From NCBI GenBank assembly GCA_964036295.1, contig OZ038464.1, forward strand, positions 4,529,501 through 4,593,500: DNA of 64,000 nucleotides, written 5' to 3'. The notes beneath the pieces were generated by a model. The model was not told where the DNA came from and did not search any database. It was given only the letters and a program-made list of their open reading frames with translations. How positions within the stretch are numbered: the stretch's first letter is position 1; each line of letters opens with the position of its first letter. The translations under genes were made by a program, and so were the position numbers. Shown here one piece after another: positions 1-64,000 of this stretch. The DNA comes from Plumapathes pennacea. Its lineage: Eukaryota; Cnidaria; Anthozoa; Antipatharia; Myriopathidae.

Positions 1-227
1 ATTTTGTTCAAATATAGTATTGTCCACTTAAGCTATGATATCACTAAAAATATTTTTCCCAGTTAAATCGAATTCCATCAAACCATTGCTGATTGACAGC
101 TGCAGCTTTTCTCGAAGTTTTATATATAGGAGTCGCATTAAAGCCAAAAAAAGTTATGATCCAAAGTTTGTGAAGGACGAGTGCACCCGAAATTTCAACG
201 GAGCCAGGGTTCTACCAAATGTGTTAA

Positions 228-418
228 CTCTTACACTCTCAAGTGATCAACCTCAATTTTCTCCTTCAGTTTCTCACTAGACATATATCATATAGAAAGG
301 AGAACTTGGCTTTTGATGGCTTGCACAGATGAAAGATGATTGAAATAATAATTCTCGGTACTTAACTTATACAGTAAAAGTTGGGAGAATCTGCATTTTG
401 AGCTTGAGAGTGAAAAGA
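228..418 (+). mobile_element. TTAA-flanked MITE (family M1)
   Basis: A 191-bp element lies between TTAA at 224-227 and TTAA at 419-422. Its left end reads like CTCTTACACTCTCAAGTGAT and its right end like its imperfect inverse. Relatives occur at 4797, 10591, 33351, 36570 and, more decayed, at about 7010, 9730, 13140, 13730 and 40143. No coding capacity is seen. TTAA duplication suggests piggyBac-type mobilisation, which is an inference. Confidence 0.6.
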
Positions 419-1871
419 TTAATTTGTCCGCATTAAACTGATTTGGCTTCAGTGTTTCAGGTCAGCTGAAGTTGTCTTCTTCATCAAACGGCGATTCCTC
501 TGTAACATAACCGATGAGGGATCGTGAGGTTTTGATTGTCGTCTATCTCTTGCGCAAATGATACTTATACTGAGTGTGGCGTCATGCACCCCATAAACAT
601 AGAAACAGGATTAAAACGGCCATTTGTTTACACATTTTCCCGTCCATTTCATCCACTCCAGTGCTGAATTGTTTATTCATTTGCTGCACTTTGTGAGTCT
701 ATCTCGTGTACTTTAATTGTTTTCAATTTTCTTGTCCATTTCTGCATCTTGTGACTCTGTCTCGTGTCTTTACTGTTTCTCTATCATCAGCATTTTTAGC
801 AATCTGCATTAATTTCCACGCCCTCGTATGTAGTCATACGCCCCCCGAAAGAAAGCTAGAAGTTGAAAGTCTTGGCCCGTCAAGCTTGGATGCGCGCGCA
901 ACCTTGAGATTGAATATGAACTAGTGCGGGGCATCCCACCTGAACAATGTTTGGAAAACCTATCGGTGCAACTGAACTACAAGTGGCTAGCTAATTTCAC
1001 TGCGTTTTTTTAAAAAGGTCCAGTATTAATGTGCAGTTTCTAATACAATAGTTCAGTCAAAAGAGTTCCAACTTTTGGCGGCACGATAAAAGAATTCCCC
1101 CAGTTGCGCTTGGGAGATTTGTCACCTTATAAGGTCATTGTTATTTACTCTGTGTATAGTCAAGCGACCGTGGGTACGGTATCGCGGCTTGACAACTCTT
1201 ACTACTTATAAATAGTTCGGTGTTAAACCATTCAAACAATTTTGCATCATAGTAAAGGTCATGGTGCAAAAGGAGGTCAACCATGCTCGTGAGGATCAGA
1301 TACCCTGGGTGCCAGAGGTTTCTCGCTCTCGGAACCTCCGGCCTCGCCTCCGCAGCCCTCCTCCGCCCGTGGTTTCGCCCCCAGCCCTACGCGGCCGCGC
1401 AGCTCGGAGCTTCCGAGAACAAAAAACTCGGTTATCTCGAACTCCTCGCAATAAACTTGGTATAAAATTACCTTTAGTGAGAACCCCGCTATCTCAATTC
1501 CCCACTGTCTCGAACTATTTCTCGCTTCCCTTGAGAGTTCGAGATACCGGGTTTCTACTGAAATTGTAATTTGCAAATATTCTGCATGGCAGTACCAGAT
1601 TAATAAAAAAAGTTGAACAATAAAAAGTAAATACTAGTGAGAAATAGGATAAATTTATCAAACAGGTGGAATGGCGTACTCGGTTTGTCTGGTATAAGGC
1701 AGACACTATGAAGCACATATGGAAGAAGGGCATGAATGAAGAAGCTCATATTAGACCTATCGGACCTTAAGAACAAATTTGGATTCGTTTCTTGCAGTAC
1801 AATCGGTGGTTTCCAGTTTCGATTTGGTATTGGAAAATATGTATGCTTTATATATTTTACACGATGGTGCT

Positions 1872-1925
1872 TTTTGTTTGTTTATTTGTTTGTTTGTTTG
1901 TTTGTTTTGTTTTGTTTTGTTTTGT
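1872..1925. repeat. TTTG/TTTTG simple repeat
   Basis: A run of TTTG and then TTTTG units. The paralogous position near 35,005 has far fewer units, so the tract has changed length since the duplication. Confidence 0.8.
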
Positions 1926-2103
1926 TGTTTAGTTCTGCATTACAAATTGTTAAAAAGGATTGCTTTTTTTTCTTCAGGTGTAGATAATTTAGGATGAACT
2001 TCTTTTAACTGAAAGTGCACGAAAAAAATAGATTAAATATAAATTAAAATGTGGACTGGGTGAGTCTATTTAGCACAACGTTTCTTCTTACATGAAGTTC
2101 TTC

Positions 2104-2466
2104 TTAATGAAGCGTTAGGTTAAACGCTTTCGTCCTCACTAGTGATGCACTGATTGGCTGGTTCAATTGCGTCATGTTGATTTCTGCTTGATTCTTCTTG
2201 GTTTTAGAACAGAAAACAAGGGAAGACATTGCTCTTCTAAAATCTGGAATCCGGAAGCAATAGATGATGGGATTCATGAAAGAGTTGCTGTACTGAAGCA
2301 GTTTAACGCCTTCATCTGGAAACACTCGTAAAATAATATTTGTCAAACTAGGTTGGTAATAACTTGAAAAATAAAGGACGCTCTATGGAAGCCACGCTAC
2401 AAGAAAAATGATCGTTGTGATCAGCAGTGTAGTGGCAAGTCGCCGGTCTTGCTTTGCGTGTGCGCT
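2104..2466 (-). pseudogene. Truncated GPCR pseudogene (C-terminal part only)
   Basis: Read on the minus strand this gives the C-terminal part of a rhodopsin-type receptor, including NPIIYCFRIPDFRRA from TM7 and helix 8. It is the paralogue of the intact receptor at 35,130-36,173. All sequence corresponding to about 35,597-36,496 is missing: from the bases encoding the start of TM6 the match jumps straight to the region upstream of the intact start codon, so the N-terminus and TM1-TM5 are gone. A short GT repeat marks the deletion junction at about 2,467-2,487. A Gln codon after LTLH has become a stop (TAA), which removes the last 40 or so residues. It cannot encode a seven-helix receptor. Confidence 0.85.
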
Positions 2467-2846
2467 TTTTGTGTGTGTGTGTGTGTTTCTTGTGCACAAC
2501 TTGTGTTATAGAAAATGCATTGAACTAGTTTATAGCTGAGTATCGAGTCCTTTAATACTAAATGTGAACAAGCATCCCTTGTAACCATACAAGTCTCTTA
2601 ATTTTCTGATTTTTAAAATCTCTCCACTTAGTTTCCGACTCTGGGACCAATTCACCCATGAAACCTGGAAGAATTATTATATTTTAGGTGTGCTCTTTTT
2701 TTTTTTTTTTTTTTTTTTTTTGCAACAAGGTTATCGTTTATTAATTTGCAGAATAATTTTCCACAAAATCGACATATGGCTGAATAAACCACGAATTTTA
2801 AATATATACCACAAATCACAATCATAGAACTACATGTAACTATGCC

Positions 2847-4740
2847 TTGGAGTTTCCGACGCGAGGACATGTAGAAGTGGACACACTCGGGGATGCCGAC
2901 GCGAGGACTCGTAGAAGTTCGTTATTTATCTATAACTACTTACAGTGGGGCCTGGAATCTGGCCAGTTTGACATCAGCACAAGAAAAGAAAATATTTACC
3001 TCGCCAAACTTCGCGTGTATTACCGGGAAAAATTAGCTCGCGTAAATTTAGGTGTATTTACCTCACTCTTGCATAAATGCGGGCGGTTGATCGACGTGTC
3101 TTTCTGCTGTTGCTTTCTTGTGACGTTTCCGGGATTGAGGGCTTGCACGGACGGACGACTGGGATGGTATTTTGGTCTCGTGTTGTCACTACATTCCATG
3201 CTATCTTCATTTTAGAATCAAGAAACAAGACACAAGAAAAACTATATTTAATATAAGCAATTTCCACGTTAGCTATGAATTGTTGAAAATAATAACAACA
3301 AAAAACACAAGAACGTAAACAAGAGTAAGAGGAGCAAGGGGCCCATGAGAAGAAAAAATACGATTGAAAAAGTGACAAAAATATTTCTACCACGTCACTC
3401 TCACCTTGTACACAAACCGAACACAAAGCTTGTTGGGCGGATAAAGTCATTTCCTTTCCCCATTGGCAGTTGAAACTAAATGACAAAGCACAAGTGTTTT
3501 AAAACACAGCCGTAACCCAAAAAATATGCAAAACTCCAAGCTGAGTAAATGCTCCAATGTCATGTGTACGAAACATTTCTTTTTGCAGCAATGAAGGGCT
3601 TTGTTCGTGCTGCGTTAATCAAGCTATCATCAATTTCTCAATTTAAACATAATTTGTTCGAAATATTGTAGCCAGACTCTCCCCATAATTATTAGCTTTT
3701 AGTCGAACTGTTTGTCAGCCAAAGTACGTTTTGAGTCAGCAAACATTCTTGCACAAAGAGAAATCTGGCATACAAAAATGGCGACCGAACTTCGGCAGGC
3801 AACAGTGGCGCGGTTTCTCAAAAGTACAAATTAACCTTGGCAGCAAATTTCAGAGATTGTGGAGAAGCCAGTTTCACAGATAATGCAATTTGATATTTTT
3901 GACCGAATAACGTCAACAGTGTCAAAGTAAAACTAAAGAAACTCACCGGAATGTTGGGCGTCCCGCTGTCCACTCACGGTGGCAAAGTTTGAATCGCCCG
4001 CGCTGCTCAGAAACATCTGCATCTTGTTGCTTGACTGAAGCGAAGACACGATAAAAAATGTTGCCTTTCTTTGCTGGTGTGGCTTTGATTGGAGCTTCGT
4101 TAAAGTAGTTGTTCTGCTGGTGGCTCGAAGCTTCGTTCTTCGGCCATTGCGAAGTTGTTGTGACTTTGAAATTAAAATGTGCAGAATATGCTAACATATG
4201 ATTGGCAGTTTGGCGCAAAGTGGCACGTGCAGCACGTGCGCTGGAATTAAGAAATATAAGGCTAATTTATTCCAATTTCTTGGCGTTTCTGTGCATATGT
4301 TGTGGAAACTGGAGGCACTCGAAAAATGTTTATACGGGTAGACTCCGCCAAGACTTTCAACCCTCGCGACCCTTGGGGTCGAAATGGTAACCCTTTTATA
4401 AACCTGTAGTAAAAAAAATTCCCCGCTTTTATTCTTTTGAATAGGAAAACGTCTAAAAGAAACCGCACGAAGCCCGCTCGGGAACGCGACTTTTGCAAAC
4501 TTCTCAATCGCTGGTTTCTTCGCGTATATATCTGAGTCTGTGCTCGCTTTGTACATGGCGGCGATTGCTGCCGGGTCCCCTGTTTTTGTCGGATTTCTGT
4601 CGCTCGTCTTTTCTCAGACAGATTTGCCGTTGTTCACTAGTCTCGCCTCGCCCTTGATCTCTCCCTTTGTTTTTAAAGGCGACCTTTCTCTCTAGACTGT
4701 TACGTTCTGTGTTACCAGTTTTTAAACTTGTTTGTTTGCC
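2847..4740. other. Duplicated noncoding stretch, no gene recognised
   Basis: This repeats at about 37,700-39,640. It starts with two units of a short tandem repeat built on TTTCCGACGCGAGGACTCG. Open frames exist on both strands but are not preserved between the two copies. An ATG followed by GGCGGCGATTGC at 4,555 is conserved at 39,453 in CpG-rich surroundings and might be a 5' exon or UTR, but nothing downstream supports a gene. Confidence 0.5.
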
Positions 4741-4796
4741 AGCGCTGTACACTAGAATGTTTAAATCTTTTTCCTGGAGTCCACCAAATGTGTTAA

Positions 4797-4996
4797 CCCT
4801 TACATTCACAAGTGATCAACTTCAAGTTTCTCCTTGAGTTTCTCACAAGAAATTTATCATACTGAAAGAAAAACGTGGCTCTTGATAACTTGCTCAGATG
4901 AAAGTTGATTGAAACTTCAATTCTCTCTACATCACTCATACACTTCTTTTTAAAGGGTTGGGAGAATCTGCATTCTGAGACTGGGATTGTAAGGAT
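4797..4996 (+). mobile_element. Family M1 MITE copy
   Basis: The left border is TTAA at 4793-4796 followed by CCCTTACATTCACAAGTGAT. The right TTAA has decayed to TCAA. Its M1 paralogue in the other duplication copy is split by another MITE at 39,709. Confidence 0.5.
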
Positions 4997-5212
4997 CAAC
5001 TTGTCCGTGTAAAACTGATTTGGCTTTTAAATTAGTGTTTCATATTATTGTTGTTACCGCTTAGTTGAAATCGTCTTCTTTACCAAACGGCTCTCTCCAA
5101 GAAATCTCAAAAATACTATTTTAGGCCTACATAGCCGATAATGGATCGTTACGCTTTGATTGTCACCTTTTTCTTGCGCAAAATGATACTTATAATGATG
5201 CTTTTTTTCAAT

Positions 5213-7770
5213 TTGTCGTGGTTTAACCGACCTTCTTAATTGCTTTTTTAATTACTAAGCAAAGGACTTGTATTCACGCTCCATGGAATTGTTCACAGTT
5301 GAAAATAGTGGAAGAGAAAGACAAAAAAGACATATTGCAGCAAAAACGTGAGTACGAACAGAAGCTGAGCGAACAGAGCAGCATGTTGATGATGACTGAA
5401 ATGAAAGAGAAGAGAGACGCCGTGATGAAAATACGTTAAAAAGAACGTGAACGGAATGAGCTAACCAGAAACATAGATCGGGAAGCATTTGCAAAACAGA
5501 GGAAGAATGAGAGCGAGATGTTTTGAACCCAGATGAATCAAGAACACAAGGCAAACGACGCTCGATTTAACAGATTGAGAAAATGAAATATTGGCGCAGG
5601 GCGTAAAGCAAGCAGCTGCTCGAGAGAAAAAAATAGGAGCATAAGATTCAGAGGCAACAGTTGGGAGATTGTATGAGAGAACTCTCTGGGATCGCTTGTG
5701 GAACAAAAAGGTTTAGAAAATTAAAACACGTCTTAAAAAGCCGTCTTTTCACAGTGCAGCATAACAGTAGAGGCCAGAAGTTTCTACTAGTAGATTCTAT
5801 GTATATATCAATGTAACATGAATCTAGATTATTAGTTTTGTGATAATACGGAAGAACTAGAGTAGAATCAATAAGAGTAAGAGCATATGCACTGTGCGGT
5901 ATTGCAGGGAGTCTTGTGTTACCAGGCCTGAGTTTACTGCAAAAAATTTGACCCGAGATATTTTAGATTGGAGCCGTTCACTTCCACTTTGATTTAGGAG
6001 TAGGAATGGAACGAGCTACAATGTGAGTCTAATTATGGCTCTGACGCACGCGGAAATCCACGCGAGGTTGGGCAACTCCCCCGTTGGTTTCGTTTAGCAC
6101 TCGGTCGAAGCTCGACAAAGGTTCAACGCGCTATTGGTGGTATTATAATATATTGCAGTAACAAGTCCCGCCCTCCAACAGGTAAGAGACTCCATGAAAC
6201 AGAAAACAATGATTACACCTCTGAGCCCAGGCACAATTTGTAGTTTTGGCTTTAGCTTCTTTCATTAATCCGACACTTGTTCGAGGACGGCGAAAACGAA
6301 GATTATTGTGAGCTCTGACTGTTTGCTGGCCGCCTTCGATTGGGCGGCCTTGACACGCGAACAAAAACGCGTACATGCATTTTTCGTGGATACGGGTTGA
6401 CAACTTAAAATCTATAGCGGTAGGGTAACCGTCTCGTTGGCGATTCATCACGTATATACAGTTTGGATCAAGATCTAGTAGTAAGTTCAACAGTTGCAGT
6501 CAAACTCTTGTTCCGCTTTTCAAACAGTCAGGATTGCGTGATTAAAAAATCCAATATGTTTCCGCGTCTAGGAAAAGCACTGTTGTTTTTCTTTGAGTGA
6601 ACACTCTGGCTTTAATATGATCGCTTATTGTACACAAAGTATCGCTGAGATTGCCGTGACTTTTGTGAACGTTTCTGTTTGACCGCCATAATTCACCACA
6701 GGGCATTTTTGAGATAATATTTATACAACTTTGGGCAGGTTCAGTTGTGGTTTAACAGTAGGGGTGTGAACTTGTGTCACGACAGCAAACTTTACTAATG
6801 TTGTGAGAGAAACTTCTGTATTGACAAGCACAACATTTGCTCGTAACCCATTTTTAAGATTTCTCTTAGCGGTAAAAGTAAATCAAACTACTTGGTCTGG
6901 ACGTAGCGTGTCATTTTGCTTTTCTCTTTAGACACGACTGGCGTTGCCAGTGAGCTCGTTGGGTGGGGTCGAAACCAGAAGAAACTAAAATGGAAAGTAG
7001 GGACAAGAGCGAGACTCCCAAAAGGGACTCTCAGTTTCTCACCAGAAAAATTCATACAGTATAGAGAACTTGACTATTGACATCTTGCTCAAATGAAACC
7101 TATTACTATAAATTGTCATTACAACACTCATACTCTTGCTTCTTAAAGGTGGAGCGACACTGCATTTTGAGCTTTGGAGTAAAAAGTTAGCCAGCTAGAA
7201 AAGAGTAATGCGTGACCTAACTTTTCGTGCTCACTCGATTTTGGCAGTTTGACTTTGAACACTTATTCCAATCACAGGGCACGATAATCTAGCCTTCGCT
7301 TCAATACTTATGTACATTTTTGTACTGAATGCGTTTCTTCAGCAGAACAGTCCCTAAAAAATCTCCCAGCAACTGATTAAAATCACCTATTTTTTTCCGG
7401 CCGGAAATAACAAAGTACTGCTTCCAGGCTTTGGAATACATATTTTTCGGCCGCACAAAGCGGCAGGTGAAAACTCTGTCCATTTTCGCAGGCTATGTAA
7501 GACTCAGTTTTGCCAGCAACCCGAAATGAGCGCAATTTTTCTCAGCCAGCAGTGAAGGAAAAACAAAACGACTGCCAGCACAGGATGCTGTATGGAACAC
7601 ATATTTTGCAGAACAGCTCCAATGGGTGCTCCTCTAACAGGAGGCTTGTTTACAATATTATTGAGGTTTTGTTCACAGCGTGTTTAGTCATTTGTGACTA
7701 ACAAACTCAATACTCGAAACTATTTTGGTGTATTTTTAATTCTAGTATACAATTAACATATTTCTAAACA
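5213..7770 (+). repeat. Decayed tandem array, unit R1
   Basis: First of at least three large tandem units. The order is: coiled-coil exon remnant, a conserved spacer (copies near 5,810, 8,280, 12,040, 42,010), a segment around GGTAAGAGACTCCATGAAAC, a segment ending CACGTATATACAGTTTGGAT, then a region containing an M1-like MITE near 7,010 and AT-rich sequence. The units differ by many substitutions and indels, so the array is old. No intact reading frame was seen. Confidence 0.65.
5299..5755 (+). pseudogene. Coiled-coil exon remnant, copy A
   Basis: After a splice-acceptor-like GTTCACAG the plus strand reads as a highly charged heptad-like protein, including KREYEQKLSEQ, MTEMKEKRDAVMK and KANDARFNRL, interrupted by stop codons and a frameshift. 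Three relatives at about 7,790, 11,527 and 41,520 share the same phrases with different breaks. The composition (Lys/Glu/Arg/Gln, no Pro) indicates a coiled coil. It resembles C-terminal tails of cnidarian AIG1/GIMAP-type GTPases, but no GTPase domain is present nearby, so that is only a possibility. It is broken and not expected to be translated. Confidence 0.5.
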
Positions 7771-10279
7771 AAGGCTACACGATCGAGCGGAAGAAATATT
7801 TCAAAAAGAAGACAAATGGCATCAAAAACGTCAGTACGAACAGAAGCTGAGCGAACAAAAGAACACCGAGAGCAGCATGATGATGATGACTGAAATGAAA
7901 GAAAAGAGAGACGCCATGATGAAACACGTAAAAAAAAGGACGTGAACAGAATGAAAGAACCAGAAACATAAATCGGGAAGAATTTGAAAAAGAGCTGAAG
8001 AATGAACGTGAACTGTTTTGAACCCAGTTGAATGAAGAACGCAAGGCAAACGACGCTCTATTTAACAAATTAGAAAATGAAATTAGAGTGGGGTAAAGCA
8101 AGCAGCTGCTCAAGGGAAAAAGGAGCAGAAGAGTTAAAGGGAACAGTTGAGAGATTGTAAGACAGAACCCTTGGGGATCGCTTGTGGAACAAAAAGGTTG
8201 AGAAATTGAAGACGTCTAAGCTGTTTTCACAACGCAACACATAAATAGAGGCCAGAAGTTTCAAACTGTAGACTCTATGTATGTATTAATGTAACATGAA
8301 TCTAGATTATTAGTTTGGTGAGGATACGGAAGAACTAGAGTAGAATTGATAAAAGTAAGAACATATGCACTGTACTGTATTGCAGGAAGTACCCCCTCTC
8401 CCAGCCCCACATTCTGACCAATTCGTATAAAAATGGACCGCAGATGCCTGTTAAAACAAAACAATGTTGGAAACCCTAGTCTGGGGTCTTTATGTTTGCC
8501 ACCGTCTATACAATATTAAAGAAATGTACTACTTGTCAGCGTACAATGTTACTAGGGAGAAAGAACAAAAGAGAAGAACTGTGAGAAGCACGATACTGAC
8601 TACTGCAAATTGAGTACCGAGTCTCCTGTTACCAGGCCTGAATTTACTGCAAGTTTAGGTTGAAGCCGTTCACGTCCACTTTGATTTTGGGGTAGGAATG
8701 GGGCGAGCTGCGATGTGAGTTTAGTTATGGCTCTGACGCACTCGGAGATCCACACGAGGTTGGGCAACTCCCCCGTTGGTTTCGTTTAGCGCTCGGTCGA
8801 AACTAAACAAAGTTCCTGATCAACGTGCTTCTGATGGTATTATAACTTATTGCAGTAATTCCCGCTCTCCAAAAGGTAAGAGACTATGAAACAGAAAACA
8901 GCAATTACACCTCTGAGCCCAGGCACAACTCATATGAGGGCATCGTCCAGACTTGTAGTTTTGGCTTTAGCTTCTTTCACTAATCCGGAATTTGTTCGGA
9001 AACGGTGAAAACAAAGATTATTGCTAGCTCTGACTGTTTGCTGGCCGCCTTCGATTTGGCGGCCTTGACACTCGAACGAGAATGCGTATATACATTTCTC
9101 GTGGATACGGGTCGACAACTAAAAATCTGTAGCGGTGCGGTAACCGTCTCGTTCGCGATTCATCACGTATATACAGTTTGGATCGAGTCCTAGTAAGTTC
9201 AACAGCTGCAAGCAAGTTGCGCTCTTCAAACAGTCAAGATCGCGTGATTAAAAAGGTCTGATAGGTTTTCCACGTCTGAGGCAGCTGTACAAACCATTTT
9301 GCCTGTGCATGAAAAGCAAGGTGTTCTTTCTTTGAGTGTACAGCTTGGCTTCTAAATGATCGCATATTTTACACAAAGTATCGCTGAATCGCCGTGATCT
9401 TTAATTGTGAACGGTCAGAATTCATCACAAGGCATTTTTGCGATTATATTACAACTTTTGGCAGATTTAGTTGTGGTTTAAGAGCAGGGGTGTAAACTTG
9501 TGTCAAGACAGTAAAATTTTACTAATGTTGTGAGAGAAACTTCTGTACTGACGTTTACTCGTACCTCATTTTTAAGATTTCTCTTAGCGGTAAAAGTAAA
9601 TCAAACTATACTTGGTCTGGACGTAGCATGTCATTTTGCTTTTCTCTTTAGACACGACTGGCGTTGCCAGTGAGCCGTTGGGTAGGGTCGAGACCAGAAG
9701 AAACTAAAATGGAAAGTAGGGACAAGAGCGAGACTCCCAAAAGAGACTTTCAGTTTCTCACCAGAAAAATTTCACACAGTATAGAGAACTTTACTATTGA
9801 CACCTTGCTCAAATGAAACCTATTACTATAAATTGTCATTAAAACACTCATACTCTTGCTTTTTAAAGGTTGAGCGACTCTGCATTTTGAGCTTAGGAGT
9901 AAACGTTAGCCAGCAAGAAAAGAGTAAGCTTCATTTATAGTTTCATGTTCAGTCGATTTTGTCAGTTTGACTTTGAACACTTATTTCTAATCAGAGACCA
10001 CGATAATCTAGCCTTCGCTTCAATACTTATGTACAATTTCTTACTCAATGCGTTTCTATAATGAGGTTTTCGAGTATTCCCACTCCGTGACAAATATATA
10101 TTGACAGCGAGGAAAGTAACAGGAGGCTTGTTTACAATATTATTGCGGTTTTGTTCACAGCGTGTTTAGTTATTTGTGACTAACGAACTCAATGCTCAGA
10201 ACTATTTCAGTCTGTTTTAATTCTAGTATACAATTAACACTGCGAAACAAAGGCTACACGATCGAATGAAAGAAATATT
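7771..10279 (+). repeat. Decayed tandem array, unit R2
   Basis: Second large tandem unit with the same order of segments as R1: coiled-coil remnant at its start, the TATATACAG segment near 9,166, and an M1-like MITE near 9,730. It ends at GAAATATTTCA, where a 100-bp hairpin-ended insert begins. In R1 the same bases run straight into the next coiled-coil remnant. Confidence 0.65.
7790..8240 (+). pseudogene. Coiled-coil exon remnant, copy B
   Basis: The plus strand reads KRQYEQKLSEQ and MTEMKEKRDAMM, followed by frame breaks. It is the counterpart of the remnant at 5,299. The acceptor-like bases before the exon are replaced here by CGAGCGGAAGAAATATTTC, so the 5' edge differs from the other copies. 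It is noncoding in its present state. Confidence 0.5.
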
Positions 10280-10379
10280 TCAACAGGCACTGTATGATAG
10301 CCGGATCAAAGCATTTTGACAACTGTCACGCTCACATGCAGCATAAACATGTAATATTTCACAGAGCAGTGCCTGTTGA
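10280..10379. mobile_element. Short hairpin-ended insert
   Basis: A 100-bp segment bounded by the inverted pair TCAACAGGCACTG and CAGTGCCTGTTGA. It sits where unit R2 breaks off, so it marks an insertion or recombination point. It is too short to encode anything. Confidence 0.45.
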
Positions 10380-10590
10380 GTCTTAAACAGCGAGAATAGA
10401 TATTTTCGTCACGGAAACGGTTATACTTTTGGCGAAAAAACTTTACAGAACAGCTACAGTATGTACGAGGCAGCAGATGTCAAGTACAGTGTAAAGCATA
10501 TTAAAACCATCATTGTTTACAGCTAAGTTTTGCCAGCGCTGTACAGTAGAATGTTTAAACCTTTTTCCTGGAGCCTACCAAATGTGTTAA

Positions 10591-10789
10591 CCCTTGCAAT
10601 CCCAAGTGATAAACCTCAAGCTTCTCCTTCAGTTTTTCACTAAAAATTTATCGTACTGAAAGGAGAACGTGGCTCTTGATAACTTGCTTAGATGAAGGCT
10701 GATTGAAACTTCAATTCTCTCTACATCACTCATACATTTATTTTTAAAAGATTGGGAGAATCTGCATTTTGAGCTTGGAAGTGAAAAGG
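10591..10789 (+). mobile_element. Family M1 MITE copy with TTAA on both sides
   Basis: TTAA at 10587-10590 and 10790-10793 flank a 199-bp element. The right end GCTTGGAAGTGAAAAGG is the imperfect inverse of the left end. Confidence 0.6.
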
Positions 10790-11439
10790 TTAATTTGTCT
10801 GTGTAAAACTGATTTGGCTTTAGTGCTTCATATTATTGTTGTTGCCGCTTAGTTGAAATCTTCTTCTTTACCAAACGGCTCTCCAAGAAAATTCAAAAAT
10901 ACTATTTTAGGCCTAAATAGCCAATAATTGATCGTGACGCTTTAGTTGTCACCTTTGTCTTGCGAAAAATGATACTTCTAATCTGAGTGAGGCCCCATGA
11001 ACAAAGCAATTGGATTAAAACGGCCGCTTGTTTACACTTTATTTTTGTTCATTTCCGTCCACTCCAATGCTGAGATGTTTGCTCATTTCTATATTTTGTG
11101 AGTCTATCTTGTGTCTTTACTATTTCTCTATCCGAATATCTGCATTTCTAGTCGTCTGTATTTTGTAATAAAGGCAAATTGATGACGATAACGAGAACAT
11201 AGCGGACTTTTCGTCAGTCCTTACACATAAAGGTGAACGCCCGGTAAACATTCAGAAACGGTATGGTGTCGCGGTTCAACTACTCTGACAGGTTTCGGGG
11301 ACAACTTGTGCCATACTTTTTTTTTAAATATGCAAGACACACAGTAATTTTGTGAACAACAAGATACTAATTAAGCTAAATGTATAGTTAGAATAGCTTA
11401 ACTAGAAAATATAAGTTGTAATTGCCTTTGAAAATATTG

Positions 11440-13640
11440 CGGTCAAAAGTTGTTTCAATTTGTCGTGGTTTAACAGGACTGTTTAATTGTTGTAACCGTA
11501 AGCCATTGACCGACTTTTATTCACAGTTGAAAATATTGGAAAAGAAAAAGAAAAAGAAAAAAAAAAAGACAAATGGCATCAGAAACGTGAGTTCAAATAG
11601 AAGCTGAGCGAACAAAAGAACACCGAGAGCAGCATGATGATGATGACTGAAATGAAAGAAAAGAGAGACGCCATGATAAAAATACGTAAAAAGGAACGTG
11701 AACGGAATGAACGATCCAGAATCATAAGTCGGGAAGAATTTAGAAAACAGCCGAAGAATTAACGTGAAATGTTTTGAACCCAGTTGAATCAAGAACGCAA
11801 AGCAAACCACGCTAGATTTAACAAATTAGAAAATGAAATTAGCGTGCAGCAAGAAAGCAGCTGCTCAAGAGAAATAAAAGGAGCAGAAGAGTTAGGGGCA
11901 ACAGTTGAGAGATTGACAGAACCCTCGGGGATCGCTATGGAACAAAAAGGTTTGAAAAATTGAAGCACGTCTTAAAAGCCGTTTTCACAACGCAACACAT
12001 AACTAGAGGCCAGAAGTTTCTAATTGTAGACCCTATGTACGTATTAATGTAACATAAATCTAGATTATTAGTTTTGTGAGGATACGGAAGAACTAGAGTA
12101 GAATCGATAAGAGTATTTTAAGAGCATATGCACTGTACTGTATTGCAGGAAGTACCCCCACTCCCCCGTTGGTTTCGTTTAGCGCTAGGTCGAAACTCAA
12201 CAAAGTTCCTGATCATCGCGCTTCTGATGGTATAATAAATTATTGCAGTAATTCCCGCTCTCTAACAGGTAAGAGACTCTATGAAACAGAAAACAGCAAT
12301 TACACCTCTGAGCCCAGGCACAACTCACATGAAGACATCGTCTAAACTTGTAGTTTTGGCTTTAGCTTCTTTCATTAATCCGATATTTGTTCGGGAACGG
12401 TGAAAACAAAGATTATTGTTAGCTCTGACTGTTTGCTGGCCGCCTTAGATTGGGCGGTCTTGACACTCGAACGAGAACGCGTACATGCACTCTTGTGGAT
12501 ACGGGTCGACAACTAAAAATCTATAGCGGTGGGGTAACCGTCTCATTCGCGATTCATCACGTATATACAGTTTGGATCTAGTCCTAGTGAGTTCAGCAGC
12601 TGCAGGCAAACTCTTGTTGCGCTCTTCAAACAGTCAAGATCGCGTGATTAAAAAAATATATATGTTTTCCACGTCTGAGGCAGCTGCACAAACCATTTTG
12701 TCTGTGCATGAAAAGCAATGTGTTCTTTCTTTGAGTGTACAGCTTGGCTTCTAAATGATCGCATATTTTACATAAAGTATCGCTGAATCGCCGTGATTTT
12801 TAATTTTGAACGGCCAGAATTCATTACAAGGCATTTCTGGGATTATATTACAACTTTTGGCAAGTTCAGGTGTGGTTTAACAACAGGGATGTGAACTTGT
12901 GTCACGGCAGCAAAACTTTACTAATGTTGTGAGAGAAACTTCTGTACTGAGAAGCTTGATGTTTGCTCGTACCTCATTTTAAAGATTTCTCTTAGCGGTA
13001 AAAGTAAATCAAACTACTTGGTCCGGACGTAGCATGTCATTTTGCTTTTCTCTTAGACACGACTGGCGTTGCCAGTGAGTTCGTTGGGTAGGGTCGAGAC
13101 CAGAAGAAACTAAAATGGAAAGTAGGGACAAGAGCGAGACTCCCAAAAGAGACTTTCAGTTTCTCACCAGAAAAATATCATACAATATAGAGAACTTTAC
13201 TATTCACACCTTGCTCAAATGAAACCTTTTACTATAAGCTGTCACTACAACACTCATACTCTTGTTTCTTAAAGGTTGAGCGACTCTGCATTTTGATTTC
13301 TGGAGTAAAACGTTAGCCAGCTAGAAAAGAGTAATGCGTGACTTATCTTTTCATGCTCACTCGATTTTGACAGTTTGACTTTGAACACTTATTTCTAATC
13401 AGAGGCCACGATAATCTAGCCTTCGCCTCAATACTTATGTACATTTTTTACTGAATGCGTTTCTTCTATGAGGTTTTTGAGTATTCCCGCTCCGTGACAA
13501 ATATAAAATTGACAGCGAGGAAAGTAACACGAGGCTTGTTTACAATATTATTGCGGTTTTGTTCACAGTGTGTTCAGTCATTTGTGACTAACAAACTCAA
13601 TGCTCAGAACTATTTCGGTGTATTTTTCAAATCTAGTATA
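11440..13640 (+). repeat. Decayed tandem array, unit R3
   Basis: Third large unit, with the same order as R1 and R2 but shorter because part of the spacer is missing near 12,150. The coiled-coil remnant is at its start, the TATATACAG segment near 12,556, and an M1-like MITE near 13,140. Confidence 0.65.
11527..11990 (+). pseudogene. Coiled-coil exon remnant, copy C
   Basis: TTATTCACAG precedes TTGAAAATATTGG, which reads LKILEKKKKK and then runs through a purine-rich lysine tract. The downstream KLSEQ and EMKEKRDAMIK phrases are present but need frame changes. It is closest to copy D at 41,520, which shares the acceptor and upstream intron-like bases. Confidence 0.5.
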
Positions 13641-14130
13641 CAGCTAGACTGGCGTTGCTAGTGAGCTCGCGGCGTGAGTTGCGTCGAGACCAGAATATAC
13701 TAAAATGAAAGTAGCGACAAGAGCGGAAATCACAAGAGACTTCCAGTTTCTCACCAGAGAAATATCACACAGTATAGAGAACTTGGCTTTTTACACCTTG
13801 CTCAAATGAAACCTGATTAAACTATAAATTCTCATTACAACTTGCCTCTTAAAAGTTGAGCTACTCTGCATTTTGAGCTTAGGAGTGAAGGGGTCTGCCG
13901 ACAAGAAAAGCTGAGTAATGCGTGACATTATCTTTTTTATGCACAATCGATTTTTGGCAGTTTGACTTCGAACACTTATCTCTAATCAGAGGCCACGATT
14001 AATCCAGCCTTCGCTTCAATACTTATCTGTTTCTTTTATTAGCTGAATGCGTTTCTTCTATCAGGCTTTCGAGTATTCGTGTTTTGTAACAAATATAAGA
14101 TTGAAAGAGAGGAATGTAACTCGATACTTG
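13641..14130 (+). repeat. Partial extra copy of the R-unit tail
   Basis: This stretch repeats the segment beginning AGACTGGCGTTGC and running through the M1-like MITE to the end of R3. It is a truncated fourth copy that closes the array. Confidence 0.55.
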
Positions 14131-14700
14131 TTTACAATATTATTAGGGCCCTGTAGGGGGGTATCCATGTCCCCCATCTGAATTTCAAAACTAGGTATGT
14201 CGCAATTTCGAAACATCCCGTCGGAAATTCGACCAATGACGTCATTCACGCGAAAATCTGAAACATCCTCTACATAATTTTTAAGCCATCCAATCATTTA
14301 CAGTTTGGGTGGAGCTAGCATTTTGTGAGAAAGCGTTCAAGCGCCGAAGGCGTGACACATTAGGGGAGTCCGGGGCCATGATCCCCCGGAATATTTTGAA
14401 ATCTAGATTCGCTGAAACACCATTCTTGCATTTTGAGGACTCTTTTGACCAAATGTAAACGTTCAAACCAACACTTTCAAAACCGCACTTTTTGCGAAAT
14501 ACACTAAAATAAAATACTGTTGTCAGTTTAGGGGTAAAATCAACTGACAGCACATCTCAAGTTGTTCGCGAAGTCACCTTACGTCATCGCTTATCACGTG
14601 ACAATGTGAATCAACCACCGTGTGCTGATTCGTGGCCCAGAAAGAAAATAATAATAACGATGAATACGGTGTAGAATTAAGCTCGTCGGGCTACGCCCAA
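14131..14700. other. Unassigned stretch
   Basis: Two minus-strand open frames of 78 and 90 codons lie here, but neither shows a recognisable domain. Pairs such as GGGGGGTATCC and GATCCCCCGG give it a transposon-like look. No function is proposed. Confidence 0.3.
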
Positions 14701-14707
14701 CGAGCAA

Positions 14708-14880
14708 TTAGTATAGGTAATCGCATGATTTCGAGTGCAATTTGGAATAAATTAGCACGAGTAAATTTTTCAAAGACCACAAAATTGCACGAGTGCCGCG
14801 CGAGTGCAATTTGTGGTCTTTGAAAACTTTACGAGTGCTCATTTATTCCAAAATTGCACGAGGAATCATGTGATTACTTG
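14708..14880. mobile_element. Foldback MITE A, left copy
   Basis: The two halves are inverted complements: TCAAAGACCACAAA pairs with TTTGTGGTCTTTGA, and GTAATCGCATGATT pairs imperfectly with AATCATGTGATTAC. An almost identical element occurs at 25,820-25,990, where it is directly joined to MITE B. Here the two are separated by the Harbinger remnant at 14,888-16,586. Confidence 0.7.
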
Positions 14881-15024
14881 TTAATAAGGCCGCGGTTACA
14901 TTTGAGCTAAAATCACGTTTTTAGCATGCTCACAAGTGACCGAACACTTAGCGCGCTTATACATTCCTAGCGTTCTCCGGTCACACTGGTGCAGATGCTA
15001 ACACGCTAAATAAACATCAAATTA

Positions 15025-15184
15025 ACAAATTGACGTCAGTTTTTTATGTGTCTGTCCTCTTATTGATCATGAAATGCATCATAACATTGTCAAAAAGTTG
15101 TGGATCCACGAGGCGCTTCGCCGTTATGACACGTTTCATGATCAATAAGAGGACAGACACAAAAAAAACTGACGTCAATTTGTT
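15025..15184. repeat. Near-perfect palindrome 1
   Basis: Two arms of about 61 nt, 15025-15085 and 15124-15184, are inverted complements with few mismatches and contain TGACGTCAGTTTTTT and TCTTATTGATCATGAAA. The spacer is about 38 nt. It lies in the Harbinger remnant. Confidence 0.8.
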
Positions 15185-15232
15185 TTTTACAATAACAAAA
15201 CTCAGGCGACGATGCGGGGAAAACACACAAGA

Positions 15233-15528
15233 ATCCGTTCATGTAGCAACGAGGACATCTCGAGCTAAGTGACCAGGCCTGATTACAATAGCTCTAATCC
15301 GATTGGACGTTGGATGTCATGGCGTCGCGCAAAATTTCCCCCACCAGGGTAGACACATCTGAATATACCCGTGGGTAGTATAGGTGGGACGGTGATATTC
15401 AAATGTGTCTACCCTGGTGGGGGAAATTTTGCGCGTCGCCATGACATCCAACGTCCAATCGGATTAGAGCTATTGTAATCAGGCCTGGTCACTGAGCTCG
15501 AGATGTCCTCGTTGCTACATGAACGGAT
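15233..15528. repeat. Near-perfect palindrome 2
   Basis: Arms of about 134 nt, 15233-15366 and 15395-15528, match as inverted complements with a handful of differences, for example CTAAGTGACC against CTCAGTGACC. The spacer is about 28 nt. Such a structure would form a long hairpin in single-stranded DNA or RNA. Confidence 0.85.
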
Positions 15529-15963
15529 CAACAGATAGTGAAACGTTGGTCTTCGGCGGCAGAAATGCATGCTTTTTGAAGGCAAGAGAGTGAGCTTTCG
15601 ATGTGCGAGTGAAGAGGATATGCATTCCAACCTTCGGCGATTGCTATCGATGAGAAAAGAGGTGACTGAAGCAGAATTAGGGTGATTTTTTGACTTCGTA
15701 AGTTCAACGGTCGTTTCGCTTGTGTACTGCCTTGTCATTATATATACAGACTGAATCAGCACCATATGAAAATCGCTCAAAACGCGGCTTGAAACTGCCC
15801 AGAAATGATACACAAGGAATAAAAGCACACAAGGAACAACATAGGTGAAGTATTTCTTTAATTTGAAAGCTTTTTTTTTTCAACTCATACAGTAAGATTG
15901 GGGAGCCTGTGATTGTACTAAATAAAAGTAAACATAAGTGAGGACTTTCAGTACAGTAATGAT

Positions 15964-16368
15964 ATGGCGAACGGATCACTTGTTTTTATATTATTTCTCA
16001 TAATTCGACGCTTGCAAAGTATCAGACGACGGAATGAAAGAATTCACAGGAGGCGACTGTTTGCTATTCTTCAGCAAGTTCGAAGACGACGCCGATGCTT
16101 GTTTTGGTCCATGCAGATGAATATTATAGACCTAAATCGGAGACAGGAGAGAGGCGGAATGGCGAGAAGGCCGTGGGTTTTACCCAGACCAACAACCGGT
16201 TGGTTCGAAGTTCACTGGAACGATGATGTACAGGCCCGATATTAGAAACAACACTTTCGAATGAGTAAAGGCAACTTTTATGATCTCGTGGCACTCGTGG
16301 CGCCACGGATGTCTCGCAGAGACACAATTTCGCCGTGCTATCCCGATTGGCTGCTTTTATTTCTTTAG
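15964..16368 (+). pseudogene. Harbinger-like transposase, N-terminal remnant
   Basis: The frame reads RRPWVLPRPTTGWFEVHW and then, after an in-frame TAG at 16243, QHFRMSKGNFYDLVALVAP and RMSRRDTIS. This order (Trp-rich start, FRMS-x-x-x-F-x-x-L, P-R-x-x-R-x-D-T) is typical of the region upstream of the DDE domain in PIF/Harbinger transposases. A stop interrupts it and the frame ends at 16,368 without any DDE residues, so it is dead. Confidence 0.6.
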
Positions 16369-16586
16369 TTAAAAGGTGTGTAATTAGCGCGCTGCTAGCT
16401 TGCCCACGAGGTTCTTAATAGCGCGCTGCGGTCCTTGTGAAGATCGGTGCGGTTTGGGTCATAATTATTTAAGGCACGCTAAAATTTTATGTCCTGCCGG
16501 TCACACTGCAGTTTAACGATAAGCGCGCTATGTAAACATTGTTTCGTTTAGATAGCTCGCTTTTTAGCTCGAATGTAACCGCGGCC

Positions 16587-16890
16587 ACATGCATACAATA
16601 ATTTACGTCGCAAAATATTTTTTCAATTTCGTTGCAATGACAAGTGTCTCAAAAACTTTGTTTCTCGTGAACAGGATCGGAATCGTCCTAAGGAACGATA
16701 AAAAACATGCTTTCTCTGTTGTTTGGCTTTACAAATACGCGCGCCAGCTGTCGGCAACTTTTAATTTCAAATTTCTGCACTCTTAATTTCACATTTCTGC
16801 ACTGTTAATTACACATTTTTGCACTGTTTGGGATAAATTGACGCGCGCTCAGCCAATCAGAATGCAGAAATTATTGTATGCATGTTATTA
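16587..16890. mobile_element. MITE B, left copy
   Basis: Terminal inverted repeats ACATGCATACAATAATTT and AAATTATTGTATGCATGT bound about 300 bp with no coding capacity. A second copy lies at 25,998-26,283. Confidence 0.7.
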
Positions 16891-16994
16891 ATATGTTAAT
16901 AGAAATGTGTTTCATATAAAAACAAGCATTCAGTGTTCAGTACTGCATCCTGCTTGTGTGCAACCAAAAGGTATTTGAACAAATGATTTATTAC

Positions 16995-17072
<78 letters not shown>

Positions 17073-17080
17073 GTAATAAT
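16995..17080. repeat. (AAT)n microsatellite
   Basis: About 27 almost uninterrupted AAT units. Confidence 0.95.
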
Positions 17081-17186
17081 ACAATAACTTTATTTAAGTG
17101 TCAATGTATTTAGCCTTTTGCAAAGTAATCAGGGACACTGTAAAATAATTTGCTGGCAAAAGTAATTGGGAATTAAATTATTAGAT

Positions 17187-18529
17187 AGTAATATATACAA
17201 CAAATACTACTTATGGACCGAGCGTGAGGTCTGTACGGAGAAATTATCGCCCGAGGTTTTGAACATACAGACCGAGCCGCTTCGGCGAGGTCTGTACGGT
17301 CAAGACCGAGGGCGATATTTTCCTCGTACAGACCGAGCAACCGAGATCAATAAGTAGTTTATTATATGGCTTCAAAGTTTTACATCAAAACAAACATCGA
17401 ACAGCACTTCGTCTCCGAACAACTTACGTGCGTACGCATGCACTGACTCAGCGCGTTTAGACTAAATTAGTGACCACAGCTTCTCAATTTTGCAAACTTA
17501 TACAATACTTGAGATATATAAATATTTGACACATCGGATGAATTCAGATGAGCTTGAATTTTTAAAGTACAAGCCCCAAATGTGCCGGCTTTGGTTCAGC
17601 GAAAACGTCACTCGGTATAAAACCCATCACGAGCGTGGCGAACTAAAAATAGTTTTCCTTCTTCTTTTTCTTCTTCTTCTTCTTCTGATAAGCGATTTCC
17701 AACACAAAATTAGCAGAATTTTATTTGCTCCAAGCGTTTGTATATGACATGCGATCACAACATTCAAACGCGGGATTCAAACAAAGAAACTATTAAAGAA
17801 ACTACAATATTTCGTATCCCTCAACCGTCGGCACAGAAAATTGTGCGAATCAAAAGTTTATCATTTTCTCAACAGAAAGATAAGTTCCTTCACTCAAGTC
17901 TTCAAAGATGTTGAAATGAAACGGCGTTCACACTCTTAAAATGCCATACTTACAGTTTCATTAAGCTTCGCGATGCCACAAACCAAGTCAACAAATCTTC
18001 AACTCCAACCGTTTTCTCGGCTTGCAAATTAGTTTCCGTGGTGGTATTTTTTTCTCACATATTTTCGTTCTACCGCCTTGCCTTCAGCCAAACGTAGCCG
18101 ACATATTCACTGAAAGCAAAGAACTGCACGACCTCGTGATTCATGTGTTCAATCTGCCGGTCCGTAATCGAGCACACGGGCGTTACAGGAAAATAATGAC
18201 CGGCAAACACACCAATCAGAGCGCGCAATTTCACCGGAAGTAGCTCCAGCCATATAATAATTACCAAATATTTTACATTAGCTCTAACTGAACTGGTGGG
18301 ATATAAATTAATCCGGTTAGAACTTGTGAAAAGTAACTAAAGTTATCTATGAGACAAGAGGTCCCTCTTACGTATGTTTTTCTTAAATCTATGGAAGTTA
18401 AATATATTTCTGTCCGTACTGCTGAAGATGCAATTTCCGTAACTGCTAATAATAAGTACTCTAATCATATGTATATGACGCATACAGTAGCTTACTTGTG
18501 CTGATCTGATACTATTCGTCTTTTTCCAG
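17187..18529. other. Foldback segment and upstream region of gene 1
   Basis: At 17,217-17,346 GGTCTGTACGGAGAAATTAT is imperfectly inverted as ATATTTTCCTCGTACAGACC, a small foldback. The rest up to 18,529 holds short open frames without recognisable domains. Any 5' exon or promoter of gene 1 should be here, but none can be identified with confidence. Confidence 0.4.
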
Positions 18530-19171
18530 CTAGGGACATCATTCTTCCAGCAATGGCTTTTATCAAGAAAGCTGTAGCTTTTAGCCAGCCAGATAAAAAA
18601 GGTAGTTCCCTGTATGCTATCAGAGAAGATACCCATACCCCTGGACAAGATGGTAACAGATTAGGAACAGCATGTGCAGTAAAGAAGAAGATAGGAAAGA
18701 CAAAGGAATATTGTCTGATGACATGGAACAAAGTTGGACAAAACGCCACTCAAGGATTGACAGTAGAGCGGTGTTTGTTTCAGGAACGCAAAGCAAAGCA
18801 TGAGAGCATGAAGATTGACAGCCCTTCGGAAGAAAATGGCATTTCTTACTTTGAAGTGAAAAAACCAGTGTGTTATTTAAACTTGATTGATCACAAGTTG
18901 TCCAAAGAGGAGTTGAAAGTGTTTCAAGCATGCTTTTCAGCTCATACTTTTGTAGACAAAGTGGTAATACAACTTGAGTTTAAGCTGCACCATGGAGAGT
19001 ATGAACTGATTAAAATCACACCACAAGAGCAGCATAGATTTGACAGGAATTGTGCCATTGGAGCACCCATCATTGTCGAGTTGGGCAGAAAAGACACAGT
19101 CATTGGTGTCCTGGGCATTAAGTCACCTGATGGCAAACTTGTGCCTGTTTTCCATGAACATGTTGGCATGG
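18530..19171 (+). CDS. Gene 1 exon: N-terminal domain, possible inactive trypsin fold
   Basis: This exon encodes about 210 residues between an acceptor TTTTTCCAG and a donor GGTATGT, phase 1 on both sides. It contains GTACAVKKKIGKTKEYCLMT followed by WNKV, and near its end NCAIGAPIIVELGRKDTVIG followed by VLGI. In trypsin-fold proteins the matching places are G-T-x-F...LT-x-x-HV and G-x-SG-x-P...V-x-G-V. Here Lys stands at the His position and Ile at the Ser position, so it would be catalytically dead if the fold call is right. The middle is Glu/Lys-rich with KPVCYLNLIDHKLSKEELKV. The assignment rests on a few motifs; it could instead be an unrelated cnidarian NLR N-terminal domain. Confidence 0.55.
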
Positions 19172-22100
19172 GTATGTAAAAATTAATGTAGATATTCCTT
19201 CCCAAATACTTGCATATACTTGTGAGCTAATGATCTTAATTTACTAAGCAAATTAGCAACATGGAATTTCAAACAGTGTTGTACTGTACAGTAGATCACA
19301 CAATTTCTAATTCTAAGTTTGGATGGGACTTTTCTAATTTCAAAATCTGTTTTTTGTACATTCTATAGTTATCAGTCTTATTGGCATTCCCTTGATTTAG
19401 TGAGCTAAAGTGTGTGATGGAAAGAGAACGGGAAAGGGAAGGAGTGTCAGAGAGGACAGGGACAGCTACAAACACAACTCTGATTTGTCCACCAATAACA
19501 ACTGTATAGTCATTTCAGTGCTTGATATTAACACTTGTTTGGTGGGGCAGGAAAATTTAAGGCCGGGCAACCAGATATTATGAAACATTCTATTGCTTGA
19601 AGTCAATCTACAGTCCAAAGGGCAACCAACCTAAAATCTTAATGTGGAGCACTGCATTTTGTTTATTACACAGTATATCCATTAGAACCACCTCAGAATG
19701 TGAGATTTCCTCACAAAGATTCAACAAGTATTCTGGTGCAGTGGGATGAAGTACCACAGGGTGATCAGAATAGAGTCATCAAGGGATACAAGGTCATGTG
19801 TACAGCATCACAGAGTGGAGTACAAAAGACAACAACAGTGTCTGCTCCAACTAATTCTCTAAACCTGACAGAGCTGGACAAATTCACAGAGTATGACATC
19901 AGTGTCCTGGCATACACTGCTGCTGGAGATGGACCAGCGAGTTCTGCCATGAGAGTGAAGACAGCTGAAGACAGTAAGTTATTATAATATTGTTTCTTGT
20001 GATAATAAATTATAAGGCTGAGCAGGAGAGGCTCTGCAAGTAACATTTTTCTCGTTCCCACCAAAGTAATATTACTAAAAGGCGCTAGCAAATATATTCT
20101 TGTTCACCTTGTGAGTCTGTCTATAAGTGCTGTATTGTTTTATAGGGGCATGTTTTATACATGTACATTACGTCTAATTATTAAGTACAGGGCAGGGACG
20201 ACGGCAACATTGGCTTAACAAAAGTAATCACAGAAGACATAAATATCAAAATAAATGAATATCTGAAATTGACATGATCTTTCGGTCATTGAGCTCTCGC
20301 TTGAGGCTTCAAATGCTTCTTTTTTTAGGTTGTTGTCATGACATGGACAATATTTTGAGGAAATATATCAGTCGTTCTTCTTAGGAAGAGATGATGAAAG
20401 CAACAGAACCTCGGTAAAACGGAACAAATTGAGAATTGTACATGCAAGGATAAACAAAGTTACAAACACAACAAATAACAAATTTGGAGGCACTTCTTTC
20501 CTGGTTCCTTGCATTGCCTTTGCCATCCTAGTTTTACTTGACTCCCTTTAGCCACTTTAGAAGAACTTCTAAAGCAGTTTATTTTTGTAAGGGTCAGATG
20601 CCTTTGATGTGAGACTTTTTATTCTATCAGAGGCCGAGGCCAGCCACAACCAGACCGACCATTCACAATCGGTCCAATACATTATGTTCCTCTCAGACGA
20701 GAAAGAATTTGATAAATGAATTTATTTTCCTGTTGACCTATTAGGACCCAGCTCCCCTCCTCAGAATGTCACAGCTCGCAACAATGGCCCAACAAGTATT
20801 CTGGTGCAGTGGGACGAAGTGCCGCAAGACGATCAGAATGGAGTCATTACAGAATATGCAGTTCTGTTCAAAGATTTAAAGAGTGGAATAGAGGACAGGA
20901 AAACAGTGAATGCTCCAACTAAGATTCTTGAACTGAGTTCACTGAAGAAATCAAGCAACTACAACATTAGTGTGCAGGCTTCTACAGCAGCTGGAGCTGG
21001 ACCAAGAAGTGACGTCAAGACAGTAGCAACACCTGAAGGAGGTAAGTATCAATATTGTGTTCAATATAGAAAAAAACCTTTCCCGTTTTGGACGCCACAA
21101 AGCAGTTGAGCTTACAGGGTTTTCTTTTTGGTAATAAAAACTCGTCATGACGTCATGACAGATCATGATGTAGAGATACTGGGGCTGATGATATAGTTTT
21201 CCAAATTGAGTAAGATGAGACTGAATGAAAAGAAAAACGAGAAGAGAAGAAAACTACGGATCACGAGTCAAGACAGTCTTCTGAGTTGAGAAGATCCCCT
21301 TTTCTGACAAACCAACTATTCTGTGCATGCTGTACGTGGATTTATTATATAGACACGAGTGTTTTACTGGAAAATATACCGTGCGTAAAATCCATACGAA
21401 ACTACATCCAGGACCTAAGTGGCGTATTTTCCATATCCTCACTAGTGAGGATATCGTTGGCATCATTTCTCGCTTTTGCACGGTTGTTTGTGCAATTTCT
21501 CGTAAAACACTCGTGTCTAATATAATAAAAAGAAAATTACATGGTGGATTGAAGATATGGATTTTACTTTCGAGTGGTAAAAACAACATTTTACTCACTC
21601 GCGAAGCGCTTGTTCGTAAAATATTGTTTTTACCACTCGAAAATAAAATTCATATCTTCACGCCGCCGTGTAATATCCTCTATGTATATTCATATCATTG
21701 AAATGACTAGATAAATTAATGTTATCAAAAATTGTTCGTTTTTATATCTAACAATAACATAAACACATACATTAAAAAAAAAAACAGATGGAGTGGATAA
21801 ACAGCCACAGGTAGAGAAATATATACTCAGCTAGGGTTGCCATTGTGTGGGAAAAGTCAGGCAAAAGTTCATTTTTTCAAAATCATGGAAAAGTCAGCGA
21901 ATTTTGCATCAAGTCAAGGAAAAGTCTGGACTCTCGTCAAAGTCATTGAAGAAGCTTCGATACTGATTATGCACAAGACAATGTCATTTCAAAAACATTT
22001 TTATGAAGATGAAGAAAAACAGTGTGATAACCTTCAAAAGAAACTTAAGCGAATGCAAAGTTAAGGGAAATCATGGTCATCGGTTACATGTACATCATAC

Positions 22101-25100
22101 ATGGTCATTAATTTTTTTTCTCTAGTCAGTAAAATCAGGTAATATTTATATCTCAACGAGTGGTAACACTGGTATTATTTGAGGATACAAATATAGCGGC
22201 AAGAGCGAAGAAAGGATAATAGCTGTTTATTAATAATTCTGGAGTTCTGCTACATGTATGTGAATAGTGATAAGCAGTAAAAATACAGTTAAAATGGTTT
22301 TGTAGCGCCAAACCTTCCTGAAACCAAGAACCCTCATGAGACGGAGCTGCAGAGAAAAAAAAAAGGATTTTGACTAGTTGTTGGTGCACAGGAATTGCAT
22401 TGAAGACTGAAAGAAATATCACCAGAAACACATGTTGCCAGAACGTTATAGGAAAAAAAAGCTTCTTGAAAATCCAACACGAGAAAGCAAATACATATGG
22501 CAATATAGCAGGTTCCTTTTAAATGACAAGCTTTTATAAAACATAAGAGTCACGACTAACAAATGTGAGCAATACTATAAAGAGTTCCATCAATGCATGC
22601 TACTGCGAGGTTCTTTCAGACATTAATAATTATGCTATGGAAAAAAAAAACCATAACTTCAGACAGAAAAGTTCAGGTATTTTTGGTTTCTGTTCTGATA
22701 TATCTTGGTTTTACTCTAACTAAAACAACTTAGTTAGTTAAAGGACTGTTCCAGGGTAACTACTGTCTAACGAAAAGGTTTGGGAGGATGTTTAGTGGAC
22801 CATTGATAACTCAATTATTTGCCTGGATTTGTTTCGTTCGTCTTCAATTCACTCTTTCTATTACCGACGTCAGACTATGTTGTTTGTAAAAGTAATCAGC
22901 CGGCATTCCAGGGTTGAATTGGCAACAACACAGTAACCTTTCTCGTTTTCCTACTCGAAACTACGATAACCTTTAGAAGAACGAATCCTTCGCCATTTTG
23001 CCTGTGTAAAATCAATCAGGATCAAACTCGAACAGACATAACCAGATCATTTGGATTAAGTTGATTAAGGTTGAAATTTTATAATAGAAACCGCCAAAAG
23101 TTTAAATAATTTACATGGGTTAAAGCCCGAGAAAACGAACGCACCATGCTGGGACGGTAAGAGCAGCAATTGCGATGCATTCTCGAGTTTTCTATCGTCT
23201 ATTTTAATCGGGTTCATAATCGGACCCAACATCATTATACGGATTTGCGCAGAGTTTTTGGATAACACTGTTGTGCGATGTTGTGCCAACATGTTGCATT
23301 CGTTTTCTGGAGCCTTTACTTTATTTTGAAACGTTACAACAAGTCGCTGTCCTGCTATGGGTTTCTACCAGAAGGCGGTGGAAAAAAAAAAAAAAAAAAA
23401 AAAACTGCGTTTGATGAAAATTATCTGTGCTTACGAAGTTCAGCTGCTTTGTCATTGTTGATATTTTGCCAGCAATAAAAGTTTATTCAGAAGATTTCAA
23501 ACTATTCTTTTTGTTTTTGTTAAAGTGCATATAATCTCTAGAACGATCATAACATCTACGAATACTCATCTATGAATTTGTAATTTTTTTGTTTCAAAAC
23601 GGCTTAGGAAAATTCAAAATTCAATATGGCCATTTCTTTCACGTTTAAACCTAGCGAAAAAGACTTTTGGCGGCAATTTCGAATCATGACCCTAGAAAAT
23701 AATCCCTGGGTAAAGTTATCTTCTAATATCATGCAATAACCTCTGACCCATGCGTACTTAGTCTGATGCGTAGCCAATCTCAGAATCTGATTTGGGAGTC
23801 AACGTTATAAAATCATGACAAAAGATAGAGACAAAAAGCAAACAAACAAACAAAAACAAAGTGAACCTAAAGAACAACTTCCTAACATGACGTCATGTAA
23901 GTACTAGTTCTCACGCGGACGCTCGGACGTAACTTCTTCCATGCATTTTTGTCGGCGTGAAAAATGTCAAGGTGAAGCTCAAGCTAATCATTATGTTTTA
24001 CTTGATCAAAGACTATGCAAAGATTAAAAAAATGTAGTTTTGGGCTGATGATACTCAGTTCTCCTAGCAATACTTTGCTATGGACAAAAAGTACCTAAAA
24101 AGGACCTTGGCGTAATATTAGACACAATTTTATCCTTCAATGATCATGTCACTACCTTAGTATCAGATCTCATGGGAAAGCTATGTGTGATAGGCAGAAA
24201 TAAGCACCCCCTAGACCAATCGACATTATTTACTGTGTAGTTAATTCACTAGTTTTTACCAAGTTGTTCTACTGCTCTTCAGTATGGTCTGGCACCAGCA
24301 AATATAACGTCGCAAAACTGCAACTTGTACAAATTTTGCAGCTCGATTACTCCTGACCTCCTTTACATTAAAGACGCCGTACAAATGTTCAAATGCACGA
24401 TTGGCCTGGTTCCCAGTTATATCAAAAACTTGTTAATTAACATATCCCACGTGCACAGTTATAAGACTAGGAATGGTGACTGTCTACAATTCCCTTCATG
24501 TCAGGCTGCACTAGCTCAGAAACCATTTATGTATAGTGGCGCTCGTACTCGGAATTCTATATCCAGTGAGATGCGAAGTTGCAATTCCGCTAGTTTTTTA
24601 AGAGTAAACTTAAAGCAAAGCTAATAAACATTTGGCTCAACGCTTGTCCATAGCTACAGCAGTTTGTAGATTAAGTTTTTTTTAACCCTTGGCCACTTAT
24701 TTACATTACATATATTTCATTGATACTATCTTTTGCTTGTAAATTAGATATGAAGAACCCTGGCGGGAACCTAATAAACCATATTGTATTGTATTGTACA
24801 CATGGACACTGGTTGTGAGAATTAGATTAATTCTTGGTTTGCAATCAATCCTCAGAGACTCAGATAACAAAGATATCACGGCCATGTTGCTTCCGAGTAC
24901 AGTAGAAGCTAATGAGCAATCTTTTAAAAGGTTCATCCACTTTCCTCACCCACCCCCACCGCCACCCCCCCAACCCCCCTCCTCGGTAATTGTCTATGAT
25001 CACATTCCAGTCAATGTACTGTAGTATTCTAATTTCTTTTCTGCTCTTTTAGGACCCAGCTTCCCACCTCAGAATGTCACATCTTGTAGCAATGGCCCAA

Positions 25101-25510
25101 CAAGTATTCTGGTGCAGTGGGACGAAATGTCACAAGATGATGGGAATGGAATAATCAAAGGATATGATGTGCTTTTCACAGACTTAAGGAGTGGCAAAAA
25201 GGACATCAAGAGAGTGAATGCTCCAGCTACACGTTTGGAACTGAGTTCACTAGAGAAATTCAGAAAATATGACATCAGTGTTCTGGCTTTCACTGCTGCT
25301 GGAACTGGACCAGCAAGTTCTGTCCTGACAGTGATGACTGGTGAAAAAGGTATAATTAACCTACAATCCTGGTCATCCTTGATTATATTGCCACATGGTG
25401 AATATTGCCCTGGGAACACTGGCCAAATTGACTAAAATCCCCCCCCCCCCCTGCCCCCTCCCCTTACTCCTAATGCTGGATGAGGGCACAAAGCACAAAT
25501 TCAACATTTA

Positions 25511-25542
<32 letters not shown>

Positions 25543-28500
25543 TCAGGAAGTTTCCTGTTCTAAAACATAACCAATCAACTGGCAATTAATGAGTGGTATG
25601 ATAACAATCAATTCCCAAAAATATTTTCGTTTCCACTTCAGCAATCTCTTGGAATTTGATTATCCCAAATTATCATTGACACAGCAGGGCTGACTGGCCA
25701 GGTCTTGTCTGCAAGAAGCTCTTGTTTCACAGAGCTGAAAAACCACAGCAGATTTAGACTTGAGCATCTGCTGATCAGTGAAAATTGTATCTTATCTACA
25801 GTAGATTTGCTCAGTTGCCATTAGTATAGGTAATCACATGATTTTGAGTGCAATTTGAAATAAATGAGCACGAGTAAATTTTCAAAGACCACAAAATTGC
25901 ACGAGTGCCACGCGAGTGACATTTGTGGTCTTTGAAAACTTTACGAGTGCTTATTTATTCAAAATTGCATGCGAAATCATGTGATTACTTGTTAATAACA
26001 TGCATACAATAATTTTTGTCGAGCACTCTTTTTTCAATTTCGTTACAATTCACAAGTGTCTCAAGAACTTTGTTTTCTCAAAACAGAATCGGACTCGGCC
26101 TGAGGAATGAAAACGCTTTCTGTTTTGTTTTGTTTGGCTTTGCCATGAATATGCGCGCCAGTTATCTGCAATTTTCAATTTCAAGTTTCTGCACTGTTAA
26201 TTACACATTTTTGCACTGTTTGGGATAAATTGACGTGCACTCAGCCAATCAGAATGCAGCAATTATTGTATGCATGTTATTAACACTGTAATCTCACTTG
26301 TTTTGGTCTAAACTCACTTTCTTATGGACTACAGTTTATGCTACAGCTGTCATATTTTGTTTCAACTGCATATAAAAACAAAATTTATGTTTTGTAATTT
26401 GAGCCCATGTTATTACAATAAAACAGATATTATTTCCTGATAATAGAGGCAACCATGTTATGTCATAAGTATAACGTAGGGGCAGCACCTGGAAAATTCA
26501 AATAAGTTTTGTAGACCAGAAAATAAGTCACTTCGGTACATGGTATCTATTGCATGTAAGTCAAAACTAAAATTTAGCAATACATGTAAATTTAAGAATC
26601 AACAGGGAGCATTTAAGAGAGCAGGTTGTTTTTCAGTCAATTTTCCACATCATTGTCCCAATATTTTGATAGTCAGAGTGACCCATTAAAGACTGCTACA
26701 CGTATTTACTTCATTCTAATTAAGTTACACAGCAATTAATATGAGTTGCTTCTTAGATGCATACTGTATAATAACTTTCGATTTCTTACATTCCAGAGCT
26801 TGACCAACTTAGATGCCAACTGGCTGAGTTCTATGAGGAAAATATGTGCAGAATTCAGGTGGCACCTTGGGACCCAGATGACACAGTGCATATTGATGAA
26901 GTTTACACACGACTTTCATGGAGCAGAGAAAACAAGCAGCTCAGTGGCACAGAAGAGCAAGAGCTGAATGACTATACTGACATTTTTCTTTGTTCAAAAG
27001 GCAGTGCTAATCCTAAAAGGATTGTTATTTATGGACAAGGAGGAATTGGCAAGTCAACATTCACTCAAAAGTTGTCAGTCGATTGGGCTAGTAGAGAGGT
27101 AGAGGCACTAAAGAAGTTTGACCTGTTGTTAGTCATCAAGTTGAGGGATGTCTGTGGTGAAGTTAGAGATCTAAAAGAAATGATTGTGCAATCAGGACTC
27201 TTACCTTGTGATGAGCCTGCTCAAGTGGAATGTTTGTTGAAATACATATCTGAAAATCAAGATAGAGTTTTAATCCTCTTTGATGGCTTTGATGAGTATG
27301 ACAAAACAAGAGATACTCAGTCAGATGTGTATAAGATTATAACAGGAAAGATGTACAGAGGTTGTCATGTAGTGGTGACCACCAGGCCAGTAAAGTTAGA
27401 TGAATTGAAGAAGTTCATGCAAGCTCAGTGCAAGATCAATGGATTCACCTATGAGGACATCACAAAGTTTGCTTCTAAGTATGTTGGAAAAGACCAGTGT
27501 GAGACCTTCATGAAGTACTTGAGAAAGCAAGGTCTTCTGAACATGGCATCAATTCCACTGATGTTACTCTTTTTGTGCCTGCTGTGGAAAGAACATAGTG
27601 ATCAACCTCTCCCCAGCACAAGAACCCAGCTTTTTCAGAAAGTAACACAGTGTATCATTGATCACTGCCATGCCAAACAGTCTCCTGATAATCTGAAACC
27701 CATAGACGAATACAGTGAGACATTGTGTAAGATTGGCAAAGTAGCATTTGAAGCACTGCTTCAGGATTCTTTAGTGTTTGACACAGCCCTGCTATCCAAG
27801 GAAGTACTAAGTGATGATATTGTACGACTTGGTTTTTTGTCAATGTCCAAAGTCCAGCACCAGCGTTCCAAATTAATGGCTTCATTTTTTCACAAGTCCA
27901 TTCAAGAATTTCTTGCTGCCTGGTACATCACAAAGGAAGCCATTTCCCAAGGAAACTGTGACTGGGTATCACGCTTACAGAATTTTACCATTCTTAAGAA
28001 CTTCCAAGCATTTCTTGAATTTGTTTGTGGCTTGTCAGCTGATGGTGCTAATGCTGTCTTCCTGCGCCTTCAGAAAATCAGAGAGAAAGAGAGTCTGGTA
28101 CCAAAATGTGACATTGCAAGATGGTACTTGGACTTTGACATTAATCAGAAAGCGTTTCAAGATTTATGCCGCACAATGTTTCTGGCATTGGACTGTAAAG
28201 AAGCCTTTGTGGGAGCATATCTTGACTGTGTGGGCGGAGTGGTGCAGTTTTATGAAGATCCCCGTTTTGGGAACACCACTGGGATCAAAGACTCGGGGGG
28301 ACAATTGCTTACATTGCTGCTTCGCCACGACAGCTTGGTTCAGCTTCAATTCGTCTTTGATGCGAGCGACCCAGACAAAATGAAAGTCATGAAGGTGTTT
28401 GATCAAGAGGATGTCAGGACGCTAATATGGGCAACAGGTGGTCAATCGAAAGGTTCAAAGTTACTTGAGGCCACAACAAAGGAACAACAGTTTTTAGTAT

Positions 28501-30434
28501 TAAGAAAGAAAACTGTGCCCTACCTTTACTATGATGTATCCGGTGTTTCTTTCACACCTGAGCTCGTTCGCCTTTTTCAGCCTCCAGCTTCACACCAGAG
28601 TCGTTCAGAAGGCGAAGCGTCCGAGCCTGAAAACGGTCAGGAATTTGACATACATCAACAATCCAGTGCTACAGAAAATGAGCTGCCTGTACACGCGTTG
28701 TCATTTATCGCTGAAGCTCGTTTTGAGTACGTTCCGGAAGATACAGTTTTGGGTGAAATACTGAAGAATGCTCCATACTTAACTTTGCTGGATTTATCAA
28801 ACAATCCCCTTGGAGCTGGAGTGAGTGTTTTCGCCAGTCAACTGGAAAATCTTCCAAAGCTGAAGGAGTTGCACCTGAACAACACAGAGATGAGTGGAAG
28901 AGAAGCCGGTGACCTGTCAAGAGCGCTGGTTCATATTCCACACCTGACGCATCTTTTGTTGGGTTACAATCCCCTTGGAGCTGGAGTGAGTGTTCTCGCC
29001 AGTCAACTGGAAAATCTTCCAAAGCTGGAGGGGTTGTACCTGGAGAACACAGAGATGAGTGAAAGAGAAGCCGCTGACCTGTCAAGAGCGCTGGTTCATA
29101 TTCCACACCTGACGCGTCTTTGGTTGGGTTCCAATCCCCTTGGAGCTGGAGTGAGTGTTCTCGCCAGTCAACTGGAAAATCTTCCAAAGCTGGAGGAGTT
29201 GCACCTGTACAACACAGAGATGAGTGGAAGAGAAGCCGCTGACCTGTCAAGAGCGCTGGTTCATATTCCACACCTGATGGATCTTCACTTGGATCACAAT
29301 CCCCTTGTTGGTCGTGGCGTCATTTGTTTGGCTGAGCAGATAGTGACCCATGTGCCTGAGCTTCAGTTTCTGTCTCTTTACAACACAGGAATGGATGACG
29401 AGTGCAAAGCTGCTCTGCTGAAAGCCAAGCAAGACAGGGAAAAAGCGGGAGGCGTGGATTTGGAGGTGAGCATACTGACATGTTACATATGACTTTTATT
29501 GACCCTTCAATGCCCAAATATCCAAATCCTAAATACCTTAACCTGACACACAAAAAAAGTCAACCAGGAGGGAAAGATTTCAGAGTGCTTGTGAATACAA
29601 CAGTTGTGATAAAATACATGGCTTTTGAATCAGTTGATATTGTCGTTTTAGTTGTTTGAATAGTTTTCAAATATTCCTTGAATTTGAGAAGACAAGAACA
29701 GCAAAATGTGGATCAAAGACGAGTGAGGAGGCTCGCAAAAGTTTGTTGTACATTCAGTCAAGGTTATCGTAATAATACCTTTGCGAGTGTCTGCCGCTAT
29801 AAAGCATTTTGAAAGGCTGTAGCATGGAAACCTTTACACTGTAGAAAGTATGGTTTCAAACAAACTTGCTTTCATAAAGAAAGACATTTTATGGCTTTGT
29901 TTTTAGCAGTGGAATTCAAGCGACAGTATAAAAATGATAATACTAAAAGTTTACAGGCGTTCATATTTTCGATAATTTCGGTGCTGGGTTTTGCCCGTAT
30001 TGAAATACTGACATACAATATGTGAAATCTCTTTCTATAAACTAATAAATCTCGTGGAGACCCACGTACAGTATTTATACGATTTATACGATGGCAGTTG
30101 TACGTACTGGTGATGCTGATCCGAACCGTTTGTATCGAAGTGAGAGCTGCGAATTTAGTAAATTTTATTAGAGCGAGATAAAAGCTAGAGTTGGTCATTT
30201 TAATCAAAGAACGACACATTCATTTCCTTTGAAGCAACGTTGATTTGACTTCTTCCTAGTTTAGCCAGCGAGGTAATGAGAATGTTGCTTCTTTTTATAT
30301 CACACTGTCAAAATATTGCTTTTTATGATTTTTCTGTGTGTGGTTCATTGACTAACATACATGTATGTGGACAATATTGTCTCTCATAACAGATTTATGT
30401 TGACGTTGTAAATGGAGAGTATATAAAGTTATGA
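18530..30434 (+). CDS. Gene 1: trypsin-fold(?)-Fn3x3-NACHT-LRR NLR-like receptor
   Basis: Spliced model: 18530-19171, 19674-19973, 20745-21041, 25053-25349, 26797-29465, 30393-30434. The joined length of 4,247 bases is two bases plus 1,415 codons including the stop, so the frame closes. From the ATG at 18,553 this gives 1,407 residues. Domain order is an N-terminal domain of possible chymotrypsin-like fold, three Fn3 domains, a NACHT NTPase and LRRs of the ribonuclease-inhibitor kind. NACHT-LRR proteins are intracellular STAND-type receptors in innate immunity; no signal peptide or membrane segment is visible. Introns between domain exons are all phase 1; the last is phase 0. The exon starting at 18,530 opens in phase 1, so an upstream exon may exist, or the ATG at 18,553 (G at -3, G at +4) may be the start. 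The ligand and signalling output are unknown. Confidence 0.75.
19674..19973 (+). CDS. Gene 1 exon: Fn3 domain 1
   Basis: A 300-bp exon bounded by TTATTACACAG and GTAAGT, phase 1-1. It shows the fibronectin type III signature EPPQNVRF...ILVQWDEVPQGDQNRVIKGY...NLTELDKFTEYDISVLAYTA, including the core Trp, the L-x-x-L-x-x-Y-x-I strand and the closing G-x-G-P-x-S. It is the most divergent of the Fn3 exons here; the other three start with GPSxPPQN. It probably serves as a spacer or interaction surface. Confidence 0.9.
20745..21041 (+). CDS. Gene 1 exon: Fn3 domain 2
   Basis: A 297-bp exon after CCTATTAG and before GTAAGT, phase 1-1. It reads GPSSPPQNVTARNNGPTSIL, VQWDEVPQDDQNGVITEYAV and a C-terminal YNISVQASTAAGAGP. 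It has the same length and borders as the Fn3 exons at 25,053 and 57,297, which points to recent exon duplication within and between the two genes. Confidence 0.92.
21344..21690. mobile_element. Nested foldback elements in a gene 1 intron
   Basis: GACACGAGTGTTTTAC (21,350) is inverted as GTAAAACACTCGTGTC (21,504), and a second, tighter palindrome at 21,556-21,658 pairs GATATGGATTTTACTTTCGA with TCGAAAATAAAATTCATATC. Open frames across the region are by-products of the inverted repeats. Confidence 0.65.
22740..24095. repeat. Intron segment paralogous to 59,500-61,440
   Basis: The two copies match through landmarks such as GACGTCAGACTATGTTGTT, GAAAACGAACGCACCATG, CCAACATGTT and TGACATGACGTCATG-like bases. 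This copy lacks the TTAA-flanked element seen at 59,827-60,517 and the Helitron-like insertion seen at 61,441, so it preserves both empty sites. A poly-A tract lies at 23,382-23,403. No exon is seen. Confidence 0.75.
24096..24798 (+). mobile_element. 5'-truncated LINE, reverse transcriptase C-terminal end
   Basis: The plus strand reads KKDLGVILDTILSFNDHVTT, then after breaks SITPDLLYIKDAVQMFKC, GLVPSYIKNLL, HVHSYKTRNGD and ARTRNSISSEMRSCNSASFL. This is the usual C-terminal end of cnidarian non-LTR retrotransposon ORF2 (thumb and connection region). The 3' end is an ATTGT repeat after AATAAACC, typical of LINEs that end in short tandem repeats rather than poly-A. A paralogue starts at the equivalent place at 63,232, so the insertion predates the segmental duplication. 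Confidence 0.75.
25053..25349 (+). CDS. Gene 1 exon: Fn3 domain 3
   Basis: A 297-bp exon between CTGCTCTTTTAG and GTATAATT, phase 1-1. It contains GPSFPPQNVTSCSNGPTSIL, VQWDEMSQDDGNGIIKGYDV and LEKFRKYDISVLAFTAAGTG. Its C-terminal half is closer to the Fn3 of gene 2 at 57,297 (SSVLTVMTGEK in both) than to Fn3 domain 2 of its own gene, suggesting that gene 2 carries a copy of this exon or that gene conversion occurred. Confidence 0.92.
25511..25542. repeat. Long poly-G tract
   Basis: About 27 consecutive G bases, preceded at 25,439-25,451 by a poly-C run, in the intron between Fn3 domain 3 and the NACHT exon. Such tracts favour G-quadruplex formation and are also prone to assembly error. Confidence 0.9.
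25820..26283. mobile_element. Composite MITE A+B, uninterrupted copy
   Basis: The foldback part (25,820-25,990) carries CAAAGACCACAAA paired with TTTGTGGTCTTTG, and is joined through GTTAATAACATGCAT to MITE B, which ends with TTATTGTATGCATGTTATTA. It lies in the last large intron of gene 1. It gives the empty site for the Harbinger insertion at 14,888. Confidence 0.75.
26797..29465 (+). CDS. Gene 1 exon: NACHT and LRR
   Basis: A single 2.67-kb exon begins after CTTACATTCCAG in phase 1; joined to the preceding G it reads ELDQLRCQLAEFYEENMCRI. Counted from the Met at 26,844: Walker A GQGGIGKST at 64-72, Walker B LILFDGFDEY at 143-152, a TTRP motif after the hydrophobic CHVVV, and the FHKSIQEFLAAWY segment that ends the helical part in many NLRs. 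The LRR part holds ribonuclease-inhibitor-type repeats (LTLLDLSNNPLGAGV; LPKLKELHLNNTEMSGREA) in three near-identical 55-residue blocks, then a diverged last pair. A donor GAG|GTGAGC at 29,466 in phase 0 is favoured; reading through adds only VSILTCYI before a stop at 29,490. Confidence 0.93.
28806..29300 (+). repeat. Three 165-bp tandem LRR-coding repeats
   Basis: The motif CCCCTTGGAGCTGGAGTGAG recurs at 28,806, 28,971 and 29,136, exactly 165 bp apart. The units differ at few bases, mostly in codons on the predicted LRR face (for example LKELHLNNTEM, LEGLYLENTEM, LEELHLYNTEM). Confidence 0.95.
30393..30434 (+). CDS. Gene 1 probable last coding exon
   Basis: CTCATAACAG precedes a 42-bp stretch encoding IYVDVVNGEYIKL and a TGA. 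Phase 0 matches the donor at 29,466. It is short, so the evidence is the frame and the acceptor only. An AATAAA at about 30,786 could serve as the polyadenylation signal. Confidence 0.5.
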   Translation: MYVDVVNGEYIKL

Positions 30435-31265
30435 ACCCAGACCACATCCTGCAAAAAGAAGAAATGCTGGAAATTGCTGTGGAAAACCCAATCTGTTGCA
30501 GCTGCTACAGCTAACCAACCAGACAAGACAACTTCATGCCTTCAGTGTCAATCAACTTTCAGCTGTATACAGCAATCCCAGTATCTTAAGCAGCCACATT
30601 GTGGGTCCTGTGTCCTGGTCATGGACTTTGCAGTGCAAAGTAAGTGTTATGTTCTAAGAAGTACAGAGTTAGAAATGGAATCTGAAATCCTTTCTGACAT
30701 TTGCATCATTACATCATGCAGCCATTTTCACACTTCATGCACAGTTCACTTAAGTGCAGATGTTCTGGTGGACCACTTGTCATACAATAAAACTTGGCGA
30801 GCGAAGTGGAAAACTACTTCTTTGGTCATAATGCAATCAAAGCCCGCTAAGTCTCACAGGGCATGAAAAGAAGTTCAAAATAGTGGGGTTTCAAAATAAC
30901 CAGGCTATAGTCAAGCTAATCCAAGGAGATTTGGCTTGACTTCAAGTTCAGCATGTAGAAACAAAACTAAGCTCAGCAGAGATATTTACTTTACATAGAC
31001 TCTTTTACGTTAGGAGTAAAAAGTGCTGACACAAAGTAATACAGAGATAATTTTACAGAGAAATTATTTTGCAGCTTTTTGCAGCTACAGTATATGTTAT
31101 ATAGGTAGTGTTGTTCTAAGTTGACCTCTGCAATATTATCAACAGAACAAGAATTGGCAATTTTGTGCCCCACTACCCACTTGCAAATTGAGAAGAAATT
31201 GACTTTTTATCAGTCGGATACTGTAGCCTGGTATTGAGTGAGTTGACTCTGGTCAGTTCACAGTT
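30435..31265 (+). other. Possible 3' UTR and downstream spacer of gene 1
   Basis: A 130-codon open frame at 30,474-30,866 has no recognisable domain and its composition is like noncoding DNA. AATAAAACTT at about 30,786 is a candidate polyadenylation signal. Nothing else was recognised. Confidence 0.35.
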
Positions 31266-31269
31266 ATTA

Positions 31270-31690
31270 CAGGATGTGAAACTTGTATTGAGCAGATCCC
31301 CTATTAACGGACACCTTCTATTAATCAGACACCAGTTCGGGTCCCAAAGATTTCTTTGCATGTTTACTGTAAAACAAACCTGTTTTCACTGGACACCTCT
31401 ATTTTAGAAGACACGGACACTAAAATTGAGCAATTATTTTGTTACGCGAAACCTATATTAGGAGACATTTTGAGTATTTTTAGAGTGTACTTTTATTAGA
31501 TTGTGAGATTACTGTCCAACTTGCTTCTTGCAAAAGATTGGTGATAAATTATGTCAAACAGCAATCAATGATCAAGGGGCACCTCACTCGTTTCTCTGGC
31601 TATCATGACACAATTTGTCAGAACCTCTATTAAACAGACACTAGCTAGGGTCCCAAGGGTGTTCGCTTAATACAGGTTCACTTTGATATA
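31270..31690. mobile_element. Diverged Tc1/mariner-like noncoding remnant
   Basis: Repeated phrases CTATTAACGGACACC, CTATTAATCAGACACC and CTCTATTAAACAGACACTAG, with GGGTCCCAA at both ends in the same orientation, resemble noncoding ends of pogo/Tigger-like elements. No transposase frame is visible. Confidence 0.35.
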
Positions 31691-31951
31691 ATGTAATCAT
31701 GTAGATTTTTGATGGGAACATTTGAGCTGAACTTATTTTAAAGTTTTATAACAGGAGTAAGAGGTATCCTCTACTTCACTACAGAAGCATATAATCAACA
31801 TTTTGTATCACAGAAGGCAAAATGTAAGATTGACTTTGTTTATCAGGAATCATTAGCTGCATTACTGTTCAAGTGCACATGCTGTGATACTGTTTTATTG
31901 TTGTTTCTTGCATGACAGTGAACTAGAATGGATTGTTGGACAGTGTTAATA

Positions 31952-32165
31952 CAGCAAAACCCTGCAATCTTGAACTCTCAAATAGTTTGAGATAGTGGGG
32001 ATCGAAATAGCGGGGTTTTACCAAAGGGAAATTTCTACCAACCTCATTACCGAGGGAAATAGCTAATTCTAAATTGGTGCAAAATTGTTGTTGTTGGAAA
32101 TCAGATTCTGCTTGAGATAGCGGTGAGTTTGAGATAACCGAGGTGGAGATAGTGATGTTCTACTG
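31952..32165. mobile_element. TA-flanked pogo/Tigger-like MITE
   Basis: A 214-bp element flanked by TA. Its ends are imperfect inverted repeats: CAGCAAAACCCTGCAATCTT on the left and, reversed, CAGTAGAACATCACTATCTC on the right. The inner GTTTGAGATAG motif occurs near both ends. A related but truncated end lies at about 1,430-1,566 (and 34,560-34,690). Confidence 0.55.
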
Positions 32166-33127
32166 TATATTTCTCTTGAAGTCATAAATGAACAACAAAG
32201 ATTTTAGTAATCTGTCTGCTGTCTGTGTGTTGTGAGAATAAAAAAAAATTGAAAAAGTGGCAAAGGGATTTTTTTAGTTGGATAGCACTGACCCTCAAGG
32301 AGGAAGAGGGGGTGTACACGTCTTATGATTGGCCGCTGTATATGGAGGCTCGGCCCAAAAGGGGGGGGGGGGGCTCTTGAAGCCTCGAGCATAAAATAGA
32401 CATAAAATAAACGAAACTTTTTGGTGTTTTAAAGGGTCGGTAAGAATAGTGGCCCGTTTGAAAACATTGCTCCAATGCATCCAACATATCCCCTCCCCTC
32501 TCCCCCCCTCCCCCCCCCACCCTCCTGGGGACGTCGGCGCGCATATCACTTGACCCCCCCCCTTTTTAGGATGTGAATTGTTCGAATAAATGCCATACGT
32601 GCTCATTTTGTATTCATAAACAGCTCTGTTCGCCAGCTTCGCCTGAACTGAGATGTTGAGTGGCTTATAATTTTAACAACGTTTTCTCTAATTCAAAGCC
32701 ATGCACAGCCCTAAAAATCGACACAATAAATTAAAGTGGCTTGAAATACATGTGGAAGGAGTTTGACACAAAACTGTGAGATATATTTCAAAAAATGTTG
32801 GAAAACGGAGCATTGGAGATTTAAGCACGTCTTCGAGCACTTTATCATATTTACAGGACGAAGGAATACTTTTAAACGGTCCGCACGATGAGAAAGTATT
32901 GAAAAGACTTCACCCTGAAATTTGAGTTTGTGGCTTGTTTTGCTTCAAAGAGCATCAGCATTAAATTTAAATAAAACTTCATGGCAAAATTTAGATGGCC
33001 CTATTACCTCCGCTCTTCTGCTCCGACGAATTTGCTTAAACTCGGCCTTGAGGTATGTATTAAGTCAGTATAAGCTGATTCCAGAAATTTAACAAAATTA
33101 TACCAGCAAATTTTTTCACTAGGTACG
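32166..33127. other. Spacer before the second duplication copy
   Basis: The stretch 32,290-32,570 contains several C-runs and G-runs (CCTCCCCCCCCCACCC; a G-run at 32,360). The remainder is AT-rich with no supported gene. Confidence 0.4.
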
Positions 33128-33350
33128 ATTTTGTTCAAATATAGTATTGTCCACTTAAGCTATGATATCACTAAAAATATTTTTCCCAGTTAAATCGAAT
33201 TCCATCAAACCATTGCTGATTGATAGCTGCAGCTTTTCTCGAAGTTTTATAGGAATCGCATTAAAGCCAAAAAAAGTTATGATCCAAAGTTTGTGAAGGA
33301 CGAGTGCACCCGAAATTTCAACGGAGCCAGGGTTCTACCAAATGTGTTAA

Positions 33351-33541
33351 CTCTTACACTCTCAAGTGAACAACTTCAATTTTCTCCTTCAGTTTCTCAC
33401 TAGACATATATCATACAGAAAGGAGAACTTGGCTTTTGATGGCTTGCACAGATGAAAGATGATTGAAATAATAATTCTCGGTACTTAACTTATACAGTAA
33501 AAGTTGGGAGAATCTGCATTTTGAGCTTGACAGTGAAAAGA
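33351..33541 (+). mobile_element. Family M1 MITE copy (paralogue of 228-418)
   Basis: It is flanked by TTAA at 33347-33350 and 33542-33545. It corresponds to the element at 228, so this insertion predates the segmental duplication. Confidence 0.6.
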
Positions 33542-35129
33542 TTAATTTGTCCGCGTTAAACTGATTTGGCTTCAGTGTTTCAGGTCAGCTGAAGTTGTCT
33601 TCTTCATCAAACGGCGATTCCTCTGTAACATAACCGATGAGGGATCGTGAGGCTTTGATTGTCGTCTATCTCTTGCGCAAATGATACTTATATACTCAGT
33701 GTGGCGTCATGCACCCCATAAACATAGCAATAGGATTAAAACGGCCACTTGTTTACACATTTTCCCGTCCATTTTATCCACTCCAGTGCTGAATTGTTTG
33801 TTCATTTACTGCGCTTTGTGAGTCTATCTCGTGTACTATAATTTTTTTCTATTTTATTGTCCATTTCTACACCTTGTGACTCTGTCTCGTGTCTTTACTG
33901 TTTCTCTATCATCAGCAATTTTAGCAATCTGCATTAATTTCCACGCCTTCGTATGTAGTCATACGCCCCCCGAAAGAAAGCTAGAAGTTGAAAGTCTTGG
34001 CCCGTCAAGCTTGGATGCGCGCGCAACCTTGAGATTGAATATGAACTAGTGCGGGGCATCCCACCTGAACAATGTTTAGTAAGCCTATCGGTGCAACTGA
34101 ACCACAAGTGGCTAGCTAATTTCACTGCGTTTTTTTAAAAAGGTCCAGTATTAATGTGCAGTTTCTAATACAATAGTTCAGTCAAAAGAGTTCCAACTTT
34201 TGGCGGCACGATAAAAGAATTCCCCCAGTTGCGCTTGGGAGATTCGGCACCTTATAAGGTCATTGTTATTTACTCTGTGTATAGTCAAGCGACCGTGGGT
34301 ACGGTATCACGGCTTGACAACTCTTACTACTTATAAATAGTTCAGTGTTAAACCATTCAAACATTTGTGCATCATATTAAAGGTCATGGTGCAAAAGGAA
34401 GTCAACCATGCTCGTGAGGATCAGATACCCTGGGTGCCAGAGGTTTCTCGCTCTCGGAAGCTCCAGCCTCGCCTCCGCAGCCCTCCTCCGCCCGTGGTTT
34501 CGCCCCCAGCCCTACGCGGCCGCGCAGCTCGGAGCTTCCGAGAACGAAAAACTCGGTTATCTCGAACTCCTCGCAATAAACTTGGTATAAAATTACCTTT
34601 AGTGAGAACCCCGCTATCTCAATTCCCCACTGTCTCCAACTCTTTCTCGCTTCCCTTGAGAGTTCAAGATACCGGGGTTCTACTTTAATTGTAATTTGCA
34701 AATATTCTGCATGGCAGTGCCAGATTAATAAAAAAAAGTTAAACAATACAAAGTAAATACTAGCGAAAAATAGGATAAATGTATCAAACAGGTGGAATGT
34801 CGTACTCAGTTTGTCTGGTATAAGGTAGACACTATGAAGCACATATGGAAGAAGGGATTGAATGAAGAAACTCATATCAGAGCTATCGGACCTTAAGAAG
34901 AAATTTGGATTCGTTTCTTGCAGTACAATCGGTGGTTTCCAGTTCCATTTTGTTATGGGAAAATATGCATGCTTTATATATTTTACACGATGGTGCTTTT
35001 TTGTTTGTTTGTTTTGTTGTTTAGTTCTGCATTACAAATTGTTAAAAAGGATTGCCTTTTTCTCTTTAGATGTAGATAATTTAGGATGAACTTCTTTTAA
35101 CTGAAAGTGCACGAAAAAAAAAAAGAAGA

Positions 35130-36173
35130 TTAAATATCGACCTCACTTTGGGACATATCGACAGAATTAACGAGTTCTAAAGTGGACTGGGTTAGTCTAT
35201 TTAGCACAACGTTTCTTCTTACATGAAGTTCTTCTTGATGAAGCGTTAGGTTAAACGCTTTCGTCCTCACGAGTAATGCGCTGATTGGTTGGTTCAATTG
35301 CGTCATGTTAATTTCTGCTTGATTCTTCTTGGTTTTACAACAGGAAACAAAGGAAGACATTGCCCTTCTAAAATCTGGAATCCGGAAGCAATAGATGATG
35401 GGATTCATGAATGAGTTGCTGTACTGAAAAAGTTTAACGCCTTCATCTGGAGACACTCGTAGAATAATATTTGTCAAACTGGGTTGGTAATAATTTGAAA
35501 AATAAAGGACGCTGTATGGAAGCCACGCTGCGAGGAAAATGACCGTTGTGATCAGCAGTGTAGTGGCAAGTCGCCGGTCTTGTTTTGCGTGTGCGCCCGG
35601 ACACGATCGCACTTTGACTTTGATCCACAGACATGAGTAGGCAAGACACGTAACTGACAATGGCGCGAACAAGAACGCCGCTATGATGGAGTGGAAGGAC
35701 AGAAACGAGAGTAGGCCGCGCCGAAAAAGTACGAATGTCATCACAGGAAGTATAGTTGCAACCCAGAGAAGTAATAAGCTCTTTAAGTAGGTCTTGGTAG
35801 TGATTTGACGCAGTTGGAACGGTCGAAATATAGCGTAAAGTCTCTCCAGGGCAATTATAGTGAGCGTGAAGATTGAAGCAAGACCAAGTGTCATGTCCAC
35901 GATGACAAATGGATAACTGGACACCAGCAAAGCAAGGCGCAGTAAGTACATGGGGATTGCTAACAATCCAACCACCAGATCAGCAAAAGCCAAATTAATC
36001 AGGTAGATGTGGGCGCGCGCACGTTTAGTGACAGGAAGCCTCCTGAAGGAAGCGATTGTCAACGAGTTTGCTGTTACTATGGCAATGGCTGTGATACAAC
36101 AGACTGCTGTCCATGAAGTTTTTAGTAAGGTCTGGAGACTTGTGACTCGCACTGTGGACGAGAAGTTGTTCAT
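35130..36173 (-). CDS. Intronless class A (rhodopsin-like) GPCR
   Basis: 347 residues with seven predicted hydrophobic helices. Class A landmarks: Asn in TM1 (TANSLTI), LAFADL in TM2, ERLYAIFRP at the end of TM3 in place of DRY, LLWVAT in TM4, AAWLPY in TM6 and NPIIYCF in TM7 followed by the amphipathic FRIPDFRRAM. A short N-terminus with one N-F-S glycosylation site and a Ser/Thr-containing tail complete it. It is expected in the plasma membrane. The usual TM3 Cys is not obvious. Sequence style suggests the large cnidarian group often labelled melatonin- or adenosine-receptor-like, but the ligand cannot be named. It is a single exon with the start at the first Met of the open frame. A truncated paralogue lies at 2,104-2,466. 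Confidence 0.92.
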   Translation of the reverse strand: MNNFSSTVRVTSLQTLLKTSWTAVCCITAIAIVTANSLTIASFRRLPVTKRARAHIYLINLAFADLVVGLLAIPMYLLRLALLVSSYPFVIVDMTLGLASIFTLTIIALERLYAIFRPFQLRQITTKTYLKSLLLLWVATILPVMTFVLFRRGLLSFLSFHSIIAAFLFAPLSVTCLAYSCLWIKVKVRSCPGAHAKQDRRLATTLLITTVIFLAAWLPYSVLYFSNYYQPSLTNIILRVSPDEGVKLFQYSNSFMNPIIYCFRIPDFRRAMSSFVSCCKTKKNQAEINMTQLNQPISALLVRTKAFNLTLHQEELHVRRNVVLNRLTQSTLELVNSVDMSQSEVDI

Positions 36174-36569
36174 CTTAGGAGCAGGATCAATTATCCTACA
36201 AAAAAGGGACAGATTTTGGTGAATAAAATAGGATGGCGATTTGTCTGATCAACAGAATTGACTTGGAGTTTAAAAAATACATCCAAAAGTTTGCTGGACC
36301 AGGAAAGTCAGTGCATCAAACCCCATACTAGACTGTTGCGAGTTAAGTGAAACAATTGGTTGCAGGCAGATGATAATCGAGATTTACAAGTTAAATATAT
36401 TTGCTGTTTTTTAGAAGACGCTTCCGTGCATGAAAACTGAAAAAATACGGTCAGTTGGTCAGCGTTCGTCGCCATATTACATCTTGTGCAAGCCTCGTTC
36501 TTCTTGTGCACAACTTATGTTATAGAAAATGCATTGAACTAGTTTATAGCTGAGTATCGAGTCCTTTAA

Positions 36570-36772
36570 CCCTTTCACTCCCATGTTCAAAATGCAGATT
36601 CTCCCAGGCTTTGAAGAAGAAAATGTATGAGTGATGTAGTGAGAATTGATAGTTTAATCAACTATCAACTGAGCAAGGTATCAAAAGCCAAGTTCTCCTT
36701 ACTGTATGATATATTTGTGCTGCCAAAACTGAAGGAGAAAATTGAACTTGATCACTCTTGGGAGTGAAAGGG
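36570..36772 (-). mobile_element. Best-preserved family M1 MITE, with empty site in the window
   Basis: It is flanked by TTAA at 36566-36569 and 36773-36776. The ends are CCCTTTCACTCCCATGTTC and, reversed, CCCTTTCACTCCCAAGAGTG. The paralogous site near 2,550 reads GTCCTTTAATACTAAATG with a single TTAA and no insert, so the borders and the 4-bp duplication are read directly. The CCC...GGG ends and TTAA fit a piggyBac-type MITE. Confidence 0.8.
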
Positions 36773-37500
36773 TTAATATTAAATGTGAACAAGCATCCCT
36801 TGTAACCACACAAAAGTCTCTTAATTTTCTAATTTTTAAAATCTCTCTACTTATTTCCGACTCTAGGACCAATTCCCCCATGAAACCTGAAAGAATTATT
36901 ATATTTTAGGTGTGCTCTTTTTTTGCAACAAGGTTATCTTTTCTTAATTTGCAGAATAATTTTGCACAAAATCAATATGGCTGAATAAACCACGAATTTT
37001 AAATATATACCACAAATCACAATCGCCTAAATAGAACTACATGTAACTATGCCTTGGAGTTGAGAAAAAAAAAAAAAAAAAAAACACAACAACTTCTCTT
37101 TAAAATACACACATCAGTAAACATTATCAAACCGATTGGCCGCATTGTATGGAAATCAAAAATCACTTCACGTCAAGGCTTCTGCGCGAAAACGGTTCAA
37201 CTGCACTCCAAACAGATAATTATTTAAGGCAATATACAACAGTCGGATTGAAAAACCGTCGAGGGAACTCGCCGAAGAAATACAGAACGCGCGTTAGCAA
37301 CAGCCAACAAAGGGCACTCTTTGTCGACGACCATGTATCGAATGAAAATAACCATATACCGAAGTAAAAGTCGAGAGTGAAACTCAAATATTCTTTAAGA
37401 AAAAACACTTTACCATCCATCCTGCCGCGCTGTCCTGAAGTCGACCAAGTTGTGTTGAGAGTTTTCCCCAGGCCCTAGTTTACCTACACTTATATTTACC

Positions 37501-37538
37501 ACTATCCCCCCACCCCCCCCCCCCCCCCCCCCCCCCTC
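37501..37538. repeat. Poly-C tract
   Basis: A long C-run with one or two interruptions. It is absent from the paralogous position in the left duplication copy. Confidence 0.85.
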
Positions 37539-37603
37539 CACTCCCCACATATTGTACTCATCCTGATAATTTGATGCACTCATAGTTAACCGTTATGAAA
37601 TTC

Positions 37604-37770
37604 GAGTTTCCGACGCAAAGACTCGAAAAAGTGGATCCGTATTGTACTCGGAGTTTCCGACACGATAACTCGGAGAATTGAGTCCGTCATCCACTCGGAG
37701 TTTCCGACGCGAGGACTCGTAGAAGTGGACGCACTTGGAGTTTCCGACGCGAGGACTCGTAGAAGTTCGT
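37604..37770. repeat. Short tandem repeat, about 40-47 bp, four units
   Basis: Four units built on GAGTTTCCGACGCGAGGACT. The paralogous place at 2,847-2,920 has two units. Confidence 0.75.
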
Positions 37771-39708
37771 TATTTAACTATAACTACTTATAGTAGGACA
37801 CCATCACAAGAAAAGAAAATATTCACCTCACCGAACCTCGCGTGTTTGTGCACCGGGAAAAACTGACTCGTGTAACTAGAGTGATGAGTCAAACTGATCA
37901 GAGAGAAAAGCTCTTATATTTACCCCACTCGTGGATAAATGCGGGCGGTTGATCGACGTGTCTTTCTGTTCTGGCTTTCTTGTGACGTTGCCGGGATGGA
38001 GGGCTTGCACGGACGGACGACTGGGCTGGTATTTTGGTCTCGTGTTGTCACTACATTCCATGTCATCTTTCATATTCTATCCTGCGGATAGAAACCGGAC
38101 ACAAGAAAAACTGTATTTAATATAAACAATTCCCACGTTAATTGTTGAAAACAATAACAACAAAACACAAGAACGTAAACAAACAATAACAACAAAACAC
38201 AAGAACGTAAACAAGAGTAAGAGGAGCAGGAGGCCCACAAGAAGAAAAAAATACGATTGAAAATTAGTGACAAAAATGTTTCTACCACGTCACGCTCACC
38301 TTGTACACAAACCATACAAACATAAAAGCTTGTTGAGCGGATAAAATCGTTTTCTTTCTCCACTGGCAACTGAAACTGAAAGAGAAAACACAAATGTTTT
38401 AAAACACAGTGTAACCAAAAAATGCGCAAAACCGCAAACTAAGTAAAGGCCCCAATGTTATGTGTGAACTAAACATATATTCTTGCAGCATTAAAGGACT
38501 TTGCTCATGCTGCGTTAATCATGCTATAATCCATTTCTCAATTGAAACATAATTTGTCCGAAATATTATAGCCAGACTCTCCCCATAATTATTAGCTTTT
38601 GGTCGAACTGTTTGTCAGCCAAAGTACGTTTTGAGTCAGCAAACATTCTTGCACAAAGAAAAATCTGGCATACAAAAATGACGACCGGACTTCGGCAGGG
38701 AACAATGGCGCGGTTTCTCGGCAGTAAAATTCAGAGCTTGTGGAGAAGCCAGCTTCACAGATAATGCAATTTGAAAAGTTGATATTTTGGACAGAATAAC
38801 GTCTACAGTGTCAAAGTAAAACTAGGGAAACTCACTTTAATGTCGGGCGTCCCGCTGTCCACTCGGTGGCAAAGTTTGAATCGCCCGCGCTGCTCAGAAA
38901 AATCTGCATCTTGTCGCTTGACTGAAGCGAAGACAATATAAAAAATTGTTGCCTTTCTTTGCTGGTGTGGCTTTGATTGGAGCTTCGTTAATGTAGCTGT
39001 TCTGCTGGTGGCTTGAAGCTTCGTTCTTCGGCCATTGCGAAGTTGTTGACTTTCGACCTCATGGAATTAATATGCAGAATATGCGAAACATTTGATTGGC
39101 AGTTTAACGCGAAGTGGCACGTGCAGCACGTGCGCTGGAAACTACAAAATGTGATGCTAACTTAATCCAATTTCTTTGTTGTTTCTGTGCATGTGCTGTG
39201 CATGGAAACTGGTGCCACTTGAAGACTGTTTATACGGGGAGACTCCGCCCAGGCTTTGAACCCCCGCGACCCTTTAAAATACCAATCTGGCCTCGAATTA
39301 GTAACCGCTTTATAAACTTCTTGTAAAATAATTCCCCCTCATATTCCTTAAAACCGCACGCAACTTGCTCGGGAACGCAGCGACTTTTGCAAACTTCTCA
39401 ATTGCTGGTTTCTTCACTTATATATCTGTTCCAGAGTCTGTTCTCGCTTTGTACATGGCGGCAATTGCGGCTGGTCCCCTGTTTGTACGGGGTTTGTGTC
39501 GCTCGTCTTTTCTCAAGACGGTTTTGCCGTGTTGTTTACTTGTCTCGTTTTGTTCTTGATCTCTCCCTTCGCTTTTTAAGACGAGCTTTCTCGCTAGACT
39601 GTTACGTTCTGTGTTACCAGTTTTCAAATTTGTTTGTTCGCCAGCGCTGTACAATAGAATGTTTAAACCTGTTTTCCTGGAGTCTACCAAATGTGTTAGC
39701 GCCCCTTA

Positions 39709-40140
39709 AGCCCTGGCCAAACGAGATGCAAGTCGATGCAAGTTCGACATGACAAAAAAATTTGCATCGACTTGCAAAAGGTGGCCAAACGAGACGCAAG
39801 TTGATGCAAGCTCATGCAAGTTTTGTGAAAACTTTTTCTTTTTTAGACGGTTCTGAGTCAGAAACCGAGTAAAAAGTCTCTCTTGAGCTGGAACTTAATG
39901 AGGAGGCTTTTACTTTTGATTTTTTTGATTTAGACTTGCCTTTGCTAATGCGCTCTTCGCTGTTTTACGTGAAAAGCTTGCGTCGACTTGCATGAAAATT
40001 TGAACATGTTCAAATTCCATGCAAGTCACTGCAAGTCGATGCAAGTCCGTGCAAGTTGGTGGCCAAACGAAACGCAAGTCCACGCAAGTTTGAAAACTTG
40101 CATCGACTTGCGTTGACTTGCACCTCGTTTGGCCAGGGCT
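39709..40140. mobile_element. TTA-flanked MITE nested in an M1 MITE
   Basis: A 432-bp element with perfect 17-bp terminal inverted repeats AGCCCTGGCCAAACGAG, followed by sub-terminal GCAAGTCGATGCAAGTT-type repeats in both arms. TTA flanks both ends (39706-39708, 40141-40143); the paralogous site at about 4,797 has one. A 3-bp TWA duplication fits a PIF/Harbinger-type mobiliser. It interrupts an M1 MITE whose remainder is at 40,144-40,335. Confidence 0.8.
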
Positions 40141-40143
40141 TTA

Positions 40144-40960
40144 CGCTCCAAAGTTAGCAGCCTCAATTTCTCCTTAAGTTTCTCACAAGAAATATATCAT
40201 ACTTAAAGGAGAACCTGCCTCTTGATAGCTTACTTAGATGGAAGCTGATTGAAACTTCAATTCTTTCTACATCTCTCATACACTTCTTTGTAAAAGATTG
40301 GGAGAATATACATTTTGAGCTTGGGAGTGAAAAGGTTAATTTGTCTGTGTAAAACTGATTTGGCTTCAGTGTTTTATATTATTGTTGCTGCCGGTTAGTT
40401 GAAATCGTCTTCTTTATCAAACGGCTCTCCAAGAAATCTCAAAAATACTATTTTAGGCCAAAATAGCCGATAATCGATCGTGACGCTTTGATTGTCAACT
40501 TTTTTTTTTTTTTTTTTTTTTTTTTGGGCGCAAAATACTTATATTCTGAGTGAGGCCGCCCTATGAACAAAGCAATTGGGTTAAAACGACTGCTTATGTT
40601 TACACTTTATTTTTGTTCATTTCCGTCCACTCCAATGCTGAAATATTTGCTCATTTCTATATTTTGTGAGTATATCTTGTGTCTTTACTATTTCTCTATC
40701 CGAATATCTGCATTTCTAGTCATCTGTATTTTGTAATAAAGGCAAATTGATGACGATAACGAGAACATAGCGGACTTTTCGTCAGTCCTTACAAAAAGGT
40801 GAACGCCCGGTAAACATTCAGAAACGATATAGTGTCGCGATTGAACTACTCTGACAGGGTTTGGGGACAACTTGTGCCAGACTGTTTTTAACATATGCAA
40901 GATACACAGTAATTTTGGGAACAGAACGATAATAAATAAGCTAAAATGGATAGAGTAACT
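40144..40960. repeat. Right-copy match to 10,590-11,340
   Basis: This carries the rest of the split M1 MITE (right TTAA at 40336-40339), a poly-T tract at 40,500-40,525 and bases matching 10,800-11,340, including GATGACGATAACGAGAACAT. No gene is supported. Confidence 0.6.
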
Positions 40961-41174
40961 TAACTAGAATAATAAGTTTTATTACACGACTTCACATTTT
41001 CGAGTGCAAATACGGGCCAAAACGAGTGCAAAGATGGGAGCGTATTGCACTCGTCACTGGTTTATTAGCTTACGTGATCAGTTTTCACAAGCAAAGTTTA
41101 CGAACGCGTCATTTTTTGTTCCATTTTGCGCGCGGCGAGAATGTTTGCCCTGCTTCGTTTGTCGTGTAATAAAC

Positions 41175-41413
41175 AATTTATTACACGAAAAGTCGTGCAA
41201 TACGGCTGTATTTTTACTCGTCAGTTTTATTTTTTCTCGCCGCCTGAAGCAGGCTCGAAAAATAAAACCGACTCGTAAAAATACTCCGCCGTATTGCACT
41301 CCTTCCCGTGTAATAACCTCTTTGTAAGTGAAGCAGGCTCGAAAAATAAAACCGACTCGTAAAAATACTCCGCCGTATTGCACTCCTTCCCGTGTAATAA
41401 CCTCTTTGTAATT
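41175..41413. repeat. Foldback with one arm tandemly duplicated
   Basis: The left arm (41,175-41,240) with AATACGGCTGTATTTTTACT pairs with the right arm AGTAAAAATAC-type bases reversed (41,255-41,317). The right arm plus spacer is then repeated as an 84-bp unit at 41,246-41,329 and 41,330-41,413. Confidence 0.75.
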
Positions 41414-41519
41414 GCTTTTTTAAATATTGCAGTCAAAAAATTGTTTCAGTTTGTCGTGGTTTGACAGGACTGTTTAATATTGTTGTAACCATAAGCCATG
41501 GACCGACTTGTATTCACAG

Positions 41520-41960
41520 TTGAAAATATTGGAAAAGAAAAACAAAAAAAATACAAATGGCATCAGAAACGTGAGTTCAAATAGAAGCTGAGCGAACAAA
41601 ATGACACGGCGAGAGCAGCATGATGATAATGAATGAAATAAAGGAGAAGAGAGACGCCATGATAAAAATACGTGAAAAAGAACGCGAACGGAATGAACGA
41701 ACCAGAATCATTATAAATTGAGAAGAATTTGAAAAACAGCCGAAGAATGAACGTGAACTGTTTTGAACCCAGTTGAATCAAGAAAGCAAGGCAAACGACA
41801 CTCGATTTAACAAATTAGAAAATGAAATTAGCGTGGGGTAAAGCAAGGAGCTGCTCAAGGGACAAAAAGAACAGTTGAGAGATTGTATGACAGAACCCTT
41901 GGGGATTGCTCGTGCGAAAGGTTCAGAAAATTAAAGCGTCTTAAAAGCCGTCTTTTTACA
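41520..41960 (+). pseudogene. Coiled-coil exon remnant, copy D
   Basis: After TGTATTCACAG the plus strand reads LKILEKKNKK and, with breaks, phrases matching the KLSEQ and REKERERNERTRI blocks of copies A-C. It matches copy C best, as expected from the segmental duplication, and is also interrupted by stops. Confidence 0.5.
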
Positions 41961-42079
41961 ATGCAACATAACTAGAGGCCAGAAGTTTCTAAATGTATCT
42001 TTTATGTATCAATGTAACATGAATCTAAATTATTAGTTTTTTGAGGATACGGAAGAACTAGTAGAATTGATAAGAACAA

Positions 42080-43250
42080 AAAAAAAAAAAAAAATGTCAC
42101 AAGTTTTCAAAAACTAGGAATATGCAACCGTTCAAAGGACTTGGATGGTACACGTTGTTAGGGAACGCTTGTATGAATTTTTAAGTGCTTGATGATCTGA
42201 CCAGCAGTATTAATCCAAAAACATGGTATGCGGCTTATTTGTAAAGAATCGTAGACTGGCGTGGATATATCATTTAGGAGTTACTAAGGTGCCTGCCAAA
42301 ACAAAATAATGTTATAACCTCTGGGCTGCGAGCTTTAATGACGAGCCCCAGCCACCACATTCTAGCAGCCGCGCAAAATCACCATAGGATACGTAATTTT
42401 GGCCAAAAAGTGTGATGAAATATTCAAGGTATGCAAAATTCTCACAGTGGGTGAGTACCAGGACAGTTCCAATACCCGCTGGTGATCGCCAGACTGAAAT
42501 GGGAAATTTCAGCTTGGAAGCAAAAACGAAAAGTGATTCGGGCCACACTTGTGATCAAGGAAAAAGGAGAGGGCACTTGAAAGTGCTGCACTGTAGTAAG
42601 AAAGTGTTCACTCAAAAAATACAATGTCATGTGAATGAAATTGTTTCGTACGAATACAAGCTGTTTGGTTTTTGAAGTTCCTGGTCCACGTCCGCTCATT
42701 TTATACTATTAAACTCCGTGACGTAGCAATGAGACAGCCTTCTATTTACAAACTCAGAAACTAGTTTCATGTTTTAAACCTCACCTCGCCGTTCACAATT
42801 CTACACTTGCGCCGAAGCACGAAAATGATTGTTGATAAGTTTTGTTTGAAGAGTTCTGGAGAACTGGTTTCCTGTGGTCACAAGCGCAGGAGCACCAAAT
42901 AGTCATCCGGTTCTGATTGCAAACGAGCCGCACCAGTTTAGAAAACTGGTATTCTGTTCTTATAACCGTGCAGTTTTCCTGTTCACAATTGTTTTTTCTT
43001 TCTTCCGGCCCAACATTTGCACTTTTAAGACAGTAGATGCGACGCGCCTGGATGTTTATATCACGTTCGGTAAATATGACCCCCTCCCGTTTCCGGTTTT
43101 TTTCCCAAACTCGCTTGTCGCTCTGTCACAGTTAACTTTTGTTTTTAAGACAGGTAACACCCAATAATATTATTTTCTGCTTCATACATGTCACCCGAAG
43201 GAAAACGATTTTGCTGTCAGCAATGCAAGATTATTGATGTATAGTATATT
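42080..43250. other. Unassigned stretch
   Basis: Poly-A lies at 42,078-42,094. Open frames of up to 97 codons occur without recognisable domains or splice context. Nothing else was recognised. Confidence 0.3.
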
Positions 43251-43515
43251 TTACCCACGGAATCTCAGGCGTGCCGCCCAAAACAGTAGGAAAAAACATA
43301 ACTTAGCTTTTCTGCTAGAATTTAGAGATTTCGGCGCAGAGTAAAAGGTTTTTATCCACAGAATCTCAGGCGTGTCACCCAATAATTCGTTTCTGCTCCA
43401 GGCGTGCTGTTAGAATTTATAAATTATAGGCGCAGAGTATGCTTTTAGCCACAGAATCTCAGGCGTGTAACCCAATAATTCTTTTCTGTTTCAGGCGTGC
43501 AGCCCAAAACAGGAG
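43250..43515. repeat. About 95-bp tandem repeat, three diverged units
   Basis: The phrase CCACAGAATCTCAGGCGTG recurs near 43,257, 43,360 and 43,450, each time with GCGCAGAGTA between. Confidence 0.65.
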
Positions 43516-43963
43516 GGAAAACCATACCTACTTAATATTAATTTTGCTGTTAGAATTGAAAACAATAACGCTGTTGACAGGCATTTCACGGGACCAAAAA
43601 CTGCCATTACTATTGAGTGCAATCTAATTAACACTTTGGAGGCCACAACCCAACGCCTAACAGGAACACTGTTGTGACAAGAATGCAGGCTCTGGGGCTC
43701 CTCATAAGCCAAATTTAATCTGCAAAGGATGAAGATAGATAAAGCAAATGTATTGCAAAAAGTCTTGTTATAGTCCAAGGAAGGTTTGCCTGAAAGTTTC
43801 AAGAGTTTTCAATGTTTGACAAAAACCCTGTGCTATAGCCTTAGTATCTTGTCAAAATACGGTCATTTTTCGACCATCTCAGAATCGCATGAAACTTTCA
43901 GGAAACGTTCCTGGGACTATTACGACGGTTGTTAGATATCGTTTGTAAACTTTTAGCCCACGC

Positions 43964-44900
43964 CAGGGGCGGACTTAGGGGGGGGGGGGGGGGGATTGGG
44001 TGGCTAGCCACCCCCCTCTGAAGTGGCAAAAAAAGGGAATTTTGGGTATTTTGAAATATAAAAATAATCAATCTGGACATGTGATTAAACCAGTGATAAC
44101 AATACACTCTTGATTTTCTCTTACGTGAGTCGGTCAATTCAGGAGTATGGGGAGCACGGAGGCGGAGAGATCGTTTTCTTGTGTTCGGAAGGTTCATACT
44201 TTGCTTGGACAACTGTCAGATTTGGCTGTGGCCGTCATGCATGCACATACAGTTTCCATCAACAGAAGGCAGGTTTGCGAGAAATTTATGGCACTGCACC
44301 CCAGAAGGGTGATGTCACTTTCATTTTTGGCAGATTAACATAACTAAGGCAGAGTGAGCCAACTACTTCTTTCTTGTTTTAGACCATATTGACTCAAAAG
44401 TTTTCTGATACACTAATAACATTGTTTAATCTATAAACGAGTTTATTCTGCCTAAATCCCGTTTTCCCACGCAATTATATAATCTATACTTACTACAAAT
44501 CTATAATTTATATTGCAGTAAACAAATTGTGCTTTACCATGCGCAAAATAGAGTATATCACGTTTGAAAATTAGACTCTTAACTGTGCTCGAAAATGGTC
44601 TTAAAACGCAGGAAATGCCATTTCAGAGACAGAGATTTCAAAATTTCCCGGGGGGGCATGCCCCCCGACCCCCCTAGCGGCTCACGCCTCCGGCAAGACA
44701 AGACAAGATAAGACAACTTTTATTAGAGAACCATGTGACTGACTATACGTAGGTTTTTTTTTCTCTAATAGTATAGGTAGTATTACGTAACATTAGGTAT
44801 GTGTATGATGATAAATTTGTTGGCTCGCGCCTCCGGCGCTCGAATACCAATACTCGGCCACCCAGCCACCCCCTCTTTCAAAATCCTAGATCCGCCCCTG
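43964..44900 (+). mobile_element. hAT-like element with 5-bp target duplication
   Basis: Terminal inverted repeats CAGGGGCGGACTTAGG and CCTAGATCCGCCCCTG bound 937 bp. CACGC flanks both ends (43959-43963 and 44901-44905), and the next tandem unit at about 45,232 reads GCCCACGCGTCGTG with one copy, the empty site. Inside, at about 44,147-44,338, lies a remnant of an hAT dimerisation domain. Classical hAT elements duplicate 8 bp; some hAT lineages are reported with 5 bp. Confidence 0.75.
44147..44338 (+). pseudogene. hAT transposase dimerisation-domain remnant
   Basis: The frame reads MGSTEAERSFSCVRKVHTLL and later CEKFMALHPRRVMSL. The S-x-x-AERSFS-x-x-R block and the F-x-x-LHPRR tail are characteristic of the C-terminal hAT dimerisation region. 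The catalytic part is missing, so the element is non-autonomous. Confidence 0.65.
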
Positions 44901-45529
44901 CACGCGTCGTGAGAAATTACACCAAATTAGAGCAAATCATCGACTAATTAAAACATCACACCTTTCGCGCAAATGAGCCACATTTAAGCTGCTATATCTG
45001 GCCAACGGATGAAGATAGATAAAGCAAATGTATTGGAAAAGTCTTATTGTCCGAGGAAGGTTTCCTGAAAGTTTCAAAGGTTTTCAATTTTTCAGAAAAA
45101 ACCCTGTGCTATAACCTTAGTATTTTGTCAAAATACGGTCATTTTTCGACCATTTCAGAATCGCATGAAACATTCAGGAAACGTTCCTGGAATTATGCCG
45201 ACGGTTGTTTTATATTTTTTGTAAACTTTTAGCCCACGCGTCGTGAGAAATTACACCAAATAAGAGCAAATCATCGACTAATTAAAACATCTTCGCGCAA
45301 AGGAGCCAAATTTTAGCTTCTATATCTCGCCAACAGATGAAGATAGATAAAGCAAATGCATTGCAAAAAGTCTTATTATATTCCAAGGAAGGTTTCCTGA
45401 GTTTTAAATTTGTAGCCCGCCCGTCGTGAGAAATTACACTTATATAAGTTACAGATCAGCACAGTTGTGAAACATACAGAAAGATTCCCTGAAAGTTTCA
45501 TGCGATTCGAAGGATTGGCCTGACTATAC

Positions 45530-46735
45530 ATCGTTTTAATTCTTTGTGAGTCTGTCTCGTGTCTTTACTACACTTCTCTATCCAAATATCTACATTTCCA
45601 GTCATCTGCATTTTGTTATAAAGGCAAATTGATGACGAAAACGAGAGCATAGCGGACTTTTCGTCCTTACATAAAGGAGAACGCCCGGTAAACTTTCAGA
45701 AGCGATATGGTGTTGCGGTTGAACTACTCTGACAGGGTTCTGGGACAACTTTTGGCATACTGTTTTTAACATATGCAACATACACAGTAATTTTCTTCTG
45801 TCCCTCTTTGTACCTGAAACAAAATGTACCCTTAGTCGTGGAAGACTTACTGGAGAAACGACATCCGCGATATCTTAGACTTTAGCCGTTAACTTCCGTT
45901 TTGTTTCGGGAGTAGGAATGGGGCGAGTTAGGATATGAGTTTATTTATAGTTCTGACGCAGGCGCAAATCCACACGAGGTTGGGCAACTGCTCCGTTGGT
46001 TTGGTTTTCCGATCGATCGATCGAAGTTCGACAAAGGTTCTGATCAACGCGCTTCTGATGGTATTATAATTGATTGCAGTGATTCCGGCTCTCCAACAGG
46101 TGAGAGACTCCATGAAACAGAAAGCAGCGCTTACACACTCTGAACCCAGGCACAACTCACATGAGGACATCGTCTACACTTGTAGTTTTGGCTGTAGCTT
46201 CTTTCACATCTCCGACTTTTGTTCGGGGACGGCGAAAACGAAGATCATTGTAAGCCCTGACTGTTTGCCGGCCGCCTTCTGCTAAATGAGCTGCCCCGAC
46301 ACGAGTAAATGCATTTCTTGTGGATACGGGTCGACAACTAAAAATGTATAGCCGTGGGGTGACCGTCTCGTTCGGAATTCATCACATATATCAGTTTTGT
46401 AGTGCAGTTTGGATCGAGCTCTAGTAAGTTCAACAGTTGTAGTCAAACTCTTGTTGCGCTCTTCAAACAGGATCGCGTGATTAGAAAATCCGATATGTGT
46501 CCGCGTCTGAGGCAGCTCCATAAACCATTTTGCCTGTGCATAAAAAGCAGAGTTGGCTTTCTTTGAATGTACAGCCTGGCTTCAATATGATAGCCTAATT
46601 TACACGTATCGCTGAAATCGCCGTGATCTTTGTGAAGCGTTTCTGTTTGATCGCCATAATTCATCACAAGGCATTTCTGGGATAATATTACAACTTTTGG
46701 CAGATTCAGTTGTGGTTTAAACCCGGGGGTGCACT
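45530..46735 (+). repeat. Further copy of R-unit segments in unit 2
   Basis: This matches 11,090-11,300 (GATGACGAAAACGAGAGCAT, GAACGCCCGGTAAAC) and then 5,970-6,740 / 8,650-9,480, including the GAGAGACTCCATGAAACAGA and CACATATATCAGTTT segments. It is the counterpart of the unit 1 array, split by the insertions before it. Confidence 0.6.
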
Positions 46736-46749
46736 CATTATAATTTAGC

Positions 46750-47219
46750 AGTGAACTTGGAGTTTGACTAATGGTCGGGGGTCGTGGGTCGTGGGTACAA
46801 AGTCGTGGGTGTGGGTATGAAGTCGTGGGTGTGGGTATGAAGTCGTGGGTGTAGAAATAGGTCGTGGGTACCTAAAAACTGTAAAGGTATGTTAATTGAT
46901 AATACTTATTTATTAATTGGCAGCCAAAATAAGTTTAAACAAAAAAAATTCGCAAAATTAATTCTGTCTGTCTGTCTTAGAAGGCTATTTCTCTGGAATT
47001 ACCCCGATATATTTTAATCAATTTCAATCAACCCCCCCCCCCCCCCCCCCCCCCCCCTCAAAATCTACAACTTCGTGCCTCACATCCACATGCCGGGGAC
47101 CGGATAAGAGAAACTCCCGCACACACGCAACCGGGCCTAGTTGTGTATTTACTGGCTGGTTGTGCACGTGGATCAGTTCACACAAATTCACACATATAAA
47201 AATGTCCATTATAATGATT
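46750..47219. mobile_element. GTCGTGGGT element, 3'-truncated copy
   Basis: It starts with tandem GTCGTGGGTGTGGGTATGAA units, runs through CTGTCTGTCTGTCTTAGAAG and a poly-C tract at 47,033-47,058, and ends in AAAAATGTCC. It matches 49,790-50,230 almost base for base but lacks the inverted right end. Confidence 0.75.
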
Positions 47220-47676
47220 CAGTCAATGATAATCAAATCAACAGGGTAGATTTATTTTATTCTGGCTTGTGTTTTACAAACGAAACTACAATCTACATAA
47301 CAGTGAAACGCCTTGCATTGATACCGAACATGTAAAATAACCGCGCTGGCTATATAAGAATGACGTTTAAATCGCATGAATCAACAACATGCCTCTGTTC
47401 TGCTGTCAGGGACAGGTATAGTGCAGAAGCAATGTAGACCTCGCCAGTGAACAATGGATTTTTACGGCAAATGTGGGCAGAGTTGAGATGATAATATGTG
47501 TTGCTGAAATCAGCACTATACTGAAACTGACCAGTACGCTCATCTCGCCGCATAAGTCTTCGGTCAATATGTTTAACGATAATGTCGTGTGGTGGCCGGC
47601 GGTATCTTTCCGTGAACTCGTATCCACAACGATAACATTTTCTCACATTAGAGGGCAGTATCTAAGTTATCGCAGC

Positions 47677-47830
47677 TGACATAGCTGTGTGTGAATGCCA
47701 ACTGAAGCCAGTAAAGCCGGATATTTGATACGCAGTGGAATAAATTCAAACAATAAGAAAACCATCTGCAAAATATTGTCAGAAAACACCCTAACAATGC
47801 GGCAGTGAACAGAACGAGGAGTCTAAACGA
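47677..47830 (-). repeat. Fragment paralogous to 49,175-49,330, copy 1
   Basis: On the minus strand both fragments translate to a similar hydrophobic stretch containing FLTIFCR and CVPNIRLYW or CVSNIRLYW. The two frames differ outside it. It may be a duplicated exon fragment or noncoding repeat. Confidence 0.4.
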
Positions 47831-47999
47831 ATACACAAAAGTTATTCTCTCTATGAACACGTGCAGAAATGGAATTTAGACTGGTTATTTAAAATTAGCT
47901 TCTCCTTTCTGTTTTCAGTGCAAGTTCTCACAAGCTACATTAACGAACAGAGCACTGTTAAGAGTATGTAAACAAGAACAACATCCCATTCGTTCACGG

Positions 48000-48450
48000 T
48001 TGGAACTTATGGACGCAACAAACTAGCGTGTTTTGACAAGTCTTTGAAACTTCATACCTCCGGAAAAGCGTTGCCGAACGAACCGCTTACAAACTCTAGT
48101 ACTCTCTCACAAACGACAAATTAACATACAGCAGGATTTCATTAAGCCGTTCTTTGGCGAGTTGAAGGGTTGAGCCGCTTTCCTCCAAAATTCATTGTCT
48201 TATTTTCAGTCCAAGTCTGCGTTTCATACTGACCGCAGTTGGAACGGAAAGATGTATTTATAATTATAGAGCTGTGTAGCATTAAAATGGCTATTATAGT
48301 ACTCGATCCAAACTGTATGTAGATGACGAATCGCGAGCGAGGGGGTCATCCCACCGCTATCAATTTAGTTTAGTTTAGTTTTTCGACTCGTATTCACAAG
48401 AAATGCGTGTACGCGTTCTCGTTCGCGTGTCCGAGCAGCTAATTCCAAGG
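48000..48450 (-). repeat. Inverted copy of 51,700-52,470, left arm
   Basis: Its reverse complement matches the right arm through ACGAGAACGCGTACA-CGCATT, AACTAAACTAAACT, GGTGGGAT, CGGTCAGTATGAAACGCAGA-type and GGAGGTATGAAGTT landmarks. The part around the TATATACAG-like segment belongs to the R-unit family. Confidence 0.6.
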
Positions 48451-49174
48451 CTTGGGGCGCTGTTGATTGCCTATTTCCTTGAAGCAAGCATTTCACGTCT
48501 AAAGCCCTCACTCCTTTGAACGCGGAATTTGAGGTCACACGCGAACTTCATTCATAATTTCCGAATAATATTCTGGTATAGTTTCAGTGTATGAATGGAG
48601 ATCTTACAATTCTGACAAGTTTAGTAACTCCAAGTTAATGCATGAGTTGCTAAAAATTACGAGAAAACGTCCTGAAAAATATCGTCGGTGAAGATCCTAG
48701 CCACTAATACAGGATAAAAAGGCAAAACAAACATAAAAAATGCGGTCACAATTTCACAAAAGAAACTGAAAGAACGGAAATGTTCGTATCCTTATCTGAG
48801 GGGTCTAACCAGTCATAAATATAACAAGATAAAAAAGTAAACACTGCAAAACTATATTCATTAGTAAACACAGAACTCATAATATTATAACACTGGCTAA
48901 GTTCTTTTCAGTAAAACAGCTTTTTTGGTTTGGTTTCTTAGAACGACACTTAATTTTCTCTCTCGAGTGCAACCTAAAATCAGTTTGTTACCAGGAGAGC
49001 GGAAAAGTTCGAGATGTTGAAATTCCATCACGTATCGAGTGGAGGTCACGCCATGGTATGTTTAGTTATTACTCACGAAATTTGTATTTTTGAGTGAAAA
49101 GAGGTTTGTGTTTCTGCTCAGTTTTATGTCCTCTAGAAATGAAAAATCTTGCATGGCAAGTGGTCTAAGCTGTG

Positions 49175-49330
49175 TCGCAGCTACCATAGCTGTATGAACG
49201 CCAGCTATAAACCAGTAAAGCCGGATATTTGGTACGCAGTGGATTATATTCAAACAACGAAAAAGCCCTCTGCAAAATATCGTCAGGAAATATCCTAACC
49301 ATGCAGTGATACAGAACGAGGAGGTTAAAG
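49175..49330 (-). repeat. Fragment paralogous to 47,677-47,830, copy 2
   Basis: See the partner fragment. The minus-strand frame reads GYFLTIFCRGLF and HCVPNIRLYWFIAG. No domain was recognised. Confidence 0.4.
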
Positions 49331-49789
49331 AAACACGCAATAGCTAATGCTCTCTATGAAACTTCATCATGTTTACAAAGAAACCGTAAAAGAACGGAAC
49401 ACAAGCGTCGGTGCCTGAGGGCCTGCAACATGAATATCATTCACACCGACAAACAAGATCGACTTGTAGTAGATGGGATGGAAATTAGTAAGTTCCACAA
49501 CATAATATTATTGCAGTAACATAAATTATAATATGCAGTCATTAGCTCATCCGCTTTCAGTAAAAATCATACAGTCTTGCCACCTATATTGACAGACGGT
49601 TTTGGTTCAGTGTCTCGATCAGTGGAAACTAAAAACTCTCAACACTTTTCCGCGCGACCTTTCATTTATGATATTAGAAATCAAACGGTCTTTTTACCTT
49701 TACTATATGAATGTGAAAACCAAAGTAACAACTTCCAGAAGCACCACTGGCTTCAAAGGAATCTGCGCACAGCCAAATACTTGAGAGTT

Positions 49790-50293
49790 TGACTAATGGT
49801 CGTGGGTCGTGGGTCGTGGGTACAAAGTCGTGGGTGTGGGTACAAAGTCGTGGGTGTGGGTATGAAGTCGTGGGTGTGGGTATGAAGTCGTGGGTGTAGA
49901 AATAGGTCGTGGGTACCTAAAAACTGTAAAATTATGTTAATTGATAATATTTATTTATTAATTGGCAGCCAAAATAAGTTTAAACAAAAAAAAATTCGCA
50001 AAATTAATTCTGTCTGTCTGTCTTAGAAGGCTATTTCTCTGGAATTACCCCGATATATTTTACCCCCCCCCCCCCCCCCCCCCCCCCCCCTCAAAATCTA
50101 CAACTTCGTGCCTCACATCCACATGCCGGGGACCGGATAAGAGAAACTCCCGCACACACGCAACCGGGCCTAGTTGTGTATTTACTGGCTGGTTGTGCAC
50201 GTGGATCAGTTCACACAAATTCACACATATAAAAATGTCCCACCCCGTGGTGTAAAACCCACGACTTCATACCCACACCCACGACTTTGTTAG
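49790..50293. mobile_element. GTCGTGGGT element, full-length MITE-like copy
   Basis: The left end has repeated GTCGTGGGTGTGGGTATGAA units. The right end, at about 50,258-50,293, is the perfect inverse of CAAAGTCGTGGGTGTGGGTA-TGAAGTCGTGGGT, a 33-bp inverted repeat. A poly-C tract sits at 50,062-50,091. The element has no coding capacity and no clear target duplication. Confidence 0.7.
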
Positions 50294-50299
50294 TATGAC

Positions 50300-51695
50300 A
50301 GTTACATTTTTGCTGTCTGTGTCATCATTCGCGCAATTATCACCTGTGTTTTTTTATCGAGATGCACTTAACAATTGTAGTTATTTGTTTTCTTTTTTCT
50401 AAACATAGTATTTTCCCTTGTTATGCACGAGACACACCTTCCTGATAATCATCAAATAAAAACAAAGAAAAGAAAAGGGAAATATTTTAAGCAGATGTGC
50501 TTACGACTGGAGAACCATGTTTTCTCAGATCGGATCAGAAGTTCAACTGCCATGTTTGCTAACTGAACTTGTTTAAAATAAAATCAGCCGAGGTCACGCA
50601 AAGGCCTGTATTTAACTGGAAATTATTACGAAGTTTCTCAAAAATTACTTCCCGACAACTAAAGCTGTTAGAGTGATTTCATAAACTGATAATGATAACT
50701 TTATCACTTTAACTCGGGTTGTTGGGGTTGATTAGGTCCTTAGCAAAAGATATACTACAGTCGTCAGATGGAGTGTATTCTTCTAATAGCAACTTGTTCC
50801 CTATTTACAGATTCCTCTAAAACCCGCTGTGCTTCTGGAGTTGTTAGTTTGCTCAAATTACTAATTTGAAGGTACGACAGTATTTATGAAGTTGATAAGT
50901 CGCGGATAAATTATACGTCTAGTTTTTAGTTTGCACTCGAGACAGAAAAGATCATGTTTTTTCAACATATCTATCGATTCGAGACATCAAGTTATGTTTG
51001 AGTTTAATGATTTAGGAGATAATTTTCCGATACCCGATCGTGCCAACCACCGATAGAATCCAACCGTCGTTGCTGCGCAATGCAAATGGTGTCACATGCC
51101 ACATCACGCGCACGGCGCCACATAACTACACGCAGGGAGGTGGGGGGCGTGGGGGGAGGCTAAGATTCTCAGAATATCAGTGAATTACGCCAAAAGGAGT
51201 TCTCATCAGTTTAAGCTGTCAAAGAGATTGTGCTCAATGAGTTCGACTGCAACTTGTGCCAAACTTTGCACCATTAGAAATTGACCGGCGCAAGTGATGC
51301 CTACAACCACTGCATGAAAACCAGAACAGTTAAACACGAACTAGAATCCCATTCAGAAATCATTCTCTATCATAGACTTCTGCGTTGCAACAAGGGGTGA
51401 ACAAGCAAAAACATTGCGCCTACATCCGTGAAGCTGAGGATCAGTCAACGTGCGGACATTTATCCGTCCGCCCGTGGCGTACAGTGAACCGTTTTGACAA
51501 AGAAGGCCACTCTCAGATTGCGCCAAGAAAAAATACCTCCAGTTGGCCATATCTCAAGGTATGCAGTTTAATTTGGATGCACTGACATAAACTCGCACGC
51601 ATTTTAAACTAGGTGTTCGATGGCATAGTCAGTTTTATACTTCTATCCTCTAGTTTATGACTGACGGGAGACGGTAAAATGGAAGATCGTTTTGA
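50300..51695. other. Unassigned stretch
   Basis: No domain-bearing frame, no clear element ends. GTGGGGGGCGTGGGGGGAGG at 51,140 is a G-rich island. Nothing else was recognised. Confidence 0.35.
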
Positions 51696-51699
51696 GCTC

Positions 51700-52470
51700 T
51701 GACTGTTTGCCGGCCGCCTTCGAATGAGCTGCCCTGACATGCTAACGAGAACGCGTACATGCATTTCTTGTAGATACGAGTCGACAAACTAAACTAAACT
51801 AAACTGAAAGCGGTGGGATACCTGTCTTGCTCGCAATTCATCGCGTATATACAATTTGAATCGAGTCCGATAGTAAAATCTCTGAGTTACAAGCAAACTC
51901 CTGTTGTGCTCTTCTGAAAGAATCATGATCGCGTGATTGGATAATTCAATATATTTTCCTCGTCTGAAGCAGCTGCATAAACCATTTTTTTCCTGTGCCC
52001 TGCAAGAACAGCAGTGTTGCGGTCTTTTTTAGAGTATGCAGCCTAAATTGGATCGCATATTTTGCACAAATATTGCAGCTGGAAATAATACTTGTGATCG
52101 TTTCTGTTTGACCGCCAGAATTTATCAGAAGACAATTCTGGGATTTATCATACCTATTTTAATGCTACAACTTTACATGTATGAATGCATGTTTCCGTTC
52201 CAACTGCGGTCAACATAAAACGCAGACTGGGTAAAAAATGACTGAAAATACAGCTATTAATTTTGGAGAAAAAGCGTCTCGACTCTACCTAAATTTGAGA
52301 ACAGTCGACCCTTCACCTCGCCAGACTTCTGTCTGGGTAAAACTTATTATTTGTGAGAGAGTAAAAGGGTATAAATACAATCATTTGTAAACGGTTTAAT
52401 ATCAGCGACGGTTTTCGGGAGGTATGGAGTTACAAAGACATGTCGAAACGCGCCGCATGAGTGAATGACG
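51700..52470 (+). repeat. Right arm of the long inverted repeat
   Basis: Counterpart of 48,000-48,450, with a spacer of about 3.3 kb. It begins with an R-unit segment (AGCTCTGACTGTTTGCCGGC) and contains GAACGCGTACATGCATTTCT and AACTAAACTAAACTAAACT. Confidence 0.6.
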
Positions 52471-53243
52471 TGCAACCCTATGAATGTACTATAGCATAAC
52501 CTCCAGTCAATACGTGACGGAACTTTAAAGCAGCCCAAACTTTTTTTAATCTCATACAGCTTGAGAAAAACTAGTAAAATGGTCAATAACACAGTAAACG
52601 GTCACAATGTTTTACGGTATCGTTTTTTCTTTTCTTGCATCATTGCGAAACCCAGATCAGTGGAGCAAACAAATCCTTAGGTCAAGAAATTTGCAGTCGT
52701 TTATGAAAGCTTAGGACCCGTTGACTATTCACAGCCACCCCCAGCCACACCCAGCCACACCCCTCCCTCCCCCCCCCCCCCTTCCTCTTAACATTCAGTC
52801 AAAATTTTGTTTCATGGTTATTGGAAATATATGGATATATTGGGGATTTTAGTCGATCGCGATACTCGAGTTTGACTGGTATTTTAAAGCTGAAACTTAT
52901 AAATACTTTGATTTCAGTCTGTGTGTATTTCTATGCCGCTATTGCAAGTTTTGCTCGCTCCGCTCGCCCTTTCTCCAAAGTACCTGCACTGTTAAACGTC
53001 CAAATTTTGGACCATCCCCCACCCCCTCCCCTTCCCAAAGTTGAGCGGGGAACTGGTGAATGTGTTGAAGGCCCTTTATTCGATGCCATTTAAAGAAGAG
53101 CAGTTTGGAATTTGTTTGAAAATTGTACGCAATGTTATTGACGGCGTTCGAAAACAAACTAATTCATCGTAGTAATTACGACCATTTACACACCATTTAA
53201 AACTTTTTTTGTGCAGTTATGAGAGAAAATATTCTCAGGTAAA
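52471..53243. other. Region upstream of gene 2
   Basis: C-rich runs lie at about 52,735-52,790 and 53,015-53,035. CTTTTTTTGTGCAG at 53,216 looks like a splice acceptor just before the gene 2 start codon, so a noncoding 5' exon may lie upstream. No other gene was seen. Confidence 0.35.
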
Positions 53244-53442
53244 ATGGCAACATCAGGATCAGAATCCGAATCAACATCAGAAACAGCATCAGAAGAAGCT
53301 GCCACCTCCGCTGACCAGGATACAACTCAGCATCATCCGATTGAATCAATATCGGGACCAGCATCAGAATCAACATCAGAAACAGCATCAGAAGAAGCTG
53401 CCACATCCGCTGACGAGGATGCGACCCAAGAACACGTGAAAC
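53244..53442 (+). CDS. Gene 2 exon 1: acidic low-complexity leader
   Basis: 66 residues rich in Ser, Thr, Glu and Ala. The block SESTSETASEEAATSAD occurs twice, from an internal duplication of about 50 bp. The donor AC|GTACGT is in phase 1. The ATG has A at -3. It is probably disordered. Confidence 0.7.
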
Positions 53443-56400
53443 GTACGTATCGGCTATATTTTAGCAAGGTGCTGTACTTTAAGGTAGGAGTCCAGGCTTT
53501 CGGACCCCTACTATTTAATGCACGACACTGTCACAGGTTGTGGATACAACTCAATCTTCACTGCAGGCTATGCGGCTCTAATTACTATTCCAGTTTACTG
53601 AGATCTGGTAAAACACGGCCTAAAGCTGGCTGTGATGATAACTCGTGTTTGGCTGCTGTTACAATCTAAGGTACTATTTTGCAATAAATGTATAATTAAT
53701 AAGAATTTTGGTCCATGACATTCTTATGATTCAAACAACATTTACAGGTGAACCATCTGTTAGAGAGCTGTACAAGTTGGCCCAGAAACTCGCTGGGTGT
53801 TGGTATTCTCTTGCAATTCAACTCGGGTTGGACAAAGACATAGTGGACAACATTGATCTCAACAATGCATACCGGACCCCAGCTAGAAAAGCGTCCCATG
53901 CACTGGTGGAATGGTATAACGAATTTTCACACGATGCAACGTATGAGAGACTCGCTGAAGCTTTAAAACAAGTAGGCCGTGGCGATCTAGCACAGCGGTT
54001 CTGCTCTGGACAGGTGAACCCAAAGGTAAATTTGTATTTTGTATAACAGAAGAACAACTATAGCATACCAATCACACGCATGTTTTTAGTAGAGCGTTTA
54101 CAGTCCCCCTTGTCTTTACAATATCGTGTAAGGCCCGTTTTAAACGTCGCACTACTGCCATGTCGAACTCAATGCGAATGAGCGAAATCCATTGTTTGGG
54201 CTTAAGCAAGTGAAACAGGAACGCTATTGAAGCGAGCGGAGACACTGCCGCAATCGCGTTCATTCTATAGCAAAAGAGGGCCTGTAAGGAATATAATGTC
54301 AGTGTATTAGATATTTTTACAACAAACTTCGTCGTCCTGGTTTTGCTCACACTACACATATATACCCCTTGTTCTCAAAGATAATTTATCAGGCGATTTA
54401 TCTTAACTCTTAGTTTGTCAACGAACTGATCGACGCGTGATTAAAAACATCGACCATAGAATAATTTCTCGGTCTGGAATTTTTCTGTCGTGGTTGACCG
54501 AAAGGAATTACATGGATTCATGGAATTCCAAAAATTAATTGCAAGCTGAATCTTTTCAAATTTAGATTGTTGATCTTTTCACATTAATCACTTCACATCA
54601 GGCTCTTGTTTTCTTTTTTATTTTCTCCTAGAGCGAGGATACACGGAAAAGGAAACATTGTAAGTATTTTCTTTCGTCTTTTTATTTCACTGGTGAAATC
54701 GCAGGCAGTCCAAGCTGATTGACTTTGTTACAGCACGGTTGGGTTTTATAAGAAATTGTATGGCAGGTTTTAGTCGATCGACAACTTCAAAATAATTGCG
54801 AAAATAAAGCTTAAACTTGCTCATGCACCTGGCTTGTTGGTGTGCTGGCGTTTCTGCTGCTGTAGCGATTTCAGCGCGATCCACTCAGTTTTACCTCTCT
54901 AGCTTATAATCAAAATTCAAAGTTTCAAAACAAAACAACAACAAAAACAAGACGGAAAAAGACAATATTTTTATTATTTCTATTGGTTGCTGTTGAGGGG
55001 GCCTTTGACGTCATAAAAGTCGTTTGTCGGCTAGGTTTCGAAGACGATATTTTTTTGACTTGCAAAGTAACAGGCGAAAAAGCAGGCTATGCAGAAAGGG
55101 ACTAGGAACAAGACATGTGTGCATGTTTATACCGCGCAGGATATCACTCAGCTCAATTTCAGCCTGAGAAAACAGCAGCCTCTCATCGCTCAATCCAAAC
55201 CGAACTGTTCTCAGGCTGCTCACTTTTACATCTAATTTTTGCCAATATTGTAAGCTCTAAACACAGACCGCCGGGTCTGCATGCACGTTACCTGCCCTTG
55301 CAACACTGCTTTCAGTTATTTTTGTTAATCATGAAAATATGCTGTGATGGTTTATCCTACCATTTCACCTGCCATTCTCACCAATTAATCGGTGCAGGAT
55401 TAAATGTGAAATAGAACATTATTTAACAAAGTAAGAGTTTCACTGCTCGGCAGCGATGCCTTGCGTTGTAACCCGAACTTGAAAATAACAGTTCTGTTAC
55501 TTTAATTGTCAATCCGACCTCTGTCTTCACTAGATATAATTTTATCTTTTATGAATCAACAGCACTGTCTGCCACATCAACTGCAGATTCTCAGTCACAT
55601 GAGGGACAGACTTTCAAGAAAACAAGGACAGTGGAGTCTTCTTTAGGTACGGTGCTGTGCTAGAACATGCTGGAGACGAAGTAAGATCAAAATATAATTG
55701 GAGCAATATACCCACAGGAAAGCTAGGAGAGAAACGGGTTCTGGTAAAAAGAGCGCGTTCTTCGTTATCAGCTCTCATGCACCGGAGCCGCAGAGAACCG
55801 AAAAAAATTAAAACAGCTTGTTTGTATCGGACAAGAGAGTCGCTCTATCTCAATTACACCATTGTTCCTATAAAACAATAGTTGTTTGCTCAGACAGTGT
55901 TTATCCAAAAGGCCGAAGAATTTTAAACACTGATAATTAAAAGGCAAACAGCGTCAGAATTCCCATCATAATTTCTTTGATAACAGCAAATAAGAACTTG
56001 GAAAATTAGAAACTTTTCCTTTTGGTAAAACGGCTGCTCTCTTACCGGAGCCTGTTATGACGTGTACCCATGCATATTGTTAGGACACAGTTTGAGTGAA
56101 TTAAGATATTTTGATCATCCAATAATAAATAAGGTTTGACTTGAACCAAGTTTGAACCTGAGGCGACGTACGTGGTTGTGGTGTACGAACATTAGTCCAG
56201 TTTTGTCCAGTGCCTTGTGAAAGTGTACAAAGCAACAGCTGGTTGATACCTCTCCAACGGCCACCCTAGAGACAGAATTGAGTAGGGGTGTAACATGACA
56301 CCACGCAACGTAAACTAAATGTGTCGAATTTCGTTAACTTTTTCTTTATGAAAGAGGCTTTTACTGACATGGATCTAGTTTTATGATCTTTTAATAGGCC

Positions 56401-58668
56401 ATACAATAACCACGTCAGAGATGCATTGTTTCTAAACGAGGTCTAGTGTGAAACCTTTCTCATAATCAAAGGCTCCTGTGAACCAACTCGTGAATGAGAA
56501 ACGCTATAGATCTATCCTCTGTATATAGCATTGAAGCCAAACAAGTACTGTTATTTTAGCCAACGCTACGGTTGAAAGGTGCTAAAAAGCTTTCGATCGA
56601 TCGAACTGTAAAATCCAGGTGACGTCCGCAGTTCGGTCTTAATTTTCAAAAACATGTGCCTTGAGAATCAAAAGCATGTGCCTTGAGAACCAAAGGACTC
56701 CAAACGTGAAAGATCAGTTCATCGCTTTTGCGACTCTCAACCTCCGTTTCGAACGTCGAGTGTTCTCGATCGCAAACTGGTCGCCATTTTCTTTGCAAAG
56801 CCTGCGCCAGTGTTATGCACTGGTCAGCGGAACCCGCTTCCGTCGGAAGTTTACACCCATGGAACGAGCGAGCGAGTGAAACTTCCCACCACTCACAATA
56901 ACTCATTCATTGCTTCGCATTTACGAGTTAAAACTTAGTTTTCATTTTCATGCAAATCAAACTCGTAGTTTTCATAAGGAAGATTTCGCAATAGGCCTCG
57001 GTTTTATAAAAAGGCAACAGGCATCTCGGAAATGGTCTTTTATATTTATGCATTTGTTCACATTTTAAACATATTGTTGATTCTGTAATGGAGAGGTTAT
57101 ATGAAGGGTTCTTTCCCCCCTCCCCCCCTGTTTTGCTTGCCGATGCATGGAGATTTGTATGCGTATGGATCGGCGGCCGGGATAATTAACCCTTGGTCGT
57201 TGCAGGTTGGGATCAGTGGTGGTTCGACTGTAGGTGTCTGTAATAACAGTCTAGTTTAGTCGTCTTTTAATTTTACACTTTTGCTGCCACTGTTAGGACC
57301 CAGCTCCCCACCTCAGAATGTCACAGCTCGCAGCAATGGTCCAACAAGTATTCTGGTGCGGTGGGACGAAGTACCGCAGGGTGACCGAAATGGATTCATT
57401 GAAAGATATGTCGTGGTTTTCAAAGAAGTAAAAAACAGCAGAGAGGAAAGGAGGTCAGTAAATGCTCCAACTCAGCATTTGGAACTGAGTTCACTAGAGA
57501 AATTCAGCAAGTATGACGTTCGTGTGCTGGCTGTTACGGCAGCTGGACCTGGACCAGCAAGTTCTGTCCTGACAGTGATGACCGGTGAAAAAGGTAAGGC
57601 TATAGTCCTGTTCTTATTGTTCTGCTATTTTTGGCTTAATAAATTACGGGATTTTACAGTTTTTACAGCAACTGCGCCGTTCATATTTTGTTTCTCTCAC
57701 TTAAAATCATTTCTCAGAGCATTTCCTAACCCCCTCCCCTAAATATAAATCGAAAGGCTTTCTTCTGATTAATGTTGCCGAACAAAAGGCCATTTGGTGG
57801 CGACGAAAGGCCCCAACATGGCTTTAGATGGTGTATGTGGCCAATAACTAGGGATCTTCACACACACACACGTAACTGTCCTAATCTCCCTTCTGACTAT
57901 AATCTAATTTGGTTCTTAGCTGATTACCGATTCAATGGAAAAGTTAGCGTATCAAGGCATGCGTGTATCTTTGTCAGACTGAAATTGAGACATAATGCCA
58001 TATTGTTTTAGGATCAGTGTAGGTACGTGGAAGCCAAGAAGCAAATTACTTCCTTGACCCTTAAACTCTAGTTAGTTTTCGAATAGTTATAGTTTGTTGA
58101 AACTTGCTTTGCAGGTGTTCCATCTGAAATTGAGCTTGACAATTTGTCTAAAGAAATTACGTTGTGCTGGAAGTCAGTTGGCATCCAGCTTGGGATGCGC
58201 CAAGCAGCGATAGACAAGATCACTGCTGACAACGTTCAAAACCCTCGACCTGAGCAGAAGGCCTATAGCATGCTTATAGAGTGGCGAGACCAAGGAAGCA
58301 CTTCAACATGCGATAAACTCTCAAAAGCGCTGATATGTGAAAAGAAATATGATCTGGCCCAAACGTTCTGGACTGTACAGGTAATGATGCAGTGAATGGT
58401 TTTTAACCAGGGCGAGAAGAATTCTTTAAGAGAGTGTAATCTGTGTATCTGATTTTCGTGTTTATTCTTTTCGAGTGTTTTGCAAACAGTTTTATTCCCG
58501 TGTATGTATTTTTTTTTTCTTCTATTTTGTACAACAGTCTTTCTTTTCTCTCTCTCTTTTTTTGTTTTTGTAGAGTGCTGATGTGTTTTTTTTGTTTTTT
58601 TTTATTGTTTATCTTTATTTTTTTGTAGAGTGCTGATGGACATCAAGTGGCATTTGGAAGTGTTGCAG
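53244..58668 (+). CDS. Gene 2: Death-Fn3-Death receptor-like gene, 3' part beyond window
   Basis: Spliced model: 53244-53442, 53748-54025, 54632-54659, 55563-55646, 57297-57593, 58115-58380, 58629-58668. The total of 1,192 bases starts at an ATG, keeps one open frame of 397 codons and ends in phase 1 with no stop, so more exons must follow. Order: acidic Ser/Thr-rich leader, Death domain, small linker exons, Fn3, Death domain, small linker exon. Death domains mediate homotypic assembly in apoptosis and innate immune signalling. Because 59.5-64.0 kb is the paralogue of an intron of gene 1 that precedes its third Fn3 and NACHT exons, gene 2 probably continues into Fn3-NACHT-LRR exons right of the window. 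No membrane segment is seen. Confidence 0.7.
53748..54025 (+). CDS. Gene 2 exon: Death domain 1
   Basis: After CATTTACAG (phase 1) it reads EPSVRELYKLAQKLAGCWYS, LAIQLGLDKDIVDNI, KASHALVEWYNEF and ERLAEALKQVGRGDLAQRF. The six-helix pattern with the central LGL, the V-E-W of helix 4 and the L-x-x-AL-x-x-VGR-x-DLA end is typical of Death domains of the ankyrin/MyD88-like kind. The donor is either CAAAG|GTAAAT at 54,026 (used here) or ACAG|GTGAAC at 54,014; both are phase 0. Confidence 0.88.
54632..54659 (+). CDS. Gene 2 micro-exon after Death domain 1
   Basis: A 28-bp exon between TTTTCTCCTAG and GTAAGT, encoding SEDTRKRKH, phase 0 to 1. It restores phase 1 after the phase-0 end of the Death exon. 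Support is splice sites and phase only. Confidence 0.55.
55563..55646 (+). CDS. Gene 2 linker exon
   Basis: An 84-bp exon after AATCAACAG and before GTACGG, phase 1-1, encoding LSATSTADSQSHEGQTF followed by KKTRTVESSL. It is Ser/Thr-rich and probably a flexible linker. Confidence 0.55.
   Translation, partial: HCLPHQLQILSHMRDRLSRKQGQWSLL
57297..57593 (+). CDS. Gene 2 exon: Fn3 domain
   Basis: A 297-bp exon between GCCACTGTTAG and GTAAGG, phase 1-1. It reads GPSSPPQNVTARSNGPTSIL, VRWDEVPQGDRNGFIERYVV and LEKFSKYDVRVLAVTAAGPG. It is nearly the same exon as those at 20,745 and 25,053 in gene 1. Confidence 0.92.
58115..58380 (+). CDS. Gene 2 exon: Death domain 2
   Basis: After GCTTTGCAG (phase 1) it reads LDNLSKEITLCWKSVGIQLG, MRQAAIDKITADN, KAYSMLIEWRDQGSTSTCDK and LSKALICEKKYDLAQTFW. 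It has the Death-domain helix pattern with L-x-LG, LIEWRD and a closing DLA. The donor ACAG|GTAATG is phase 0, as for the first Death exon. The two domains are clearly diverged from each other. Confidence 0.85.
58629..58668 (+). CDS. Gene 2 micro-exon after Death domain 2
   Basis: A 40-bp exon after TTTTTGTAG and before GTACTA, encoding SADGHQVAFGSVA, phase 0 to 1. Like the micro-exon at 54,632 it returns the frame to phase 1. A decoy GTAGAGTGCTGATG lies 60 bp upstream. Confidence 0.55.
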
Positions 58669-59230
58669 GTACTAATGATTTAGTTTTCTGAGCTGTCATT
58701 ATAGATCACATAATAATCATTTCGGAAATCGAAGCAATGGAAAGTAACGTTTGATTTTCAATACATTTTAGCTCTTTCACAAGTTTTCATGAAATACTCA
58801 CCGCCACATGTAAATGTTTGAAAACTTCGGTTCGTGCAATTTTTGTCACATCTGCTTAATACATTTATTTAAAATTTTATCACATGCAGTTCCATGCAAC
58901 TGCGTCATCCATTTTTATGTCTGCTATCCGTTTAGCTCGATCTCTTAGTCAAACAGTAGTCGTTTTAGGTCCGGTGTAAGCCATGGGGCGTAACCTTTTC
59001 GAATTTTTCGTCTCCTTTTGAGAGCATGTTTGTCTGACATCTCCAAAAAAAACTTCTTGCAGAAATCCAAGGCTTGAAGGTCTTAGTGGGTCTTCTCTAA
59101 AAGCTTAGAATCAAACTGTCTTTTAAATTGTTCGCTTTCTACACTGACTGGTCTACTTTTAAGTACATAGAGCTTTCTTAGGCTGTATATCAGACTGTGG
59201 GTGCTGATGCCCAGGTGTACTGTGTTAAAT
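58669..59230 (+). other. Intron sequence of gene 2
   Basis: No exon, repeat or element was recognised here. Confidence 0.35.
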
Positions 59231-59234
59231 ATCT

Positions 59235-59560
59235 TGTCTGAGGTAACTCGACTGCTCGTCTGAATTTCTCTCTTTTTCCTTAATTCACTCTTTCTGTTTC
59301 TGACATCAAACTATGTCTTATCTTGATAGTTCGACTACTCGTCTGGATTTCTCTCTTTTTCCTTAATTCACTCTTTCTGTTTCTGACATTAAACTATGTC
59401 TTATCTTGATAGTTCGACTACTCGTCTGAATTTCTCTCTTTTTCCTTAATTCACTCTTTCTGTTTCTGACATTAAACTATGTCTTATCTTGATAGTTCGA
59501 CTACTCGTCTGGATTTTTCTTTTTTCTTCACTTACTCTTTCTATTGCTGACGTCAGACTA
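59235..59560. repeat. 83-bp tandem repeat, about 3.5 units
   Basis: TAGTTCGACTACTCGTCTG recurs at about 59,327, 59,410 and 59,493, 83 bp apart, with units differing by single bases. The last unit blends into the segment paralogous to 22,850. Confidence 0.85.
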
Positions 59561-59826
59561 TGTTGTTGGTAAAAGTAAATAGCCGGAATTCCAGGGTTGA
59601 GTTGGCAACGACACAAAGTAACCTTTGTCTTTTTCCGACTCGAAACGTACGATAACCTTTGACAGCTGGCATCCTTCCAACCTCGTGATGAAAGAGCCTG
59701 GGAACGAGGTTGGCATCCTTCGTCTAGTCAATCAGAAACAAACTTGACCGGACATAACCAGGTCATGTTAAGGTTGTAATTTCGTCACATTGGACAGCCA
59801 AAAGTTTAAAAATTCACATGAGTTAA

Positions 59827-60517
59827 GGTATCACCCCCCCCCCCCAAACGACCACTTTCCAGCAGAATTTTATTTAAATGGCATCAATTGACTAAACATA
59901 GGCATGCTATATATCAAACTGTTTTTTATTAAATTGTCTAGCTGCTTCTAATAATATCTGTCCTTAATACCAAATATGGCAAACGTTATTTCGCAATCAT
60001 TGACGTCACAGGTTTTTCATATTTTTGAGTTAATCTCCCTCAGTTTTTAACTGATCGGAACGAAATTAACGGCATTTGAAAGGGCTCGTGGAGATCTAAA
60101 AAAGTGTCTCAGTTTTTTTATTTCGATTCAAAACTTTTTTATGATTTTTTAAATTTTAACGAAGTGAGAAATTTTCAGTTTACATTAAAAAGTTCATAAA
60201 AAAGTTTGAAGCAAAATTTCAAAATTCTGAGACACTTTTGTAGACCCCCATTAGCTCTTTCATATGCTGTTAGTTTCGTTCTGACTAATTAAAAATTGAG
60301 GGAGATTAACTAAAAAATATATAAAATACATGACGTCACTGATTGCGCAATAGGTTCCCCCTAAGCTCAATATCCATGGCAACCACCACAGTGAATCAAT
60401 GTGCTGATTTGCAACAAACATTTTGGTATATCGCATGCAACTGTTTTATGTTTTTTTGTCAAGTAAAAGATATAAAATCCGTATGGCATTTGGGGGGGGG
60501 GGGGGGGGGGTGATACC
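59827..60517. mobile_element. TTAA-flanked foldback element
   Basis: A 691-bp element with TTAA at 59823-59826 and 60518-60521 and ends GGTATCACCCCCC / GGGGGGTGATACC. The paralogous intron of gene 1 near 23,120 has a single TTAA (GGGTTAAAGCCCGAG). The interior is itself a long imperfect palindrome: GAGTTAATCTCCCTCAGTTT pairs with AAATTGAGGGAGATTAACT, and AAGTGTCTCAG with CTGAGACACTT. Confidence 0.8.
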
Positions 60518-61839
60518 TTAAGGCCCAAGAAAACGAACGCACCATGTTGGTCAACATCGCCCAACATTGTGCACTGAATGCTTCTTGAGACGCATTCTGC
60601 GATGCATTTTAGCGTTTTCTATCTTCTATAATTGCGGACCCAACAATACTATACTATACGGTTTTCCAAAGAGTTTTCTGTAAGACTGTCGGACGATGTT
60701 GTGCCAACATGTTCCGTTCGTTTGCTCGGACTTCACTTTGAAACGTTACGTTCCGTTCGTTTGCTCGGACCTTTACTTTATTTTGGCAATTACCTGTGCT
60801 TACGAAGTTCAGCTGCTCTGTCGTTGTCGATATTTTCTTTTTGCCAGCAAATATGATTTTATTCAGAAGGTTGCAAACTATTCTTTTTTTTTTTTGTTAA
60901 AGTGCATATAATCTCTAGAACGATAACATCTAAGATTATTCGTCTATGAATTTGAAAGAATTTTTTGTTCGACACCGACATTCTTTTCACGTTTAATCTT
61001 GGCGAAAAGGACTATTATTTTTTTGCGGCAATTTTGAATTATGACCGAGAAAATAATCCCTGGGTAAAGCTATCTTCTGATATCATGCAAATAACCTCTG
61101 ACCCATGCGTGCTTCATCTGAGGCGTAGCCAATCTCAAAATCTGATTTGGAAGCCAACATTAAAAAGTCACGACAAAAGATAGAGACAAACAAAAACAAA
61201 GAGAAGCTGAAGAACAACTTCCTGACATGACGTCATGCAAGTACTAGTTCTCAAGCAGATGCTCGGACGTAACTTCTTGCATGCATTTTTGTCGGCGTGT
61301 AAAATGTCAAGGTGAAGCTCAAGCTAATCATAATGTTTTACTTGATCAAGGACTATACAAAGATTTAAAAGAAAAATGTAGTTTTTGGCTAATAATACTT
61401 AGTTCTCCTACAAATACTTTCCTATGGACAAAATGTACCTAATCAAAGCAGCGTTGCCGCTCAAAGCTCGCCCATTCTTGTTGGTCGATAGGGTTCACAT
61501 GGTTTTTGTTTAAAATTTTATTTTGCTTTTATAGTTAGTGAGACATTATTCATATAACAGAATCTGCTAAAAAATTGTGCAGAAAGCACTCTTTAGTTGA
61601 ACCCAGAAACTTCCAAAGAAGAATCTTTTTGTACATTGGACACCTAGATTAGGTTCACTATGTTTCAACTGTTCCATTGGTGACAAATAATTGTGTTCAA
61701 AGTCAGGATTGCAGTCATGATGCTGTAAATAGTGCAGTACAAAATAATATAAATCAAAATGATAATACTGTTTGTGCAGTTAGTTGTTCAAACAAGAAAG
61801 ATTGTGATTCTTCAGCTGTTGAGGAATGAAAAACTTATT

Positions 61840-62440
61840 TGAGAGATTATAAGAGAAAGCAATGAATGGATCAACAATATCTTGCTAAAGATAAGCTAAT
61901 GAGAATGCACATGAAACAGAAAAAGTAATCCCAAAGTAAAACAAAAAGAAGATAAAGCTAAGAAAATATACAGAGAAGCAAACCCAGATTATGTAAAAGA
62001 AAAAGAGAGACAGGCCAAAAAAAGAAAAAGGGAAAAGGACCCAGATTTTGTTAAAGAAAAAGAGACAAGCCAAAAAAATACAAAGGCAAAAAAATCCACA
62101 ATTAGTGAGACTAAAAGAAAAACAGACGAAGCAAAAACAAAGAGTAAACAAATTAAAAACCATTGAGGGTCTTATTAAGCAACTTCATGAAAATATTAAA
62201 TGTGGACCTGAGTTATGTGTACTTGCTGTGATCAACTTTGGTACAAAGCTGGTGTGATTAGATGTCATGAACATTCATTCAATTCAGATCTTAATGCATC
62301 AGTCAAACTTTGTATCACTGGGGAAGAAAGTGTGAACAATTCTGAATGGATTTGTAGAACTTGTCATCAGAACATCAAAGCTGGTAAGATGCCAAGTTGT
62401 GCAAAGGCCAATAAAATGACATTCCCACATAAGCCACATA
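61840..62440 (+). pseudogene. Helitron-type polyprotein, N-terminal remnant
   Basis: With frame changes the strand reads NPDYVKEKERQAKKRKREKD, PDFVKEKE and then TCCDQLWYKAGVIR and EWICRTCHQNIKAGKMPSCA followed by KANKMTFPHKP. Lys/Arg-rich repeats followed by a C-x2-C...C-x2-CH zinc motif precede the helicase-like domain in Helitron and PIF1-like proteins of cnidarians. The coding match stops at 62,440 and stops and frameshifts are present. Confidence 0.55.
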
Positions 62441-62445
62441 AAGCC

Positions 62446-63189
62446 TTAATTTTTATGTTTCGTATTTGGCCGCTGCTTACACAGATAAACATATTTGCGA
62501 ACCTTAATCTTGCTCTTATTTACAAGCTTTACGTGCCTCGTTAGACAGTGATTGGCACGGGTTTCATACTTTTTACAGCATTCGGCAAGAGCAGACGACT
62601 TGGGAACAAATTTACTTATGTAGCGACGTACCTTACGCCGCACGTGTTTGCTCTTTCGCAAAAGCCTTCGAACTTTGCGTAATGGAATACGCGACGGTTC
62701 TCTCGCTCGCTTCCGATTAGTTTTACCCTTCCACGTAAAATGTTAACGCGACCGTCCGTCAAGCATTTCACGTTCAGATGTTTCTACCGCAACACAATCC
62801 TTGCCATTCGATCTGGCGACGTGATAGCTTGTGTCAATCACAGCTGTAGAAGCACCCTCATTAACGCCTGGTCTTTGTTTACAAAACATCACAATGTCTG
62901 CGTTTCATGATCACAGCATTTCATTAATTTCAGTGTCGCTCAATCGCGGTATATTTTCGTAATCACAGCACAATCCCTACATTCGTAGAAACACCCAGGC
63001 CTAATGGCCAAACAAACTTCGAATGCTTGACAACCATGACAAACAAGAAATTCCACATGAAGCTTCGACGTCTTCTGTTTGAACGAACTGCGTAACACGA
63101 CCATGCCCAAATTTGGAAACTGACAAGTTCCTTCTTTGGAAATACCTTATTTGGAAGTCCATTGTTGACACAGAAGCCTGGAAGGACAC
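62446..63189 (-). pseudogene. Decayed basic, Cys-containing reading frame
   Basis: Minus-strand pieces in shifting frames: FLVCHGCQAFEVCLAIRPGC then FYECRDCA; FCKQRPGVNEGASTAVIDTS followed by YHVARSNGKDCVAVE; one TAA; then GKTNRKRAREPSRIPLRKVR and RKSKHVRRKVRRYISKFVPK. The Cys spacing suggests a lost zinc-binding module and the C-terminus is strongly basic. No family is recognised. It could be a captured host fragment or part of another transposon. Confidence 0.4.
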
Positions 63190-63231
63190 CGTGACAACTT
63201 CAAGCTCGCCTTCACTTCGTGAGGCGAGCTT

Positions 63232-64000
63232 AAAAAGGACCTTGGCATAATATTAGACAGAATTCTATCCTTCAATGATCATGTCACTACCTTCATATCA
63301 GATCTCATGAGAAAGCTATGTGTGATAGGCAGAAATAAGCACCCCCTAGACCAATCGACGCTATTTACTGTAAGTTCAGTTTTTACCAAGTTATTCTACT
63401 GTACTTCAGTATGGTCTGGCGCCAGCAAATCTGACATCGCAAAACTGCAACTTGTACAAAATTTTGCAGCTCAATTACTCTCAGGCAATATTTGATCATA
63501 TTTCATCTACACTTAAGCAGCTTACACTCCTTCCAATATCTGACCTCCTCTACATTAAAAACGCTGTATAAATGTACAAATGCATGAAGGGCCATCATTA
63601 ATATATCCTACAGTACGTGCACAGTTATAAAACTAGGAAAGTTGACTGTCTACAATTCCCTTCATGTCAGGCTGCACTAGCTCAGAAATCGTTTGTGGAT
63701 TGTAGCACTCGTACCTGTACCTGGAATTCTATATACAATGAGATGCGAAGTTGCAATTCTGCTAGTTTTTTTTTAAGAGTAAACTTAAAGCAAAGCTAAT
63801 GTACATTTGGCTCAATGCTTGTCCATAGCTACAGTAGTTTGTAGTTTGTAGATTTAGTTTAGTTTAGTTTTTTTTTTTTTTTTTTTTTCCCCAACCCTAG
63901 CCCAATTATTGTAAATATTTTCGAACATTTCATTGACATTATCTTTTGCTTGTAAATTAAGTATGAAGATCCCTGGTGGGAACCTAATAAAACCATATTG
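63232..64000 (+). mobile_element. 5'-truncated LINE, paralogue of 24,096-24,798
   Basis: It reads KLCVIGRNKHPLDQSTLFTV, FTKLFYCTSVWSGASKSDIA, KLQLVQNFAAQLLSG, HSYKTRKVDCLQFPSCQAAL, again the LINE ORF2 C-terminal end. It keeps about 75 bp around CTTAAGCAGCTTACACTCCT that copy 1 has lost, and lacks part of the VPSYIKNLL segment. The window ends at the AATAAAACCATATTG tail. Confidence 0.75.

Follow-up and report, generated by a model that had tools for sequence, protein, structure and literature searches.

The six exons between positions 18530 and 30434 of the window—the whole 64,000-nucleotide stretch of Plumapathes pennacea DNA analyzed here—belong to one NLR gene, whose product begins with a domain we call PD and continues with three Fn3 domains, a NACHT domain and leucine-rich repeats (PD-Fn3-Fn3-Fn3-NACHT-LRR). 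This layout, put forward in the original prediction, holds up and is confirmed at the level of sequence. The gene lies in a tandem array, and our preferred account, which we consider probable, is that it encodes a cytosolic NLR in which the concave face of the LRR is a germline-diversified recognition surface, NACHT oligomerizes and PD signals.

The exons, all on the + strand, join into a single frame of 4,247 nt that closes exactly, as had been claimed, with its sole stop at the end; read from the ATG at 18553, the protein has 1,407 aa. Splice sites and phases agree with this: the five introns have GT donors and AG acceptors throughout, introns 1–4 are phase 1, and intron 5 is phase 0. Exon 1 has alternative acceptors, ending at 18529 or 18550, and begins accordingly at 18530 or 18551. 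ATG 18553 is most likely the translation start, judging from the copies elsewhere, because it is kept in all seven PD copies of the array (C3), and C11 copies and the copy at C7:16.99 Mb also have an ATG near the start of PD. A further coding exon upstream of exon 1 is possible.

PD itself (18553–19171; 206 aa), delimited from paralogue copies and alignments A1 and A2, belongs to no Pfam family. Each Fn3 domain occupies a phase 1-1 exon: the first at 19674–19973 (Pfam fn3 3.6e-15; splice sites), the second at 20745–21041 (4.9e-16) and the third at 25053–25349 (3.4e-14). One long open exon, 26797–29465, then encodes NACHT, a helical region, a linker and the LRR. The NACHT domain (27018–27485; Pfam 1.1e-24) carries Walker A, GQGGIGKS, and Walker B, LILFDGFDE; the LRR region (28779–29465; Pfam LRR_4 4.9e-13, structural model and PDB matches) comprises three units of 55 codons, followed by a last one that has diverged. 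The last coding exon (30393–30434), placed by frame, splice sites and conserved flanking DNA, encodes IYVDVVNGEYIKL and then stop. With a NACHT ATPase bearing both Walker motifs, and an LRR at its C-terminus, the protein has the defining features of an NLR. CARD, PYD and death domain have no Pfam match in the scanned exons, and comparison of PD with Pfam, NCBIfam and PADLOC found no effector or adaptor domain of known kind at the N-terminus, which is not a strict requirement for NLRs.

The order PD, three Fn3 exons, NACHT exon is not a chance assembly, because it recurs in all seven PD copies of the C3 array; the paralogues strongly back the earlier remark that the layout is unusual. The PD donor site is conserved in 7/7 of these copies and the Fn3-1 acceptor in 6/7 (our search pattern missed copy G), and the protein sequence of Fn3 domain 2 is identical in five, the present gene included. 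In each of the 12 further array copies read, the NACHT-LRR exon is one long open frame of 851–1071 aa, and twelve of the 13 array genes studied, all but copy G, are followed by conserved DNA around the last exon. Recent duplication, or haplotypes left uncollapsed, could account for some of the array copies. The introns are long, up to 4 kb, which would suit a model wrongly joined from two or more genes; the order and strand kept in seven of seven copies, the fitting phases of the present gene, and the occurrence of PD ahead of NACHT on four other contigs, once only 0.8 kb apart, make such an error hardly credible.

Genome-wide there are 21 PD exons, 18 of them no more than 12 kb upstream of a NACHT; no NACHT was found near the other three. 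These are minimum figures, since 100 of the 183 NACHT candidates and 150 of the 446 Fn3 candidates were scored. Because PD precedes NACHT so consistently, in the array and beyond it, PD is, by its genomic position, a recurrent NLR N-terminal domain. A NACHT tree of 16 rows, sampled from at least 100 NACHT places, midpoint-rooted and subject to a long-branch warning, sets the PD-bearing C2, C12, C11, C7 and C3 rows, together with one PD-less C3 copy, on one side of a branch supported 100/100, and seven other NLRs on the other. It groups C7 with C3; C3, C11, C2 and C12 without C7 is rejected (p-AU 0.0007). Swapping of PD between NACHT lineages was considered and rejected: the PD tree keeps C7 with C3 possible (p 0.19), and since it does not reject that grouping the two trees are not in demonstrable conflict.

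The Fn3 domains might suggest an extracellular protein. We reject that reading: hydropathy reveals no hydrophobic stretch at the N-terminus, and nothing membrane-like except in the NACHT exon, which holds the single 19-residue window scoring above 1.5. We infer that the protein is cytosolic. Five N-glycosylation sequons occur among the first 520 residues, and prove nothing about location.

Between units, and between genes, the 55 codons of the LRR unit are near-invariant except at those of the concave beta-strands. Codons 3, 5, 30, 32 and 34 are hypervariable, and codons 7, 8, 29 and 35 less so; among 59 units taken with no anchor filter, the nine most variable of the 55 positions are all exposed beta-strand positions. 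The LRR model (pLDDT 79.6) places strands at unit positions 3–7 and 30–34, and its PDB matches are NLRP14, NLRP3, NOD2 and ribonuclease inhibitor. In 39 filtered units, 10 of the 55 positions hold 77% of the entropy, a value tilted toward a hypervariable face because the filter pattern, which dropped 2/26 and 4/43 LRR units, fixes anchor residues; the exposed share is 39% in the unfiltered 59, which include last units in another register. Unit number, counting the last unit, ranges from 3 to 7 across the 13 paralogues.

Substitutions follow the same geography. Between the present gene and six copies, several near-identical to each other so that the values are not independent, dN/dS is 1.12–5.72 in the LRR and 0.38–0.45 in NACHT for five copies, the sixth showing no NACHT change. 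Across 13 genes the LRR median is 2.44, with values above 1 in 93% of the 76 pairs with dS>0; for NACHT it is 0.37, and none of 73 pairs exceeds 1. Six gene-disjoint pairs give pN/pS of 1.93 for the LRR (p 5.9e-6) and 0.38 for NACHT, although in one of the six, G-k, dS is slightly greater than dN. Within the LRR, dN/dS is 1.92 at exposed codons versus 0.29 at framework codons. These signs of positive selection are those of counting methods, pairwise dN/dS is blurred by exchange between genes, and the LRR comparison beyond the C3 array takes in two C11 copies. Because the binding face differs so sharply between neighboring copies, the LRR, rather than PD, looks like the recognizing part.

Could gene conversion, the shuffling of units or a locally higher mutation rate have produced this pattern alone, with no selection on binding? 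Framework codons are near-identical between units and genes, gene D has duplicated LRR units, and median dS is lower in the LRR (0.040) than in NACHT (0.149), all as such processes would have it; dS at exposed codons is elevated, too (0.30, against 0.075 in the framework), which could mean locally raised mutation. Conversion alone, however, carries synonymous and amino-acid changes equally, and here pN exceeds pS overall; the crowding of entropy into so few positions, and the gulf between exposed and framework dN/dS, speak against it as well. We regard an origin of this kind as improbable. Relaxed constraint does contribute, given that the linker ahead of the LRR has a median dN/dS near 1 (0.92).

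PD is under constraint. Its dN/dS is 0.42–0.51 between the present gene and the six copies, and in eight of ten lineage pairs, all but C3–C7 and C2–C12, its sequence is better conserved than that of NACHT. The original prediction took it for a possible pseudoprotease with hallmarks of the trypsin fold, and what stands is the order of its motifs, GTACAV .. YxLL[ST]W .. [AI]xGAPII .. VIGVLG, which fits, by eye, a dead trypsin-like chain that lacks His and Ser. Two distant copies carry IGSP[VI] .. VVGVVG, the first part of which is close to SGSP, a trypsin-family motif. Inspected by eye in an assumed register, the catalytic His and Ser are absent from the motif positions in the 17 rows of A1 (which omits two of 19 hits, L013 and L014, equal in protein to another row) and the 10 chosen rows of A2; Lys, Arg, Gly or Ala sits at the place of His, and Ile, Val, Thr or Lys at that of Ser. 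Family and structure matches did not follow. Searches of Pfam, NCBIfam (best 0.0094, in 1/10 members), PADLOC (0.028, 1/10) and the PDB (0.64) gave nothing convincing, and sequence search found no match to the trypsin-like (S1) family. Against three Escherichia coli HtrA proteases hhalign returns a probability of 0.2% (Fn3 control 0.8%, reversed control 0.1%), and an AlphaFold2 model from the single sequence, at pLDDT 37, is uninformative; these results neither establish a trypsin fold nor rule it out. Calpain domain III was tried and rejected (E 0.037, best 0.012, 5/17 members; below the family cut-off where shown), and of 44 pattern matches in genome contigs, and 27 and 9 in viral contigs, none was confirmed as a bacterial or viral relative.

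Two other interpretations of PD deserve weighing. It may be an unrelated, unnamed signaling domain of PD-bearing NLRs with a fold other than that of trypsin, a possibility to which we give a substantial minority share of our belief: the database searches were unconvincing and the HtrA alignment is at noise level, but the order and spacing of the motifs, and IGSP[VI] and VVGVVG in the two distant copies, tell against it. The role first suggested, a protease decoy or sensor of pathogen proteases, widened here to a pseudo-trypsin that might also detect protease inhibitors while Fn3-NACHT-LRR transduces, could draw on the same motif order, on the missing His and Ser in the aligned rows, and on the inactive trypsin domains that, according to an excerpt of PMC7159879, take the effector's place in bacterial vWA-MoxR conflict systems. 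It is disfavored, and we judge it very unlikely: PD is constrained, in most lineage pairs more than NACHT, and the diversifying pattern lies in the LRR, although a decoy whose target is itself conserved could fit that as well.

Returning to the account we prefer, LRR units would be copied and swapped, both inside a gene and from one gene to another, with selection altering the exposed residues. A ligand bound by the LRR would release NACHT, which would bind ATP and oligomerize, and the PD domains so clustered might recruit a conserved partner. PD would probably be a catalytically dead protease-like fold, and the three Fn3 domains a spacer or an additional docking surface, inserted in the PD-Fn3 subfamily.

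Acropora, for whose NLRs Hamada 2013 is cited, is one source of comparison, with new domain combinations such as glycosyl transferase. Anthozoan NLRs have expanded and have unusual N-termini, as here, in the parts of PMC10236652 and PMC12314368 consulted; the words fn3, fibronectin and trypsin are absent from the main text of the former. The available part of PMC8260672 counts 35 Pfam domains that co-occur with NACHT, and Fn3-NACHT may be among them. Vertebrate NLRP/NOD2-type NLRs share the central NACHT with Walker motifs and the C-terminal, ribonuclease-inhibitor-like LRR—NLRP14, NLRP3 and NOD2 are the best matches of our model—but here PD and three Fn3 domains replace CARD, PYD or death domain, and the LRR concave face varies strongly between tandem copies. 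In the sea cucumber protein AjNLRC4 an Ig domain is joined to NACHT, but the abstract of PMC8699970 reports a receptor in the membrane that lacks both CARD and LRR, and the present protein has no membrane-like stretch outside its NACHT exon. The bacterial conflict proteins, likewise fusions of catalysis-free trypsin-like domains, differ in that the fusion partner there is the vWA part of vWA-MoxR systems (PMC7159879, excerpt); the likeness to PD is one of description.

The regime of the LRR is best read as resembling that of fungal het loci, by analogy, in an animal LRR. HNWD/het-d and het-e NLRs have near-identical repeats in varying number, with positive selection on a few binding-face residues per repeat (PMC4986451, excerpt), and high repeat identity, binding-face selection by counting methods, and unit number varying between paralogues are what we see. 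The fungal repeats are WD40, ANK or TPR, and the abstract of that paper reports that LRRs were not found, whereas ours are animal LRRs compared between paralogues. That the array is a full animal counterpart, with exchanged, concave-face-hypervariable LRR units in a cytosolic NLR array and a new dead-protease-fold signaling domain, discriminating self, symbiont and pathogen, is a bolder idea, and rather unlikely.

Anthozoans carry many NLRs. In zebrafish, whose large NLR-B30.2 family is subject to gene conversion and positive selection, it is B30.2 instead of the LRR that is proposed as recognizer (excerpt of PMC4852459); here it is the LRR that varies. Sequence points to its concave face as the part that changes, while PD and NACHT are constrained, which offers named LRR residues as candidates for binding, and PD as a candidate new signaling domain.

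The NLR gene predicted at window 18530-30434 (+), copy B of the array on this contig (C3), reads just as originally proposed: all six exons are present, AG and GT flank all five introns, the exons sum to 4,247 nt, and introns 1–4 are in phase 1 and intron 5 in phase 0. Counted from the ATG at 18553, the predicted protein has 1,407 residues. Exon 1 starts at 18530 or at 18551; both candidate acceptors lie 5' of this ATG, which is kept in all seven C3 copies (the assembly comprises 290 Mb in 24 contigs). The proposed Fn3, NACHT and LRR domains are borne out, too: Pfam finds fn3 in exons 2–4, and NACHT and LRR in exon 5. Pfam finds nothing reliable in exon 1, the source of the N-terminal domain, or 'PD', and it is only in the kind of N-terminal domain that the gene departs from the definition of an NLR. 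Open frames alike on two strands (window 21254-21701) suggest an inverted repeat that may be a small mobile element in intron 3. A C run and a G run lie within ~100 bases of each other soon after the third Fn3 (25439-25542). A rhodopsin-type GPCR in a single open frame sits between NLR genes at 35130-36248 (-) (7tm_1, 1.1e-22).

Between copies of this gene, it is the LRR that changes. Copies A and B are identical over the 440 codons of the NACHT and helical region, whereas their 229-codon LRRs differ by 33.5 nonsynonymous and 3.5 synonymous changes (Fisher p 0.029), with 14 of the 23 amino-acid differences at exposed beta-strand positions. Against six copies, LRR dN/dS is 3.12, 5.72, 2.33, 2.33, 5.58 and 1.12, values that are not independent, since C, D and E have one NACHT in common and the PD protein does not differ among A, D and E. 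When six genes are added, for 13 array genes and 78 pairs, median dN/dS is 2.44 for the LRR (93% of the 76 pairs where dS>0 exceed 1), 0.92 for the linker between NACHT and LRR, and 0.37 for NACHT (above 1 in 0 of 73). Six pairs without a common gene give 259.8 nonsynonymous vs 42.2 synonymous changes in the LRR (pN/pS 1.93; Fisher p 5.9e-6, a guide only, because the pairs are related by descent) and 324.9 vs 225.1 in NACHT (0.38); in the LRR, every pair but G–k has dN above dS. Copies h and m (C3:4484928-4492685 and 4878432-4886192), ~393.5 kb apart, have equal Fn3/NACHT spacing and identical LRR units, which points to either recent segmental duplication or a haplotype left uncollapsed.

The same pattern recurs within the repeat unit. 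Among the 39 LRR units (of 43) that passed a motif filter, codons 3, 5, 30, 32 and 34 each specify 7 to 12 different residues, and fourteen codons (9, 12–16, 20–22, 24, 26, 31, 36 and 38) are invariant as codons, eight of them anchors whose amino acid the filter itself fixes. At ten exposed codons dN/dS is 1.92, vs 0.29 at the remainder, with dS raised as well (0.30 vs 0.075). Without the filter (59 units), exposed beta-strand positions fill the top nine ranks for variability. The best of five single-sequence models of this gene's LRR (pLDDT 79.6, pTM 0.78; the others 72.7, 45.9, 35.1 and 34.0) matches NLRP14, NLRP3, NOD2 and ribonuclease inhibitor (E 9e-11 to 2e-9). Its strands span unit positions 3–7 (3–5 in the first unit) and 30–34, with leucines alternating with variable residues, as a concave face would lead one to expect. 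The repeat regime agrees with the one reported for fungal NLRs (PMC4986451), among which there was no LRR, and differs from that in zebrafish, for which B30.2, not the LRR, is proposed as the recognition part (PMC4852459). The literature passages covered, a non-exhaustive set, contain no report of this variation pattern in cnidarians, nor of one cnidarian protein with both Fn3 and NACHT, which falls short of proving absence.

PD exons number 21 genome-wide: 19 from a search with the exon-1 domain, and two distant ones from a diverged query. For 18 of these, NACHT follows on the same strand within 12 kb; at C3:328662, C7:1659588 and C7:1728594 none does. All seven C3 array copies have three Fn3 matches, then NACHT, downstream on the same strand, the Fn3 trio being encoded by phase 1-1 exons. 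At C7:16.99 Mb, PD and NACHT are 0.8 kb apart without an Fn3 match; none intervenes in the C2 and C12 copies; and of the 150 Fn3 places that were scored, not one falls in the PD-to-NACHT stretches on C11. Hence PD–NACHT is the common layout, with the Fn3 trio apparently inserted in the C3 group. Two of the eight C11 copies, read from NACHT onward, carry NACHT-LRR (L071, L072), by sequence a second family with near-identical LRR units, of 26 residues (ISDCRLLAESLKQNSTLEWLDLSYNK type); in the two copies compared, these differ mainly around the LxxLxLSxN strand. Six more C3 genes gave no PD match, and each has two Fn3 matches and NACHT. At window 53223-53669 (+) and 57260-57742 (+), an open frame rich in Ser, Glu and Thr, internally duplicated (MATSGSESESTSETASEEAATSAD..) and with no Pfam match, lies upstream of an Fn3 exon (1.1e-13). 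This exon belongs to the following NLR gene, which has its NACHT just beyond the window; the open frame is possibly the N-terminus of the PD-less subfamily.

Twenty-six columns of PD are invariant across 17 copies, and 17 across ten diverse copies, and its motifs run GTACAV, YxLL[ST]W, [AI]xGAPII, VIGVLG, an order that to our eye resembles that of the core motifs of trypsin-like proteases. The residue at the presumed His place is Lys, Arg, Gly or Ala; where Ser would be, it is Ile, Val, Thr or Lys. Sequence searches and modelling did not confirm the proposed trypsin-like domain. Library matches are weak and scattered: best 0.012 in Pfam, 0.0094 in NCBIfam and 0.028 in PADLOC (the last two each in one of ten members), and in PDB none with the 17-row alignment, 0.9 with one distant copy, and 0.64, to a T-cell receptor, with the ten-copy alignment. 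With shallow profiles, hhalign gives 0.2% probability against DegP, DegQ and DegS (Fn3 control 0.8%, reversed control 0.1%), and AlphaFold2 on a single sequence reaches pLDDT 37.4. We rate a trypsin-like fold a little better than even. The two distant copies, L047 (C7:1659588-1660172, -) and L048 (C7:1728594-1729127, -), read IGSPVF or IGSPIL, then VVGVVG, nearest to a protease-like motif. No NACHT was found in ~10 kb around them, and they are perhaps free-standing relatives of PD.

PD was also proposed to be a protease decoy, an idea that its evolution makes less likely. PD dN/dS is 0.42–0.51 between the studied gene and six copies, and PD is more conserved than NACHT in eight of ten pairs among five lineages (C3–C11, 57% vs 30%), and less so in C3–C7 (38 vs 41) and C2–C12 (61 vs 73). 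A decoy ought to keep pace with a changing target, which the constrained PD does not seem to do, although a decoy for a conserved target would be compatible with this.

Nearly all effector-position trypsin domains of vWA-MoxR conflict systems are inactive, and dominant-negative regulation or peptide binding is proposed for them (PMC7159879). By analogy, if PD has a dead protease fold, it could act as a peptide-binding adaptor. The Walker motifs of the studied NACHT are intact. Probably, the variable LRR would bind ligand, NACHT would then oligomerise, and PD would recruit a conserved partner.
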